A DNA stretch of 64,000 nucleotides from Antedon mediterranea (Eukaryota; Echinodermata; Crinoidea; Comatulida; Antedonidae): the NCBI RefSeq assembly GCF_964355755.1, contig NC_092677.1, positions 4,841,001-4,905,000 on the forward strand, written 5' to 3'. How positions within the stretch are numbered: position 1 is the first letter of the stretch; each line of letters opens with the position of its first letter. The position numbers and the translations under genes are program-made. Positions 1 to 64,000 of this stretch are shown here, one piece after another. Under the pieces are notes generated by a model. That model worked only from the letters and a program-made list of their open reading frames with translations, was not told the origin of the DNA and did not search any database.

Positions 1-144
1 GACCAAAAAATCTGCTATAATTGATAATTAATTGCACGATTTTGGAAGTGGGGCCTTTGTTTTTCAAGGGGGGTTCGCTGGTAAAAGGGGGGGGGGGGGG
101 GGTTCGCCCGAACCCCTAAAAAAAACCCCTGGCTACGGGCCTGG
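1..144. repeat. G-rich repeat fragment interrupting sialidase pseudogene
   Basis: This stretch has a long G run followed by CCCC-rich and AAAA-rich segments. Its right edge is where homology to the sialidase-like exon at 45053-45240 begins. It is probably an inserted repeat that replaced the 5' part of that exon. The family is not identified. Confidence 0.4.
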
Positions 145-2036
145 ATTCTAATGTGTGTTAGACAAAATAACAAAAAAAAGAAATGAAGATAATAAGGATG
201 AAATCTGATGATAATGGAGTCAACTGGAAAGAACCAGAAGATGTACAATTTGATTTGAAAGGCTTACCCATATATTTTATAAGTTAGTATAAGTTTATTT
301 ATTTGTATTGAAGTTGATATTAAATATCTGAGTTGTACATCATGGTTTTGAATTATGAATTAGTCCTGTTAAGAACCATGGTGTGTGCCTCTATCTTAGT
401 TTTTTCTGTTATTAATATTTTTCTAATGTCAGTACAAGTATTACTATTTAGATTATAAACCCATTTACTGATACCATACACAAGAAGCAACAATTAAAAC
501 AACCAGTTTTACACAAATGTTTTATGTACTTACCAAAATACTGATTTGTTATAGGGGTTTTATTTGTTTAAAGTTTTTTAATAAACATTTGTATAAAGAA
601 AATTTTTACTTTTATCTATCTTGTTACTTATTGAAAAATGTTAATATATATTTGTTTTACTTTATGTAGTAAACAGTATAAATGTACTACAGTAATTAAT
701 GTGCAATTATATGAAATATGTATAAATTGTTTTTCAGGCCTTGGTCATGGGAAAATTGGCTGTTGCAGGAGTATGTAAGCTGAGGATATTGAGAGAATTA
801 TAGAAAGTAATTTAATTAAGAAATCTTTTTAAAATTAAGGAGGTGCTCAAACATTTATTATGTACATAAAGGTGGTTGTTGTTGAAATGTGTAATTCAAC
901 AACAACCACCTTGGGAGAACACACACAAGTAAGAAACTTGGAAATGCCCAGGGTTTCATTTCTAATTACAACATTTTAGTGCCACTGTGTCAAAAACCAG
1001 TATATGATTTGCTTATTAGGTTGTTGAATATGCAAATGATGATGTTTACATCAGCTGTTCATTGGAGGGACTGTTAAACAACGTTTCCATGTATACGGTG
1101 ATGGAGGATTTAAAGCGTTTGATGTCAAAACTGAGGATGCACAATTCCAGAGTGCCAGGTGTACTCAACAATTTTTTTTATTTGTGTCCCTTTTATAGTT
1201 TCATTATATCAATTAACGAGGCAGAGCTGAAATATAAAAAAAAATATTTTATATTCAACGAATGCAAATTATTCATAAATTCATATTGAATCATTGCTGA
1301 AGTATATGCCAGGATGCTAGGCCATTAAAAATGGCAGGGCTCCAATGCAGCGTTCTGGAACCATTGCAACATGTAACTTGATAACAAACTGCTTATGTAA
1401 TTGTTGTACACATTATAAGTTTAGATTTTATTTTCTATTCTAATATGAGATGTGGTTGTAATAATAAATCCTGATCAATTGTTTTTGTTATAATTTTGAA
1501 ACTGCTACCCCATATTCGTTAATAATCAATTCATCAACAAGCAAGAATTTGGTGAGAGATAGCACACAATAAACTCATTTTGCGATAAGATTTTCTTTTA
1601 GAGGTAATTTGATTTCCACGATGAAAATTCTGTTCTATTCTACATAATTTACCTGCATTTATTAGCGTGTGACCATAGTATCACACGGTTTGCCTTGTGT
1701 GTAATAAAATCGGGTTTTTTTGCTGAAATTATTATTATAGAGGATACGCGAAACAAGCATACCCCATAGTTACTTTAACATTATGTAATGATAATATCAT
1801 TTTATGTTATTTTGGATTACTGTATATTATTATCTAGGGTGGTATTGTACGCTTACCAACAAAGACAGATGGGTTCTACCAAATAGCAATGGCAAGTCAT
1901 GGAAATGAAACAAACAAGGATCTAACACTTTACTTAAGTGAAGATGGTTGTAAATCCTGGTGTCAGTTTCACGTTTTTATGGTTCAGATACAAAGGGTTA
2001 TAATATTGGAATGCAGTTGATATTTGGTAAATAATT
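145..2036 (+). pseudogene. Decayed sialidase-like gene (copy of 45053-46420)
   Basis: Four pieces match, in order, exons of the sialidase-like gene at 44438-46420. Positions 145-281 match the exon with the first Asp box. Positions 907-928 match only the last bases of the next exon, including its GTAAG donor. Positions 1019-1159 match the exon beginning VVEYANDD. Positions 1838 to about 2030 match the last exon. Intron sequence is also conserved, for example after 928 and before 1838. The copy is broken. The first piece is preceded by unrelated G-rich DNA, and most of the next exon is replaced by a perfect palindrome. The third piece has small insertions and a deletion that shift frame. The last piece lacks about 100 bases between its Asp box and its C-terminal part. 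It is best read as the remains of the last gene of a neighbouring duplicon. Confidence 0.85.
871..910. repeat. Perfect 16-bp palindrome with 8-nt loop
   Basis: Positions 871-886 are the exact reverse complement of 895-910, with an 8-base spacer. The palindrome sits where the 5' part of a sialidase exon should be. The right arm runs directly into the surviving exon end, which suggests that a fold-back repair event created the left arm. Confidence 0.85.
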
Positions 2037-2815
2037 AATTATGCCGGAAAAAAGACATTCAGAAAAAGTTCAATGCCTTTCCAAACCATGGGCACATTTT
2101 ATTATTTGACTTTTTTACGTTTTGCTTTATTTTGTCTTTGAATAATTCAGAATTTCCAGAAACTTTAAAACAAAAAATGTTGTTTTTCTGTAAATTCATT
2201 TATTCAACAAATTCACAGCAAATTGGATTATTTGCATTACAAAAATTGCACATACAGTATATAGAATATAAAACTTACTGCAAATAGTCTGGAAAGAATT
2301 ATTTAATTAACTTAAGTATAATATTTTGACCGTAGTATTAAAGTGGTGGTTAGGAAGCAAGTGTACTAATTAAATTACTTAGAAGTTTAGAATATATATT
2401 TTAAATTCCAAATTGTGAGAAAAAAGTCATACAAACATTTTAGACTTTAGATTTTGCTAATAAAGAAGTTAGCTGTCATTCGCGAATCACTATATTATGT
2501 GGTTTGTCTTTGAATAATTCAGAATTATTATGTGGTTGAGATATAAAGTAACTACATTATTTTATATCCTTTTTTGTTATTAGATTTTACCATTTTCTAT
2601 ATCTTTAGTGGGGTCCAACTTGTAACATTAGTATCATATATATTATGTAAGTAATGCATTAAGTAGTATAAGTACTATATTATTATAGTTTTTGAACATT
2701 CCTTTTCTTTTAATTCTCCTGTGCTCTGTAGTCTTGTTTGCCGTGTTGTAAATATTGATGTTCATGTCCCATTTATAAATCTTCTCCACTATTTTCATAC
2801 TTCAATCATTTCCAT
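2037..2815. other. AT-rich intergenic DNA
   Basis: No coding exon, RNA gene or clear repeat was recognised here. The sequence is AT-rich. A short segment resembling TTTGTCTTTGAATAATTCAG occurs twice, near 2135 and 2505. Confidence 0.4.
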
Positions 2816-3102
2816 GATAATAATAATATTAATAAATAATAATAATAGTTCATTCTTATATAGCGCACATTATTACCCCGGTCATTTTTGGGGATCATAC
2901 ACGTATGTCAACATACTCTCATTATAATGCAGCTATAGTAATCAGCACAAAGTTGTGTCTTGATCCGGTACCCATTTTATACACCTGGGTGGAGAGAGGC
3001 AATGTGTCTTGCCTAAGGATACAAGGATACGGCGAGAGTTGGATTAGAACCATGATCTCACGATCAGGAATCCAACGTCCAACACACTGCGCCACACGCC
3101 CT
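2816..3102 (-). mobile_element. tRNA-derived SINE
   Basis: Read on the minus strand, the element opens with a tRNA-like head. An A-box-like TGGCGCAGTGTGTTGG lies at about 3081-3096, and a B-box-like GGTTCTAATCC lies at 3041-3051. The body then runs down to an ATT-rich tail at about 2816-2846. This pol III promoter, body and simple-repeat tail define a tRNA-derived SINE. The short reading frames over it are not genes. Confidence 0.75.
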
Positions 3103-3605
3103 CACATAATGATGTCAACTTTTTCTGTTTTGGAGTGTTCGTGCTACATCGCCATACTATTTTGAACCGAACGTCATACGTTTTGCATAGTTCTTCGAAA
3201 TAATTAATTTACTTATTCAAAACATGAATTTCTATGTCACTGCAACAGTGATGAATACGCGCCGCAATCGGTTGACCACACCAAACCTTGTTGTATTCCG
3301 CCAAATGAGTAACTTCTGATAATGGCATGTTGGCCAACAGTAATTGTATAGGTACACATTCCGGTCATCGCATAATAATTTGACTTTATTTTTTTTAAAT
3401 GTCGCGTTAAAGTTGTATCATAATTTGTGATGAAGTCACAGACTACGTGAACATGAACCAAATAAAAAAAACGCCGCGAAGAAACAGTAGTCAAAATAAG
3501 CTCCGCGCTGAAAGAAAATGTAATTATCATTTACAGAATTAAACACGGAGTAAAACAAGTGTTTTTTAATTGATTAAAATACCTGTATTGTGCTTCTTTT
3601 CATAG

Positions 3606-4284
3606 TGCATTACACCTACATTTGTATTGTATTATGGCGTATATCACCAAATGGTAGAAAGAAGCAGCAGCGGCGACGGGAATAGCGTGTGTTTACACCT
3701 ACATTTGTATCGTATTATGGCATATCACCAAATGGTAGAAAGAAGCAGCAGCAGCGACGGTAATAGCGTGTGTTTACACCTACATTTGTATTCTATTATG
3801 GCGTATATCACCAAATGGTAGAAAGAAGCAGCAGCGGCGACGGCAATAGCGTGTGTTTACACCTACATTTGTATTCTATTATGGCGTATATCACCAAATG
3901 GTAGAAAGAAGCAGCAGCAGCGGCGACGGGAATAGCGTGTGTTTACACCTACATTTGTATTCTATTATGGCGTATATCACCAAATGGTAGAAAGACGCAG
4001 CAGCAGCGACGGTAATAGCGTGTGTTTACACCTACATTTGTATTCTATTATGGCGTATATCACCGAATGGTAGAAAGAAGCAGCAGCAGCGACGGTAATA
4101 GCGTGTCTTTATACCTACATTTGTATTCTATTATGGCGTATATCACCAAATGGTAGAAAGAAGCAGCAGCGGCGGCGGCGACGGTAATAGCGTGTCTTTA
4201 CACGTACATTTGTATTCTATTATGGCGTATATCACCGAATGGTAGAAAGAAGCAGCAGCGGCGGCGACGGTAATAGCGTATGTT
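3606..4284. repeat. Minisatellite, about 83 bp x 8, with internal CAG/CGG triplets
   Basis: The phrase TACACCTACATTTGTAT recurs, with small variants, at 3611, 3694, 3775, 3858, 3944, 4027, 4110 and 4199. This gives eight units of 81-89 bp. Most length variation comes from a triplet core of AGC and GGC repeats in each unit, so a trinucleotide repeat is nested in a minisatellite. Some frames stay open across units (about 3627-3821), but there are no splice or family signals of a gene. Confidence 0.9.
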
Positions 4285-5147
4285 TACTGCTTGCTCTGGA
4301 AAATTATGCAAAGAGGACAACACAGAAAAATTCTGAAAAAAAGGAACGTGATACGATGGGTCTTGTTTCCACAACATTACATGTTGATTACATATGCATG
4401 TTTCAGCAGTGAGAGGGTTTAATGATTCTGACGGTACTGTGTGTGGACGTGACTCTTTACCCTTCAGATATTTTAGAAAATGGTAGAGTTTGGTTCAATT
4501 GCTTATAATAGGAGGCCTATACTTAATGCCTATAATAACATTTCAATCCTAGTTGAAAGTTCAAAGTTAAAAATCTCTTATTGCAATCAATTGTGATTGA
4601 ATGTTACAATTTAATAAAACTTTTAAAACATTAAGATAAAAATTTACACTAAAACAGTTTTAATTAATGTATAATAATACATAAAAGCTATAATACATGC
4701 AAAAATTACAGCGCAACAAGACGACATTAAAATGTGTCGAATATTTAAACACTAATGAAAGTGGAATATAAAATGTCTCCTTATTCTACAACTGTTTTGA
4801 TCAATCATCACCTGATTTCGTCAACAGCTATTAGTATGGGCCTAGATGATAATAATATTAATAAGTAAGACTCTAAAGACACATATATCATAATTATAAC
4901 GCCAATAAACCAACTTTTTACGTTTGCTCTCAATTGCTATTGCATGCATGTAGGCATATACTTTTGTTTTCGTTATTAAAATATTACTCATAATTATACA
5001 AATTTTGATACTCATAGAAAGCAACTCACGCTCGTTTTCGTTTGTTTATCCATAGAGCAAGGTTACATTTCCTCTTAACTACCTACTACATTTTACATCT
5101 CTCTTTATTAATTAAATTGGTTTTTTTTTTCAGAATGGATTGGGAAT
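4285..5147. other. 3' flank of receptor gene 1
   Basis: This AT-rich sequence lies downstream of the stop codon of the minus-strand receptor gene and probably includes its 3' UTR. No other gene was recognised. Confidence 0.4.
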
Positions 5148-8100
5148 TTAGTTATAGAACTGTTTAGAATAATGTGGTTCAAAAAGAGCCTTTCTTTTTT
5201 GTGACATACTAGTAACACCAACACGTGACACGCCTGCTGCACTTGGTGAAATATGTCCTTTGTACTGGGGATTATGACATTCTATTTCAATCTTTCCTCC
5301 TCTTTTCTGAAAAAACAATAAACATTATTGATTATCTATTGTTACTGCAAACCAGATAAGCACTTAACAACCAATATTGTTTGGTTTATTGAGAAATATT
5401 ATAGGCCTAGAGAAATTAAAAATGTTTACCTCTAGTTTGCGAACTTCTTTTTGTGACATACTAGTAACGTGTTTATCTTTTTTTCTGTGTTGAAATCCTT
5501 GATACTGAGGATTTTTTACTTCTATTTCCTAGAAAAAATAATTGAGTTAAATCAAATGTTGCTGAATGTGTTAGGTGATACCCATAGTCTAGTCTGAAAG
5601 ATGATGTTTATTCCCCCATTTATTTTGAAATACATACTACTTTATTAGACGTAGGCTTGGTATATCCATCATCGTCTATATCGGAGTTTGCTGAGTCTTT
5701 CAGTCCTTGGTACTGAGGATTTGTGCATTCGACTTCTATCACTTCTTTTTCCTAAAACAAAATTAGTTGCTAGTTGTTAATTATAAAGGCAGGTATTATT
5801 AAACGTCTTATGTGGCAATGTTCAGTAATGTTATGATGACGTGCGGAAATTATTGTCCATTTAAAATGTTTAGTTGTATATTTGAAATACATACTATTTT
5901 AGATGTGGGTCTGACATAACTCTTAGCATCTATGCCAACATCAGAGTTTGCCAAAACTTGCAGATCTTTGTACTGATGGTGTTGACTTTCGTTTTCTCTT
6001 ACTTCTCTCTGTTAAACAATATATGTTGTTTGTTAGGCTTCCTAATCAGGTTTAATTTTGTATATTTTGTAATCTCGCGTAGAAAATACCTAAACAAAAT
6101 TTTGAGTTGACTTGATGAAAGTTATGAACTCGCAATTGAGAACTATGATTGCTTTCAACTCGCTCAACTTGTATTCATTTATTTAAATAGTTCACTTTGT
6201 ATTTTTTAAGGATCTACTATGGAATTTGATCTCTAAATATTAAGTTGTAATTGTTTATATTATTTATTCAATGCAGCTTATTCTTAATTGGTGTATCTTA
6301 TTATTTATAAGTTTGTTTTGTTTAAAAAAAATTAATTTGTACTACTTAGTTTTGTTATTTTAGTATTTTATAATAATGATGGAGTAAGAGCAGTTTTCTG
6401 TTTGGGCTCATGCCTATTACTTGCTCCTGGCAAGATGAAATGTAAAACATACTTTCAAGAACTTTTGCCGAATATATATTACTATTATTATTATTATTAT
6501 TATATCTCAAAATTGTAAAATTTTGAAAATAATAAAGTAGACATGTATCTTGTATTGTATCTTGTATTGTATTGTAACTACAAATACATTCTTCTAGCTA
6601 GGAAATAGTAACCATTTTCTTTGATTTCTCACTTTACCTTTAGGAATTAATAATGTTTAGTTTAAAATCATGACATTTTGTGATGCATACTATTTTTGAC
6701 GTAACTTTTTCTAGCTAGTGAACGATGAGGCTTTGATCAGTCATGTGGATATTGGAGAGACTATACGTTTAAATAGTGTCACTTGGGTATACTAAAATGT
6801 TTAACCTCTACCTCTCCTCCACACTCAACTAACTTTTGCGATACATGCTGTACTACTTTATTATACCTACAATGGGCCTCATATATCCCTCTTCATCTAT
6901 GGCGACATCAGAACTTGCCGAATCTTGCAGGCCTTGGAAATGTTGTGCGATTTCTCTTCCATCCCTCTGTTTAACAATAGTGTTTGTTAGTAAACGTTAA
7001 TGTTTGGTTTTATGTATCTCTTTATTAGAAATACAAAAAAATGACAAAAGTAAATGTGTATTGTCACACATGGATTTACTCGTTTTAGATCTCTTTTAAA
7101 ATGTCTTTACCTGTATTCTTGTTCTAGATCTTTCTTTATTTGACGTCCTGGTAACACCAGTCTCCACCATGGGTTTTTTCTCTTTGTAATCCCCAGCATT
7201 TGAAGACAATTGCAACACATCATACTGAGATTGTTGATATTTGGAAATAATTTCTTTTATTCGTCTAACCTTATGAAAGAGAAACAATAACTTATAACGG
7301 TAATTTATACCTGAATTATGTTTTAACTTAATATATTTTGTAACTGAAAAATACTTACATAAATATAACGGGTTAGTATGAACGTCGGAACAACGCATAG
7401 AATTGCCGTTATTGCTATTGTTATCACTACACTTATTGCATACGAACATCCACCTAAAAAGTACAATGTGAAATGTAGAAATAAGTCTCGGCATTTACTG
7501 GCAATGACCAGCACACTACACTATCGATATATAATATATACACCCTGATTCAAACCATCATCTGCATTAAAAACAATACTCTTGCAATGTTGTATAATCT
7601 TCTTCAGAACTACCAACATAAGCAATTTACATACAGCTTAATATACAATTACAATTACTATCGTTGGTTGGTATAAGACATATAAACCTGTAATGAGGCT
7701 TACTTTAACTAACCATGATGGCAAAGTAAAAATTAGATAGTGCTAAATTTATTACAGGATAATAATATATAAGTTAAATCATGTAGGCATTTTCTAAACT
7801 ACTGTAATTCCTTTTTGGTTAAATACACCTGATGCCATCTCTTTTATAGTCAAATTACCTGTGTTACAGTTCTCTAGAATCGCTGTATTGTTAAGTTTTT
7901 CATTCTCAGCATAACATGTAAGACTTGACTCGCATAACTCATCATTAGTCACTAAAGTTACTGAATGTTCTCCTTTTTTAATTACGTTTCCATCTTGCAA
8001 TATCAATATCGTTGATAGTTTGGGAAAGCCCTCAGCTGTACATGTTGCTAAACCATCATCAGGTTTAAATGTCACAGTGATTTCTAAACAAGTTTGAATA

Positions 8101-10079
8101 GAAATATAGCTACATTATTGTGGGACAACTATATGGAATTGGAAAAAAGTTATACCTGTTTTTATTCATTAAACTGCTTATTTAAACAACCTTAAAAAGC
8201 TTGCCAAAGTACATTTTGATTGGAAGGCGATTAAAATATCGGTGACTAAAATGCAAACAAACATTTTGATCTGAAGAATATAAGTTTCATGAAATGTATC
8301 AAAAGCTTTGAATTAATGCATAACACATGAATAGACATAATTATGTAACTTGTACATTTTACATACGATATATATCCAACTGTTTTCCTTTACTTGTTTT
8401 AGCATCCTCTCCTTTAAACTGATCACTTTCTGCTTTACATGTATATCTCCCACCATCTTCTTCAGTAGCTGATTTAATCTTAAGTACTGACTCTGTACTG
8501 TAATTTACAATCTCATATCTAGAAGGGTTGTTGGCATTGACTGTCTGTTCATCTTTATACCATGTTATGCCAGGAATAGGGTCTCCATCAGGTTTACTGC
8601 ATGTAAATGTTACTGTTTCACCTTTGAAGATGTTGGTTGCTGAAACACCGATAAGAGGTTGATCCAAGTCTGAGAAGACATAAGAAAGTAAATGTCACCA
8701 TCAAATATAAGTACAGTTGTAAAATCACAACTGGACAATGGTTGAGGATTCCTTACTCAATCAGAGATAATACAGCAAATAAGACAATAACATACCGTTT
8801 AACATTTTCTATATTTAAAAACCACATTTTTCCAGATTTTACACATTTTTTAAAGAAAATAACAGTCGTCTGCAAACATAAAAACTCTACCATCGAGGTT
8901 GTACAAAAAGCTTGTATTGTTAAACAAAAATAATCCTTATCAATCTTATTACCTAAACATATGATACTTGGAGGAAAATATTTGAATCGATACCAGACCA
9001 TGAAGAGTAGTCTCATATCCCTGTAAATGTATTTGAAAATCTAGATTAATTCACACCCGATCCATAATTGTTAATTAATTTGTAAGGTCTAGTAGTCCTA
9101 TTATAGGTTCACTTTACAGTTTGTTGCTTTTTTTTTTGTTTTAAATTATAAGGACACAGTTTTAGTTGCTGTATGTACTCACAATAAACAGTAAGAGTAG
9201 ATGGATCTGATTTTCTAACATCTCCATTTGCCTGTTGTATCTTACATTTAAAACGTCTTTGAGAATCATTTCTCACTGGCTGTTTGATCACTAGGTCAGC
9301 TCCCCCAGGTTTTGTCTGTAATCGGAAACGTCCATTTTCTGTCTTTTTATCATTTACAAAACCATTATTAATGGCTACTCCATCTTCATTTAGTTCATCC
9401 CATTGTATTAAAACTGGTGTAGTAGTAAATTGTGAATAATCACAAGTTATCACCACTTCAGCATCACCTTCCTTGGCTATCTGGTCAGACGTTGTCACCA
9501 ATTGACAATGTGCCTCTATAAATGAAAATGTACTTTAATACATTTACATTTATAGTTAACTGTTATAATAAATTCAGGTGGATGAAACGTCTATGCACCC
9601 AGAAAAGTAAAGCTTGAAACGTTAGGCATTGAAAAACAGACGTTAATGTGAAAATATATTGTGAACTGCACAGATCCGTTTCATTTTTTTTTAAAGAATA
9701 GGGCAACCACCCACTTTAAGACCCAGTTGTTGATCACAACTGATGTAATACAGTAATCTCATCATAACGGTAAAAACATATTTAAAGCATTTCAGATCAA
9801 TGATTGATGAATAAATTAATGTGCCTTGATGTTTATTTTGGTTTAAAAACAATATAAATTATAAAAAAATATTTTACCATACTAATGAACTATACTCGAA
9901 AAGTAGGCCTAGTAGTATTTGGTTGAAAAACATTTCAACTATAGGCCTATTTTACTAAAATTGAATATCTTTAGATTACAGTAACTCTTACCGACTAAAC
10001 AATGCAAAACACATAGTAGTATCAAGTGTAAATCCACATCTGCAAAAACATGGTGAATAAAGTCTTTAAAAGTCAACAT
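5148..10079 (-). CDS. Receptor gene 1: three-Ig transmembrane receptor with multi-tyrosine tail (A type)
   Basis: This is a predicted single-pass cell-surface IgSF receptor of about 594 aa in 11 exons that stay in phase. Exons on the minus strand: 10079-9992 (Met and signal peptide, hydrophobic core LILLCVLHCLV), 9515-9183 (Ig1), 8669-8367 (Ig2), 8083-7859 (Ig3), 7453-7359 (transmembrane), 7269-7111, 6966-6871, 6008-5895, 5751-5638, 5528-5430, 5306-5148 (stop). Ig1 has ITCDYS, IQWDEL and RFKCKI. Ig2 has VTFTCSKPDGDP, ITWYKD and GGRYTCKA. Ig3 lacks the core Trp. The tail carries an ITIM-like SQYDVL, then HQYKDL, three NPQY motifs (NPQYQGL, NPQYQGF, NPQYKGH) and Y-x-x-P sites (GYMRP, SYVRP, GYTKP). 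Ectodomain introns are phase 1 and tail introns phase 0. Gene 4 has the same plan. The ligand is unknown. The donor of exon 6871 is the least certain splice site. Confidence 0.85.
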
Positions 10080-10589
10080 CTTAGTTTTTACATTAGAAAA
10101 TTTTGTAATTACGGGACTACTTTACCTCTTGCATCTCTTCTATACGCATAATAGTGGCAAGGGTAACTAAAACAGTAGGTATAATGTTTTTTTTTTGTTT
10201 CATTTTCGATTGTTACTATATAAATAGGCATAATCAATCAAATAATGGCAACTTTCATAAAACTCGCATTATAGTCTTAATTAGTAATTTGCAATTAGTT
10301 AGTGATACATTCAATAGATAATAGTGTTTCCCATTACCATAAAAAGAAACATTATGTGTAATGACATTTAAACCTATTTGAGTGTTAATCAAGGGTGGAT
10401 CTAAACCGGGGTTGGAGGAGGGGGGGGGGGTGGGATGGACGTGTGGCGATGTTGGTACACGGAATCCGGACCCAGCCCCCATCCCCTACATTTTAAAGGT
10501 GCCCTTTTTTAGACGCTCAATATTTTAATTATGTGACATAGGCCTATTTCGTTTCAAAGCAGACGAATAAAAAACATGTTATATAGACT
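10080..10589. promoter_or_regulatory. 5' flank of receptor gene 1
   Basis: This is the presumed promoter and 5' UTR region immediately upstream of the gene 1 start codon. No TATA box or other core element could be assigned with confidence. A G-rich repeat remnant lies at about 10390-10500. Confidence 0.3.
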
Positions 10590-12070
10590 AGATGGTACGC
10601 TCGCTTCGCTCGCGTACCATCTAGGTCGTGCCCACAGATGGTTCTCGAATACATAGTAATTTCAGCGTTTAAAAAACTGGCGACTTCAAATGCACATGCA
10701 GGACAAAAAAACATGTTGTTTACAGGAACGAATAAATAGACGCGGTGATTTATGTAAAAAGGTAAAAACTAAAATTAGCACCCCGGCAATTACTTCCGAA
10801 AAAGAAGTTTGTCACAAAATAAGAAACAAACTGAATTTGTGTTTTGTATGTAACATTTGGGTTGAGGGATGGGGAAGAGGATGGATGCAAAGACGAACAA
10901 TTTTTAAATATATTCTTTATCGATTTAGTAACGAAATATGAATTGTTTTCATGTTTTACAAATAATATACCAGTAAACAAAGTAAAACATTGCGATTTAA
11001 TACTTTGTTGAAACTGTCACCGTCATAGTCGATTGAAATAGTACAGTACATGTAACGATACATCACTAATACGACGTTTATATTTTTTTGAAGTTACATG
11101 ATTACAAACGTTCAAAAGGAAATGTCAGTAATATATATATACCTCTATTCGGGGCAAATCGTAAATTCGCTTTAATCGTCAATAAATAATTATCTAACTC
11201 AACTTAATTAGTAGGCGTAATGGTCAAGTGTTTCATAGAGCCAATTATGCTACCCACTACCCAACTTGTATTTAAAATTAAGTTGTTCCTAACCACCAAA
11301 GTTGTTCTGCGTTTAGGGCATGTACTGATCATTCGTACTGTAGGCCTATCCTCCACTGGCTTTACAACGCTACTCATGCCAGTGAGGGGAGGGTGGGGGT
11401 GTTGGTGGTGGTTTAGCTGCAATAATAAAGTTGATTGTACATAATAGACGGCGACTGGAAAGGCTAGCTCATTATGCGTTAAAAAAAAGGATTCCACAGA
11501 TTGGGAAAAAATGTATCGAATTTCTGTTATGACTGTACAGTACTTGTCTTTACGACGCCTGAGGGAATAGACACTTGTGGAACAGAGATTGGAATGTTCC
11601 ATTTATCGCAGATCAAAACATTTGTATAAACGTATATTAAATCTATCAAAATAGTATTTTTTAAAGAAAATCGGCCTGTCTTCAACATTATGATGCTGTA
11701 CTCGAGCTGTTCAACCGGTTTTCAGCTATTAAAAACAATTATCGTAGGAGGAGATAGGAAAATGCGAAGCATCCTCGCATTATTGTCTGCGGGTATTTCT
11801 CAAGTTGGACATCCATTAGACAGTGTATACCACGACCACGAAACACCCCTATTTGGGGCAAATCGTTGAACCTAAATTCGTTTTAATTGTCAATAACTAT
11901 ACTATACTAATTATCTAACTCAATTTAATTAGTAAACATGGTTACATCAGATGGTTAAAATCAGTACCGAAAGTACGAATCAACTTTATATACCATCGAG
12001 TAAAAATTCTAGAAATAAACTGCGATTTATCGAATTTTGCCCTTACGTAAATTTATATATAGATTTACTA
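10590..12070 (+). repeat. Dispersed repeat family, copy A
   Basis: This copy of about 1.5 kb closely resembles copy B (13345-14835, same orientation), copy C (15777-17012, inverted) and copy D (40900-41975, inverted, interrupted). Shared landmarks include TTCTCGAATACATAGTAATT near the left end, GGGATGGGGAAGAGGATG, and a segment ending near TTTGCCCTTACGTAAATT. Copy A begins with a hairpin at 10590-10621 (stem GATGGTACGC / GCGTACCATC). No protein is encoded. The class is not identified. Confidence 0.75.
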
Positions 12071-13344
12071 TCTTTATTATCTGCGACCTGCTGTGTTTGT
12101 AAAATAAAGGGCTATCTCAGCACTCCAAAGAGCAAGAAGATAAGATGCCTCAACTTGTTTAAATAAAGATCATGTGTTAAATTGATTTATAAATTCAAGT
12201 GTGATTGTAAGCAATTAACGATTTAACTGAATGCAAAATTTCAGTACAGAAATAGCTATGAGGAGAGGGGTAGGGTATTATTGTTTGTTATTTTATTAAT
12301 TGTATTTTGGCCTTAGTTTCTACCCACATACAGCATTACAAAGTTCGTATACCATGAGCAAATGAATTAGAATGATTTTCATTGGTCTGAATTTGATTAG
12401 GCACAGTGACTGTGACATAAGACTACTACTAGCCAATCACAAGGCATAATATATAAAATGTCGTTTATTAAAAAAAAATGTTATATTATTTTAAACACCT
12501 CTAAACACAACAATGACATGCATGGCAACCAATTATTTAATAGTCTAGCTTAACATAAATGTTAGCTTTTCCAAGTGTTCCTGAACATTAATAATTCAAA
12601 TCTAAACATTACATATTTCAATCTAAAAAAAACAAAACTACGGTTGTAGGAAAAGTAACTTTCTTTCATCATATTTTGAGGGAAAAAAACATTTTGAATT
12701 CAATAAAGCTATCGTGCATACTATGTTTATAATGGGTACGTTTCGATCGATGCTGATTCACGATTTGTTTTCCAGAGACATGTTTGTGTGCGTGTGTGTG
12801 TGTTTATTTGATTGGCAGCAGAGAATGATTAGACTGTTCATCCACCAGTCAAAGGTCCATGTACCATGTCCATTTACACAGTTTGAAACGTATAATCTAC
12901 ATTATTAGTCAAACGGTCTTGTTGGCACCAATAGATACTAATCACAACAGATGAACGTTTTTTTTTGTATCAATTGTATCGTTGGGAAAATGATAATGCT
13001 TAGTAGTCATAAAGTAAGTTCATTTTTGTAATATTTTTGTTGTTGTAATTTTCACATCGCATCAGTTAGAGAGGTTTAATGATATATGATAATATTGGTC
13101 TTGCTTGAAATTGTTAATAATGTGTGTCAATGTTAAGCTTACCCCATGGGTTAAGGCAGGAGTGCCACAAATCGGCACAGCTTCAAGACACTCCTCGACT
13201 GTTGTTCTGGTAATTGTTCTGGTCGTTATTGCAATACCAAAGTTTGTTTGTATTAAAAATTATTTTAAACAAATTATAAACCCCAGCAGGATTTTAAACA
13301 TGTAGGTAAAGCTAATACCTAAAGCAAAAAAATTATTCTTTGTC
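12071..13344. other. AT-rich intergenic spacer
   Basis: No exon was recognised. There is a short TG-rich run at about 12783-12805. The segment separates repeat copies A and B between the divergent receptor genes 1 and 2. Confidence 0.4.
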
Positions 13345-14835
13345 GCAAGTACTCGAATACATAATAATTTCAGCGTTAAAAAACTGGTTATTTCAAATGT
13401 CGTTTTACTTCCGAAAGAGAAACTTGTCACAAAATGAGACCAATTGTTTAAGTCAAATTTAAACAAACTTAATTTGTGTTTTGTATGTAACATTAGGGGT
13501 GAGGGATGGGGAAGAGGATGGGTGCAGAGAGGAATAATTATTAAATATATTAAATATATTCTTTATCCATTTAGTAACGAAATATTAATTGTTTTCATGT
13601 TTTACAAATAATATATCACTAAACACAGTAAAACATTGCTATGTAATACTTTGTTGAAACTATCACCGTCCTAGTCGATTGAAATAGTACAGTACATGTA
13701 ACGATACATCACTGCGACGTGTATGTTTATATAATGTAAAACAATTTGTGAAAACCACCTCTATTCGGGGAAAATCATAAAATCGATTTAATCGTCAAAT
13801 AAAAATTAAATTATCTAACTCAACTTTATTGGTAGGCCTAATGGTTTTCAATTGTTTCTTAGAGCCAATTCATACTTAAGTTGGTTCCTACCCTACCCAC
13901 CAAAGTTGTTCTGCGTTTAAGGGATGTGATGCACCGTAGGCCTATCCTCTACTGGCTTTACAACGCTACTCATGCCAGTGAGGGAAGGGTAATGATGTGG
14001 GTGGTTTAAATGCAATAATAAAGATTTGTACATAATATACGGCGACTGAAAACGCTAGCTCATTATCCGTTAAAAAAAAATTATATCCAACCTCTGCAGC
14101 ACAGATTGAAAAAAAAATGGATCGAAGTATACAGTACTTGCCTTTACGACGCCTGAGGGAATAGACACTTGTGGAACAGAGATTGGAATGTTCCATTCAT
14201 CGCAAATCAATACATTTGTATAAACGTATATTAAATCTTCCGTTAAAAAAAAATTATAAACAACCTTTTGCAGCACAGATTGAAAAAAAAATGGATCGAA
14301 TTTCTGTTATGAGTATACAGTACTTGCCTTTACGACGCCTGAGGGAATAGACACTTGTGGAACAGAGATTGGAATGTTCCATTCATCGCAAATCAATACA
14401 TTTGTATAAACGTATATTAAATCTATCAAAATAGTATTTTTTAAAGAAAAGCGGCATGTCTTCAACATTATGATGCTGTACTCGAGCTGTTCAACCGGTT
14501 TTCAGCCATTAAAAACAATTATCGTAGGAGGAGATAGGAAAATGCAAAGCATCCTCGTATTATTGTCTGTGGGTATTTTTCAAGACGGACATCCATTAGA
14601 CAGTGTATACCACGATCGAAAAACACCCCTATTTGGGGCAAATCGTTGAACCTAAATTCGTTTTAATCGTCAATAACTAATTATCTAACTCAATTTAATT
14701 AGTAAACAGGGTTACATCAGGTGGTTAAAATCAGTACCGAGATTCTAACCAACTTTATATACCATCGAGTAAATATTCTAGAAATAACGTGCGATTTACC
14801 GAATTTTGCCCTTACGTAAATTTATATATAGATAC
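13345..14835 (+). repeat. Dispersed repeat family, copy B
   Basis: This copy is a direct repeat of copy A. It contains an extra internal duplication. The segment with CAGCACAGATTG, TACTTGCCTTTACGACGCC and ACACTTGTGGAACAGAG occurs at about 14090-14240 and again at about 14270-14420, roughly 187 bp apart. Confidence 0.75.
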
Positions 14836-15492
14836 TTTAACCCAATGTCGTAACTCTTTAGGCCTATTATAGCTAGATCTGAATCATAGAGCCATATAAA
14901 GATTATGTAATATCTTTAAATTCACAATGCATGCTGCTTTGCTGCTAAATAAAATAATAAAGTGTTATGGATATGTTTATATCATTTCTTGTTTTTTCCA
15001 AAAATCGATCATCAATCTATCTAAAAAACAGCCTGAAGTGAAAGAAATTGCAAATAGAGATTTTTCTTTTATAAATGGTCACATAAGATGAGAAGATCAA
15101 AACTTGAGCATCACACCTCTGTCACTCATCCTGATGATATGCAAATTAGCTTAAATATGCAAATTAGGGTGAAATTACAGGGTTACTCGGATACAGGTTT
15201 AGGTTTCCTATATCAGTTGTCATAGGACACTTTGTAATTCCCAGAATCACTTTTGTTCTGCCCTCAAATGACTCAGATGCAGGTTTCTAATATCCAACAT
15301 AGGACTGTTAAATAAATTCTGTATCACTCACCTCGAAAGTATGCAAATTAGTGGTACAAGTTACATGAAATATGCAAATTAGGGGTTGAAATTAGAGGTA
15401 CCATATTATATCGAAAACCGCCGCTAAGGCTAGAAAGTTGATTTTTTTCAAAAACTTATTCAGAATGTACATACTGGTAGTTATATTTGCTC

Positions 15493-15534
<42 letters not shown>

Positions 15535-15776
15535 GAATTTGTAATGCGCCAATTCCAGCAAAAGTGATCAAAGGCGTAGTGTATGAGCTCAATTTGAAAG
15601 AAAAAGACCAGAAATACAACATTTAACCCTTGACCCCATTTCCTAATGTTTGCTTACATAATGCGACTAAAAATAATATGTCTGTAGAAACTTTGTTTTG
15701 GCCTCAAATGACTCGGATACAGGTTTCCTATATTAGTTGGCAAAATCACACCAAATAAAATATCTTAATAATTAAT
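14836..15776. promoter_or_regulatory. Octamer-rich spacer between divergent receptor genes
   Basis: Four copies of the octamer ATGCAAAT occur at about 15138-15380, each as ATGCAAATTA. The phrase ACTCGGATACAGGTTT and close variants also repeat three times (about 15185, 15270 and 15710). A TAA/ATA microsatellite lies at about 15497-15533. POU-domain factors bind ATGCAAAT, but whether this is regulatory or part of a local repeat cannot be decided from sequence alone. Confidence 0.4.
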
Positions 15777-17012
15777 AATCTATAAATTTACGTAAAGGCA
15801 AAATTCGGTAAATCGCGCGTTACTTCTAGAAAGTTTACTCGATAGTATATAAAGTTGGTTAGAATCTCGGTACTGATTTTAACCACCTGATGTAACCCTG
15901 TTTACTAATTAAATTAAGTTAGATAATTAGTTATTGACAATTAAAACGAATTTAGGTTCAACGATTTGCCCCAAAAGGATGTTTTCCGATCTTAGTATAC
16001 ACTGTCTAATGGATGTCCTCTTGAAAAATACCTGCACACAATAATACGAGGATGCTTCGCATTTTACTATCTCCTCCTACGATAATTGTTTTTAATAGCT
16101 GAAAAGCGGTCGAACAGCTCGAGTACAGTATCATAATGTTGAAAAAATACTATTTTGATAGATTTAATATACGTTTATACAAATGTATTGATTTGCGATG
16201 AATGGAACATTCCAATCACAAGTAGGTAAATGTATGGGCCCTTGGAGAATAAACTGAGATATATTATTGCAATACTTTAACAATATTGTAAATACGTATT
16301 AACCATTTTTGGTCGCCATTTGAATCGGAATTTTCTTACTGTGAATGTGGTTACTGTTAAACACATATACAAAGAACATTTATTACTGTGACTGTGGGTA
16401 GGCTCTACTGCTGGATATATAAACACATAATATACAAATAAAACTCTATTACTGACAGTTGCTTCTCAACGTTTGTTTTAATAAATAATTATAAAAAATA
16501 TAAACGTCGTAGCGGTGTATCGTTACATGTACTTTACTATTTCAATAGACTATAACAGGGGACAGTTTAAAAAAAGTATTAAATCGTAAATGTTTTACTG
16601 TGTTTAGTGGTATATTATTGATAGGCTATAAAAACATTTAAAACAATATTTCGTTACTGAGTGGATAAAGAATATATTAAAAATGTTTCTTCCCATCCTC
16701 TTCCCCATCCCTCAACTCTAATGTTATATACAAAACACAAATTGGGTTTGTTTAAATGAGTTAAAATAAAAAAGTTGGACTCATTTTTAAGACAAGTTTC
16801 TCCTTCGGAAGTAGGCCTAATTATTCCCAGGGTGCTAATTTTAGTTGACTACATTAATCATCGTGTCTATTTATACGTTTCTGAAAACGACAATGTATTT
16901 ATAGTCCTGCGGTACGTACGTTTGAAATCACCAGTTTTTTGACGCTGAAATTACTGTGTATTCGAGAACCATCTGTGGAGTGTGTGGACACGACCTAGAT
17001 GGTACGCGATCT
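15777..17012 (-). repeat. Dispersed repeat family, copy C (inverted relative to A and B)
   Basis: This segment is the reverse complement of copy A in the same order. It starts with the AAATTTACGTAAAGGCAAAA end and finishes with the GAGAACCATCTGTGG and GACCTAGATGGTACGCG end. Copies A and C thus form a large inverted repeat lying symmetrically between genes 1 and 2. Confidence 0.75.
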
Positions 17013-17255
17013 AGTAATATAAAACTCTCTCTGAATAGTTGTTTGATAGTCCAGTATGTTGTGTGAAAGTTTTAGTTAGTGCATTCTTGGTTCATTACAA
17101 TCTTTAGTTTGGGCGTTTTCAACACGTTCTTTGATATTAATTGATTTTTTTTACTACTCAGCTGCTCACGTTATGCATAATTACAAGTAGTCTTTTGTTT
17201 TTTGTAAAAAAATATTTTTAAAAGTATAATAGAAATTATTGCTTTTCTATTTCAG

Positions 17256-20200
17256 TTTTTTGTCTTTCTATTTATCATTTCAAAAACAGGTAAGTTTCTT
17301 TTAAATTATGCCCTGATGCCCTCTTCTCTTACAGGAATTAGATTAGTTCTTTCTCTTATTGTAATATTTACTGTATACAACAAACATTCTAACAGATAGT
17401 TTGGTTTTTAAATATTAGTTTTTAATTTAATAGAGATGTCCCTATCAAATTTGACTTGAGTAAACATTATTTATGGCAGCCAAAATGTGTATGCTTTATA
17501 GTGTCCATCAACAGCCCAGTAATTTTTAAAAAGTAAGAACTTGTGAATTCATGCCTAGTTGAGTCCACAAACATACTAAATGAATCTAATATGCCCGGTT
17601 TTCTTGAAATACTAGGCCCGATTGTTCTTTTGGCTGGCAATCCAGTATTCTTATTTTTAAGACATTACTCAAAATTTAATGTGTCTTAATTTTCAAAAGC
17701 ATATGGTCAATTTGTGACAATATCTGACCAGACAGCCAAGGAAGGTGATACTGAAGTGGTGATAACTTGTGATTATTCACAATTTACTTCTACTACTGAT
17801 TCAATACAATGGGATGAACTAGATGAAGATGAAGCAGTTATTACTCCTGGTTTTGTTAATGATAAGAAGTTAGACAGTGGTCGTTTTAGATTGAACATAA
17901 CACTTGGTAGAGCTAACTTGGTGATGTCACACCCAATGAGAAATGATTCTCAACGAAGATTTCAGTGTCATATACGAGCATCAAATGGAGATATTGAAAC
18001 ATCAAATCCCTCTATTCTAACTGTATATTGTGAGTAAATGACTAAATTTCAATATCATTATTATTCTATACTTATACTAGGTACGGTAACCCATTTCTTT
18101 TGTGTCTGGACTTAAACAAGTTTTCTTTACCTAAACAAATCTTTCATTAATCAGATGTGGATTTAGCTTTTTATTATTTTATTTATAAATAGAATTATTT
18201 TGATCCCTGTTTCAAAAAACATGATTTCTTTCAAAAAACATAAATATTATTGGTGTCCCTTATTTTTAGCTTTGATTTTACACCTTCATTTACTTACAGC
18301 TACAGACTACTATGAAACGCCGTTTACGCAACTTCTATGATATGAATTTTATGACGCGATATGTGAATGAAATGCATCGATATGAATTGAATGGCGCGAA
18401 TTGAATGAAATGTTTTGAATTGAATGCTTTGAATTAAAATTTCAAAATATTTCATTCAAAACATTTCATTCAAAACTTTTTATTCAAAACATTCAATTCA
18501 AACCATTTTATTCAAAACATTTCATTCAAAACCGTCATTAAATTCAAAACATTTCATTCATATCGCGCCATTCAATTCATATCGATGCATTTCATTCACA
18601 TATCGCGTCATAAAATTCATACCATCGAAATGTTGCGTAAACGGCGTTCCATAGACTTATACTGATAATTTTATGTTTAAAGTGATTTAACGTTTGTGAT
18701 GTATGTTTTGTCCCATGTTTTCCCAGACATAGATCAACCACTTCTTAAGCCTCATCAAGTACTGTCTACAAAGGTCAATCAGTGACCTTCACCTGTAGTA
18801 AACCTAATGGTGATCCTATTCCTCACATTACTTGGTATAAAGATGGACAGACAGTCAACACCGACAGCCTTTCTAGATATGAGATTACAAATAGCAGTAC
18901 AGAGTCAGTCTTTAAGATTAAATCAGCTACTAAAGAAGATGATGGAAGATATACATGTAAAGCAGAAAGTGATCAGTTTAAAGGAGAAGATGCTAAAACA
19001 AGTGAAGGAAGATTGGTTGTATATTGTATGTAAACGTTTTATAACATAACTAATCTATGTATAGTAATTGTAAATTAATATCATTTCCTTTATTTAGTTA
19101 GCCAACAAAAATAAATAGAGAACATGTCTGGAAAAAAAAAATATAAATATATAAAAAACAGTATTACAATAGGACTCTTAATCTGAATTTGGAGATAAAA
19201 GTGTACAGGAAAGAAAGGACTGCAGAATCTTTTAACAAATAATGGTAATGAATTAGTTGGGTATCTTTTTTTTTTAGATGTTGATGTCAAATTTACATCT
19301 AGATATGGTATTGCAACCTGTACAGCAGAGGGCCATCCAAAGCCATCATCAGTATTGATATTACAAGATGGAGAAGTGGTTAAGAAAGGAGAAAATACAT
19401 CAACTATAGAAATAGAAGATGATGAGATATGTCAATCAAATCTTACATGCTATACAGAGAATGGAAAGCTTAACGAAACAACAACACTAGAGTGTAATGC
19501 AGGTATATGTACCATATTTCATAGAATCAAAGATATTGTGTTGCATGTTTTGTTTTTTGTTTTTGTTTCAGTTTAAATGCTATGAGTGAAGACATGTTGA
19601 TTAAGATCGAAACCGATATCTAATACCAGATATATTTGTGTTTATGGTTATATCAGGCCAATTGTCAGATATTTAAAAAATTAGGTTTAAGAACAATTTG
19701 CAGTGCTTTTATAGAAATGTATTTTAATTATATCTTCGTAATTTAATTTTATATTTTCATACCACACTACATACACACAATTCAAATACTCTTGTATAAC
19801 AATTTTGTACATGACTATTATTATTCAAAACAAACAATTAATTTCAGGTTTGTCAGTGTTTTTTTATAGGTACACCAAAACAAGTATGTGTCTAATCAAC
19901 GAATATGATTACATCCACCATCATGTCTTAAAAAAACTAAAGTCAAATAGTTATAGATTTTAAAGTTGTTTCAAGCAATAATTTTCTTTCTCAGAAATTG
20001 TATTGTTTTGACCATTCTTATAGTTTTGTTCATGGTTAATGGAAATGATAACTATTTGTTATTAGGTGGACGAATGCTGTACATCATTCTGATTGTTGTG
20101 ATTGTTGTGATTGTTGTGATTGGGCTGGTTTGTCTGTTCATATATTTAGTGCTTCTTGTTTGTAAGTAAAGAATCTTATTTCTGAATTATTACTTTTTAT

Positions 20201-23200
20201 GTTCCATTTCAATAGTATTTCACAAATTGTATTACCATTTGAAGTGTATTTCCGTGTAATAAATAGCTGCAGGGCCTACTACTTTTATTAGTGTTTCCTT
20301 TTGAAGACGCGAGGTTTCTACCCCAAGTGACTGAGGCTAAATAAGGTATTTTTAATAGGTTTAGGAAAAATATAAAAAACATTTTTATGACTGTAACTTT
20401 CGGCAATTGTTGGTTTTATTGTTATGTGAAATGTTTTGGCCTTCCGAAAAATTGCATTTTGTTTTTAACCTAGGTCAAAGGTCAAATGTTTAAAAAGTGC
20501 AATTCAGTGAACCCAAACGTCAACCGGTACATACATACGGGCGTCGCGTCCCGGGACAGTAAATACCCTGTATGGGATACGGGCCACTTATGTGCGATTT
20601 TAGGATTTTTTATGATTGATAAAAGATTTTTAAACATTTTTTTATTGACACTTTGTGAAAATTTAAGTTACTGTATATCAAGTGCAAACTTTCTATTGAA
20701 ACTTTCTGTGGATTAAAAATGGCATGTTTTACACAAAGTTACGCGCGCACATGCAAAATGCGCCATATTAATTGCTAATCAACTTTCTACGCAAATCGTG
20801 ACATTTTACGCATGTCAACAATTCCCACGCGCGCGAATTATTTATGCGTACGGTGAGCACGGAGTATGAAAAACACGTTTTTTTCCTCTTGAATTTTGAT
20901 ATTCAAGCATTTCCTAGTCATTTTAGAACAAATTGAGATCATTTAAACTTTAAATTAAGCCATAAAAATACGTTGGATTAGACAATTTGTGTGCATTTTA
21001 GTTTAAAGAGTTACATCAAAATCATGCCTATTTTGAATTTATTATAGCTCCTCGGGATTAACCGTGACCCCCATTTTTTTTCATAATATGATCGAAAGTG
21101 GATAAGTTGTTGATATGAATCCATTTAAAATGTTTGCCTCTCGAATGTGGTGACATCATCGTATGGCCTTCCAAATATAAAATGAGATAATTTTTTTTTA
21201 TTATTTAACCGGTCAAAGTTGTAATGAGGTATCCTGTTGTGAATTGTTTACACAAACACAGGGTCCTTGTAACAGTAGTACAGTTTCTAGGTGGCCTTGA
21301 ACCACTGGATAAGGAGTCATAAATCATCAAAATTGGTGATTAAGAGCATTTATTACATCCCAGTGAGGCTCTCCTCATCAGGGTATGACTGGAAATTTAT
21401 CAAGGGACTTGTACACGTAATGTAGCTCATCACATTTTCTTGCTCAATCAATTTTAATTTTGATGTCATTATGTCAAAAAATTTCAATAACGTGGGTCAA
21501 TTATTTTCATCCTTACAGTAAATTTCAATGTGTTTTAGTTCGTCACTCTCATGGTTAAAATGTATTATCAAAGCCAATTGAAGTAAAAAAAGTCGGATTT
21601 TCATCTTTTGCGTATAGTATATCACATTTAAAAGAGTGCGCATCTATTGTCTATTTGTCAACATTATTTCTCCAACATGGTTATATGTTGTTTCTCAGAT
21701 TATTTTCTTCCAAAATTGTAATCTTCGTGTTTCTTTTTTGATGACGTGATCATGTTAAAAATTAGAATTAAAGCAGGTTTTCGTAATTTTCACATATGTA
21801 CTAAACTGTAGGTATTTATTCTTTCCTTAGCATTATTTTGTCTGTCAATTATTTTGAGATCAATTTCATCTAGCTAAGTTAATTTTTCAGAGTATATTCC
21901 TTATGGCCAGGAATCGATGTGATTATCTTTTCATGTTGCAGTGCGCAATCAAAAATTGAACGAAATCACGTTTGTAATCATATACCTTCATACAAGCATG
22001 TATCATAATTAAATCAAATTTGGTACTCATAGGTTTCAGGTAATATAGATAGATTATTACATACCGCAATGAATCATCATTTTTTACTGATGATATCTTT
22101 AACAAGTTTGTTAATGATGCACTGTCAAAGTATACACTTTCAACTTTATATATGAACATTGTAAAGAAGGAGGTTAATGATTTTGTTTGATTGTCGAAAT
22201 TAAATGTTTTGAATTTAATATGCAATTAATGGTAACTTATGCGGAGGGATCTTTGATTGGGTTGTTTTATTCAAGTGTATGGCTTAATGTGCAGTGATAC
22301 CGGCTATTGTATTTGGGTTACCAATTACCTATCTTTCATATATTATAAATAATTAAAGATCTGACAAAATCAATCAATATATTTTAAAAATCAATTATCT
22401 GTATTTAAATCAATGCATTTAACCCTACAGTATAATTCGTCTAGTTATATTTTTGTGTTTATATGTGAAATAGTAAGGTGTATGAATATTATTATTCAAA
22501 TTCAATTTTAATTTATATCTTAGGTTTTTTTTTAGACAATTGAGTTAGGTTTCTTTTGTCAAACATTTTACCTAAATGCCATTATTTTGTAATTTTATAA
22601 CAATAGATAAATATTGTTTACCATCCTATATGAGATATGAGATAATTATTCAATTTTAATCAAATCATTTTTATTTCATAAGACCGCAATAAAAACCAAC
22701 TGAATACATGCAGGTGAGTTTATTTGCATACTCTATTTTGATTAAATTGAGTACATCATTATGACACTTGTAATTAAACATTGAATTGATGATATAAATA
22801 TGGTGGTATATCAATGACCAAAAGTTAAAAGAAACATTTGTTTGTGTTAACTACAGAAGTGGAGAAGATGCATGTGATGGTCCAAGTTCACCAAACCAGG
22901 TTGGCTATAATGAAGAACAAGGTAAACTTTGACATTATTCTGTATACTTTCAATGTCAACATGAGAATGCATTCAAACAATCAAAACCCACTTGTGCTGT
23001 TATTTTTGGCTTATTAAGTGTACTATATTTTTTAATTTGTCTTTTATTAATGAGGGAAGACTGTGTTTTATTGAGCCAATTATTTTACTATTATTGGAAG
23101 TAGGCCTACTGTCACACAGCCGCAATTACGACTCTTTCGGACATGTAATATCTGGTAACCACCGGTAAACAACGGTAAATAGCCACAACTGTACACATAT

Positions 23201-26200
23201 AAATGTAAAAAGTAAATTTAATAATAGTCTTTGACAAACAATTCTTCCTTTATAATCCAAACCACCCCCCCCCCCCCCAAAAAAAAAAAAACCCACAAAA
23301 AAGCCCACCCAATTCTCAAACAATGATACAGTATCCCTATTCCCCACACAATTTATACACTTTCCCAAATTCCCAATCCTTCCAGACAAAATATCAACAA
23401 TCTTCTTATTGTCAAATAAATCCCAGAACCCCCCTTCCAAATACAATATTATCACAAGATGAATAATTAAACAATAATAAATGTCCACAATATCGTTCCT
23501 TCTTGCCTTTTCTCCTACGCTGACACAAAACAAATTCGAAAGATAAAAGTTAAAACGATTCTGCAACTAAACAACTCCCACGCCTCTGCTCCCGTTCTGC
23601 TTGTATTCCCAATTATAATTCTTCTCAAACTGCAACTATTTTCTGACATATAAATAAATAAATGAAATATAAAGTTAAAATGTTTCTTGATGTCTTTCTG
23701 TACTGCCTTATAGTATTACTTCCATAATTATTTCCAACGCACAATTTATTAACTTCATGTATATTACTTTATTTCCTTCCTGCTTCAGCTCTATTTTCTG
23801 CTTCAGCTCTATATCACCATAATTATTTCCAACTCACAATTTGTTAACTTCATGTATATCACCATAGCTATTTCCAACGCACAATTTATTAACTTCATGT
23901 ATATCACTTTATTTCCTTTCTGCTTCAGCTCTATATCACCATAACTATTTCCAACGCACAATTTATTAACTTCATGTATATCACTTTATTTCCTTTCTGC
24001 TTCAGCTCTATATCACCATAATTATTTCCAACTCACAATTTATTAACTTCATAGTATATCACCTAATTTCCTTTCCGCTTCAGCTCTATATCACCATAAT
24101 TCTTTCCAACCCACACTTTATTAACTTCATATGTATCACTTTACTTCCTTTCTGCTTCAACATAACATAGCCCTCCTTCTCTGTCTCCTCTCAATTTTCA
24201 TCTCTCTCTCAACATTCCCTCAATTGCACACACACCACCACCTTATCCTTCTCAACCAATCAGCAACTCACACACCAAGTCAACTCTTACACCTCTCCTC
24301 CAATCAGCAACCTCCACACACTCCTTCTCTGCACACAAACACTCTGCTCCACTGGCTTCAAACAATAGTTTCCTAAAACAAAAGAAAGGTTCAAATAATG
24401 AAAACAAAAGGAAAAGTAAGCATGACTTGCAAAATAAATACAAAACTTATGTCACTTGTGACATTTACTCCCCTCTAAAAGAATAATGTCCCAACATTTT
24501 CTTCAAACCGGAATGGGTCCTAATACTTTGAAACATGTGTTTGTTGTTTGATTGTTGATTGATTTCAATGTGTTATAGTTCGTCACTCTCATGGTTAAAA
24601 TGTATTATCAAAGCCAATTGAAGTAAAAAAGTCGGATTTTCATCTTTTGCGTATAGTATATCACATTTAAAAGAGTGCGCATCTATTGTCTATTTGTCAA
24701 CATTATTTCTCCAACATGGTTATATGTTGTTTCTCAGATTATTTTCTTCCAAAATTGTAATCTTCGTGTTTCTTTTTTGATGACGTGATCATGTTAAAAA
24801 TTAGAATTAAAGCAGGTTTTCGTAATTTTCACATATGTACTAAACTGTAGGTATTTATTTTTTCCTTAGCATTATTTTGTCTGTCAATTATTTTGAGATC
24901 AATTTCATCTAGCTAAGTTAATTTTTCAGAGTATATTCCTTATGGCCAGGAATCGATGTGATTATCTTTTCATGTTGCAGTGCGCAATCAAAAATTGAAC
25001 GAAATCACGTTTGTAATCATATACCTTCATACAAGCATGTATCATAATTAAATCAAATTTGGTACTCATAGGTTTCAGGTAATATAGATAGATTATTACA
25101 TACCGCAATGAATCATCATTTTTTACTGATGATATCTTTAACAAGTTTGTTAATGATGCACTGTCAAAGTATACACTTTCAACTTTATATATGAACATTG
25201 TAAAGAAGGAGGTTAATGATTTTGTTTGATTGTCGAAATTAAATGTTTTGAATTTAATATGCAATTAATGGTAACTTATGCGGAGGGATCTTTGATTGGG
25301 TTGTTTTATTCAAGTGTATGGCTTGATGTGCAGTGATACCGGCTATTGTATTTGGGTTACCAATTACCTATCTTTCATATATTATAAATAATTAAAGATC
25401 TGACAAAATCAATCAATGTATTTTAAAAATCAATTATCTGTATTTAAATCAATGCATTTAACCCTACAGTATAATTCGTCTAGTTATATTTTTGTGTTTA
25501 TATGTGAAATAGTAAGGTGTATGAATATTATTATTCAAATTCAATTTTAATTTATATCTTAGGTTTTTTTTTAGACAATTCAGTTAGGTTTCTTTTGTCA
25601 AACATTTTACCTAAATGCCATTATTTTGTAATTTTATAACAATAGATAAATATTGTTTACCATCCTATATGAGATATGAGATAATTATTCAATTTTAATC
25701 AAATCATTTTTATTTCATAAGACCGCAATAAAAACCAACTGAATACATGCAGGTGAGTTTATTTGCATACTCTATTTTGATTAAATTGAGTACATCATTA
25801 TGACACTTGTAATTAAACATTGAATTGATGATATAAATATGGTGGTATATCAATGACCAAAAGTTAAAAGAAACATTTGTTTGTGTTAACTACAGAAGTG
25901 GAGAAGATGAATGTGATGGTGCACATTTTCCACTTGTAAGCAAATCAAGTTCACCAAACCAGGTTGGCTATAATGATTATTTATGATTTAATTAAAAGTT
26001 TTACACAATTTTACAGGCGTGGTTCTGCACAGCTTCGTATAACCATCGACTTAACTATTGAACGCAAAACAAAACACTGTTGACTGAATGAACGGTCAAC
26101 AATCAAACAATCGACGGTTCCCACAACACGCAAAAAACATTATGTCACTTGTATTTTTACTGGTGGAAAATTACGATTGCCGATTTGCTGGGCAATACAT

Positions 26201-29200
26201 GAGAGTTTAATTTCATTTATGTGCGAGAGTACCATTTCCGACCATAGGGGTGTCATTTACCAAGATTTGCTTCAACGCAGGGGGGGGGGGGTGGGTCTGG
26301 CTGTGGCTCATGTGCTTAGTGCCTGGTCTGACCCCCACCCCTGATTTTTAAACATGCTGATAGTTGTGTTTTTTTGGGTTTCGTAAATATGCTAAAATAC
26401 AGTTTTGTTAATTTTGGGTGTAATTTCTGTGGTCCCCAAATTCTTGTTGAAGCTTATTAATTTAAATAAATTACTTTACTTTTATCCAGTTACTATGCAG
26501 TAACAAAGAACTACAGCATAGAATTAGTGAAAGTGTTTAATAGTTTGAAAACAAGATTCTTTATAAATTCCTTTTTTTTTTCAGAAAAGTTCTGATTGTG
26601 AAGGCAGTACACTTTTACCAGAACACCCAGAAGAACAAGGTAAACTTTGACATTATTCTGTATACTTTCAATGTCAAAATGAGAATGCATTCAAACAATC
26701 AAAACCAACTTGTGCTGTTATTTTTGGCTTATTAAGTGTACTATATTTTTTAATTTGTCTTTTATTAATGAGGGAAGACTGTGTTTTATTGAGCCAATTA
26801 TTTTACTATTATTGGAAGTAGGCCTACTGTCACACAGCCGCAATTACGACTCTTTCGGACATGTAATATCTGGTAACCACCGGTAAACAACGGTAAATAG
26901 CCACAACTGTACACATATAAATGTAAAAAGTAAATTTAATAATAGTCTTTGACAAACAATTCTTCCTTTATAATCCAAACCACCCCCCCCCCCCCCAAAA
27001 AAAAACCCACAAAAAAGCCCACCCAATTCTCAAACAATGATACAGTATCCCTATTCCCCACACAATTTATACACTTTCCCAAATTCCCAATCCTTCCAGA
27101 CAAAATATCAACAATCTTCTTATTGTCAAATAAATCCCAGAACCCCCCTTCCAAATACAATATTATCACAAGATGAATAATTAAACAATAATAAATGTCC
27201 ACAATATCGTTCCTTCTTGCCTTTTCTCCTACGCTGACACAAAACAAATTCGAAAGATAAAAGTTAAAACGATTCTGCAACTAAACAACTCCCACGCCTC
27301 TGCTCCCGTTCTGCTTGTATTCCCAATTATAATTCTTCTCAAACTGCAACTATTTTCTGACATATAAATAAATAAATGAAATATAAAGTTAAAATGTTTC
27401 TTGATGTCTTTCTGTACTGCCTTATAGTATTACTTCCATAATTATTTCCAACGCACAATTTATTAACTTCATGTATAATATTACTTTATTTCCTTCCTGC
27501 TTCAGCTCTATTTTCTGCTTCAGCTCTATATCACCATAATTATTTCCAACTCACAATTTATTAACTTCATGTATATCACCATAGCTATTTCCAACGCACA
27601 ATTTATTAACTTCATGTATATCACTTTATTTCCTTTCTGCTTCAGCTCTATATCACCATAACTATTTCCAACGCACAATTTATTAACTTCATGTATATCA
27701 CTTTATTTCCTTTCTGCTTCAGCTCTATATCACCATAATTATTTCCAACTCACAATTTATTAACTTCATAGTATATCACCTAATTTCCTTTCCGCTTCAG
27801 CTCTATATCACCATAATTCTTTCCAACCCACACTTTATTAACTTCATATGTATCACTTTACTTCCTTTCTGTCTCCTCTCAATTTTCATCTCTCTCTCAA
27901 CATTCCCTCAATTGCACACACACCACCACCTTATCCTTCTCAACCAATCAGCAACTCACACACCAAGTCAACTCTTACACCTCTCCTCCAATCAGCAACC
28001 TCCACACACTCCTTCTCTGCACACAAACACTCTGCTCCACTGGCTTCAAACAATAGTTTCCTAAAACAAAAGAAAGGTTCAAATAATGAAAACAAAAGGA
28101 AAAGTAAGCATGACTTGCAAAATAAATACAAAACTTATGTCACTTGTGACATTTACTCCCCTCTAAAAGAATAATGTCCCAACATTTTCTTCAAACCGGA
28201 ATGGGTCCTAATACTTTGAAACATGTGTTTGTTGTTTGATTGTTGATTGATTTCAATGTGTTATAGTTCGTCACTCTCATGGTTAAAATGTATTATCAAA
28301 GCCAATTGAAGTAAAAAAGTCGGATTTTCATCTTTTGCGTATAGTATATCACATTTAAAAGAGTGCGCATCTATTGTCTATTTGTCAACATTATTTCTCC
28401 AACATGGTTATATGTTGTTTCTCAGATTATTTTCTTCCAAAATTGTAATCTTCGTGTTTCTTTTTTGATGACGTGATCATGTTAAAAATTAGAATTAAAG
28501 CAGGTTTTCGTAATTTTCACATATGTACTAAACTGTAGGTATTTATTCTTTCCTTAGCATTATTTTGTCTGTCAATTATTTTGAGATCAATTTCATCTAG
28601 CTAAGTTAATTTTTCAGAGTATATTCCTTATGGCCAGGAATCGATGTGATTATCTTTTCATGTTGCAGTGCGCAATCAAAAATTGAACGAAATCACGTTT
28701 GTAATCATATACCTTCATACAAGCATGTATCATAATTAAATCAAATTTGGTACTCATAGGTTTCAGGTAATATAGATAGATTATTACATACCGCAATGAA
28801 TCATCATTTTTTACTGATGATATCTTTAACAAGTTTGTTAATGATGCACTGTCAAAGTATACACTTTCAACTTTATATATGAACATTGTAAAGAAGGAGG
28901 TTAATGATTTTGTTTGATTGTCGAAATTAAATGTTTTGAATTTAATATGCAATTAATGGTAACTTATGCGGAGGGATCTTTGATTGGGTTGTTTTATTCA
29001 AGTGTATGGCTTGATGTGCAGTGATACCGGCTATTGTATTTGGGTTACCAATTACCTATCTTTCATTATTATAAATAATTAAAGATCTGACAAAATCAAT
29101 CAATGTATTTTAAAAATCAATTATCTGTATTTAAATCAATGCATTTAACCCTACAGTATAATTCGTCTAGTTATATTTTTGTGTTTATATGTGAAATAGT

Positions 29201-32200
29201 AAGGTGTATGAATATTATTATTCAAATTCAATTTTAATTTATATCTTAGGTTTTTTTTTAGACAATTCAGTTAGGTTTCTTTTGTCAAACATTTTACCTA
29301 AATGCCATTATTTTGTAATTTTATAACAATAGATAAATATTGTTTACCATCCTATATGAGATATGAGATAATTATTCAATTTTAATCAAATCATTTTTAT
29401 TTCATAAGACCGCAATAAAAACCAACTGAATACATGCAGGTGAGTTTATTTGCATACTCTATTTTGATTAAATTGAGTACATCATTATGACACTTGTAAT
29501 TAAACATTGAATTGATGATATAAATATGGTGGTATATCAATGACCAAAAGTTAAAAGAAACATTTGTTTGTGTTAACTACAGAAGTGGAGAAGATGAATG
29601 TGATGGTGCACATTTTCCACTTGTAAGCAAATCAAGTTCACCAAACCAGGTTGGCTATAATGATTATTTATGATTTAATTAAAAGTTTTACACAATTTTA
29701 CAGGCGTGGTTCTGCACAGCTTCGTATAACCATCGACTTAACTATTGAACGCAAAACAAAACACTGTTGACTGAATGAACGGTCAACAATCAAACAATCG
29801 ACGGTTCCCACAACACGCAAAAAACATTATGTCACTTGTATTTTTACTGGTGGAAAATTACGATTGCCGATTTGCTGGGCAATACATGAGAGTTTAATTT
29901 CATTTATGTGCGAGAGTACCATTTCCGACCATAGGGGTGTCATTTACCAAGATTTGCTTCAACGCAGGGGGGGGGGGTCTGGCTGTGGCTCATGTGCTTA
30001 GTGCCTGGTCTGACCCCCACCCCTGATTTTTAAACATGCTGATAGTTGTGTTTTTTTGGGTTTCGTAAATATGCTAAAATACAGTTTTGTTAATTTTGGG
30101 TGTAATTTCTGTGGTCCCCAAATTCTTGTTGAAGCTTATTAATTTAAATAAATTACTTTACTTTTATCCAGTTACTATGCAGTAACAAAGAACTACAGCA
30201 TAGAATTAGTGAAAGTGTTTAATAGTTTGAAAACAAGATTCTTTATAAATTCCTTTTTTTTTTTCAGAAAAGTTCTGATTGTGAAGGCAGTACACTTTTA
30301 CCAGAACACCCAGAAGAACAAGGTAAACTTTGACATTATTCTGTATACTTTCAATGTCAACATGAGAATGCATTCAAACAATCAAAACCAACTTGTGCTG
30401 TTATTTTTGGCTTATTAAGTGTACTATATTTTTTAATTTGTCTTTTATTAATGAGGGAAGACTGTGTTTTATTGAGCCAATTATTTTACTATTATTGGAA
30501 GTAGGCCTACTGTCACACAGCCGCAATTACGACTCTTTCGGACATGTAATATCTGGTAACCACCGGTAAACAACGGTAAATAGCCACAACTGTACACATA
30601 TAAATGTCAAAAGTAAATTTAATAATAGTCTTTGACAAACAATTCTTCCTTTATAATCCAAACCACCCCCCCCCCCAAAAAAAACCCACAAAAAAGCCCA
30701 CCCAATTCTCAAACAATGATACAGTATCCCTATTCCCCACACAATTTATACACTTTCCCAAATTCCCAATCCTTCCAGACAAAATATCAACAATCTTCTT
30801 ATTGTCAAATAAATCCCAGAACCCCCCTTCCAAATACAATATTATCACAAGATGAATAATTAAACAATAATAAATGTCCACAATATCGTTCCTTCTTGCC
30901 TTTTCTCCTACGCTGACACAAAACAAATTCGAAAGATAAAAGTTAAAACGATTCTGCAACTAAACAACTCCCACGCCTCTGCTCCCGTTCTGCTTGTATT
31001 CCCAATTATAATTCTTCTCAAACTGCAACTATTTTCTGACATATAAATAAATAAATGAAATATAAAGTTAAAATGTTTCTTGATGTCTTTCTGTACTGCC
31101 TTATAGTATTACTTCCATAATTATTTCCAACGCACAATTTATTAACTTCATGTATATTACTTTATTTCCTTCCTGCTTCAGCTCTATTTTCTGCTTCAGC
31201 TCTATATCACCATAATTATTTCCAACTCACAATTTATTAACTTCATGTATATCACCATAGCTATTTCCAACGCACAATTTATTAACTTCATGTATATCAC
31301 TTTATTTCCTTTCTGCTTCAGCTCTATATCACCATAACTATTTCCAACGCACAATTTATTAACTTCATGTATATCACTTTATTTCCTTTCTGCTTCAGCT
31401 CTATATCACCATAATTATTTCCAACTCACAATTTATTAACTTCATAGTATATCACCTAATTTCCTTTCCGCTTCAGCTCTATATCACCATAATTCTTTCC
31501 AACCCACACTTTATTAACTTCATATGTATCACTTTACTTCCTTTCTGCTTCAACATAACATAGCCCTCCTTCTCTGTCTCCTCTCAATTTTCATCTCTCT
31601 CTCAACATTCCCTCAATTGCACACATACCACCACCTTATCCTTCTCAACCAATCAGCAACTCACACACCAAGTCAACTCTTACACCTCTCCTCCAATCAG
31701 CAACCTCCACACACTCCTTCTCTGCACACAAACACTCTGCTCCACTGGCTTCAAACAATAGTTTCCTAAAACAAAAGAAAGGTTCAAATAATGAAAACAA
31801 AAGGAAAAGTAAGCATGACTTGCAAAATAAATACAAAACTTATGTCACTTGTGACATTTACTCCCCTCTAAAAGAATAATGTCCCAACATTTTCTTCAAA
31901 CCGGAATGGGTCCTAATACTTTGAAACATGTGTTTGTTGTTTGATTGTTGATTGATTTCAATGTGTTATAGTTCGTCACTCTCATGGTTAAAATGTATTA
32001 TCAAAGCCAATTGAAGTAAAAAAGTCGGATTTTCATCTTTTGCGTATAGTATATCACATTTAAAAGAGTGCGCATCTATTGTCTATTTGTCAACATTATT
32101 TCTCCAACATGGTTATATGTTGTTTCTCAGATTATTTTCTTCCAAAATTGTAATCTTCGTGTTTCTTTTTTGATGACGTGATCATGTTAAAAATTAGAAT

Positions 32201-35200
32201 TAAAGCAGGTTTTCGTAATTTTCACATATGTACTAAACTGTAGGTATTTATTCTTTCCTTAGCATTATTTTGTCTGTCAATTATTTTGAGATCAATTTCA
32301 TCTAGCTAAGTTAATTTTTCAGAGTATATTCCTTATGGCCAGGAATCGATGTGATTATCTTTTCATGTTGCAGTGCGCAATCAAAAATTGAACGAAATCA
32401 CGTTTGTAATCATATACCTTCATACAAGCATGTATCATAATTAAATCAAATTTGGTACTCATAGGTTTCAGGTAATATAGATAGATTATTACATACCGCA
32501 ATGAATCATCATTTTTTACTGATGATATCTTTAACAAGTTTGTTAATGATGCACTGTCAAAGTATACACTTTCAACTTTATATATGAACATTGTAAAGAA
32601 GGAGGTTAATGATTTTGTTTGATTGTCGAAATTAAATGTTTTGAATTTAATATGCAATTAATGGTAACTTATGCGGAGGGATCTTTGATTGGGTTGTTTT
32701 ATTCAAGTGTATGGCTTGATGTGCAGTGATACCGGCTATTGTATTTGGGTTACCAATTACCTATCTTTCATATATTATAAATAATTAAAGATCTGACAAA
32801 ATCAATCAATGTATTTTAAAAATCAATTATCTGTATTTAAATCAATGCATTTAACCCTACAGTATAATTCGTCTAGTTATATTTTTGTGTTTATATGTGA
32901 AATAGTAAGGTGTAGGAATATTATTATTCAAATTCAATTTTAATTTATATCTTAGGTTTTTTTTTAGACAATTGAGTTAGGTTTCTTTTGTCAAACATTT
33001 TACCTAAATGCCATTATTTTGTAATTTTATAACAATAGATAAATATTGTTTACCATCCTATATGAGATATGAGATAATTATTCAATTTTAATCAAATCAT
33101 TTTTATTTCATAAGACCGCAATAAAAACCAACTGAATACATGCAGGTGAGTTTATTTGCATACTCTATTTTGATTAAATTGAGTACATCATTATGACACT
33201 TGTAATTAAACATTGAATTGATGATATAAATATGGTGGTATATCAATGACCAAAAGTTAAAAGAAACATTTGTTTGTGTTAACTACAGAAGTGGAGAAGA
33301 TGAATGTGATGGTGCACATTTTCCACTTGTAAGCAAATCAAGTTCACCAAACCAGGTTGGCTATAATGATTATTTATGATTTAATTAAAAGTTTTACACA
33401 ATTTTACAGGCGTGGTTCTGCACAGCTTCGTATAACCATCGACTTAACTATTGAACGCAAAACAAAACACTGTTGACTGAATGAACGGTCAACAATCAAA
33501 CAATCGACGGTTCCCACAACACGCAAAAAACATTATGTCACTTGTATTTTTACTGGTGGAAAATTACGATTGCCGATTTGCTGGGCAATACATGAGAGTT
33601 TAATTTCATTTATGTGCGAGAGTACCATTTCCGACCATAGGGGTGTCATTTACCAAGATTTGCTTCAACGCAGGGGGGGGGGGGGTCTGGCTGTGGCTCA
33701 TGTGCTTAGTGCCTGGTCTGACCCCCACCCCTGATTTTTAAACATGCTGATAGTTGTGTTTTTTTGGGTTTCGTAAATATGCTAAAATACAGTTTTGTTA
33801 ATTTTGGGTGTAATTTCTGTGGTCCCCAAATTCTTGTTGAAGCTTATTAATTTAAATAAATTACTTTACTTTTATCCAGTTACTATGCAGTAACAAAGAA
33901 CTACAGCATAGAATTAGTGAAAGTGTTTAATAGTTTGAAAACAAGATTCTTTATAAATTCCTTTTTTTTTTCAGAAAAGTTCTGATTGTGAAGGCAGTAC
34001 ACTTTTACCAGAACACCCAGAAGAACAAGGTAAACTTTGACATTATTCTGTATACTTTCAATGTCAACATGAGAATGCATTCAAACAATCAAAACCAACT
34101 TGTGCTGTTATTTTTGGCTTATTAAGTGTACTATATTTTTTAATTTGTCTTTTATTAATGAGGGAAGACTGTGTTTTATTGAGCCAATTATTTTACTATT
34201 ATTGGAAGTAGGCCTACTGTCACACAGCCGCAATTACGACTCTTTCGGACATGTAATATCTGGTAACCACCGGTAAACAACGGTAAATAGCCACAACTGT
34301 ACACATATAAATGTCAAAAGTAAATTTAATAATAGTCTTTGACAAACAATTCTTCCTTTATAATCCAAACCACCCCCCCCCCCCCCCCCAAAAAAACCCA
34401 CAAAAAAGCCCACCCAATTCTCAAACAATGATACAGTATCCCTATTCCCCACACAATTTATACACTTTCCCAAATTCCCAATCCTTCCAGACAAAATATC
34501 AACAATCTTCTTATTGTCAAATAAATCCCAGAACCCCCCTTCCAAATACAATATTATCACAAGATGAATAATTAAACAATAATAAATGTCCACAATATCG
34601 TTCCTTCTTGCCTTTTCTCCTACGCTGACACAAAACAAATTCGAAAGATAAAAGTTAAAACGATTCTGCAACTAAACAACTCCCACGCCTCTGCTCCCGT
34701 TCTGCTTGTATTCCCAATTATAATTCTTCTCAAACTGCAACTATTTTCTGACATATAAATAAATAAATAAAATATAAAGTTAAAATGTTTCTTGATGTCT
34801 TTCTGTACTGCCTTATAGTATTACTTCCATAATTATTTCCAACGCACAATTTATTAACTTCATGTATATTACTTTATTTCCTTCCTGCTTCAGCTCTATT
34901 TTCTGCTTCAGCTCTATATCACCATAATTATTTCCAACTCACAATTTATTAACTTCATGTATATCACCATAGCTATTTCCAACGCACAATTTATTAACTT
35001 CATGTATATCACTTTATTTCCTTTCTGCTTCAGCTCTATATCACCATAACTATTTCCAACGCACAATTTATTAACTTCATGTATATCACTTTATTTCCTT
35101 TCTGCTTCAGCTCTATATCACCATAATTATTTCCAACTCACAATTTATTAACTTCATAGTATATCACCTAATTTCCTTTCCGCTTCAGCTCTATATCACC

Positions 35201-38200
35201 ATAATTCTTTCCAACCCACACTTTATTAACTTCATATGTATCACTTTACTTCCTTTCTGCTTCAACATAACATAGCCCTCCTTCTCTGTCTCCTCTCAAT
35301 TTTCATCTCTCTCTCAACATTCCCTCAATTGCACACATACCACCACCTTATCCTTCTCAACCAATCAGCAACTCACACACCAAGTCAACTCTTACACCTC
35401 TCCTCCAATCAGCAACCTCCACACACTCCTTCTCTGCACACAAACACTCTGCTCCACTGGCTTCAAACAATAGTTTCCTAAAACAAAAGAAAGGTTCAAA
35501 TAATGAAAACAAAAGGAAAAGTAAGCATGACTTGCAAAATAAATACAAAACTTATGTCACTTGTGACATTTACTCCCCTCTAAAAGAATAATGTCCCAAC
35601 ATTTTCTTCAAACCGGAATGGGTCCTAATACTTTGAAACATGTGTTTGTTGTTTGATTGTTGTTTGTGTGTTTCTGTGGTCCTAAGTGTTCTGAATGGTG
35701 GATTCTTAGTGTTAGCTTGAGACCGGGTAACCACAGAACATCCTTCAAGATTTTGCTCTGTCCATGTTGGATCTGGATTTCCTGTTGCTCGTACTCCTGC
35801 AATGTTACCTAATATCAAACCATAAATAGGGTTATCCATACATAGTGCATACGTTTTTCCTGAAAAGAATGGAGTATTAACATTTATTAATGCAACCGGT
35901 AAGTTGCGCAAAAGTGCCATCAATCAACATACATGTTTTCTCTTTACCCGTAAGTTGTTCGGCGGATACAAGTTCTTTCTTCACAAACACCCCACTACAG
36001 CCACTGTCACGAAGAACAGAGACACGGCGTGATCCAACACAACCTGTATAAATGGGCATTTTACTACTTGAATTATTTAGAACCGCTGCCATAATTGGAA
36101 GACAGTGCCCACACTGAAGCGTGACCTTATCACCATCATTATTGATACAACATTGATTTAAAGATTCTGACATTTTCGTAACCATACTAGCCCCCACAAC
36201 GGGAATTTCTTCTTTGGCTTTACAATCGGGTTGGTTTGTACATTTTTGGCAATCAGACTCTTTTTGTAGTAAAGTAGACAACCCCGAGAAACTGTTGGTA
36301 TCCTGTCTACAATTTCTGGCAATATGTCCCGTTTTTAAGCATCGGTAACACTTTGGAGGAGAGTTTCGCTTATACCTAGTTGCAGCTCTGCCGTTTGGCT
36401 CTTTTTGAGGTGAAATAGACAACCCAGCGCGTCTACAATTTCTGGCAATGTGTCCTGTTTTTAAGCATCTGTAACATTTTGGAGGAGGGTTTGGTTTATA
36501 CATAGTTGAGGCTCTGCAATTTCTAGCCAAGTGACCTACACGATGGCATATAAAACAAGTTGGGCTACGGAAACTAGATAGGCTTTGTGATGAAGATGTA
36601 CTTGGAACATTATTAGAGGAAAGTTGAGGAGAATTAGGCTCTTTTTGTTTAAACTCTATTGATTTACCAAATAACCCCCACGGGCTTCCAAATATGGTTC
36701 CGCGATTTCAGTCATCGCTTGTATCGTCTTCGGTTGACGTTCCCTTAGGAACAGAGCTAGATCCTTCCCACACCCATCGGTAAACTGCTCTCGCAGCAAT
36801 AAATCTTTTAACCCCTGAAAGGTTTTTTCCCCCTCTGCTAGGTCAATCCACCTATCCAGATAATTGCTTAACCTTGCAGCAAATTGCGGGCCGCTTTCTC
36901 CGTATTCGGGCTTGGCTGTTCGTAACTTATGTCGAAATCCATCGGCGGTTAACTGAAACCGTTTTAGAAGAGCCAATTTCAACAGTTTGTAATCGTGAGC
37001 TTCAGCTGAAGACAACCTGGAATAAACCTCGAGAGCCTTCCCAGTTAGTAGGGCACTTAAGTTAACCGGCCACTCAATTTCTTTCCACTCCTGACTAGTC
37101 GCATACCGTTCAAACCTTTTCAGATAGGCATCTAGGTCATCTGTTCGGTCATGGAAAGGGGGTAATTTAGGTTTACTGGCCTTAACCCGTGACTCAGGAT
37201 TGGGTAATACTCTACCACCTGGCCGTGCCCGATTCTTTTCTTGCTCTAATTGGATTTCTAACCTTTGCATTTCTATGAGATAGGCCTGATTTTCAGCTTC
37301 TTTCACCCTTTCATTTTCTCTCTCTTTTTCTTCACTTGCTCTTTTTCTCTCTGCTTCGTCCTTCTCTAGTACCTCTCTTCTGTCTCTCTCTTCCTTGTCT
37401 CTGTTTCGCTCTTTTTCTTCTCTCTCCCTGTTTCTTTCTTCTCTCTCTAGTGCTCTCTCTTCTCTCTCTCTGACAGCTTCCCCTCTCTTTTCCACAAACT
37501 CTCTTAATTCCACTCCATCTAACCCCAACGCTTTTCCTGCGTCAACAATTTTAGTGAGATCCATTAAGAAAAAAAATAAATATATATATATATATATATA
37601 TATGTATAAGTATCCAATATAAGTATACAGTATATCAATAATATGGCAAATAGACATTCCAAGAATCACGTACAATTGTTTCATCTACCAATGTTCACGC
37701 TAGGTTACAAATCGCTCCCGGACGAGCCCCCCATAAATGTCACACAGCCGCAATTACGGCTCTTTCGGACATGTAATATCTGGTAACCACCGGTAAACAA
37801 CGGTAAATAGCCACAACTGTACACATATAAATGTAAAAAGTAAATTTAATAATAGTCTTTGACAAACAATTCTTCCTTTATAATCCAACCCCCCCCCCCC
37901 CCAAAAAAAAAAACCCACAAAAAAAAGCCCACCCAATTCTCAAACAATGATACAGTATCCCTATTCCCCACACAATTTATACACTTTCCCAAATTCCCAA
38001 TCCTTCCAGACAAAATATCAACAATCTTCTTATTGTCAAATAAATCCCAGAACCCCCCTTCCAAATACAATATTATCACAAGATGAATAATTAAACAATA
38101 ATAAATGTCCACAATATCGTTCCTTCTTGCCTTTTCTCCTACGCTGACACAATAGTTCGTCACTCCCATGGTTAAAATGTATTATCAAAGCCAATTGAAG

Positions 38201-41200
38201 TAAAAAAGTCGGATTTTCATCTTTTGCGTATAGTATATCACATTTAAAAGAGTGCGCATCTATTGTCTATTTGTCAACATTATTTCTCCAACATGGTTAT
38301 ATGTTGTTTCTCAGATTATTTTCTTCCAAAATTGTAATCTTCGTGTTTCTTTTTTGATGACGTGATCATGTTAAAAATTAGAATTAAAGCAGGTTTTCGT
38401 AATTTTCACATATGTACTAAACTGTAGGTATTTATTCTTTCCTTAGCATTATTTTGTCTGTCAATTATTTTGAGATCAATTTCATCTAGCTAAGTTAATT
38501 TTTCAGAGTATATTCCTTATGGCCAGGAATCGATGTGATTATCTTTTCATGTTGCAGTGCGCAATCAAAAATTGAACGAAATCACGTTTGTAATCATATA
38601 CCTTCATACAAGCATGTATCATAATTAAATCAAATTTGGTACTCATAGGTTTCAGGTAATATAGATAGATTATTACATACCGCAATGAATCATCATTTTT
38701 TACTGATGATATCTTTAACAAGTTTGTTAATGATGCACTGTCAAAGTATACACTTTCAACTTTATATATGAACATTGTAAAGAAGGAGGTTAATGATTTT
38801 GTTTGATTGTCGAAATTAAATGTTTTGAATTTAATATGCAATTAATGGTAACTTATGTGGAGGGATCTTTGATTGTATGGCTTGATGTGCAGTGATACCG
38901 GCTATTGTATTTGGGTTACCAATTACCTATCTTTCATATATTATAAATAATTAAAGATCTGACAAAATCAATCAATATATTTTAAAAATCAATTATCTGT
39001 ATTTAAATCAATGCATTTAACCCTACAGTATAATTCGTCTAGTTATATTTTTGTGTTTATATGTGAAATAGTAAGGTGTATGAATATTATTATTCAAATT
39101 CAATTTAAATTTATATCTTAGGTTTTTTTTTAGACAATTGAGTTAGGTTTCTTTTGTAAAACATTTTACCTAAATGCCATTATTTTGTAATTTTATAACA
39201 ATAGATAAATATTGTTTACCATCCTATATGAGATATGAGATAATTATTCAATTTTAATCAAATCATTTTTATTTCATAAGACCGCAATAAAAACCAACTG
39301 AATACATGCAGGTGAGTTTATTTGCATACTCTATTTTGATTAAATTGAGTACATCATTATGACACTTGTAATTAAACATTGAATTGATGATATAATTATG
39401 GTGGTATATCAATGACCAAAAGTTAAAAGAAACATTTGTTTGTGTTAACTACAGAAGTGGAGAAGATGAATGTGATGGTGCACATTTTCCACTTGTAAGC
39501 AAATCAAGTTCACCAAACCAGGTTGGCTATAATGATTATTTATGATTTAATTAAAAGTTTTACACAATTTTACAGGCGTGGTTCTGCACAGCTTCGTATA
39601 ACCATCGACTTTACTGGTGGAAAATTACGATTGCCGATTTGCTGGGCAATACATGAGAGTTTAATTTCATTTATGTGCGAGAGTACCATTTCCGACCATA
39701 GGGGTGTCAATTACCAAGATTTGCTTCAACGCAGGGGGGGGGGGGGGGTCTGGCTGTGGCTCATGTGCTTAGTGCCTGGTCTGACCCCCACCCCTGATTT
39801 TTAAACATGCTGATAGTTGTGTTTTTTTGGGTTTCGTAAATATGCTAAAATACAGTTTTGTTAATTTTGGGTGTAATTTCTGTGGTCCCCAAATTCTTGT
39901 TGAAGCTTATTAATTTAAATAAATTACTTTACTTTTATCCAGTTACTATGCAGTAACAAAGAACTACAGCATAGAATTAGTGAAAGTGTTTAATAGTTTG
40001 AAAACAAGATTCTTTATAAATTCCTTTTTTTTTTCAGAAAAGTTCTGATTGTGAAGGCAGTACACTTTTACCAGAACACCCAGAAGAACAAGGTAAACTT
40101 TGACATTATTCTGTATACTTTCAATGTCAACATGAGAATGCATTCAAACAATCAAAACAAACTTGTGCTGTTATTTTTGGCTTATTAAGTGTACTATATT
40201 TTTTAATTTGTCTTTTATTAATGAGGGAAGACTGTGTTTTATTGAGCCAATTATTTTACTATTATTGGAAGTAGGCCTACCCTGCAATACACATGATCAC
40301 AGTACCCCATCAAATTGATTTTTTAATTTAAAAGACAAATAGCAACAGTTGTATGTTAATGTGTAGAAAGTTTAAGATAACAGCATATGGGTAGTAAATA
40401 GAATATACTCTGCTCTAAAACTTGCTTTATTTAAAACAATACATTTTTATATTAGCAAAACCAGTTGATTTGATTATTTTTCACTACATTTTCAAGATTT
40501 TTAAATCATTACTCTTACATTTGAATACGATTGTGTAGAAAGTCATGAGTAAAATATAAACATATGTAATATTTTTAAGTTTATGGGTAATATTGCTCTC
40601 AATCAAGGGCATTATGACTACTTTTAAGGGAGGAGTACAGAGCTGTAGGCACAAGGTGAATTTTGCTAAATGAAACCCTTAGATGGCCGGAAATGATACT
40701 TTGCACATAACATTCATGATAAATGGCACTTCTAGTTTGCCGGAAATGCTATTTTAGCGAGCTAGCAATTCAAACAGCAATACGATCCATAGCTTATTTT
40801 GTTTCCGCCGGTAACACATACAGTATGTGACTAAAAATATAGGATATATGAACTTTTGTTCCGGTACAGTAATAAATTCCAATAACTATAATCAATTGAT
40901 CTAGGCCTATATATAAATTGACAAAATTCGGTAAATCATGCGTTACTTCTACAATGTGTACTCGATGGTATATAAAGTTGGTTCGTACTTTCGGTACTGA
41001 CTTTAACCACCTGATGTTTTTTTTGTTTGTTTTTTTGTTATTTTTTTATATTTAGGCAAATTGCCAAGGATAACCATAAGCAAATTCATTCACTATCCTT
41101 CTTAGAGGTGGCAATCCGTTCACGAGACAAACATATACACACGATGCTCTACATAAACAAAGTCTTATTACAAGTCTTTGGGAGTGGAGTTGTAAATTGT

Positions 41201-43187
41201 CATTAGAAAAAATCCTGACACGTGTAACCCTGTTTACTAATTAAATTAAGTTAAACGAATTTCATTTCAACGATTTGCCCCATATAGGATAAGTAGGTAA
41301 ATTTATTGGCCCTTGGATAAACTTAAAATCTGTAAATATAGTATTGCAATACAATACTGTAAATACGTATATTAACCATTTTTGGTCGCCATTTGATTCG
41401 TCTTACTGTGAGTGTGGGTACTGTTAGATATAACCACATATACAAATAAATTTATTACTGTGAGTGTGGGTAGGCCCTACTGTTAGATAATATAAACTCA
41501 TAATATACAAATAAACTTTATTACTGACAGTTGCTTCTCAACGTTTGTATTGATAATTTAAAAAATATAAACGTCGTAGTGGTGTATCTTTACATGTACT
41601 ATGCTATTTCAATCGACTATGACAGTGACAGTTTTAACACAAAGTATTAAATCGCAAATGTTCTACTGTATTTAGTGGTATATTATTGATAGGCCTATAA
41701 AACATGAAAAATATTTCGTCAATGAGTGGATAAAGAATATATTTAAAAATTGTTCTACTTTGTACCCATGCTCTTCCCCATCCCTCAAACCTAATGTTAC
41801 ATACAAAATACATAAATTGGGTTTGTTTAAATGAGTCCAAATAAAAAATTTGCACTCATTTTGTGTGACCACAATTTTAGTTGAATCATCGTTTCTATTT
41901 ATTTTGTTTCTGTAAACGACAATGTATTATAGTACATACTAGTCATGCAAATTAAGTATTATCAGTTAATTGTAAATGTTTGACAAAAAGTAAAGCTGCT
42001 TTTATACATATAGAGCACAGTTCATCTATCTTCTACACCAATCGCTTTCACCACAAACAACTTTATAAGCTAGATGAATACAGCTCTGCTCATCTTTCTG
42101 CTCACGAGCTTGGCTTGACGGTACCCATTGGCAACCCCAACTTGGAACAATCTTAGTCAATGCTGATGACCGAAGATATTTAGCACCCATTCAAACAACT
42201 AAACAAACACTAACAGCCTTTTAAATAAAATAACCCAACGATCGAAATGAATTTTATAACTTTACACGAGTGCAAAATAAAATAAAACTTTTACTTAAAA
42301 TGCTGTTTATGTCATAATAAAATAACTACTACTGTTCTTTTATTACAGCTTCAATGGTAACCACTGCCGTAAAACAAGGAAAGGCTAGAATTCCTTTTTA
42401 TATGTCACCAAAATACAAAAACAAATGCAATCAAGTGTAACACGCCGATCACAAATTTAGTATAGCTATTTACTGGTTTTTACGGCACTTCCATTTGTAT
42501 AGCCTTTAGATTAATGTACAATTTTTCGTGACAATTTCAAACAATTAAGGGCGTTTTAAAAAAACAATTTCTCAGGTACCGAAGGGTTTCTTGGGTTAGT
42601 AAACAGTGAAATGCGTGGGCCTTGCCAAAACTTATATGTTACCAATACAAAAACAAATTAAGAAATGTATCTTTACAAACAAGTGTAACATGCCAATCAC
42701 GAATTTAGTATAGCAATTTACTGGTTTTTACGACACTTCCGTTTCTATTGGCTTTGGATTAATGTACAATTGCAGGTTTTCATGACAATTTCGAATTATT
42801 AAGGGTGTTTTCGAAAAAACTAAAAAAAATATTATCAGGTACGGTACCCAAGGGTTTCTTGGGTTAGTGACATTCACATTTGTGGGCCTTTCTAAAGCTC
42901 AGTTTTGAATGTGGGTGTACCCGCCCTCCTCCATCCAAGGGAGTAAAATACTAAATTGCACATTTTTAAGAAAAATTATTTTGAATTATCCACAATTTTC
43001 TTTGAAAGAATTGCTCTTGCTTAAAGAATTATTATATTTGCTTGTTTTTACAGAAGGCAGTGATTCTCCTGATGGGAAGTCATCTTGTCCAACATCAAGT
43101 GCATTTGTGGATAAGAGTAAGGTTTATGTTGATATTAACAACTTTGTAGCTGGAGAAGAAGATGATTACATAGTGAACAATAACTAG
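17256..43187 (+). CDS. Receptor gene 2: three-Ig transmembrane receptor with amplified tail exons (B type)
   Basis: This is a predicted IgSF surface receptor, head to head with gene 1. Ectodomain exons: 17256-17289 (signal-peptide core FFVFLFIIS; the ATG exon upstream was not found), 17700-18029 (Ig1), 18727-19025 (Ig2), 19278-19502 (Ig3), 20066-20161 (transmembrane, ILIVVIVVIVVIG). Tail cassettes follow in five repeat units: 22683-22713 and 22857-22921; then triplets at 25722-25752/25896-25962/26585-26639, 29409-29439/29583-29649/30268-30322, 33115-33145/33289-33355/33975-34029 and 39281-39311/39455-39521/40038-40092. The last exon, 43054-43187, starts EGSDSPDGKSS, contains YVDI and YIVN, and ends in TAG. 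All junctions keep phase. The Ig2 exon lacks one base near 18749 compared with genes 3 and 4, so its frame reaches TGA at about 18781. The allele is therefore either a pseudogene or carries an assembly error. How many cassettes enter an mRNA is unknown. Confidence 0.72.
18302..18662. mobile_element. Foldback (MITE-like) element in gene 2 intron
   Basis: About 120 bp at each end are near-perfect reverse complements. The left arm begins near CTATGAAACGCCGTTTACGC, and the right arm ends near GCGTAAACGGCGTTCCATAG. The centre is a series of TTCATTCAAAACAT variants. The element lies in the intron between the Ig1 and Ig2 exons. No transposase is present. Confidence 0.8.
20162..21521. other. Gene 2 intron before the tail array
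   Basis: This is intronic sequence between the transmembrane exon and the first repeated unit. No exon with matching phase was recognised. A GGTACATACATACGG-type, CG-rich patch lies near 20525. Confidence 0.4.
21522..24561 (+). repeat. Tail-cassette array, unit 1 (3.04 kb, shortened)
   Basis: This is the first of five head-to-tail units. It starts at ATTTCAATGTGTT, as units 2-4 do. Exon a (22683-22713) encodes RNKNQLNTC. Exon b/c (22857-22921) encodes SGEDACDGPSSPNQVGYNEEQ. Compared with units 2-5, this unit lacks 25 bp inside exon b and about 650 bp from the end of exon b into exon c. Exons b and c are therefore fused, with phase 1 kept at the end. The rest of the unit is a fragment of the LTR element (23110-24561). 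Confidence 0.9.
23110..23573 (-). mobile_element. LTR copy in array unit 1
   Basis: On the plus strand the LTR begins TGTCACACAGCC and ends CTAAACA, giving TG...CA termini in minus-strand sense. Nearly identical copies lie at 26828-27287, 30511-30966 and 34218-34678. Their length differences come from the poly-C/poly-A tract. It is followed (minus-strand sense: preceded) by about 1 kb of element 3' internal sequence that carries an 80-90 bp tandem repeat (about 23745-24140). Confidence 0.75.
24562..28249 (+). repeat. Tail-cassette array, unit 2 (3.69 kb)
   Basis: This unit carries exon a 25722-25752, exon b 25896-25962 (SGEDECDGAHFPLVSKSSS, then PNQ) and exon c 26585-26639 (KSSDCEGSTLLPEHPEEQ). 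Exon b has an alternative GTAAGC donor after 25935, also in phase 0. The cassette is 153 nt in total, phase 1 in and phase 1 out. An LTR-element fragment fills 26828-28249. The unit differs from units 3 and 4 only at scattered positions, which implies recent amplification. Confidence 0.9.
26828..27287 (-). mobile_element. LTR copy in array unit 2
   Basis: This is the same LTR as in unit 1, with the same flanks (GTAGGCCTAC on the left). It was evidently copied together with the host segment and not inserted independently. Confidence 0.75.
28250..31954 (+). repeat. Tail-cassette array, unit 3 (3.7 kb)
   Basis: This unit carries exon a 29409-29439, exon b 29583-29649 and exon c 30268-30322, with coding capacity identical to unit 2. 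An LTR-element fragment fills 30511-31954. Differences from unit 2 are mainly homopolymer lengths (poly-C and poly-T runs) and small indels. Confidence 0.9.
30511..30966 (-). mobile_element. LTR copy in array unit 3
   Basis: This is the same LTR and the same left flank as in units 1, 2 and 4. It differs mostly in the poly-C tract length. Confidence 0.75.
31955..35661 (+). repeat. Tail-cassette array, unit 4
   Basis: This unit carries exon a 33115-33145, exon b 33289-33355 and exon c 33975-34029. The LTR-element part starts at 34218. At about 35661 the sequence does not return to the unit start, as units 1-3 do. It continues into the protease and gag region of the element, up to 38152. Confidence 0.9.
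35570..36640 (-). pseudogene. Retrotransposon nucleocapsid and aspartic protease remnant
   Basis: The region contains CCHC zinc knuckles, with CYRCLKTGHIARNC present twice and a related CFICHRVGHLARNC-type knuckle upstream near 36540. An aspartic protease follows, with the active-site motif DSGCSGVFV and, after a frame change near 35880, the C-terminal motif LILGNIAGVRA. The frame ends at 35570. Downstream polymerase domains are missing. The frame breaks show that it is not a functional gene. Confidence 0.75.
36656..37563 (-). CDS. Retrotransposon Gag, N-terminal part
   Basis: The frame begins at the methionine of MDLTKIVDAGKALG (37563); an upstream methionine is in frame. The first third is a highly charged Glu/Arg coiled-coil-like stretch. 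It is followed by a capsid-like region with DLDAYLKRFERYA, LTGKALEVYSRL and FTDGCGKDL. This pattern is known from Gypsy-type Gags with SCAN-like capsids. The frame stops at 36656, just before the zinc-knuckle region, so Gag is interrupted by a stop or frameshift. Product: structural protein of retrotransposon particles, probably inactive here. Confidence 0.75.
37714..37733 (-). other. Primer-binding site resembling tRNA-Pro
   Basis: Directly inside the 5' LTR end the minus strand reads TGGGGGGCTCGTCCGGGAGC. This differs slightly from the tRNA-Pro primer-binding site known from murine leukaemia virus (TGGGGGCTCGTCCGGGAT). It fixes the element's orientation as leftward. Confidence 0.75.
38153..40270 (+). 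repeat. Tail-cassette array, unit 5 (host part only)
   Basis: This is the last unit. It starts directly after a truncated LTR. Exon a is 39281-39311, exon b 39455-39521 and exon c 40038-40092. The intron between b and c lacks about 100 bp present in units 2-4. The unit ends at GTAGGCCTAC, after which unique sequence (CCTGCAATAC) follows instead of the LTR. That marks the original insertion point of the element. Confidence 0.9.
40271..40899. other. Gene 2 intron after the array
   Basis: This is unique AT-rich sequence with no recognised exon, between the last cassette and repeat copy D. Confidence 0.4.
40900..41975 (-). repeat. Dispersed repeat family, copy D, with a nested insertion
   Basis: This is the reverse orientation of copies A and B, with the same landmarks (CAAAATTCGGTAAATC, CTTCCCCATCCCTC). 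It is interrupted at about 41017-41225 by an insertion that starts with a poly-T-rich tract. That is typical of a minus-strand, poly-A-tailed retroposon such as a SINE. The uninterrupted copies read straight through CCTGATGTAACCCTG at this point. Confidence 0.65.
42349..42440 (+). CDS. Ig N-terminal half exon (copy 1, orphan)
   Basis: A good acceptor (TTATTACAG) precedes a phase-1 frame encoding SMVTTAVKQGKARIPFYMS. This resembles the first strands of an Ig domain (compare TVEGGKPVTMSWRY at 58739), with Ile/Pro instead of the first Cys. The frame stops at 42440, and the true donor is not clear. It lies inside the last intron of gene 2. It could be the first half of a split Ig domain belonging to the sialidase-like gene, or a relic. 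Confidence 0.4.
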
Positions 43188-43469
43188 TCATTTTACACTT
43201 TAATAAATATCTATTTGATATTAAAGGCTGGCATAAGAATAAATTACATGGTTGGGTCATTTCTATTAAAGCACTGTAATTAAGGTTACGAGACTGAGTT
43301 TTGGGTTTTTACATACAATAAGGCTTATTCATTAATTTTAAATAGTTTTAATTGCCTTTTATTACCTGAATTTTGTGTGCAAAAAAATAAAAAAGTAAAA
43401 TAAAACTTTCTACATAAGACGCTGTTTATATCATAATAATATAACTACTACTATTTTTTTTTATTACAG

Positions 43470-43570
43470 GTCCAGTTTTAACAATGGAAAAGAATGACCT
43501 GTCTGCTGCCGTAGAAGGAAAGGCTAGAATCCTTTTTATATTATCCTTCACCAATACAAAAACAAATTAA
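43470..43570 (+). CDS. Ig N-terminal half exon (copy 2, orphan)
   Basis: After acceptor TTATTACAG, a phase-1 frame encodes PVLTMEKNDLSAAVEGKARI and then stops within about 14 codons. It is homologous to the exon at 42349, but a one-base difference after GCTAGAAT shifts the frame. It is probably decayed. Confidence 0.35.
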
Positions 43571-43965
43571 GAAATTTATCTTTTACAAACAAATGTGACG
43601 GGCCAATCACGAATGTAGTATAGTTATTTACTGGTTTTTACGGCACTTCCGTTTGTATTGGCTCTGGATTAATGTACAATTGTAGGTTTTCGTGACAATT
43701 TCAAACAATTAAGGGCGTTTTTAAAAAAAACAGAAAAAATTATTCTTAGGTACACAAGGGGTTTTAGGGTTATTAAAATTAACATTTGTGGACCTTGCTA
43801 AAGCCTAGTTTTGAATATTGATGTAGCCCCCCACCTCCTCTTCCATCCAAAGGCGTAAAAGAGTAAATTACACATTTTTTAGCAAAATTATTTTGATTTA
43901 TCCACAATTTTCTTTGAAAGAATTGCTTTTGTTTAAAGAATTATTATATTTGCTTGTTTTTACAG

Positions 43966-44255
43966 AAGGCAGTGATTCTCCTGATGGGTTTTCCAATGAA
44001 AGTGTGAATGATAAATTGTTTCAAAACCCAGATGATGATTCTGCTGCAATATTCAATGTCAAGTGGAAGCAGGATGAAGCAAAGCAGCTGCAGTCATCAT
44101 TGCAGTCGCCTGATCCAAATTCACGCTATCAATGTGTATATGATAGTAAGAACAAGACGCATCTTGAGATCAGAAATGTTAAATCTGAATATGCAAGAGA
44201 ATATATGTGTGAAGTGGAAGTTAAAGAAAGACAGGAAATATACAATTGTACTTGA
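43966..44255 (+). CDS. Chimeric exon: receptor-tail start fused to Ig C-terminal half
   Basis: The exon opens with the same acceptor and EGSDSPDG codons as the terminal exon of gene 2. It then diverges into an Ig-like stretch with VKWKQDE, LEIRNVKSEYAREYMCEVEV, which are the C, E and F strands with the second Cys. The frame stops at 44255. One frame over, the sequence reads TIVLEVSS, which would be the expected G strand, so a small indel is likely. Alternatively a GTACTT donor after 44243 would join it in phase 1 to the sialidase exon at 44438. Whether it is used is unknown. Confidence 0.45.
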
Positions 44256-44437
44256 AGTTAGCAGTTAAAGCTAACAATAGAATATTATGCCTATTTTAAG
44301 ACCCCCTTTGAAATTAAGCTGGAACGATGACTAGTCATTTTACACTTCAATAACATCCATTTGATATTAATGGCTGGCCTAAGAAAAAAATATGACCTCT
44401 CGCCTGTATTTTCATTTTCTCCCCCTTCTTTTTATAG

Positions 44438-46420
44438 GCGATGTGTTTACTGAACAAGTAAATACATACAGGTAAATTGATTTCCATTCAAAATCCTAAT
44501 TATTGTTTTAGTCTATTTTATTTTCAAAAGTCAACATCTAGGTTTGTCGTTTTCTGAATTTAACTTTAAAATAACTTATAAATAAAAATAAGTTATTGAA
44601 TTATCTTGAAATTTTTCTGAAATTTATGCGTCTCTACATTTTTCTTTTTTTAGACACCCTGCAGTAGTCTTCATAAATTTTCATTTTATCATCTTTTGTG
44701 AGGAAAGTAACTCAGATGTAATAATGAGAGGAGGAAAATTAAATTGCAAGAGTTTGATTGAATGGGAAGAACCAAGAGTTATTTTACATGAAAAGGAAAC
44801 AAGGTAATTATATTGAGGTTTGACTTAAGTTGACCAAGCGATTAACATTGTTTGCTGGTTATTATGTTTCATACATTTAGATAAGTAATCAATTATTCAT
44901 TTTGTTTCATTTGCTATTACCAATGACATTAATATCAAAGAACATTTGTAAATTGTATTTAAACAAAATGAGAAAACGAAAAAGTGTACAAAGTTGATTC
45001 TAATAATGTAAACATTTGTTTTTAACAATAATTCTACAAATTTACTATACAGTTTTCAGCATGTAGTACCAATTGTGACAGATAAGAAAAATGGAAAATT
45101 GATTCTAATGTGTGTTAAACAAGATAACACCACAAAAGTAAGGAAGATAATAAGGATGAAATCTGCAGATAATGGAGTCAACTGGACAGAACCAGAAGAT
45201 GTACAATTTGATTTGAAAGGCTTACACATAGATGTTATGAGTTAGTATTAGTTTGTATTAGATTGTTACTTATTGAAATTGACTTGCCATACATGGCTTT
45301 GAATCTGACTAATTCATATTTCACAGACCAAATATTTATTTGTCAATTTGAGAGAGAGAGCTTACAATTGTTTATTTGTTCATTGTTTATTTTCCAGAAA
45401 AATTGTTAGTGATGACAAGTACTAATGATGGTGACACCTGGGATATTGTACCTGCTGTTAAACTACAATATTCTACCTTGGGAGGACACATACAAGTAAG
45501 AAACTTGAACATTCCCAGGGTTTCATTTCTAATTACAACATTTTAGTGCCACTGTGTCATATATAGTAATGTGATTTGTTCATTAGGTTGTTGAATATGC
45601 AAATGATGATGTTTACATCAGCTGTTCATTGGAGAACTGTAAACAGCGTTTCCATGTATATGGGAAGGATGGATGTAAAACATTTGATGTCAAGACTGAG
45701 GATGCACAATTAGAGGCAAATCCAGAGTGCCAGGTATACTCTACAATCATGTTTTATATTTGTTGAAGTTATATTTAATGAATGATCTTGAGTTGGAAAC
45801 TCGGCCCTTTTTGGCTTACTTGAGCATCCACATATAAACAAACTAAACTGTAACAAGTTTTTTTATATGATTTATCATCTTATATGAAATAATAAAATGA
45901 ATAAAGAATATTTCATGAGTTGAAAGATTGAATGCTCTATTGAACTGACATAAACTCATACTCAAATATTCTCCATTCAACAAATATGAAATGCTTACTT
46001 TAACATTATTTAAAGGATGTTTAAATTGCAATTATTTGATGTACTTGTTGGTTTAACTCTATTTGCTTTAATATTAATTTATATGATAATTTTAATGTTA
46101 TTTTGGATTATATTATTATCTAGGGTGGTATTTTACGTTTACCAACAAAGACAAATGAGTTCTACCAAATAGCAATGGCAAGTCATGGAAATGAGACAAA
46201 TAAGGATCTTACACTTTACTTAAGTGAAGATGGCTGTAAAACCTGGTGTCAGTTTTATACACTAGGTGCGGTGAATACAGAAGAATGTGACCTAGCTTAC
46301 TACAGTGTAAAAGAAGGGAAAGAAGAAGCAGAAGGAATAGTGTGTGTTTACAGTTATGGTTCAGATACAGAGGGTTATAATATTGGAATGCAGTTGATTT
46401 CTAACAAAGAAATTATGTAA
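44438..46420 (+). CDS. Sialidase-like (Asp-box) protein
   Basis: This is a six-bladed-propeller sialidase homologue in six in-phase exons: 44438-44471, 44654-44803, 45053-45240, 45398-45495, 45587-45733, 46124-46420 (stop TAA). It covers about 305 aa of sialidase domain, with more coding sequence upstream because the first exon enters in phase 1. The family's RIP motif appears as YRHPAVVF, split by an intron. Asp boxes or close variants are SADNGVNW, STNDGDTW, GKDGCKTF and SEDGCKTW. By eye against animal cytosolic sialidases, the nucleophile Tyr of AYSDL aligns with Glu in TEECDL, and the third triad Arg aligns with Asn in TNKDL. The domain may therefore bind glycans without cleaving them. 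Ig half-exons lie just upstream, so the full protein may be Ig plus sialidase. No transmembrane segment is seen. An enzyme function is not supported. Confidence 0.8.
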
Positions 46421-49006
46421 ATGTAATTATGAATTAACCTGGTTTACATGCACTTTGGTTGTTTGCAGTGTAAGGCTTAATAATTCTGATGTGATATATC
46501 ATCAATGTACAGTAGTGTGCATGTTTACTCTCACTTTTTCTATATTTTAAAACACCAAATTTGCTGAATCATTAGCAACATAAATTAAAAAGTAAAATAA
46601 AATACACTGTAAAAACCTAATACTACCTTTATATGGACATTAAAATAAAATATTTTAAAGTGATCGGTTAATTTACGCTAAAAAACATCAATGCTTATGC
46701 AAAATACCAATTGTACAGTACAACAGAATAGCAGTAAAAACACCAACACATAAATTGACAATTCTTTTCGAAAAAAAAGAAGCAGAAATTAGCAAAAATA
46801 GTTTTGCTGTCCTGCTTGGACAGCTTCATCATTAAACGGATTGACCTCTAGAGGGTCAACTCTGTCTAATTACAGACTCAATTTATTTGTATCTAAAAAT
46901 CAGATGAACACATATGCAAAGAATACCTTAACATGTACATCAAAGTCAAATACATTTTATTTCTTGATTTGGATAATATTAATTTTTTATAGAATACCAC
47001 ACATTACTATACGCTTTTTCCATTTCCAACCTTAATTTACAATGTAAAAAAGTAGGATAAAAGTACTAGGTCACATAATCTGTATAAGGAAGTAGCTTAG
47101 GTGGTTGAATACTAATCAAATAATCAGACGAAAAAAATTCTGACAGTATTGTGATTTTAGACTTTAGATCTAATACTTTAAAAACATTTGCGACACATTT
47201 AATTTGGAATAAAAAAGTAAATAGTAGTTTTTTCTAATTGAATTTTAAACAGTTTTACTGTTATTTTAGATTTTAGAAAAATGTTAATATAAACTTTGAT
47301 TTAATGCTTTTAAAACATTGAAACGCACTTCAATTAGTGGGTTTTATATTTTGCTAAAATTAGTAATGCTGCATTGACTTTTCTAATTCCAGGTGCCATC
47401 ATTTTAGAAATACCAAATTTTTTTTTTTTTTGCTTTTATGTAGTGTAAAAAGTATGCACTGTATTGGTTATAGATATAATTATATATATATTTAGAAAAA
47501 AAATGACTATAATTTAATTTAATCACTATTTTGACCATTCCTTTCATCCTAATCCTGATTTCTAACTTAATTAAGTTATTCTACTGGTAAATCTTATTTC
47601 CAAAACAGTATAATTTTCCTATTATATTGGATTGACATAATCTAATTTTATTTGCCCAAATGTTGAAAAAATTTACCAAACTTTTAATAAAATTCAACAT
47701 GGTTCCAACTTGAAACCTAAAATTATTATTAATTATTATATAGACATTGTTTTATTTAAAATCAGCAATAAATAAAACATTAAGTTCAATTATATACTAT
47801 TATAACATTGACAAACTATAATTTTATAGTTGTTTTAGTATTTGATATTATAAAATTAAGTTTGTTTCCAACATGGTTCCAACTTGAAACGTAAAGTTAT
47901 TATTATATATTGGTTATAGAAGCACTGATGAAGGATAGTGTTGCCTGAAAGCTCTTCAAATGTTTCTGGCTGATTTTACTTTATCGTTTTGATTTAGTTT
48001 TGTTCTTATTTTATTTGTATCACCGTTGAGATCCAGCTACTACTGATACCTGCATCAATGTAATTTTTTTCAGTATTTTTTCTTCAAATTAAATTCCTCT
48101 GGTTATTATACGTATTATACTGTATGTATTTAAAATAATCTGTCAAATTCTTTATTATAGCAGTAATATAGACATTGTTATTTAAAAATCAGCAATAAAT
48201 AAAACATTAAAATCAATTATATATATTATTATAACATTGACAAAATATCATTTTATCGTTGTTAATATAGTATTATAAAAATTAAATGTATTTCCTTCCT
48301 GCAAGTGGTGGATACATGGAGTTGTAAAACATTGCCTTGATTGCAAACTGCAGGTAATATCAAATGATTAGGCCCACATATTAGGTCGTGCATATCAAAG
48401 TATCTACGATAATGGTACACACGATTAACGAAACCATTGCAGCTATTGTATTGTTTGCGTAATATTATTGTTTCCGTATACAGTAACAACTTTCTATTAG
48501 TTTACAGGTTTCGATAGTTTTCTCTACCGGTTTGCAGACATCTTTATTTGGAAATAAAAAATATTTCCTCCATGAGTATTCCATGAAATTGAATGTCTGC
48601 ATTATAAATCATCTATACCTAATCACTAAAGCTTAATTATTGTTTTCAAATGCTTTCGTTTTACCTACTAGGCCTATTTGATTTATCTTTATCTTCATTT
48701 TTTATCTTACATAATGAATAACTTCACTATTCATGTGTACTACAATTAAGCTTTTTGGACACCTCTTGAAATGGACACCTTTTAATTATAGACATTCTTC
48801 AAAGAGCACGTTTGTTCCGAGTCCTATCTAATCAGTGCATTTGGTACCACCGTGACCTCTCGTAATCGGACATCTGCCAAAACCTTTTACTGGCATTGCC
48901 ATTTAATGTACAATTACATTTTTTGTTTGATTTACCTCACGTTGGCGGAAACATGGAAATATGTTTAACTGTTTGGATGCATATATGTTGAGCATGAATA
49001 TTAGTA
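46421..49006. other. Intergenic region between sialidase-like gene and receptor gene 4
   Basis: This is AT-rich DNA without recognisable exons. A segment of about 100 bp (CAGCAATAAATAAAACATTAA to TATTATAAAA) occurs twice, at about 47762-47868 and 48190-48290. The segment GGTTCCAACTTGAAAC occurs at 47701 and 47875. The two flanking genes converge here, so any 3' UTRs lie at the ends. Confidence 0.45.
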
Positions 49007-52000
49007 TTATATGCCTATCTGTTGACAATAATGTGATTCTGCAACTTTTCCTTTATTGGACGTACTATTAACACCATAATGAGGCTCTTCGTAAAAGCCT
49101 ACACTATTTGTCGAAACCAGTCCTTGGTTTTGGAGTTCTATTTTAATTTCTTCTCCTGTTTCCTGTAGAGACAATAATAATATTTATCATTGATTATGAG
49201 CAAACGTTTGTTTAAACTAAAAACTAAATTTGAACTTGACTAATTGTAGCAACTCCCTATTGAACTTAGCTAGGATGTTGCTTTCAACTCGCTCAAAACT
49301 AAATTCTTCTTGCTGGGATTTTTTGTTGGGACTAATCAATTGTTGAGTTTAACACGTGTAACTTGAGTATAATGAAATTGTTACTTTTGCGATACGTACC
49401 ACTTTGTTAGAAGTGGGTCTAACATATCCCTCGTCATCTAAGTCGACATCACTGTTTGCAGAATTAACTTGCAGATCTTGGTACTGATGACGTTGACGTT
49501 CATGCCCTCTTACTCCTGTCTGAAAAAGAAATGGTGTTTGTTAGTAACATTGATGTTGTTGTGGTACTTATATACTAATTACTAATTAATACTTATATAT
49601 TATCAGAAGAAGAAAAAATTTAACTAGCACAATTGACTTTAAGATACGATTTTATTTCCCGCTGTTAATTAGACGTGCTGTATCTTCTTCTGTAACGCAT
49701 TGATCGGTCATGTGGATATTAGGGACTATACGTTAAAATAGTGTCACTTGAGTATACTAAAATGTTTAACCCCGCCCCTGCAACCAACTTTGTGATATAT
49801 AGTACTACGTCATTATACCTCAATGGCCTTGGCATATCCATCGTCATCTATGGCGATATCAGAGTTTTCCGAAACCTGCAGATCTTGGTACTGATGATGG
49901 TGAAGTTCGATTTCTCTTACTTCTCTCTGTTAAACAATAGATGATGATTGTGTAAATATTGATGTTCTTGTAGCTAAATGGTAACCATTTTCGTTGATTA
50001 CCTATTTTTATATTATTAGGAACTAATCAAATGCTGAGTATTGTGTAACTTGAATATACTAAAATTGTTACTTTTGCGATAGGCCTACATACCACTTTAT
50101 TAGACGTGGGTCTAACATAGTCCTCGTCATCTAAGTCGACATCATTTTTTGCAGAATTAACTTGCAGATCTTGGTACTGATGACCTTGACGTTCAGGCTC
50201 TATTACTCCTCTCTATCAAACAAATGCTGTTAACATTTTTAGTTTATTTCGTTTATTCAATAAATTATGCACAAATATATATAAAAAACATATGATAATA
50301 ATTACATTAACAAGTTCAATAGTACTTTAAAATATAGTATGTGGAAGGAAGCTAATAAGCTAATTAACTTTACGCCTAGGCTATCAGAAACAAGCGAAAG
50401 TTACAATAATAAAATGTTGGGCAGAAAAAATACAACATAATACTATACGATATATTATTATTAAAAATAAATTGATGTTTAGTTGTGTAACTTGTATAAT
50501 ATATTTTAGGTCACGCTTATACTTTTCGCTCTCAATTACACATAACTTTATGCTACTAAAAAGAGGTATAATGCTTTCATCGGTCATTTAATAGTGTCCC
50601 GTATACACACAAGTTTAACCCCCGTCTCCCAATATTGTGATACACACTGAACTACTTTATTAGGCCTATACCTCAATTGGCTTGTCATGTCCCTTGTCAT
50701 CTATGGTGACATCCGAAACTTGCAGATCTTGGTACTGATGGTGTCGACCATCGATTTCCCTTACTTCTCTCTGTTAAAACAATATGGTGTTTTATATAGT
50801 TTGTATCTCTTTAAAATAATAAATAAAAATTTCTTTAATCTTTACTTGAATAAGAAATAATGGTAACACTTAAGTTTGAATTGTTACACACGAGTAGAGA
50901 TTTTTTTTAAATGTCTCGGAAAAGGTTTACCTGTATTCTGGCCATGGATCTTGCTTTAGTTGACATCCTGGTAGCACTAGCCTCCATCGTAGGACCTTTG
51001 TTGAGATCTTTGTATTCTCCAGTATTTGAAGACAATTGCAAGGCTTGATATTGATGATTTTGGCACTTTGAAGTTATTTCTTGTATTTGTTTTAGCTTAA
51101 TAGAAACAATAATAAACAATATAAAATAGATCTAATAAAAGATTAAGTTTACTTACTTATTTATTTTTAAGTTTAAAAAGGTCAACATCATGTTTATTTA
51201 AAATTACTTACATAAATATAACGGGTTATAAACATCGGAACCAAGCCAAGAATTGCAGCAGTAACTGCTATAGTTATCAATATACTTATTGCATACGAAC
51301 AACCACCTATAAATTATAAATATACAATGTTAAATATTGAAATATACATTACTGTATTACATTATACTATACACCTTAGAGTATTCTACAGTATAAAATG
51401 TGTCCAGAAACAAGTTCGGGGTGAATTTTACCTATATTACAGTTCTGTAGGCCTAGAGTATCTGTATTGCTACGCTTTCCATTCTCGGCATAACATGTAA
51501 TAGTTGATTGACATATCTCTTCATCAATTTCTATAGCTGCGATGTTTTCTCCTTTCTTAACCACTTCTCCATCTTGTAATATCAATACTGATGATGGCTT
51601 GGGATGGCCCTCTGCTGTACATGTTGCTACACCATCTTCAGATGTAAAAGTAACAGTGATATCTAAACAAAAATATGATACTAGTAATACTGATGTGGCA
51701 TGTTTATAAATTATTTTGTGAAATTTGAATATTTTTCTTGAGCATTATGTTATGAAACTTGTATTGCCTATTAAAATTAGTATTATCAAAACATTGTCAC
51801 GTGCCATTTCTGAATGGAGATTAATTATGTACAGTATATAGAAAACATTTTCTCTAGAAAGTGATTTTACAAAATTCAATTTTTGATCTGTTATTCTTTA
51901 TTATGTCATCATTCAGCTGCATATAAATAATAAATATATGTGTTATAGATTTATTACTTTAAAATTCAATTTGGACATACAATATCCAATTATGGTTAGC

Positions 52001-53390
52001 TGTCTTCCAACACTTGTTTTAGCATCCTCTCCTTTAAACTGGTCACTTTGTGCTTTACATGCATATCTCCCACCATATTCTTCAGTAGCTGATTTAATTA
52101 CAAGCACTGACTCTACATTGTTATTTGCTGTTACGTATTTAGAAGTTTCATTTATATTGACTGTCTGTCCATCTTTATACCACGTAATGTCAGGAATAGG
52201 GTCACCATCATGTTTACTACATGTAAAGGTCACGGAATGACACTTATATGCAGAACCTGATGACACATTAAGAAGAGGTTGATCCAAGTCTGTAAAAACA
52301 TAATAAAATAGTACTGCAATGTGACAGTTAATAAATAAAGAATGATATTTATTATTATTTCAATTTAGTCGGACATTTACTGATAGCAATCTTTTGGTGA
52401 ATGTCAGAGGGGATTTCAGATATATAGCTACTAATCGTGTAGCGTAATGTACCGATGACATGCAGTGCCGGCATCTGCATGAACCACCGAAGTAGATTTC
52501 CAGGCCGAGAATAATTGTCTTCATACATTTCAGATATTATTTATTTACAAATGAAAGAAAAAAACAATTTTTTTAGAATAATGACATTAATTTTACTTAC
52601 AATATACAGTTAGTAACGATTGGTTTGACATTTCAATGTTCCCATTTTTTGCTCGAATCTTGCATTGAAATGCTCGTTTAGAATCACCTCTGGTTGGCTG
52701 TGACATCACCAAGTCAGCTCTACCAGGTGTTATGTTTAACTTAAAACGATCATTTTCCATCTTGTTCTTATTAACAAAACCAGGATTAATGATTACCCCC
52801 TCATGTAGTTCATCCCATTGTATTACATCAGGTGTAGTAGACATAACTTGAGAATAATCACAAATTATTACCCCTTCAACGTCACCCTCTTTTGCTTTTT
52901 GGTCAGATGCTGTCACCGACTGTCCATGTGATTCTAACAAAAAGAAAAAAATACCAAAAATACTAATACATGATATACTAAGGTGTTTTGATAAGCAACA
53001 TTAATCGTAAAATCAGATTAAAACATTTATGAATTTTTATTTTTCAATGACGTTTAAATTGGACTTGGAAACATTTCATTAAGACACGAAAACTGTTCTA
53101 ATTGTTTTTCTGTAGAAAAAATCTAAACGGCTAATATGTTGTCCTTATCGTCCTTATAAACATGTTTTTGTGTGTCTACTATCTATCTACTCCCTGCTGT
53201 TGTAATTTCAACCATAACACGCATTTATTTTAACTATTTAACTATACAGTATGTCTGTCTGTTATACGACAGCACCAACTAATAATAAAACTAATAGAAT
53301 TACGATATTAAGAAATACCACTAGAGTGTAATATACTTTACCGAATAAAGAATGCTGTATAACAATTAGCAACGTCAACCATAACGCCAT
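49007..53390 (-). CDS. Receptor gene 4: three-Ig transmembrane receptor with YQDL-repeat tail (A type)
   Basis: This is the paralogue of gene 1, about 616 aa in 11 in-phase exons: 53390-53276 (Met and hydrophobic leader; weak GTGCTG donor), 52933-52601 (Ig1), 52289-51981 (Ig2), 51662-51432 (Ig3), 51306-51212 (transmembrane), 51095-50931, 50770-50672, 50212-50093, 49926-49819, 49519-49400, 49162-49007 (stop). Ig2 has VTFTCSKHDGDP, ITWYKD and GGRYACKA. The tail has HQYQAL, then four tandem mini-exons each starting HQYQDLQV and mostly ending in an acidic stretch with YVRP or a variant: GHDKP (Tyr lost), DYVRP, GYAKA and GYVRP. The end exon has ELQNQGL and EPHYGV in place of NPQYQGL. There are no NPxY motifs, unlike gene 1. 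The start exon is the least secure part, since an upstream in-frame Met exists. Confidence 0.82.
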
Positions 53391-53699
53391 ATCTATAAGA
53401 AATAAAAATAGGCCATCTGTGAGCATGAATGTTGTAATTATAAACACATTTACAATGATCAGTTTCTTAATGTAAACATTGATTTTCTTTGTTTTGAACG
53501 AAATAACAATCATTGACAATCGGGATCTTCACCGGTCGTGGTTTCGATCGTTATCGGCATACTTTATTGCTTTGCGATAATTTCAGATATAACCACGTAT
53601 ATTTAATAATAAAAAATACATAAAAAAATGGTTTCATCAGTTATTATAGGGACTGTGATTCATGATTCATTCGATTTTCTAAAATGTCGGGTTAAACTT

Positions 53700-54205
53700 T
53701 AATAAAAAGCCTCTATTTACTTTATCGAATGGTGGGTTGGGGTGGGAATGTTGGTAGGGGAGATAGGGATAGAATAGACAGGTTGGTGAGGAGGGCAGGG
53801 AGGATGGTTGGATGTGAATTACCTGTGGTGGAATCGGTCTATCATGAACGGTTAAGTTGCGCAATATGTTTAGAGTGATATGGAATGATGTTAGTCATCC
53901 CCTTAACTCGGACATTGCCGACTGCCTTATGGAACGTAGTGGTAGACTGAGGCCGCCACGGGGATCCACTGAACGCCATCGTCTCTCCTTCCTCTCCCAA
54001 GGGCCATACGAGACTATAATGAAAGATTTCAAAGATAGGGGAGTTTATTGAATACAGTATTTTTGTTATTATTACTATTATTATCACACTTACGTTTTAT
54101 GTCTATCTTTTTTCTTTTCTTTACGGCATTGTAATAAGACAGCAACACAATTTCCATAGTTGGGATGAATAAAGTTTCCTTGTATCCTTGTATCCTTGTA
54201 TAACC
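53700..54205 (+). mobile_element. LINE 3' end (reverse transcriptase C-terminus)
   Basis: The frame RDRIDRLVRRAGRMVGC, with ESVYHERL, continues after a frameshift near 53855 as FRVIWNDVSHPLNSD and RLRPPRGSTERHRLSFL. This is the typical C-terminal tail of non-LTR retrotransposon polymerases in aquatic animals. The 3' end has a short TCCTTGTA tandem repeat (about 54175-54200), a usual LINE tail. It is a dead 5'-truncated copy. Confidence 0.75.
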
Positions 54206-54392
54206 ATTTTCACCCTTTTTCTAAAATTTTACTCCAAAAATATTTTTGTTTTAAGCATAGTAGGCCTATATACTGACTCCAAATAACGCTACCATGACAT
54301 AATTAAGGCAAACTAATAAATGTAACAAATTATGATTTAAAACATTTGATTTTAAAAAAAAATGGAGGAGCCTGCACTTTTACTTTGTGTTA

Positions 54393-54576
54393 AGCGTGGT
54401 TCCCAGTAGAACGTAAGTAACGCAAGGTCGTAAACGCAACACAAGCGTTTTAACCAATGACAAGCGAAGTTATAGAGAGTTAGCAATCACAAGCGAATAA
54501 GCCATCGCTTGTGATTGGTCAATTCACTTGCGTTGCGTTACGTCCTTGCGTTGCGTCGCTAGTGGGAACCAAGCTG
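54393..54576. mobile_element. Foldback (MITE-like) element near gene 3 start
   Basis: The two ends are inverted: AGCGTGGTTCCCAGTAG on the left, and the reverse complement AGCTTGGTTCCCACTAG on the right. Internal ACGCAAGG and ACGCAAC blocks and CAATCACAAGCG are also mirrored. The element lies about 220 bp upstream of the gene 3 ATG. Confidence 0.75.
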
Positions 54577-54794
54577 TAGGAACCACGCTTTCTTTATGAA
54601 GAAGAGTAGTGGGCCGCGCCGGGAACCATGCTAAAACACCCTCAACGTAGTGGTGGTGGGGAAGACAACTAAAATAAACAAACTCTGACTGTTAATTGTT
54701 ATGTTATCAAAGTGTAGTAGGTTCTTTGATGTTATGTACAAGTTTAAGTTACCGTTTTACTAGCCTAGGCCTAGAGGGTAGAGCTATATTAATA

Positions 54795-57700
54795 ATGAGT
54801 GTGGGAAACGGGAGACCGAGACATAAAGTAAGCACAGTTTAGCATAAAATATTATGTATTTAATGTAGTTTTTGCATTCACTCGCGTTTTGCACTTAGAT
54901 AGCGCTAAAAAAACTACCAGTCCAAGAAGGGCAGGCTGACTGAGTTGTTCTCGCCCGGGTAGGACTAACAGGTGCTCTTTCTTGAATAAGTACTAACTAG
55001 GCCTAGGGGGCGTATAAATAGGGCGGTTCTAGGGCCTAGAAACTAACCTATCTATTTTAAAAATGTATATTTCTATTTTATTCACACTCTAGACGGACGT
55101 CCACTACTGAATGGTCTTTTTTTTTTCGTTTTATTTTTTGTTTTGGCATTGTTTGATTAATCATAATTAATAATGATTAAATACAAAATAAATTAATAAC
55201 AGTTTGAAAGATTCCATGGCAAAATCAATATGTTGATATAAAATTTGCAGTATGGTACACCATATATAAAATTGTCATTATTGGGTACAAGGATGAAGCC
55301 GGCTTCACTGACAATCGTTTTGAGTCACCATTGCCAGATGAATCTTTTACGATTGTATTTGTGGGGAGGTCCAACCAAAATGCAGTTGATGCATGTTCTC
55401 CAAACACAAGTGGCCTAGACTGAGAAAACTTTCACACATTGGACAAAACATATAAATATACTTTCTAAACAGTTGGAACTCACAGACTTTTCCAAACATG
55501 TGAAATCTGTTCTTCTTTCGAATACTGCTTAACTATCCTTAAGGATCAAAACAAGCAGGGTTTGTGCCCATGCTATTGCATGCATGATTTTGAATATTAA
55601 TGTTGACAGAGTTGTGAATTATAATCTATTATTGTTTAATATATAATTATTGTTATTTTTATTTTCAGTCTCTTGCAGGCCTGTTTTTGTTTGTAGTATT
55701 GTTGGATAATACTAAAAACAGTAAGTTTAATTGTATGGTCTAACTTATAACTTGCTTCATTTACTAGTACTAATTGATCACATTTGAATCTCGATACCTG
55801 GGTACCAATTTAGAAATAATTAGGTCAGTTGAATTATACACTTTTAGGTAACAAAAAAAGGCCATGTTGTAAATGTATGAACTAATGCTTATCAGTCTTA
55901 TCAGGCTGTTTTTTTATTTGATATCCATATTCAAATCCCATACACTATTTAAACTTTGGTGTTATTTCATTTTAAGCATGTGGTCAATTGGAGACAAAAT
56001 TTAACCAGACAGCTAAAGAAGGTGATACTGAAGTGGTGATTTCTTGTGATTATTCACAATTTACTTCTACTACATCTGCAATACAATGGGATGAACTAAA
56101 TGAAGATAGAGTAATTATTAATCATGGTTTTGTTAATGATGATAAGATAGAAAATAGGCGTTTCAAATTAACCGTTACACCTGGGAAAGCTGATTTGGTG
56201 TTGTCACAGCCAATGAGAAATGATTCTGGACGAACATTCCAGTGTGAGATACAAACAACAAATGGAGATACTCAAAGACTAAATCCATCTATGCTAACTA
56301 TTTATTGTAAGTAACAAACAAACAAACAATTTATTTTGATGTTTTTAATTAAATAGTCTATACATTTTGATAAATACACTGTGTACTGTTTTGATACTTC
56401 TCAGACTTGGATCAACCAATTCTTGATACCTCAGCAAGCACTGTCTATGAAGGTCAATCAGTGACCTTTACCTGTAGTAAACCTGATGGTGATCCTATTC
56501 CTCACATTACTTGGTATAAAGATGGACAGACAGCCAACACCAACAACCCTTCTAGATATGAGATTGCAAATACCAGTACAGAGTCAGTTCTTAAGATTAA
56601 ATCAGCTACTGAAGAAGATGGTGGGAGATATACATGTAAAGCAAAAAGTGATCAGTTTAAAGGAGATGATGCTAAGACAAGTGTCAAAGTACAGTTGCAC
56701 ACAATTGAATATTGTATGTACACATTTAATTTTAAATTAATAAATCTATGTCTGTAATGTGTAATAAATACAGTATATTTTATACAGTGAATAATGACAG
56801 AATACAGAATAACAGATCAGAAATTGAAAATACAAAGTTCCAAGTTTTCCAAATATAAATGGTAATTGTAATTAAAAAAAAGAGAATAATTGACTACTTT
56901 TTAATAATGGTAAAGTTAAAATAAAATTGCTACAGAATCTAGTTTATGACAACAATGTTAATTTTCTCTTGTTGTCTGTTGTTTACACTGTAAAGCTAAA
57001 TTGTTCAAATTGAAAATTTCAGTAAAAGGAAACAAACCTGTTAATGTTTGCTTTCTTTCAGATATTGTTGTTACTTTTACATCTAAAGATGGTTTTGCAA
57101 CATGTACAGCAGAGGGCCATCCCACGCCATCATCAGTATTGATATTACAAGATGGAGAAGTGGTTAAGGAAGGAGAAAATACAGCTACTATAGAAATAGA
57201 TGACGAGATATGTCCATCAAGTTTTACATGTTTTGCAGAGAATGGGAATCTCAATGAAACAACAACAATGGAGAAGTGTAATACAGGTAAATAAACCATT
57301 TTAAGGTAATATATTTAATGTTCTGCAAAAGAGGAAGCAAGACAACAGACAGGTCTCAAACATGGTCCGTTTATACAGTACAATTAATACTGAAGTTATA
57401 CTACAATATACCCAACAGTATACTACAAAATCATGAATTGCGTTTATAATGTTCATTTTATTTTTGTTTAAAAGACACATTTTTACATTGTGGATGAATG
57501 GAATTAAGTGTAAGATATATTTTGCATACATTTACCAACTAGTTTATTTTATGTTACTAATAACAGGTACTTTTTTTATGAATGTTATGCTTATTTATTT
57601 ACATTTTTGTTTCTTTGCATGTACAAATCAAATACGTATTCCTTTTTTTAAAACTACTTCTTTTAAACATAGCATTAAGTTCACTGGTCCTAAACTTTGG

Positions 57701-60700
57701 GATAACGTACCAGTTAATATAAAAAGTGCTTTGTCTAAGAAGAGTTTTTCTTTTAAATTGAAACGGCACCTCTTATCTAGTTATGTTTAATTATCCTTTC
57801 ACTCATTGTAGTTTTGATATTTAGTCTTTTCGGTACCCTGAATCTAAAAGTCTTCATTACTGTTTTTGTCCTGTTTCCGGTTCCCGTGTTGTCCTGTTTT
57901 TTTTTTTCAGTTTCTATGGGCTGCCTTATACAAGCTTTGCTTTTTAGGAATGTTGCCCCTCTTATTTTAATAATTTTTACTGTTAATTTTTATTTTCTAT
58001 GAAAGACAAGAGAAATAAATGTTACTTTGATTGATTGATTGATAGCACTCCCGCTATTGTTAAACATCACATCCAAAATAAAACTGCTTATTTTTATTTA
58101 TGATCTCTACTACATTAAGTGAAGTGGATTGTTTTAGTAATTTTGTTGTGAATAAGTTATAACCTTCATTGAATAGAAGAATAAAATATTACTTATTTTA
58201 TATTAATTTGTATTTTATAGTAGATTTTATGAGTTAAATTGTTTACTAATGATTCAATTTCTAAGAAATGTTTCTATGAATTCCATAATATGTTGATATT
58301 AATAATTATGTTTTATTGTTTTTTCAGATTTAAAATCATTCTACATCATTCTGATTGTTGTGATAATTGTTGGTTTGTTCCTATTCCTATGGTTACTGCT
58401 CGTTGTTTGTAAGTATTTTGATCTTTAATGCTTCATTGAAATATTAGCATACAAATAATTATAATCAATAAGCTATTGTTACTCTCTGTGTTTTGTATGT
58501 TATAGTGATCATTTGAAAGGTATTGAGAAGTCTGTTACCATTACAGCATTTTGATGAAATTGGTATATTTTTTGGCCTAATTTTAACAATTTTTAATGAA
58601 TATTGTTTTTGCTTTTCATTTAAACAAGTTTTAGAAATAAAAGAATTAATGTATAAGGATATAATAACTGATTATACAATGTATAATAATAGTATTGTTT
58701 ATTATAAAGTTTTTTATGTTCAATGATTTTTATTTCAGATTTTATGTATTACAAGAATATTGAGTGGAGCAATACAAATATTAATACAGTGACAGTTGAA
58801 GGTGGTAAACCAGTTACGATGAGTTGGAGATACCGTCCAAGTATTGCAAGGTTCAAGACTTTTGAAATAAAGAAAAAAGACAAGGTGCTTGGTTCAAATC
58901 CAAAGCAATTCAGTAGTTGTAAAACAGTCTGTCAGTTTGTCTGTTATTGCTGTCTTTACTTTTGTGGATTCTTTTGTAGTGAATACTGTAAGAAATCTTG
59001 TAAGTATTGGTTTTTTAGTCTTTTCATTGATATATACAGTTTTTACAGTATCTATCAGATTCAATATCAATGCATTTATTAAAATTCTTTTATATAATAT
59101 TTAATAATAATAATAATAATATTTTCTTATTGATTTTTCATAGTTGAATACAACAATAAAGATAAACAGAAAAATGGAAACAGGTGAGTTCCGTGTACTT
59201 TATTCACATTATATTAATTATAAGTTTTGTGCGTGTAGATATGGGGGTATAGCTGGAATGATGAGTAACCACATCAATGTTTACAATAAAAGTAAAAGAT
59301 AAAATAAAAGTAGTTGAATGTTATTATCTTGTATTGTGTTCCTATAGCAGTGGTAATAGAAGTGGTGAAGAGTATGAGATGATGGTGACTGAAAGAGACG
59401 GTCCTGATGGTGCAGAGTTCGCAACTGAAGACACTGCTGTACACCAACCAACAGCAGTCTCTGTTTATTTAGAGGTTTGTTTTCTGAAATTTAAGTAAGC
59501 CAAGGTTGTTAGTTTTAGTTTTAAAGAAAAAAATGTTTTATAAAAGATCATTAAATCAGGATGCCGAAACTGAAGACACTGCTGTAACATGCAAAGAGTT
59601 TATGAGTTCTATCTAAACTATAAGCACTTTTAACTCAGCTCGACTATGGGAGTAAGAATTCAAAGAAAACCAACATGCCTTTAAATGATGTTGGTAAAAG
59701 AAAGGGCAATGACAATCAACTACAGTATTTAATAAACTAAATTTATATAGTTATTGTGTAAACAGGTTTTTGAAAGTTTATTTGAAAAATAAGTGTCTTG
59801 ATTTTTTTTCGAAGGCATGTCCAGATGATGAAGAAAGTCAACTTATATCCGAATATCAAGAAACATCAGGTGAGAACACTTTCAATGACTTAAAAAAAAT
59901 TAAAATAGAACATTGCCGACTTCTGAATACCATAATAATTGAATGTTATGTCTGTTCAGATTTGTTTATTAAAGACACCTTCCCTACAATTTGTGACGTT
60001 TTGTAAAAATAATACATATATATTACTTTAAAAACATTAAACCAGGTCATTCCTTGTCTTAAATGTACGTTTTATGGTAAATTATGATAAAAAGTGAGAA
60101 ACAATGCACTACCTAAGTAGCTCGCGGCGAATGACCTCTCGTGGACGGTCTTTAGGCCTACTGTAGCCTAGCTAGGCTTAGTTTTCTAGGCCTAGCTCGT
60201 AAACATCAGTAACGTACGAACATCGTACGCTAGCTATATACCTAGCCTGACGTTGTGTAGTTGCTACATTAATTGTCTTTCTATTTTTGCCAGACTCTGT
60301 TGATACAAATTGGGGAAAATCCGGTCTTCCATTTGATTTGACCTCACGATCGATCGAAAAGTGGGTGAATTACAGAAGAAAAACAAAAATATCAATTCGT
60401 GCGCAATGCATTTTGGGATTTATAGTGGGCCGCTATAATTATTAGAATCGACTTATTTTTCACATTTGTAACCATTTAAAGACGAAAAAAGTTATCGCAA
60501 TAGGACCATAGTATTATTTTTACATTAAATATACTGTAGTTTGTGCTCTTAAATTAGATCTAAAAAACGTAGGGAAGGTGTCTTTAATTGTTCTTCTAAA
60601 AGAATAAGCAAACATCAGTTATAAATCTGTGGCGAATCCCTCACAAATTGTAATGCAAATGATAGGATATCAAATTAAGCTCTGGCAGCCCTTCATTTAA

Positions 60701-62559
60701 AAATCATGGATCTGCCATTGTCAATAGTGAGTTTTTTTTGTGGTTACTGTACATTGAATTATCCTCTACTTGTGAGGTTTAATGACTCTTAACTTTCTGC
60801 TTTCAAGGGTGTATCTTACTGTTATTTTTATTTTTGCCTATACCTTAAAAAAGCCTAAATCTCTACTGTTTATGTACTGTATTGTATTTTTTATGTTCTA
60901 GCAAAATACCCAAATGAAAGGTAATATTTTATCATCAAGCTTTGAATGAATATGCAGTTCACTTCTTTCTTAAAATACTGACTGCAAAAAAAAACTATGC
61001 TTATGATTCCCCGTTGTAAACATTATCTAAGTACAAAAATATGTTAAAGGCATGCAAGATGAAACTTTATATTAGTGTTTAAACATGTGTATAGATGATG
61101 ATTATTTTAATAGAAATTAAGCTAAAATTTCATCCCACAAAATGCTCTATTTTAGTATTGTTAAATTCAATTCAACTTTTATTGAAATATTGGGGCAAAA
61201 TATTCTGACCAATTAGCTGGTCATAATATTTTGCCCCACTAAGACATAATTTTACTAGATTATTATTCACTTTTATTTCAAATATCAAAAAAATTGACCA
61301 AAATTACAACTCGTGGCAAGAGCCAAATTGCGTGTAAAATACATGTCATATCAAAAATATATATATAAAAATATAAAATTAAAAAAAACAACAAACAACA
61401 AAGAAGGGGAGAGCAGTCGCAAGCTTGCAGGGGAGAAAATTAAGAATTTAATAATTTGATGAAGTAGGGTATAGGACTAATTAGTAAATCTGGATGTTTT
61501 AGACGCTAGCTGGGTAATTTTGTTTTTATTTCTTAAATTCCTACCATGACAGCTATGTCTGGTCGGTGGGATTAAATCAGCTGTTTGTTTAATTTTGGGG
61601 AGATACTCAGCGAACTTGCAACAATGCTCCACCCTTCTTTGTGCCAAAAGTCTCTAATTTAAGAAATTCAAGGGCACCAGAGTAAGAAAAGTAATCGTTG
61701 CCTAACATTATACGGCAAGCCCTCTTTTGTACATTTTCAATACAATCGCTTAATCTACAGTACTAGTCAGGCCAGAATGCCAAACAACATCAGCATACTC
61801 AACAACTGGTCTAATACAGTATAACCACAAAAGGTCAATTTAGTACATTATGGATACTTAATTTAATTTTTAGTTGGGCCTCAAAACCACAACCTCCAGA
61901 TCACCAGACCATCAAGCTGTCGCTGATTGCTAGATCCAAGTTTAAGCCTTACAACATTTTTACTGTTGCTACTCACTTCTTGCCTATGTTGGTTCTTGTT
62001 ACATTTACCAAAAATGATATAATCATTCATTGTGTGATGTTATAATATTTTCTTTTTTACTTTGGCTGCTATCTCTTACAATGTATATAGTATTGTCCAT
62101 TACAGTCTCCATCCGCTTACTTACCAAAATATACATTGTTCTTCATTAGATATTTTGATTATAAATATATGGTTTCTTTCACCTGCTTATACATTGGTTG
62201 CTGTATTCTACAATACATTGATATGTATATTATACTATTGTACTCTTACATTTTGATCATAACAATAAATAAGTACCGGTATTAGAATTTAGTCATCAAA
62301 ATTAGTGCGAGTTAGTGTGGTGAGACTATAGTACAAAGTGAATTACAAATATGTTTTTTTATTTCATTTTTTAAACATTTTTAAACAGAATTAATTTATA
62401 TATTATCATTGCAAAATAACATTTATCATTTTTATATTTTAAAGTAAATGTATAAATCAGCACTGTTTTTAAATCCCAGATATGTCCCTGATATATTTAT
62501 AACTTTACTATTTTTCGTTTTGTTTTAGATCTAAAACTTCATACTCAAGTAAGTATTAA
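54795..62559 (+). CDS. Receptor gene 3: three-Ig transmembrane receptor with YxxM-type tail (B type)
   Basis: This is a predicted surface receptor of about 433 aa, head to head with gene 4 and paralogous to gene 2. Exons: 54795-54827 (MSVGNGRPRHK), 55669-55720 (leader SLAGLFLFVVLL), 55977-56306 (Ig1), 56405-56713 (Ig2), 57062-57286 (Ig3), 58328-58408 (transmembrane, IILIVVIIVGLFLFLWLLLVV), 59144-59183, 59348-59474, 59815-59869, 60902-60920, 62529-62559 (TAA). All ectodomain exons keep phase 1. Ig2 shows VTFTCSKPDGDP, ITWYKD and GGRYTCKA and is uninterrupted, unlike in gene 2. The tail has GEEYEMM (YxxM, a PI3K-SH2-type site), VYLEAC and SEYQET. The last two small exons were chosen by splice sites and phase only and are weak. 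A LINE fragment, a foldback element and an orphan Ig half-exon (58739) lie in its introns. Confidence 0.8.
57560..58043 (+). mobile_element. LINE 3' end in gene 3 intron
   Basis: The frame RIPFFKTTSFKHSIKFTGP, then KLWDNVPVNIKSAL and FKLKRHLLSSY with a stop, is the standard C-terminus of a CR1/RTE-like reverse transcriptase. An untranslated tail follows and ends in a TTGA tandem repeat at about 58028-58043. It is a 5'-truncated insertion between the Ig3 and transmembrane exons. Confidence 0.7.
58739..58912 (+). CDS. Orphan Ig N-terminal half exon inside gene 3
   Basis: After acceptor TTTATTTCAG, a phase-1 frame encodes an Ig first half: TVTVEGGKPVTMSWRYRPS, then FEIKKKDKVLGSNPKQF. It sits between the transmembrane and first tail exon of gene 3, where an ectodomain piece makes little sense. 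A GTAGTT donor after 58912 leaves phase 1. That fits the Ig second-half exon at 62774, and together they make one complete Ig domain with Ser in place of the first Cys. It may be the start of the next gene nested in gene 3, or an alternative exon. Confidence 0.5.
59970..60586. mobile_element. TIR element (Tc1/mariner-like MITE) in gene 3 intron
   Basis: The left end AAAGACACCTTCCCTAC is the exact reverse complement of the right end GTAGGGAAGGTGTCTTT. Both ends are flanked by TA, consistent with a TA target-site duplication. About 610 bp long with no transposase frame. Confidence 0.75.
61185..61240. repeat. Imperfect hairpin, GGGGCAAAATATT
   Basis: The segment GGGGCAAAATATTCTGACCA is followed after about 6 bases by its near reverse complement (TGGTCATAATATTTTGCCCC). 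It could be a small foldback repeat or the end of the adjacent LINE remnant. Confidence 0.6.
61390..61880 (-). mobile_element. Degenerate LINE reverse transcriptase C-terminus
   Basis: The minus strand encodes CIRPVVEYADVVWHSGLTS. After a stop and frameshift come IENVQKRACRIMLGNDYF and ALEFLKLETFGTKK. This is the well-known IRPVLEYA-x-x-VWHSGLT / IQKRA block of LINE polymerases. Multiple stops show that it is dead. It lies in the last intron of gene 3. Confidence 0.75.
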
Positions 62560-62773
62560 CGGAAATATTTTCAATTTTGAATTACATTTAATTAAGCATT
62601 GTTGAGTGACATTCACACAAATCCAAATGTCAGTTTCATTATCATTTTGTATCCTTTGTAAGTACCGAGGGGTCACAGTGAGTGAAAGTTAAACTGTACA
62701 TTATCAAAGTGTTGGATCATTTTACCTTGAATCTTTAAAAGCAACAAATAGTTTTTTTAACTTTGCGTTTAAG

Positions 62774-63369
62774 TGTCTACAAGTGGTAGAGGAAAAATCA
62801 ACCTAACGTTTCCAAATTCTGTGAGATCTAATTCAGGAGAGTACCACTGCAGTATAGAGGGCAGCAGACAACAGTATCCAGGTGTTACAAATTTATTTGT
62901 TTATTGTGAGTTAATAATTCTGTGATTTTTTCATTACAGTGTAATATATTACCTCATGTTTACTTTTTGTAAAGTTTTTCTTGAAAATGGAAATATAATT
63001 ATAAGAAGCAAATTCCATATATTGCATAATATTTGTATATATAATTTTATTATTTAGGGATTGAGATGGTAAATTTAAACAACTCAACAGAACAAGGCTT
63101 CAGTAATGCTAAAATGATGTGCAGATATGGACCAGCAGATATGCCATTAACAGGTTACAAGTGGAAGAAGATTAAGAAAGATGGCACAACAGAGATTGAG
63201 GATTGTTCTAAAGATTCTAGATTTGAAGTAACAAGTTACCAAAATAGCATTCTGTCTTTGAAGATAAAGAAGGCTAAACTTAAAGATGCTGGCAAGTATC
63301 AATGTGAAGTGACGCCAGTTGATGGAGGACAAATACTGAAAGATACTACACAACTGACAATTGAAAAAG
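62774..63369 (+). CDS. Receptor gene 5 (partial): Ig-domain exons running off the window
   Basis: Two in-phase exons are clear. Exon 62774-62905 is an Ig second half with GKINLTF, NSGEYHCSIEGS and a VY end before GTGAGT. Exon 63058-63369 is a complete Ig domain with KMMCRYGPAD, YKWKKIKKDG, LSLKIKKAKLKDAGKYQCEV and LTIEK before GTAATT. The first exon needs an upstream Ig half, and 58739-58912 fits in phase. By comparison with duplicon 1, where Ig half-exons precede the sialidase-like exons, this may be the next Ig/sialidase-like gene. The rest lies beyond 64000. Confidence 0.7.
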
Positions 63370-64000
63370 GTAATTTTATGTTGAAAGAATCTTAAAGATG
63401 ATAAATGTTCTTATTTCATAATTTACTGATTTATAGTCAGCCTAATTCACTGTATGTATTTAGGAGGGGATTTTGATATGGGAAAATAATTGTCTGGAAA
63501 TATATTTCTAGACGCCCAGATAGCATCTGAGGCATTTTTACCGGTCAATTCATGTCATAAAATTATCTGAATATAGTGTGTTTTATAGACCATATTTAAT
63601 ATACAAATTTTTTGTTGCCAATAGCCTAAAGCCTGTGTGTGTACAGAAAGAATAATAACAACTAGACATGAAACTCGTCACTTTGACGAGTTTGGTTATC
63701 CACCGCGCAAGGGGTGCAACATGGACGTTTAACGCACAGATAAAGATTATGCCATTATGACTTGAACTGAAAAATATGATATGTTGTTATTGCTGAATTC
63801 TATTATTTTTATTCATATAGTATACACAGTATAATCTGTATCCATATCACATACAGTGTAGAATAGGTGAAATTACGGGACCCGCTATTTATTGCAATTT
63901 TTAACATGTTTACGGTTTTAAAATGAAACGCGAAGGTAGCAATTTCGGAAGGAAATTATCTCAGCAACAACATATTAACGTGTAGAAGAAATTTGAATAC
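63370..64000. other. Intron or flank at right edge
   Basis: No exon was recognised. A perfect 9-bp hairpin, AAACTCGTC-ACTTT-GACGAGTTT, lies at about 63671-63693 within a more GC-rich patch that looks like a repeat. Confidence 0.4.

Follow-up and report, generated by a model that had tools for sequence, protein, structure and literature searches.

Two described systems come closest to the locus analyzed here. In humans, the kringle IV type 2 (KIV-2) repeat of LPA is a coding multi-exon VNTR that encodes part of a plasma protein and is known to vary in copy number. In chicken, the BG genes form a multigene cluster encoding immunoglobulin superfamily (IgSF) membrane proteins whose cytoplasmic tail is assembled from numerous small exons (13 to 36 in each gene), and a report describing them implies that the number of exons in BG1 matters for virus resistance (PMC4046983). 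A second report indicates that BG tail variation appears to be selected and that intron read-through truncates the tails (PMC5938342). KIV-2 is the closest genomic kind, and BG the closest receptor kind, to an array of putative tail exons in a candidate receptor gene, which we call gene 2. Gene 2 lies in a 64-kb window (C8:4841001-4905000, the whole stretch of DNA analyzed) of a 354-Mb genome in 18 contigs. Like KIV-2, the array consists of head-to-tail kilobase units that contain whole exons in frame. It differs from KIV-2 in that the repeat lies behind a predicted membrane helix, comprises three small exons in each unit, and encodes a sorting-type motif; copy-number variation is established for KIV-2, whereas the array of gene 2 is known from one assembly. 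With the BG genes it shares predicted IgSF membrane proteins in a cluster and a cytoplasmic tail made of small exons. However, BG tails are built from many single 21/24-nt heptad (coiled-coil) exons of many sequence groups, whereas gene 2 repeats a three-exon block of 31, 67, and 55 nt in near-identical copies that encode a di-leucine motif and are separated by LTR-element spacers. The literature that we searched contained no invertebrate tail-cassette array, a weak negative drawn from titles and abstracts, with subscription papers mostly outside the search.

Self-comparison of the window, which contains no N, revealed five tandem units on the plus strand at 21522-40280. Unit 1 (21522-23109) contains exon a at 22683-22713 and a fused exon b' at 22857-22921 and lacks exon c. 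Units 2 (24562-26827), 3 (28250-30510), 4 (31955-34217), and 5 (38153-40280) each contain three exons: a, b, and c stand at 25722-25752, 25896-25962, and 26585-26639 in unit 2; at 29409-29439, 29583-29649, and 30268-30322 in unit 3; at 33115-33145, 33289-33355, and 33975-34029 in unit 4; and at 39281-39311, 39455-39521, and 40038-40092 in unit 5. Exon a (31 nt) has the same sequence in all five units, as do exons b (67 nt) and c (55 nt) in the four of the five that contain them (units 2 to 5), so there is no sign of diversification among these cassettes. In unit 1, two deletions fused part of b, part of an intron, and the end of c into b', an in-frame exon of 65 nt. The cassettes thus total 96 nt in unit 1 (31 + 65) and 153 nt in each of units 2 to 5 (31 + 67 + 55). 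All 14 cassette exons, b' included, have canonical GT-AG sites and an intact frame, with phases running from 1 to 2 in a, 2 to 0 in b, 0 to 1 in c, and 2 to 1 in b'. Units 2 to 4 differ from each other at 2 to 4 of ∼2260 aligned sites, and unit 5 differs from them at 9 to 11 of ∼2125 and lacks ∼100 bp between b and c. Unit 1 differs from the other units at 24 to 27 of ∼1587 sites in a global alignment, many of them beside its deletions, and its match over 21522-22881 reached 99.5% identity by BLAST. An earlier reading of this DNA, made from the sequence only, had described a five-fold tandem array of almost identical units whose cassettes, of 153 nt or 96 nt in unit 1, are entered and left in phase 1, and each of these points was borne out exon by exon.

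We set aside a 40-nt version of exon b, ending CTT|GTAAGC, as the main form. The 67-nt version is supported by two single-copy relatives of the block, L001 and L003, which share the donor |GTTGGC after in-frame coding sequence; the 40-nt version, in frame too, is nevertheless possible. A known structured RNA was ruled out, as no Rfam match was found in the window at gathering thresholds. The unit is not itself a transposon, since its exons occur at the DNA level only here and in two other places, although its left 900 bp consists partly of dispersed repeats (39 of 2213 candidate matches were scored).

According to self-comparison and an LTR search, spacer 1 (23110-24561) contains one LTR of ∼415 bp and ∼1 kb of element interior, and spacers 2 (26828-28249) and 3 (30511-31954) resemble it. 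Spacer 4 (34218-38152), which precedes unit 5, has the structure LTR (34218-34633), interior, LTR (37738-38152). All four spacers were assigned to the minus strand. The interior of spacer 4 carries a minus-strand ORF that looks gag-like by eye and gave only a weak SCAN match, under the cutoff, in Pfam. The LTR belongs to a dispersed family, with 40 places scored out of 67 candidates, 5 in the array and 35 elsewhere. Spacers 1 to 3 differ from each other at 2 to 3 of ∼1420 sites, and spacer 4 differs from these at 3 to 8. Inspection by eye showed the spacer 4 element abutting the duplicated segment at both ends, with no target-site duplication around it. Its two LTRs differ at 6 (BLAST) to 14 (MAFFT) of ∼415 sites, which suggests that the element predates the spread of the units. 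Most simply, a duplication would have yielded segment-element-segment, and the 3.7-kb composite would then have multiplied by unequal crossing-over.

Whole-genome DNA searches with the a/b block and the c block found two further complete places, at C8:5080190 (L003) and C8:5350768 (L001), about 0.2 and 0.5 Mb from the array, respectively. The a/b search also returned two weak b-only matches, and neither search found another place with a repeated block. L001 and L003 each have a single copy of a, b, and c; their GT-AG sites are those of the array, and exon lengths differ by multiples of three. In L001, the ectodomain exons D1, D2, and D3 precede a-b-c; in the stretch fetched around L003, no D1 or transmembrane exon was found on its own strand. 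In several relatives exon a opens with basic residues, whereas that of L001 lacks them (ENQPNAS). Since basic residues follow the helix in these relatives, L001 excepted, we tentatively place the block on the cytoplasmic side. Farther downstream, relatives have an exon d (8 loci) and an exon e (4 loci) after c, and beyond e they carry additional Ig exons in the same orientation.

In gene 2, the array is preceded by a 96-nt transmembrane exon (20066-20161, plus strand), with its helix read by eye, that exits in phase 1 with a base T, and it is followed by a candidate terminal exon of 134 nt (43054-43187, plus strand) that accepts phase 1, starts with AA, and ends with TAG. The frame test agreed with the earlier description of these two phases, from which it had been argued that any number of cassettes from zero to five could be spliced in. 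We translated every combination of cassettes between the two exons and found that 31 of the 32 subsets were open. The claim therefore holds for one to five cassettes and fails for zero: in the empty subset, the final T of the transmembrane exon and the initial AA of the terminal exon form TAA directly after the membrane helix, so the form without cassettes would be a tailless receptor. Phase alone masked this stop. As judged by eye, outer phase 1 seems to be a rule for exons of the family, not a special property of the cassettes.

Acidic di-leucine sorting signals of the form [DE]xxxL[LI], a kind of motif that directs receptors from the cell surface into the cell, are present in membrane proteins such as CD3 gamma and CD4. 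Exon c of units 2 to 5 (four of the five units) encodes EGSTLL, which fits this pattern. A scan that required [CT]AG acceptors recovered exon c only in the array, L001, and L003; later scans accepted any AG and then made no splice-site demand. In the last of these, we used the residues flanking the motif in five known copies, with the six motif positions blanked, and covered the window plus 30 stretches (234 kb; 20 of the 30 chosen beside D1 matches). Only places exceeding the score of the best unrelated match, 30, were accepted, and the best 32 of 193,218 rows were viewed. Outside the array, L001, and L003, exon c proved more divergent. It was found at 11 places above noise, and the blanked positions held [DE]xxxL[LI] at 9 of them; L011 and L012 are identical at the motif region, which leaves 8 of 10 distinct sequences with the motif. 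Five of the 11 places were the query sequences themselves, and 5 of the 6 new places had the motif. Its versions in the family include EDSKLL, EDSELL, EGSELL, EESQLI, EDTELL, and EDIKLL, and it is lost at L003 (ETSPLT) and L026 (EDEEHL). Close behind exon c, no GT[AG] donor was found at L011 and L012. Two exon-c-like sequences with noise-level scores, at L009 (EESQLL) and L025 (EYSQLV), were excluded from the 11. Among the best 32 of the 193,218 rows, gene 2 was the only gene with more than one exon c. The conservation of the motif may reflect descent alone.

The cassettes of units 2 to 5 contain no internal tyrosine. Together with the presence of the di-leucine motif at 9 of 11 family places, this makes sorting a better guess than tyrosine signaling for the function of the cassettes. 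Some tyrosine signaling is possible, because tyrosines are encoded outside the repeat proper: unit 1 has one (VGYNEEQ), the junction between the transmembrane exon and a cassette has one (codon TAC), and the candidate terminal exon has two (VYVDI and DYIVN). The array had been proposed to vary the signaling tail of a receptor and not its ectodomain. The anatomical half of this proposal stands, as the repeated exons are putative tail exons that occur once in L001 and L003; the signaling half finds no support as worded, the recognizable motif of units 2 to 5 being of the sorting type. Compared with signals of the CD3 gamma and CD4 type, the predicted tail of gene 2 is distinguished by up to four copies in a row. 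Searches for literature on repeated di-leucine motifs returned nothing on point, as judged by titles and the openings of abstracts.

We tentatively favor, with a little less than even confidence, the reading that the array is a young coding multi-exon repeat through which an IgSF receptor gene has gained extra copies of a sorting module in its cytoplasmic portion. An ancestral three-exon tail block, with a as juxtamembrane segment, b as acidic linker, and c as carrier of the di-leucine, would have been duplicated along with part of the element and then propagated through unequal crossing-over. Splicing of the cassettes into the mRNA would give a tail with one to four di-leucine motifs, to which unit 1, after losing exon c, would contribute a 32-aa stretch devoid of one. 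More copies could raise the avidity for clathrin adaptors and hence surface turnover, and skipping all cassettes would yield a receptor truncated just beyond the membrane helix. Provided that the gene is active, cassette copy number could therefore tune receptor behavior.

A competing explanation, which we consider quite possible if on balance somewhat improbable, is that gene 2 has become a pseudogene, or almost one, and that the array arose neutrally, as a side effect of LTR-element-associated tandem duplication within a large intron, its cassettes being rarely or never spliced. The state of the ectodomain bears directly on this question. Gene 2 contains, all on the plus strand, D1 (17700-18029; Ig-like by eye, exit phase 1, defined by its ORF and splice sites), the Ig exon D2 (18727-19025), and D3 (19278-19502; Ig-like by eye), followed by the transmembrane exon. 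Pfam Ig_3 matched D2 at 5e-21 on a hand-joined reading, in which D1 and D3 were unmatched, and the ectodomain of a sister gene matched Dscam, Robo, and other PDB entries at a generic Ig level. As predicted from sequence, gene 2 thus has the layout of an IgSF receptor, with Ig domains and then a membrane helix. However, alignment with paralogues revealed that D2 lacks one nucleotide near 18749 that is present in all five paralogue exons covering the site (two more aligned exons stop short of it), and of the three splice choices translated for D2, the canonical one led to a stop ahead of the membrane. A working host gene is doubtful for this reason, and so is the earlier assumption that the units lie within one receptor gene, although D1, D3, and the transmembrane exon are open. 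Two bypasses would restore the frame: an acceptor 23 nt downstream (CTTCTTAAG|CC), giving an exon at 18750-19025, and the skipping of D2, both of which leave the frame open to the membrane. Substitution rates also speak against decay, within a small sample of 8 D1 and 4 D3 exons caught by pattern: the median dN/dS of the gene 2 D1 was 0.75, in a range of 0.41 to 0.75 over 8 genes, and that of its D3 was 0.46 versus 0.60 to 0.82 in 3 others, which suggests that D1 and D3 evolve not unlike those of relatives.

Features downstream of the array favor a decaying receptor. Within the mismatch limits that we set, a search of 40281-47000 on the plus strand recovered neither exon d nor exon e, and e-like strings appeared there only at 11 of 28 mismatches. 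A genome-wide protein search with the candidate terminal exon matched only itself, and at the DNA level it had two partial copies, at 43933-43988 and 44322-44385 of the window. Two of its segments match the region of an Ig exon at 43967, namely the first 23 nt together with 33 nt of preceding intron and the final 13 nt together with the adjoining downstream sequence; 45 nt in its middle are 78% identical to an Ig exon of L006 (E = 6e-5). The terminal exon therefore resembles a truncated relative of the Ig exon starting at 43967. The dispersed repeats that make up much of the left part of the unit also agree with a neutral origin. Against it stand the 14 cassette exons, every one of which keeps its sites and frame.

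It is improbable that the array is an assembly artifact in which near-identical 3.7-kb units were miscounted or two haplotypes were joined. With only 2 to 4 differences in ∼2260 sites, units 2, 3, and 4 could invite such an error; however, the window has no N, and unit 1 (with its two deletions and no c), unit 5, and the outer flanks are each distinct, from which we infer at least three units. Mutually exclusive use, with one cassette per mRNA, would suit the equal outer phase and near-identical sequence of all cassettes but is very hard to credit, since the exons of units 2 to 5 are identical and a choice among them would give identical products.

Beyond gene 2, the D1 of the sister gene, which lies in the window as well, had 51 matches in the genome, itself and the D1 of gene 2 included, of which 47 were on C8 at 4.70-5.80 Mb, 1 elsewhere on C8, 2 on C3, and 1 on C4. 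The concentration of 47 of the 51 matches at 4.70-5.80 Mb on C8 places the window inside a large receptor cluster. A second member of the cluster, L028 (minus strand), has one exon with ten tandem 45-nt units, 96% alike, which encode 15-aa repeats of the ECLDDEGYVKPMSKT type and ten YVKP in a single open frame. We read this exon as a tail exon because it lies behind D1 and resembles other C-terminal exons. Its YxxP sites are candidate phosphotyrosine motifs that, by comparison with p130Cas, may be of the Crk-SH2 type. As L028 carries ten YVKP repeats in one exon, tail repeats recur, apparently with two or more separate origins in the cluster and by different means, gene 2 repeating exons and L028 repeating 15-aa units within an exon. 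Studies of diversity in invertebrate-type recognition receptors usually look to the ectodomain; in this cluster, two genes multiply putative tail modules. If used, these would provide a natural gradation in the number of sorting or docking motifs that each receptor carries and would predict a relation between copy number and surface turnover. A bolder extension, which we regard as unlikely, is that a polymorphic array in gene 2 acts as a copy-number rheostat setting the endocytic di-leucine count, that the T|AA skip serves as a switch to a tailless form, and that, with the YVKP repeats of L028, tail valency and not only the ectodomain evolves fast in the cluster. L028 also carries two copies of another tail-like exon.

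By eye, the tail exons at one place in the window are flanked by a split Ig domain (58739-59001 and ~62776-62906). An exon carrying its front half, together with a Cys-rich hydrophobic stretch, lies upstream of exon a, and its back half lies downstream of exon e. The tail exons thus sit between the two halves. By eye, the same exon order recurs in L001, which has exons a, b, and c once, and in L005/L006. Neither the front nor the back half was seen by eye in gene 2. In another fetched stretch, L004, four V-like Ig exons that are ∼80% alike stand in tandem (3981-5998).

Within exon b of the array, we noted by eye a strong-looking, in-frame alternative donor, GTAAGC, at window position 25936 and at the equivalent place in units 3 to 5. 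Its use would yield a 40-nt exon b and a 126-nt cassette.

L028, a minus-strand relative (G000:C8:5303761-5311760), contains a minus-strand tail-like exon (4310-4758) in which a 45-nt repeat coding DDEGYVKPMSKTECL-type units occurs 10 times in tandem. Its single open frame holds 10 YVKP motifs, which we take to be Crk-like pYxxP motifs. Another tail-like exon, also on the minus strand, is present in two copies ∼1.6 kb apart (L028 4141 and 5751) and encodes ERGEIKMERR(N/S)PEYEGLISASYLEVY(A/D)EPNDAVISS.

Elsewhere in the window, two similar exon sets (144-1969 and 44430-46420) appear sialidase-like when judged by eye; a Pfam scan of one exon from these sets gave no match. The window also contains a minisatellite with eight copies of an 83-bp unit (3610-4287). 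Outside it, a 712-aa open frame on the minus strand of the fetched stretch L030 (614-2752) resembles, on visual inspection, a reverse transcriptase of the LINE type.
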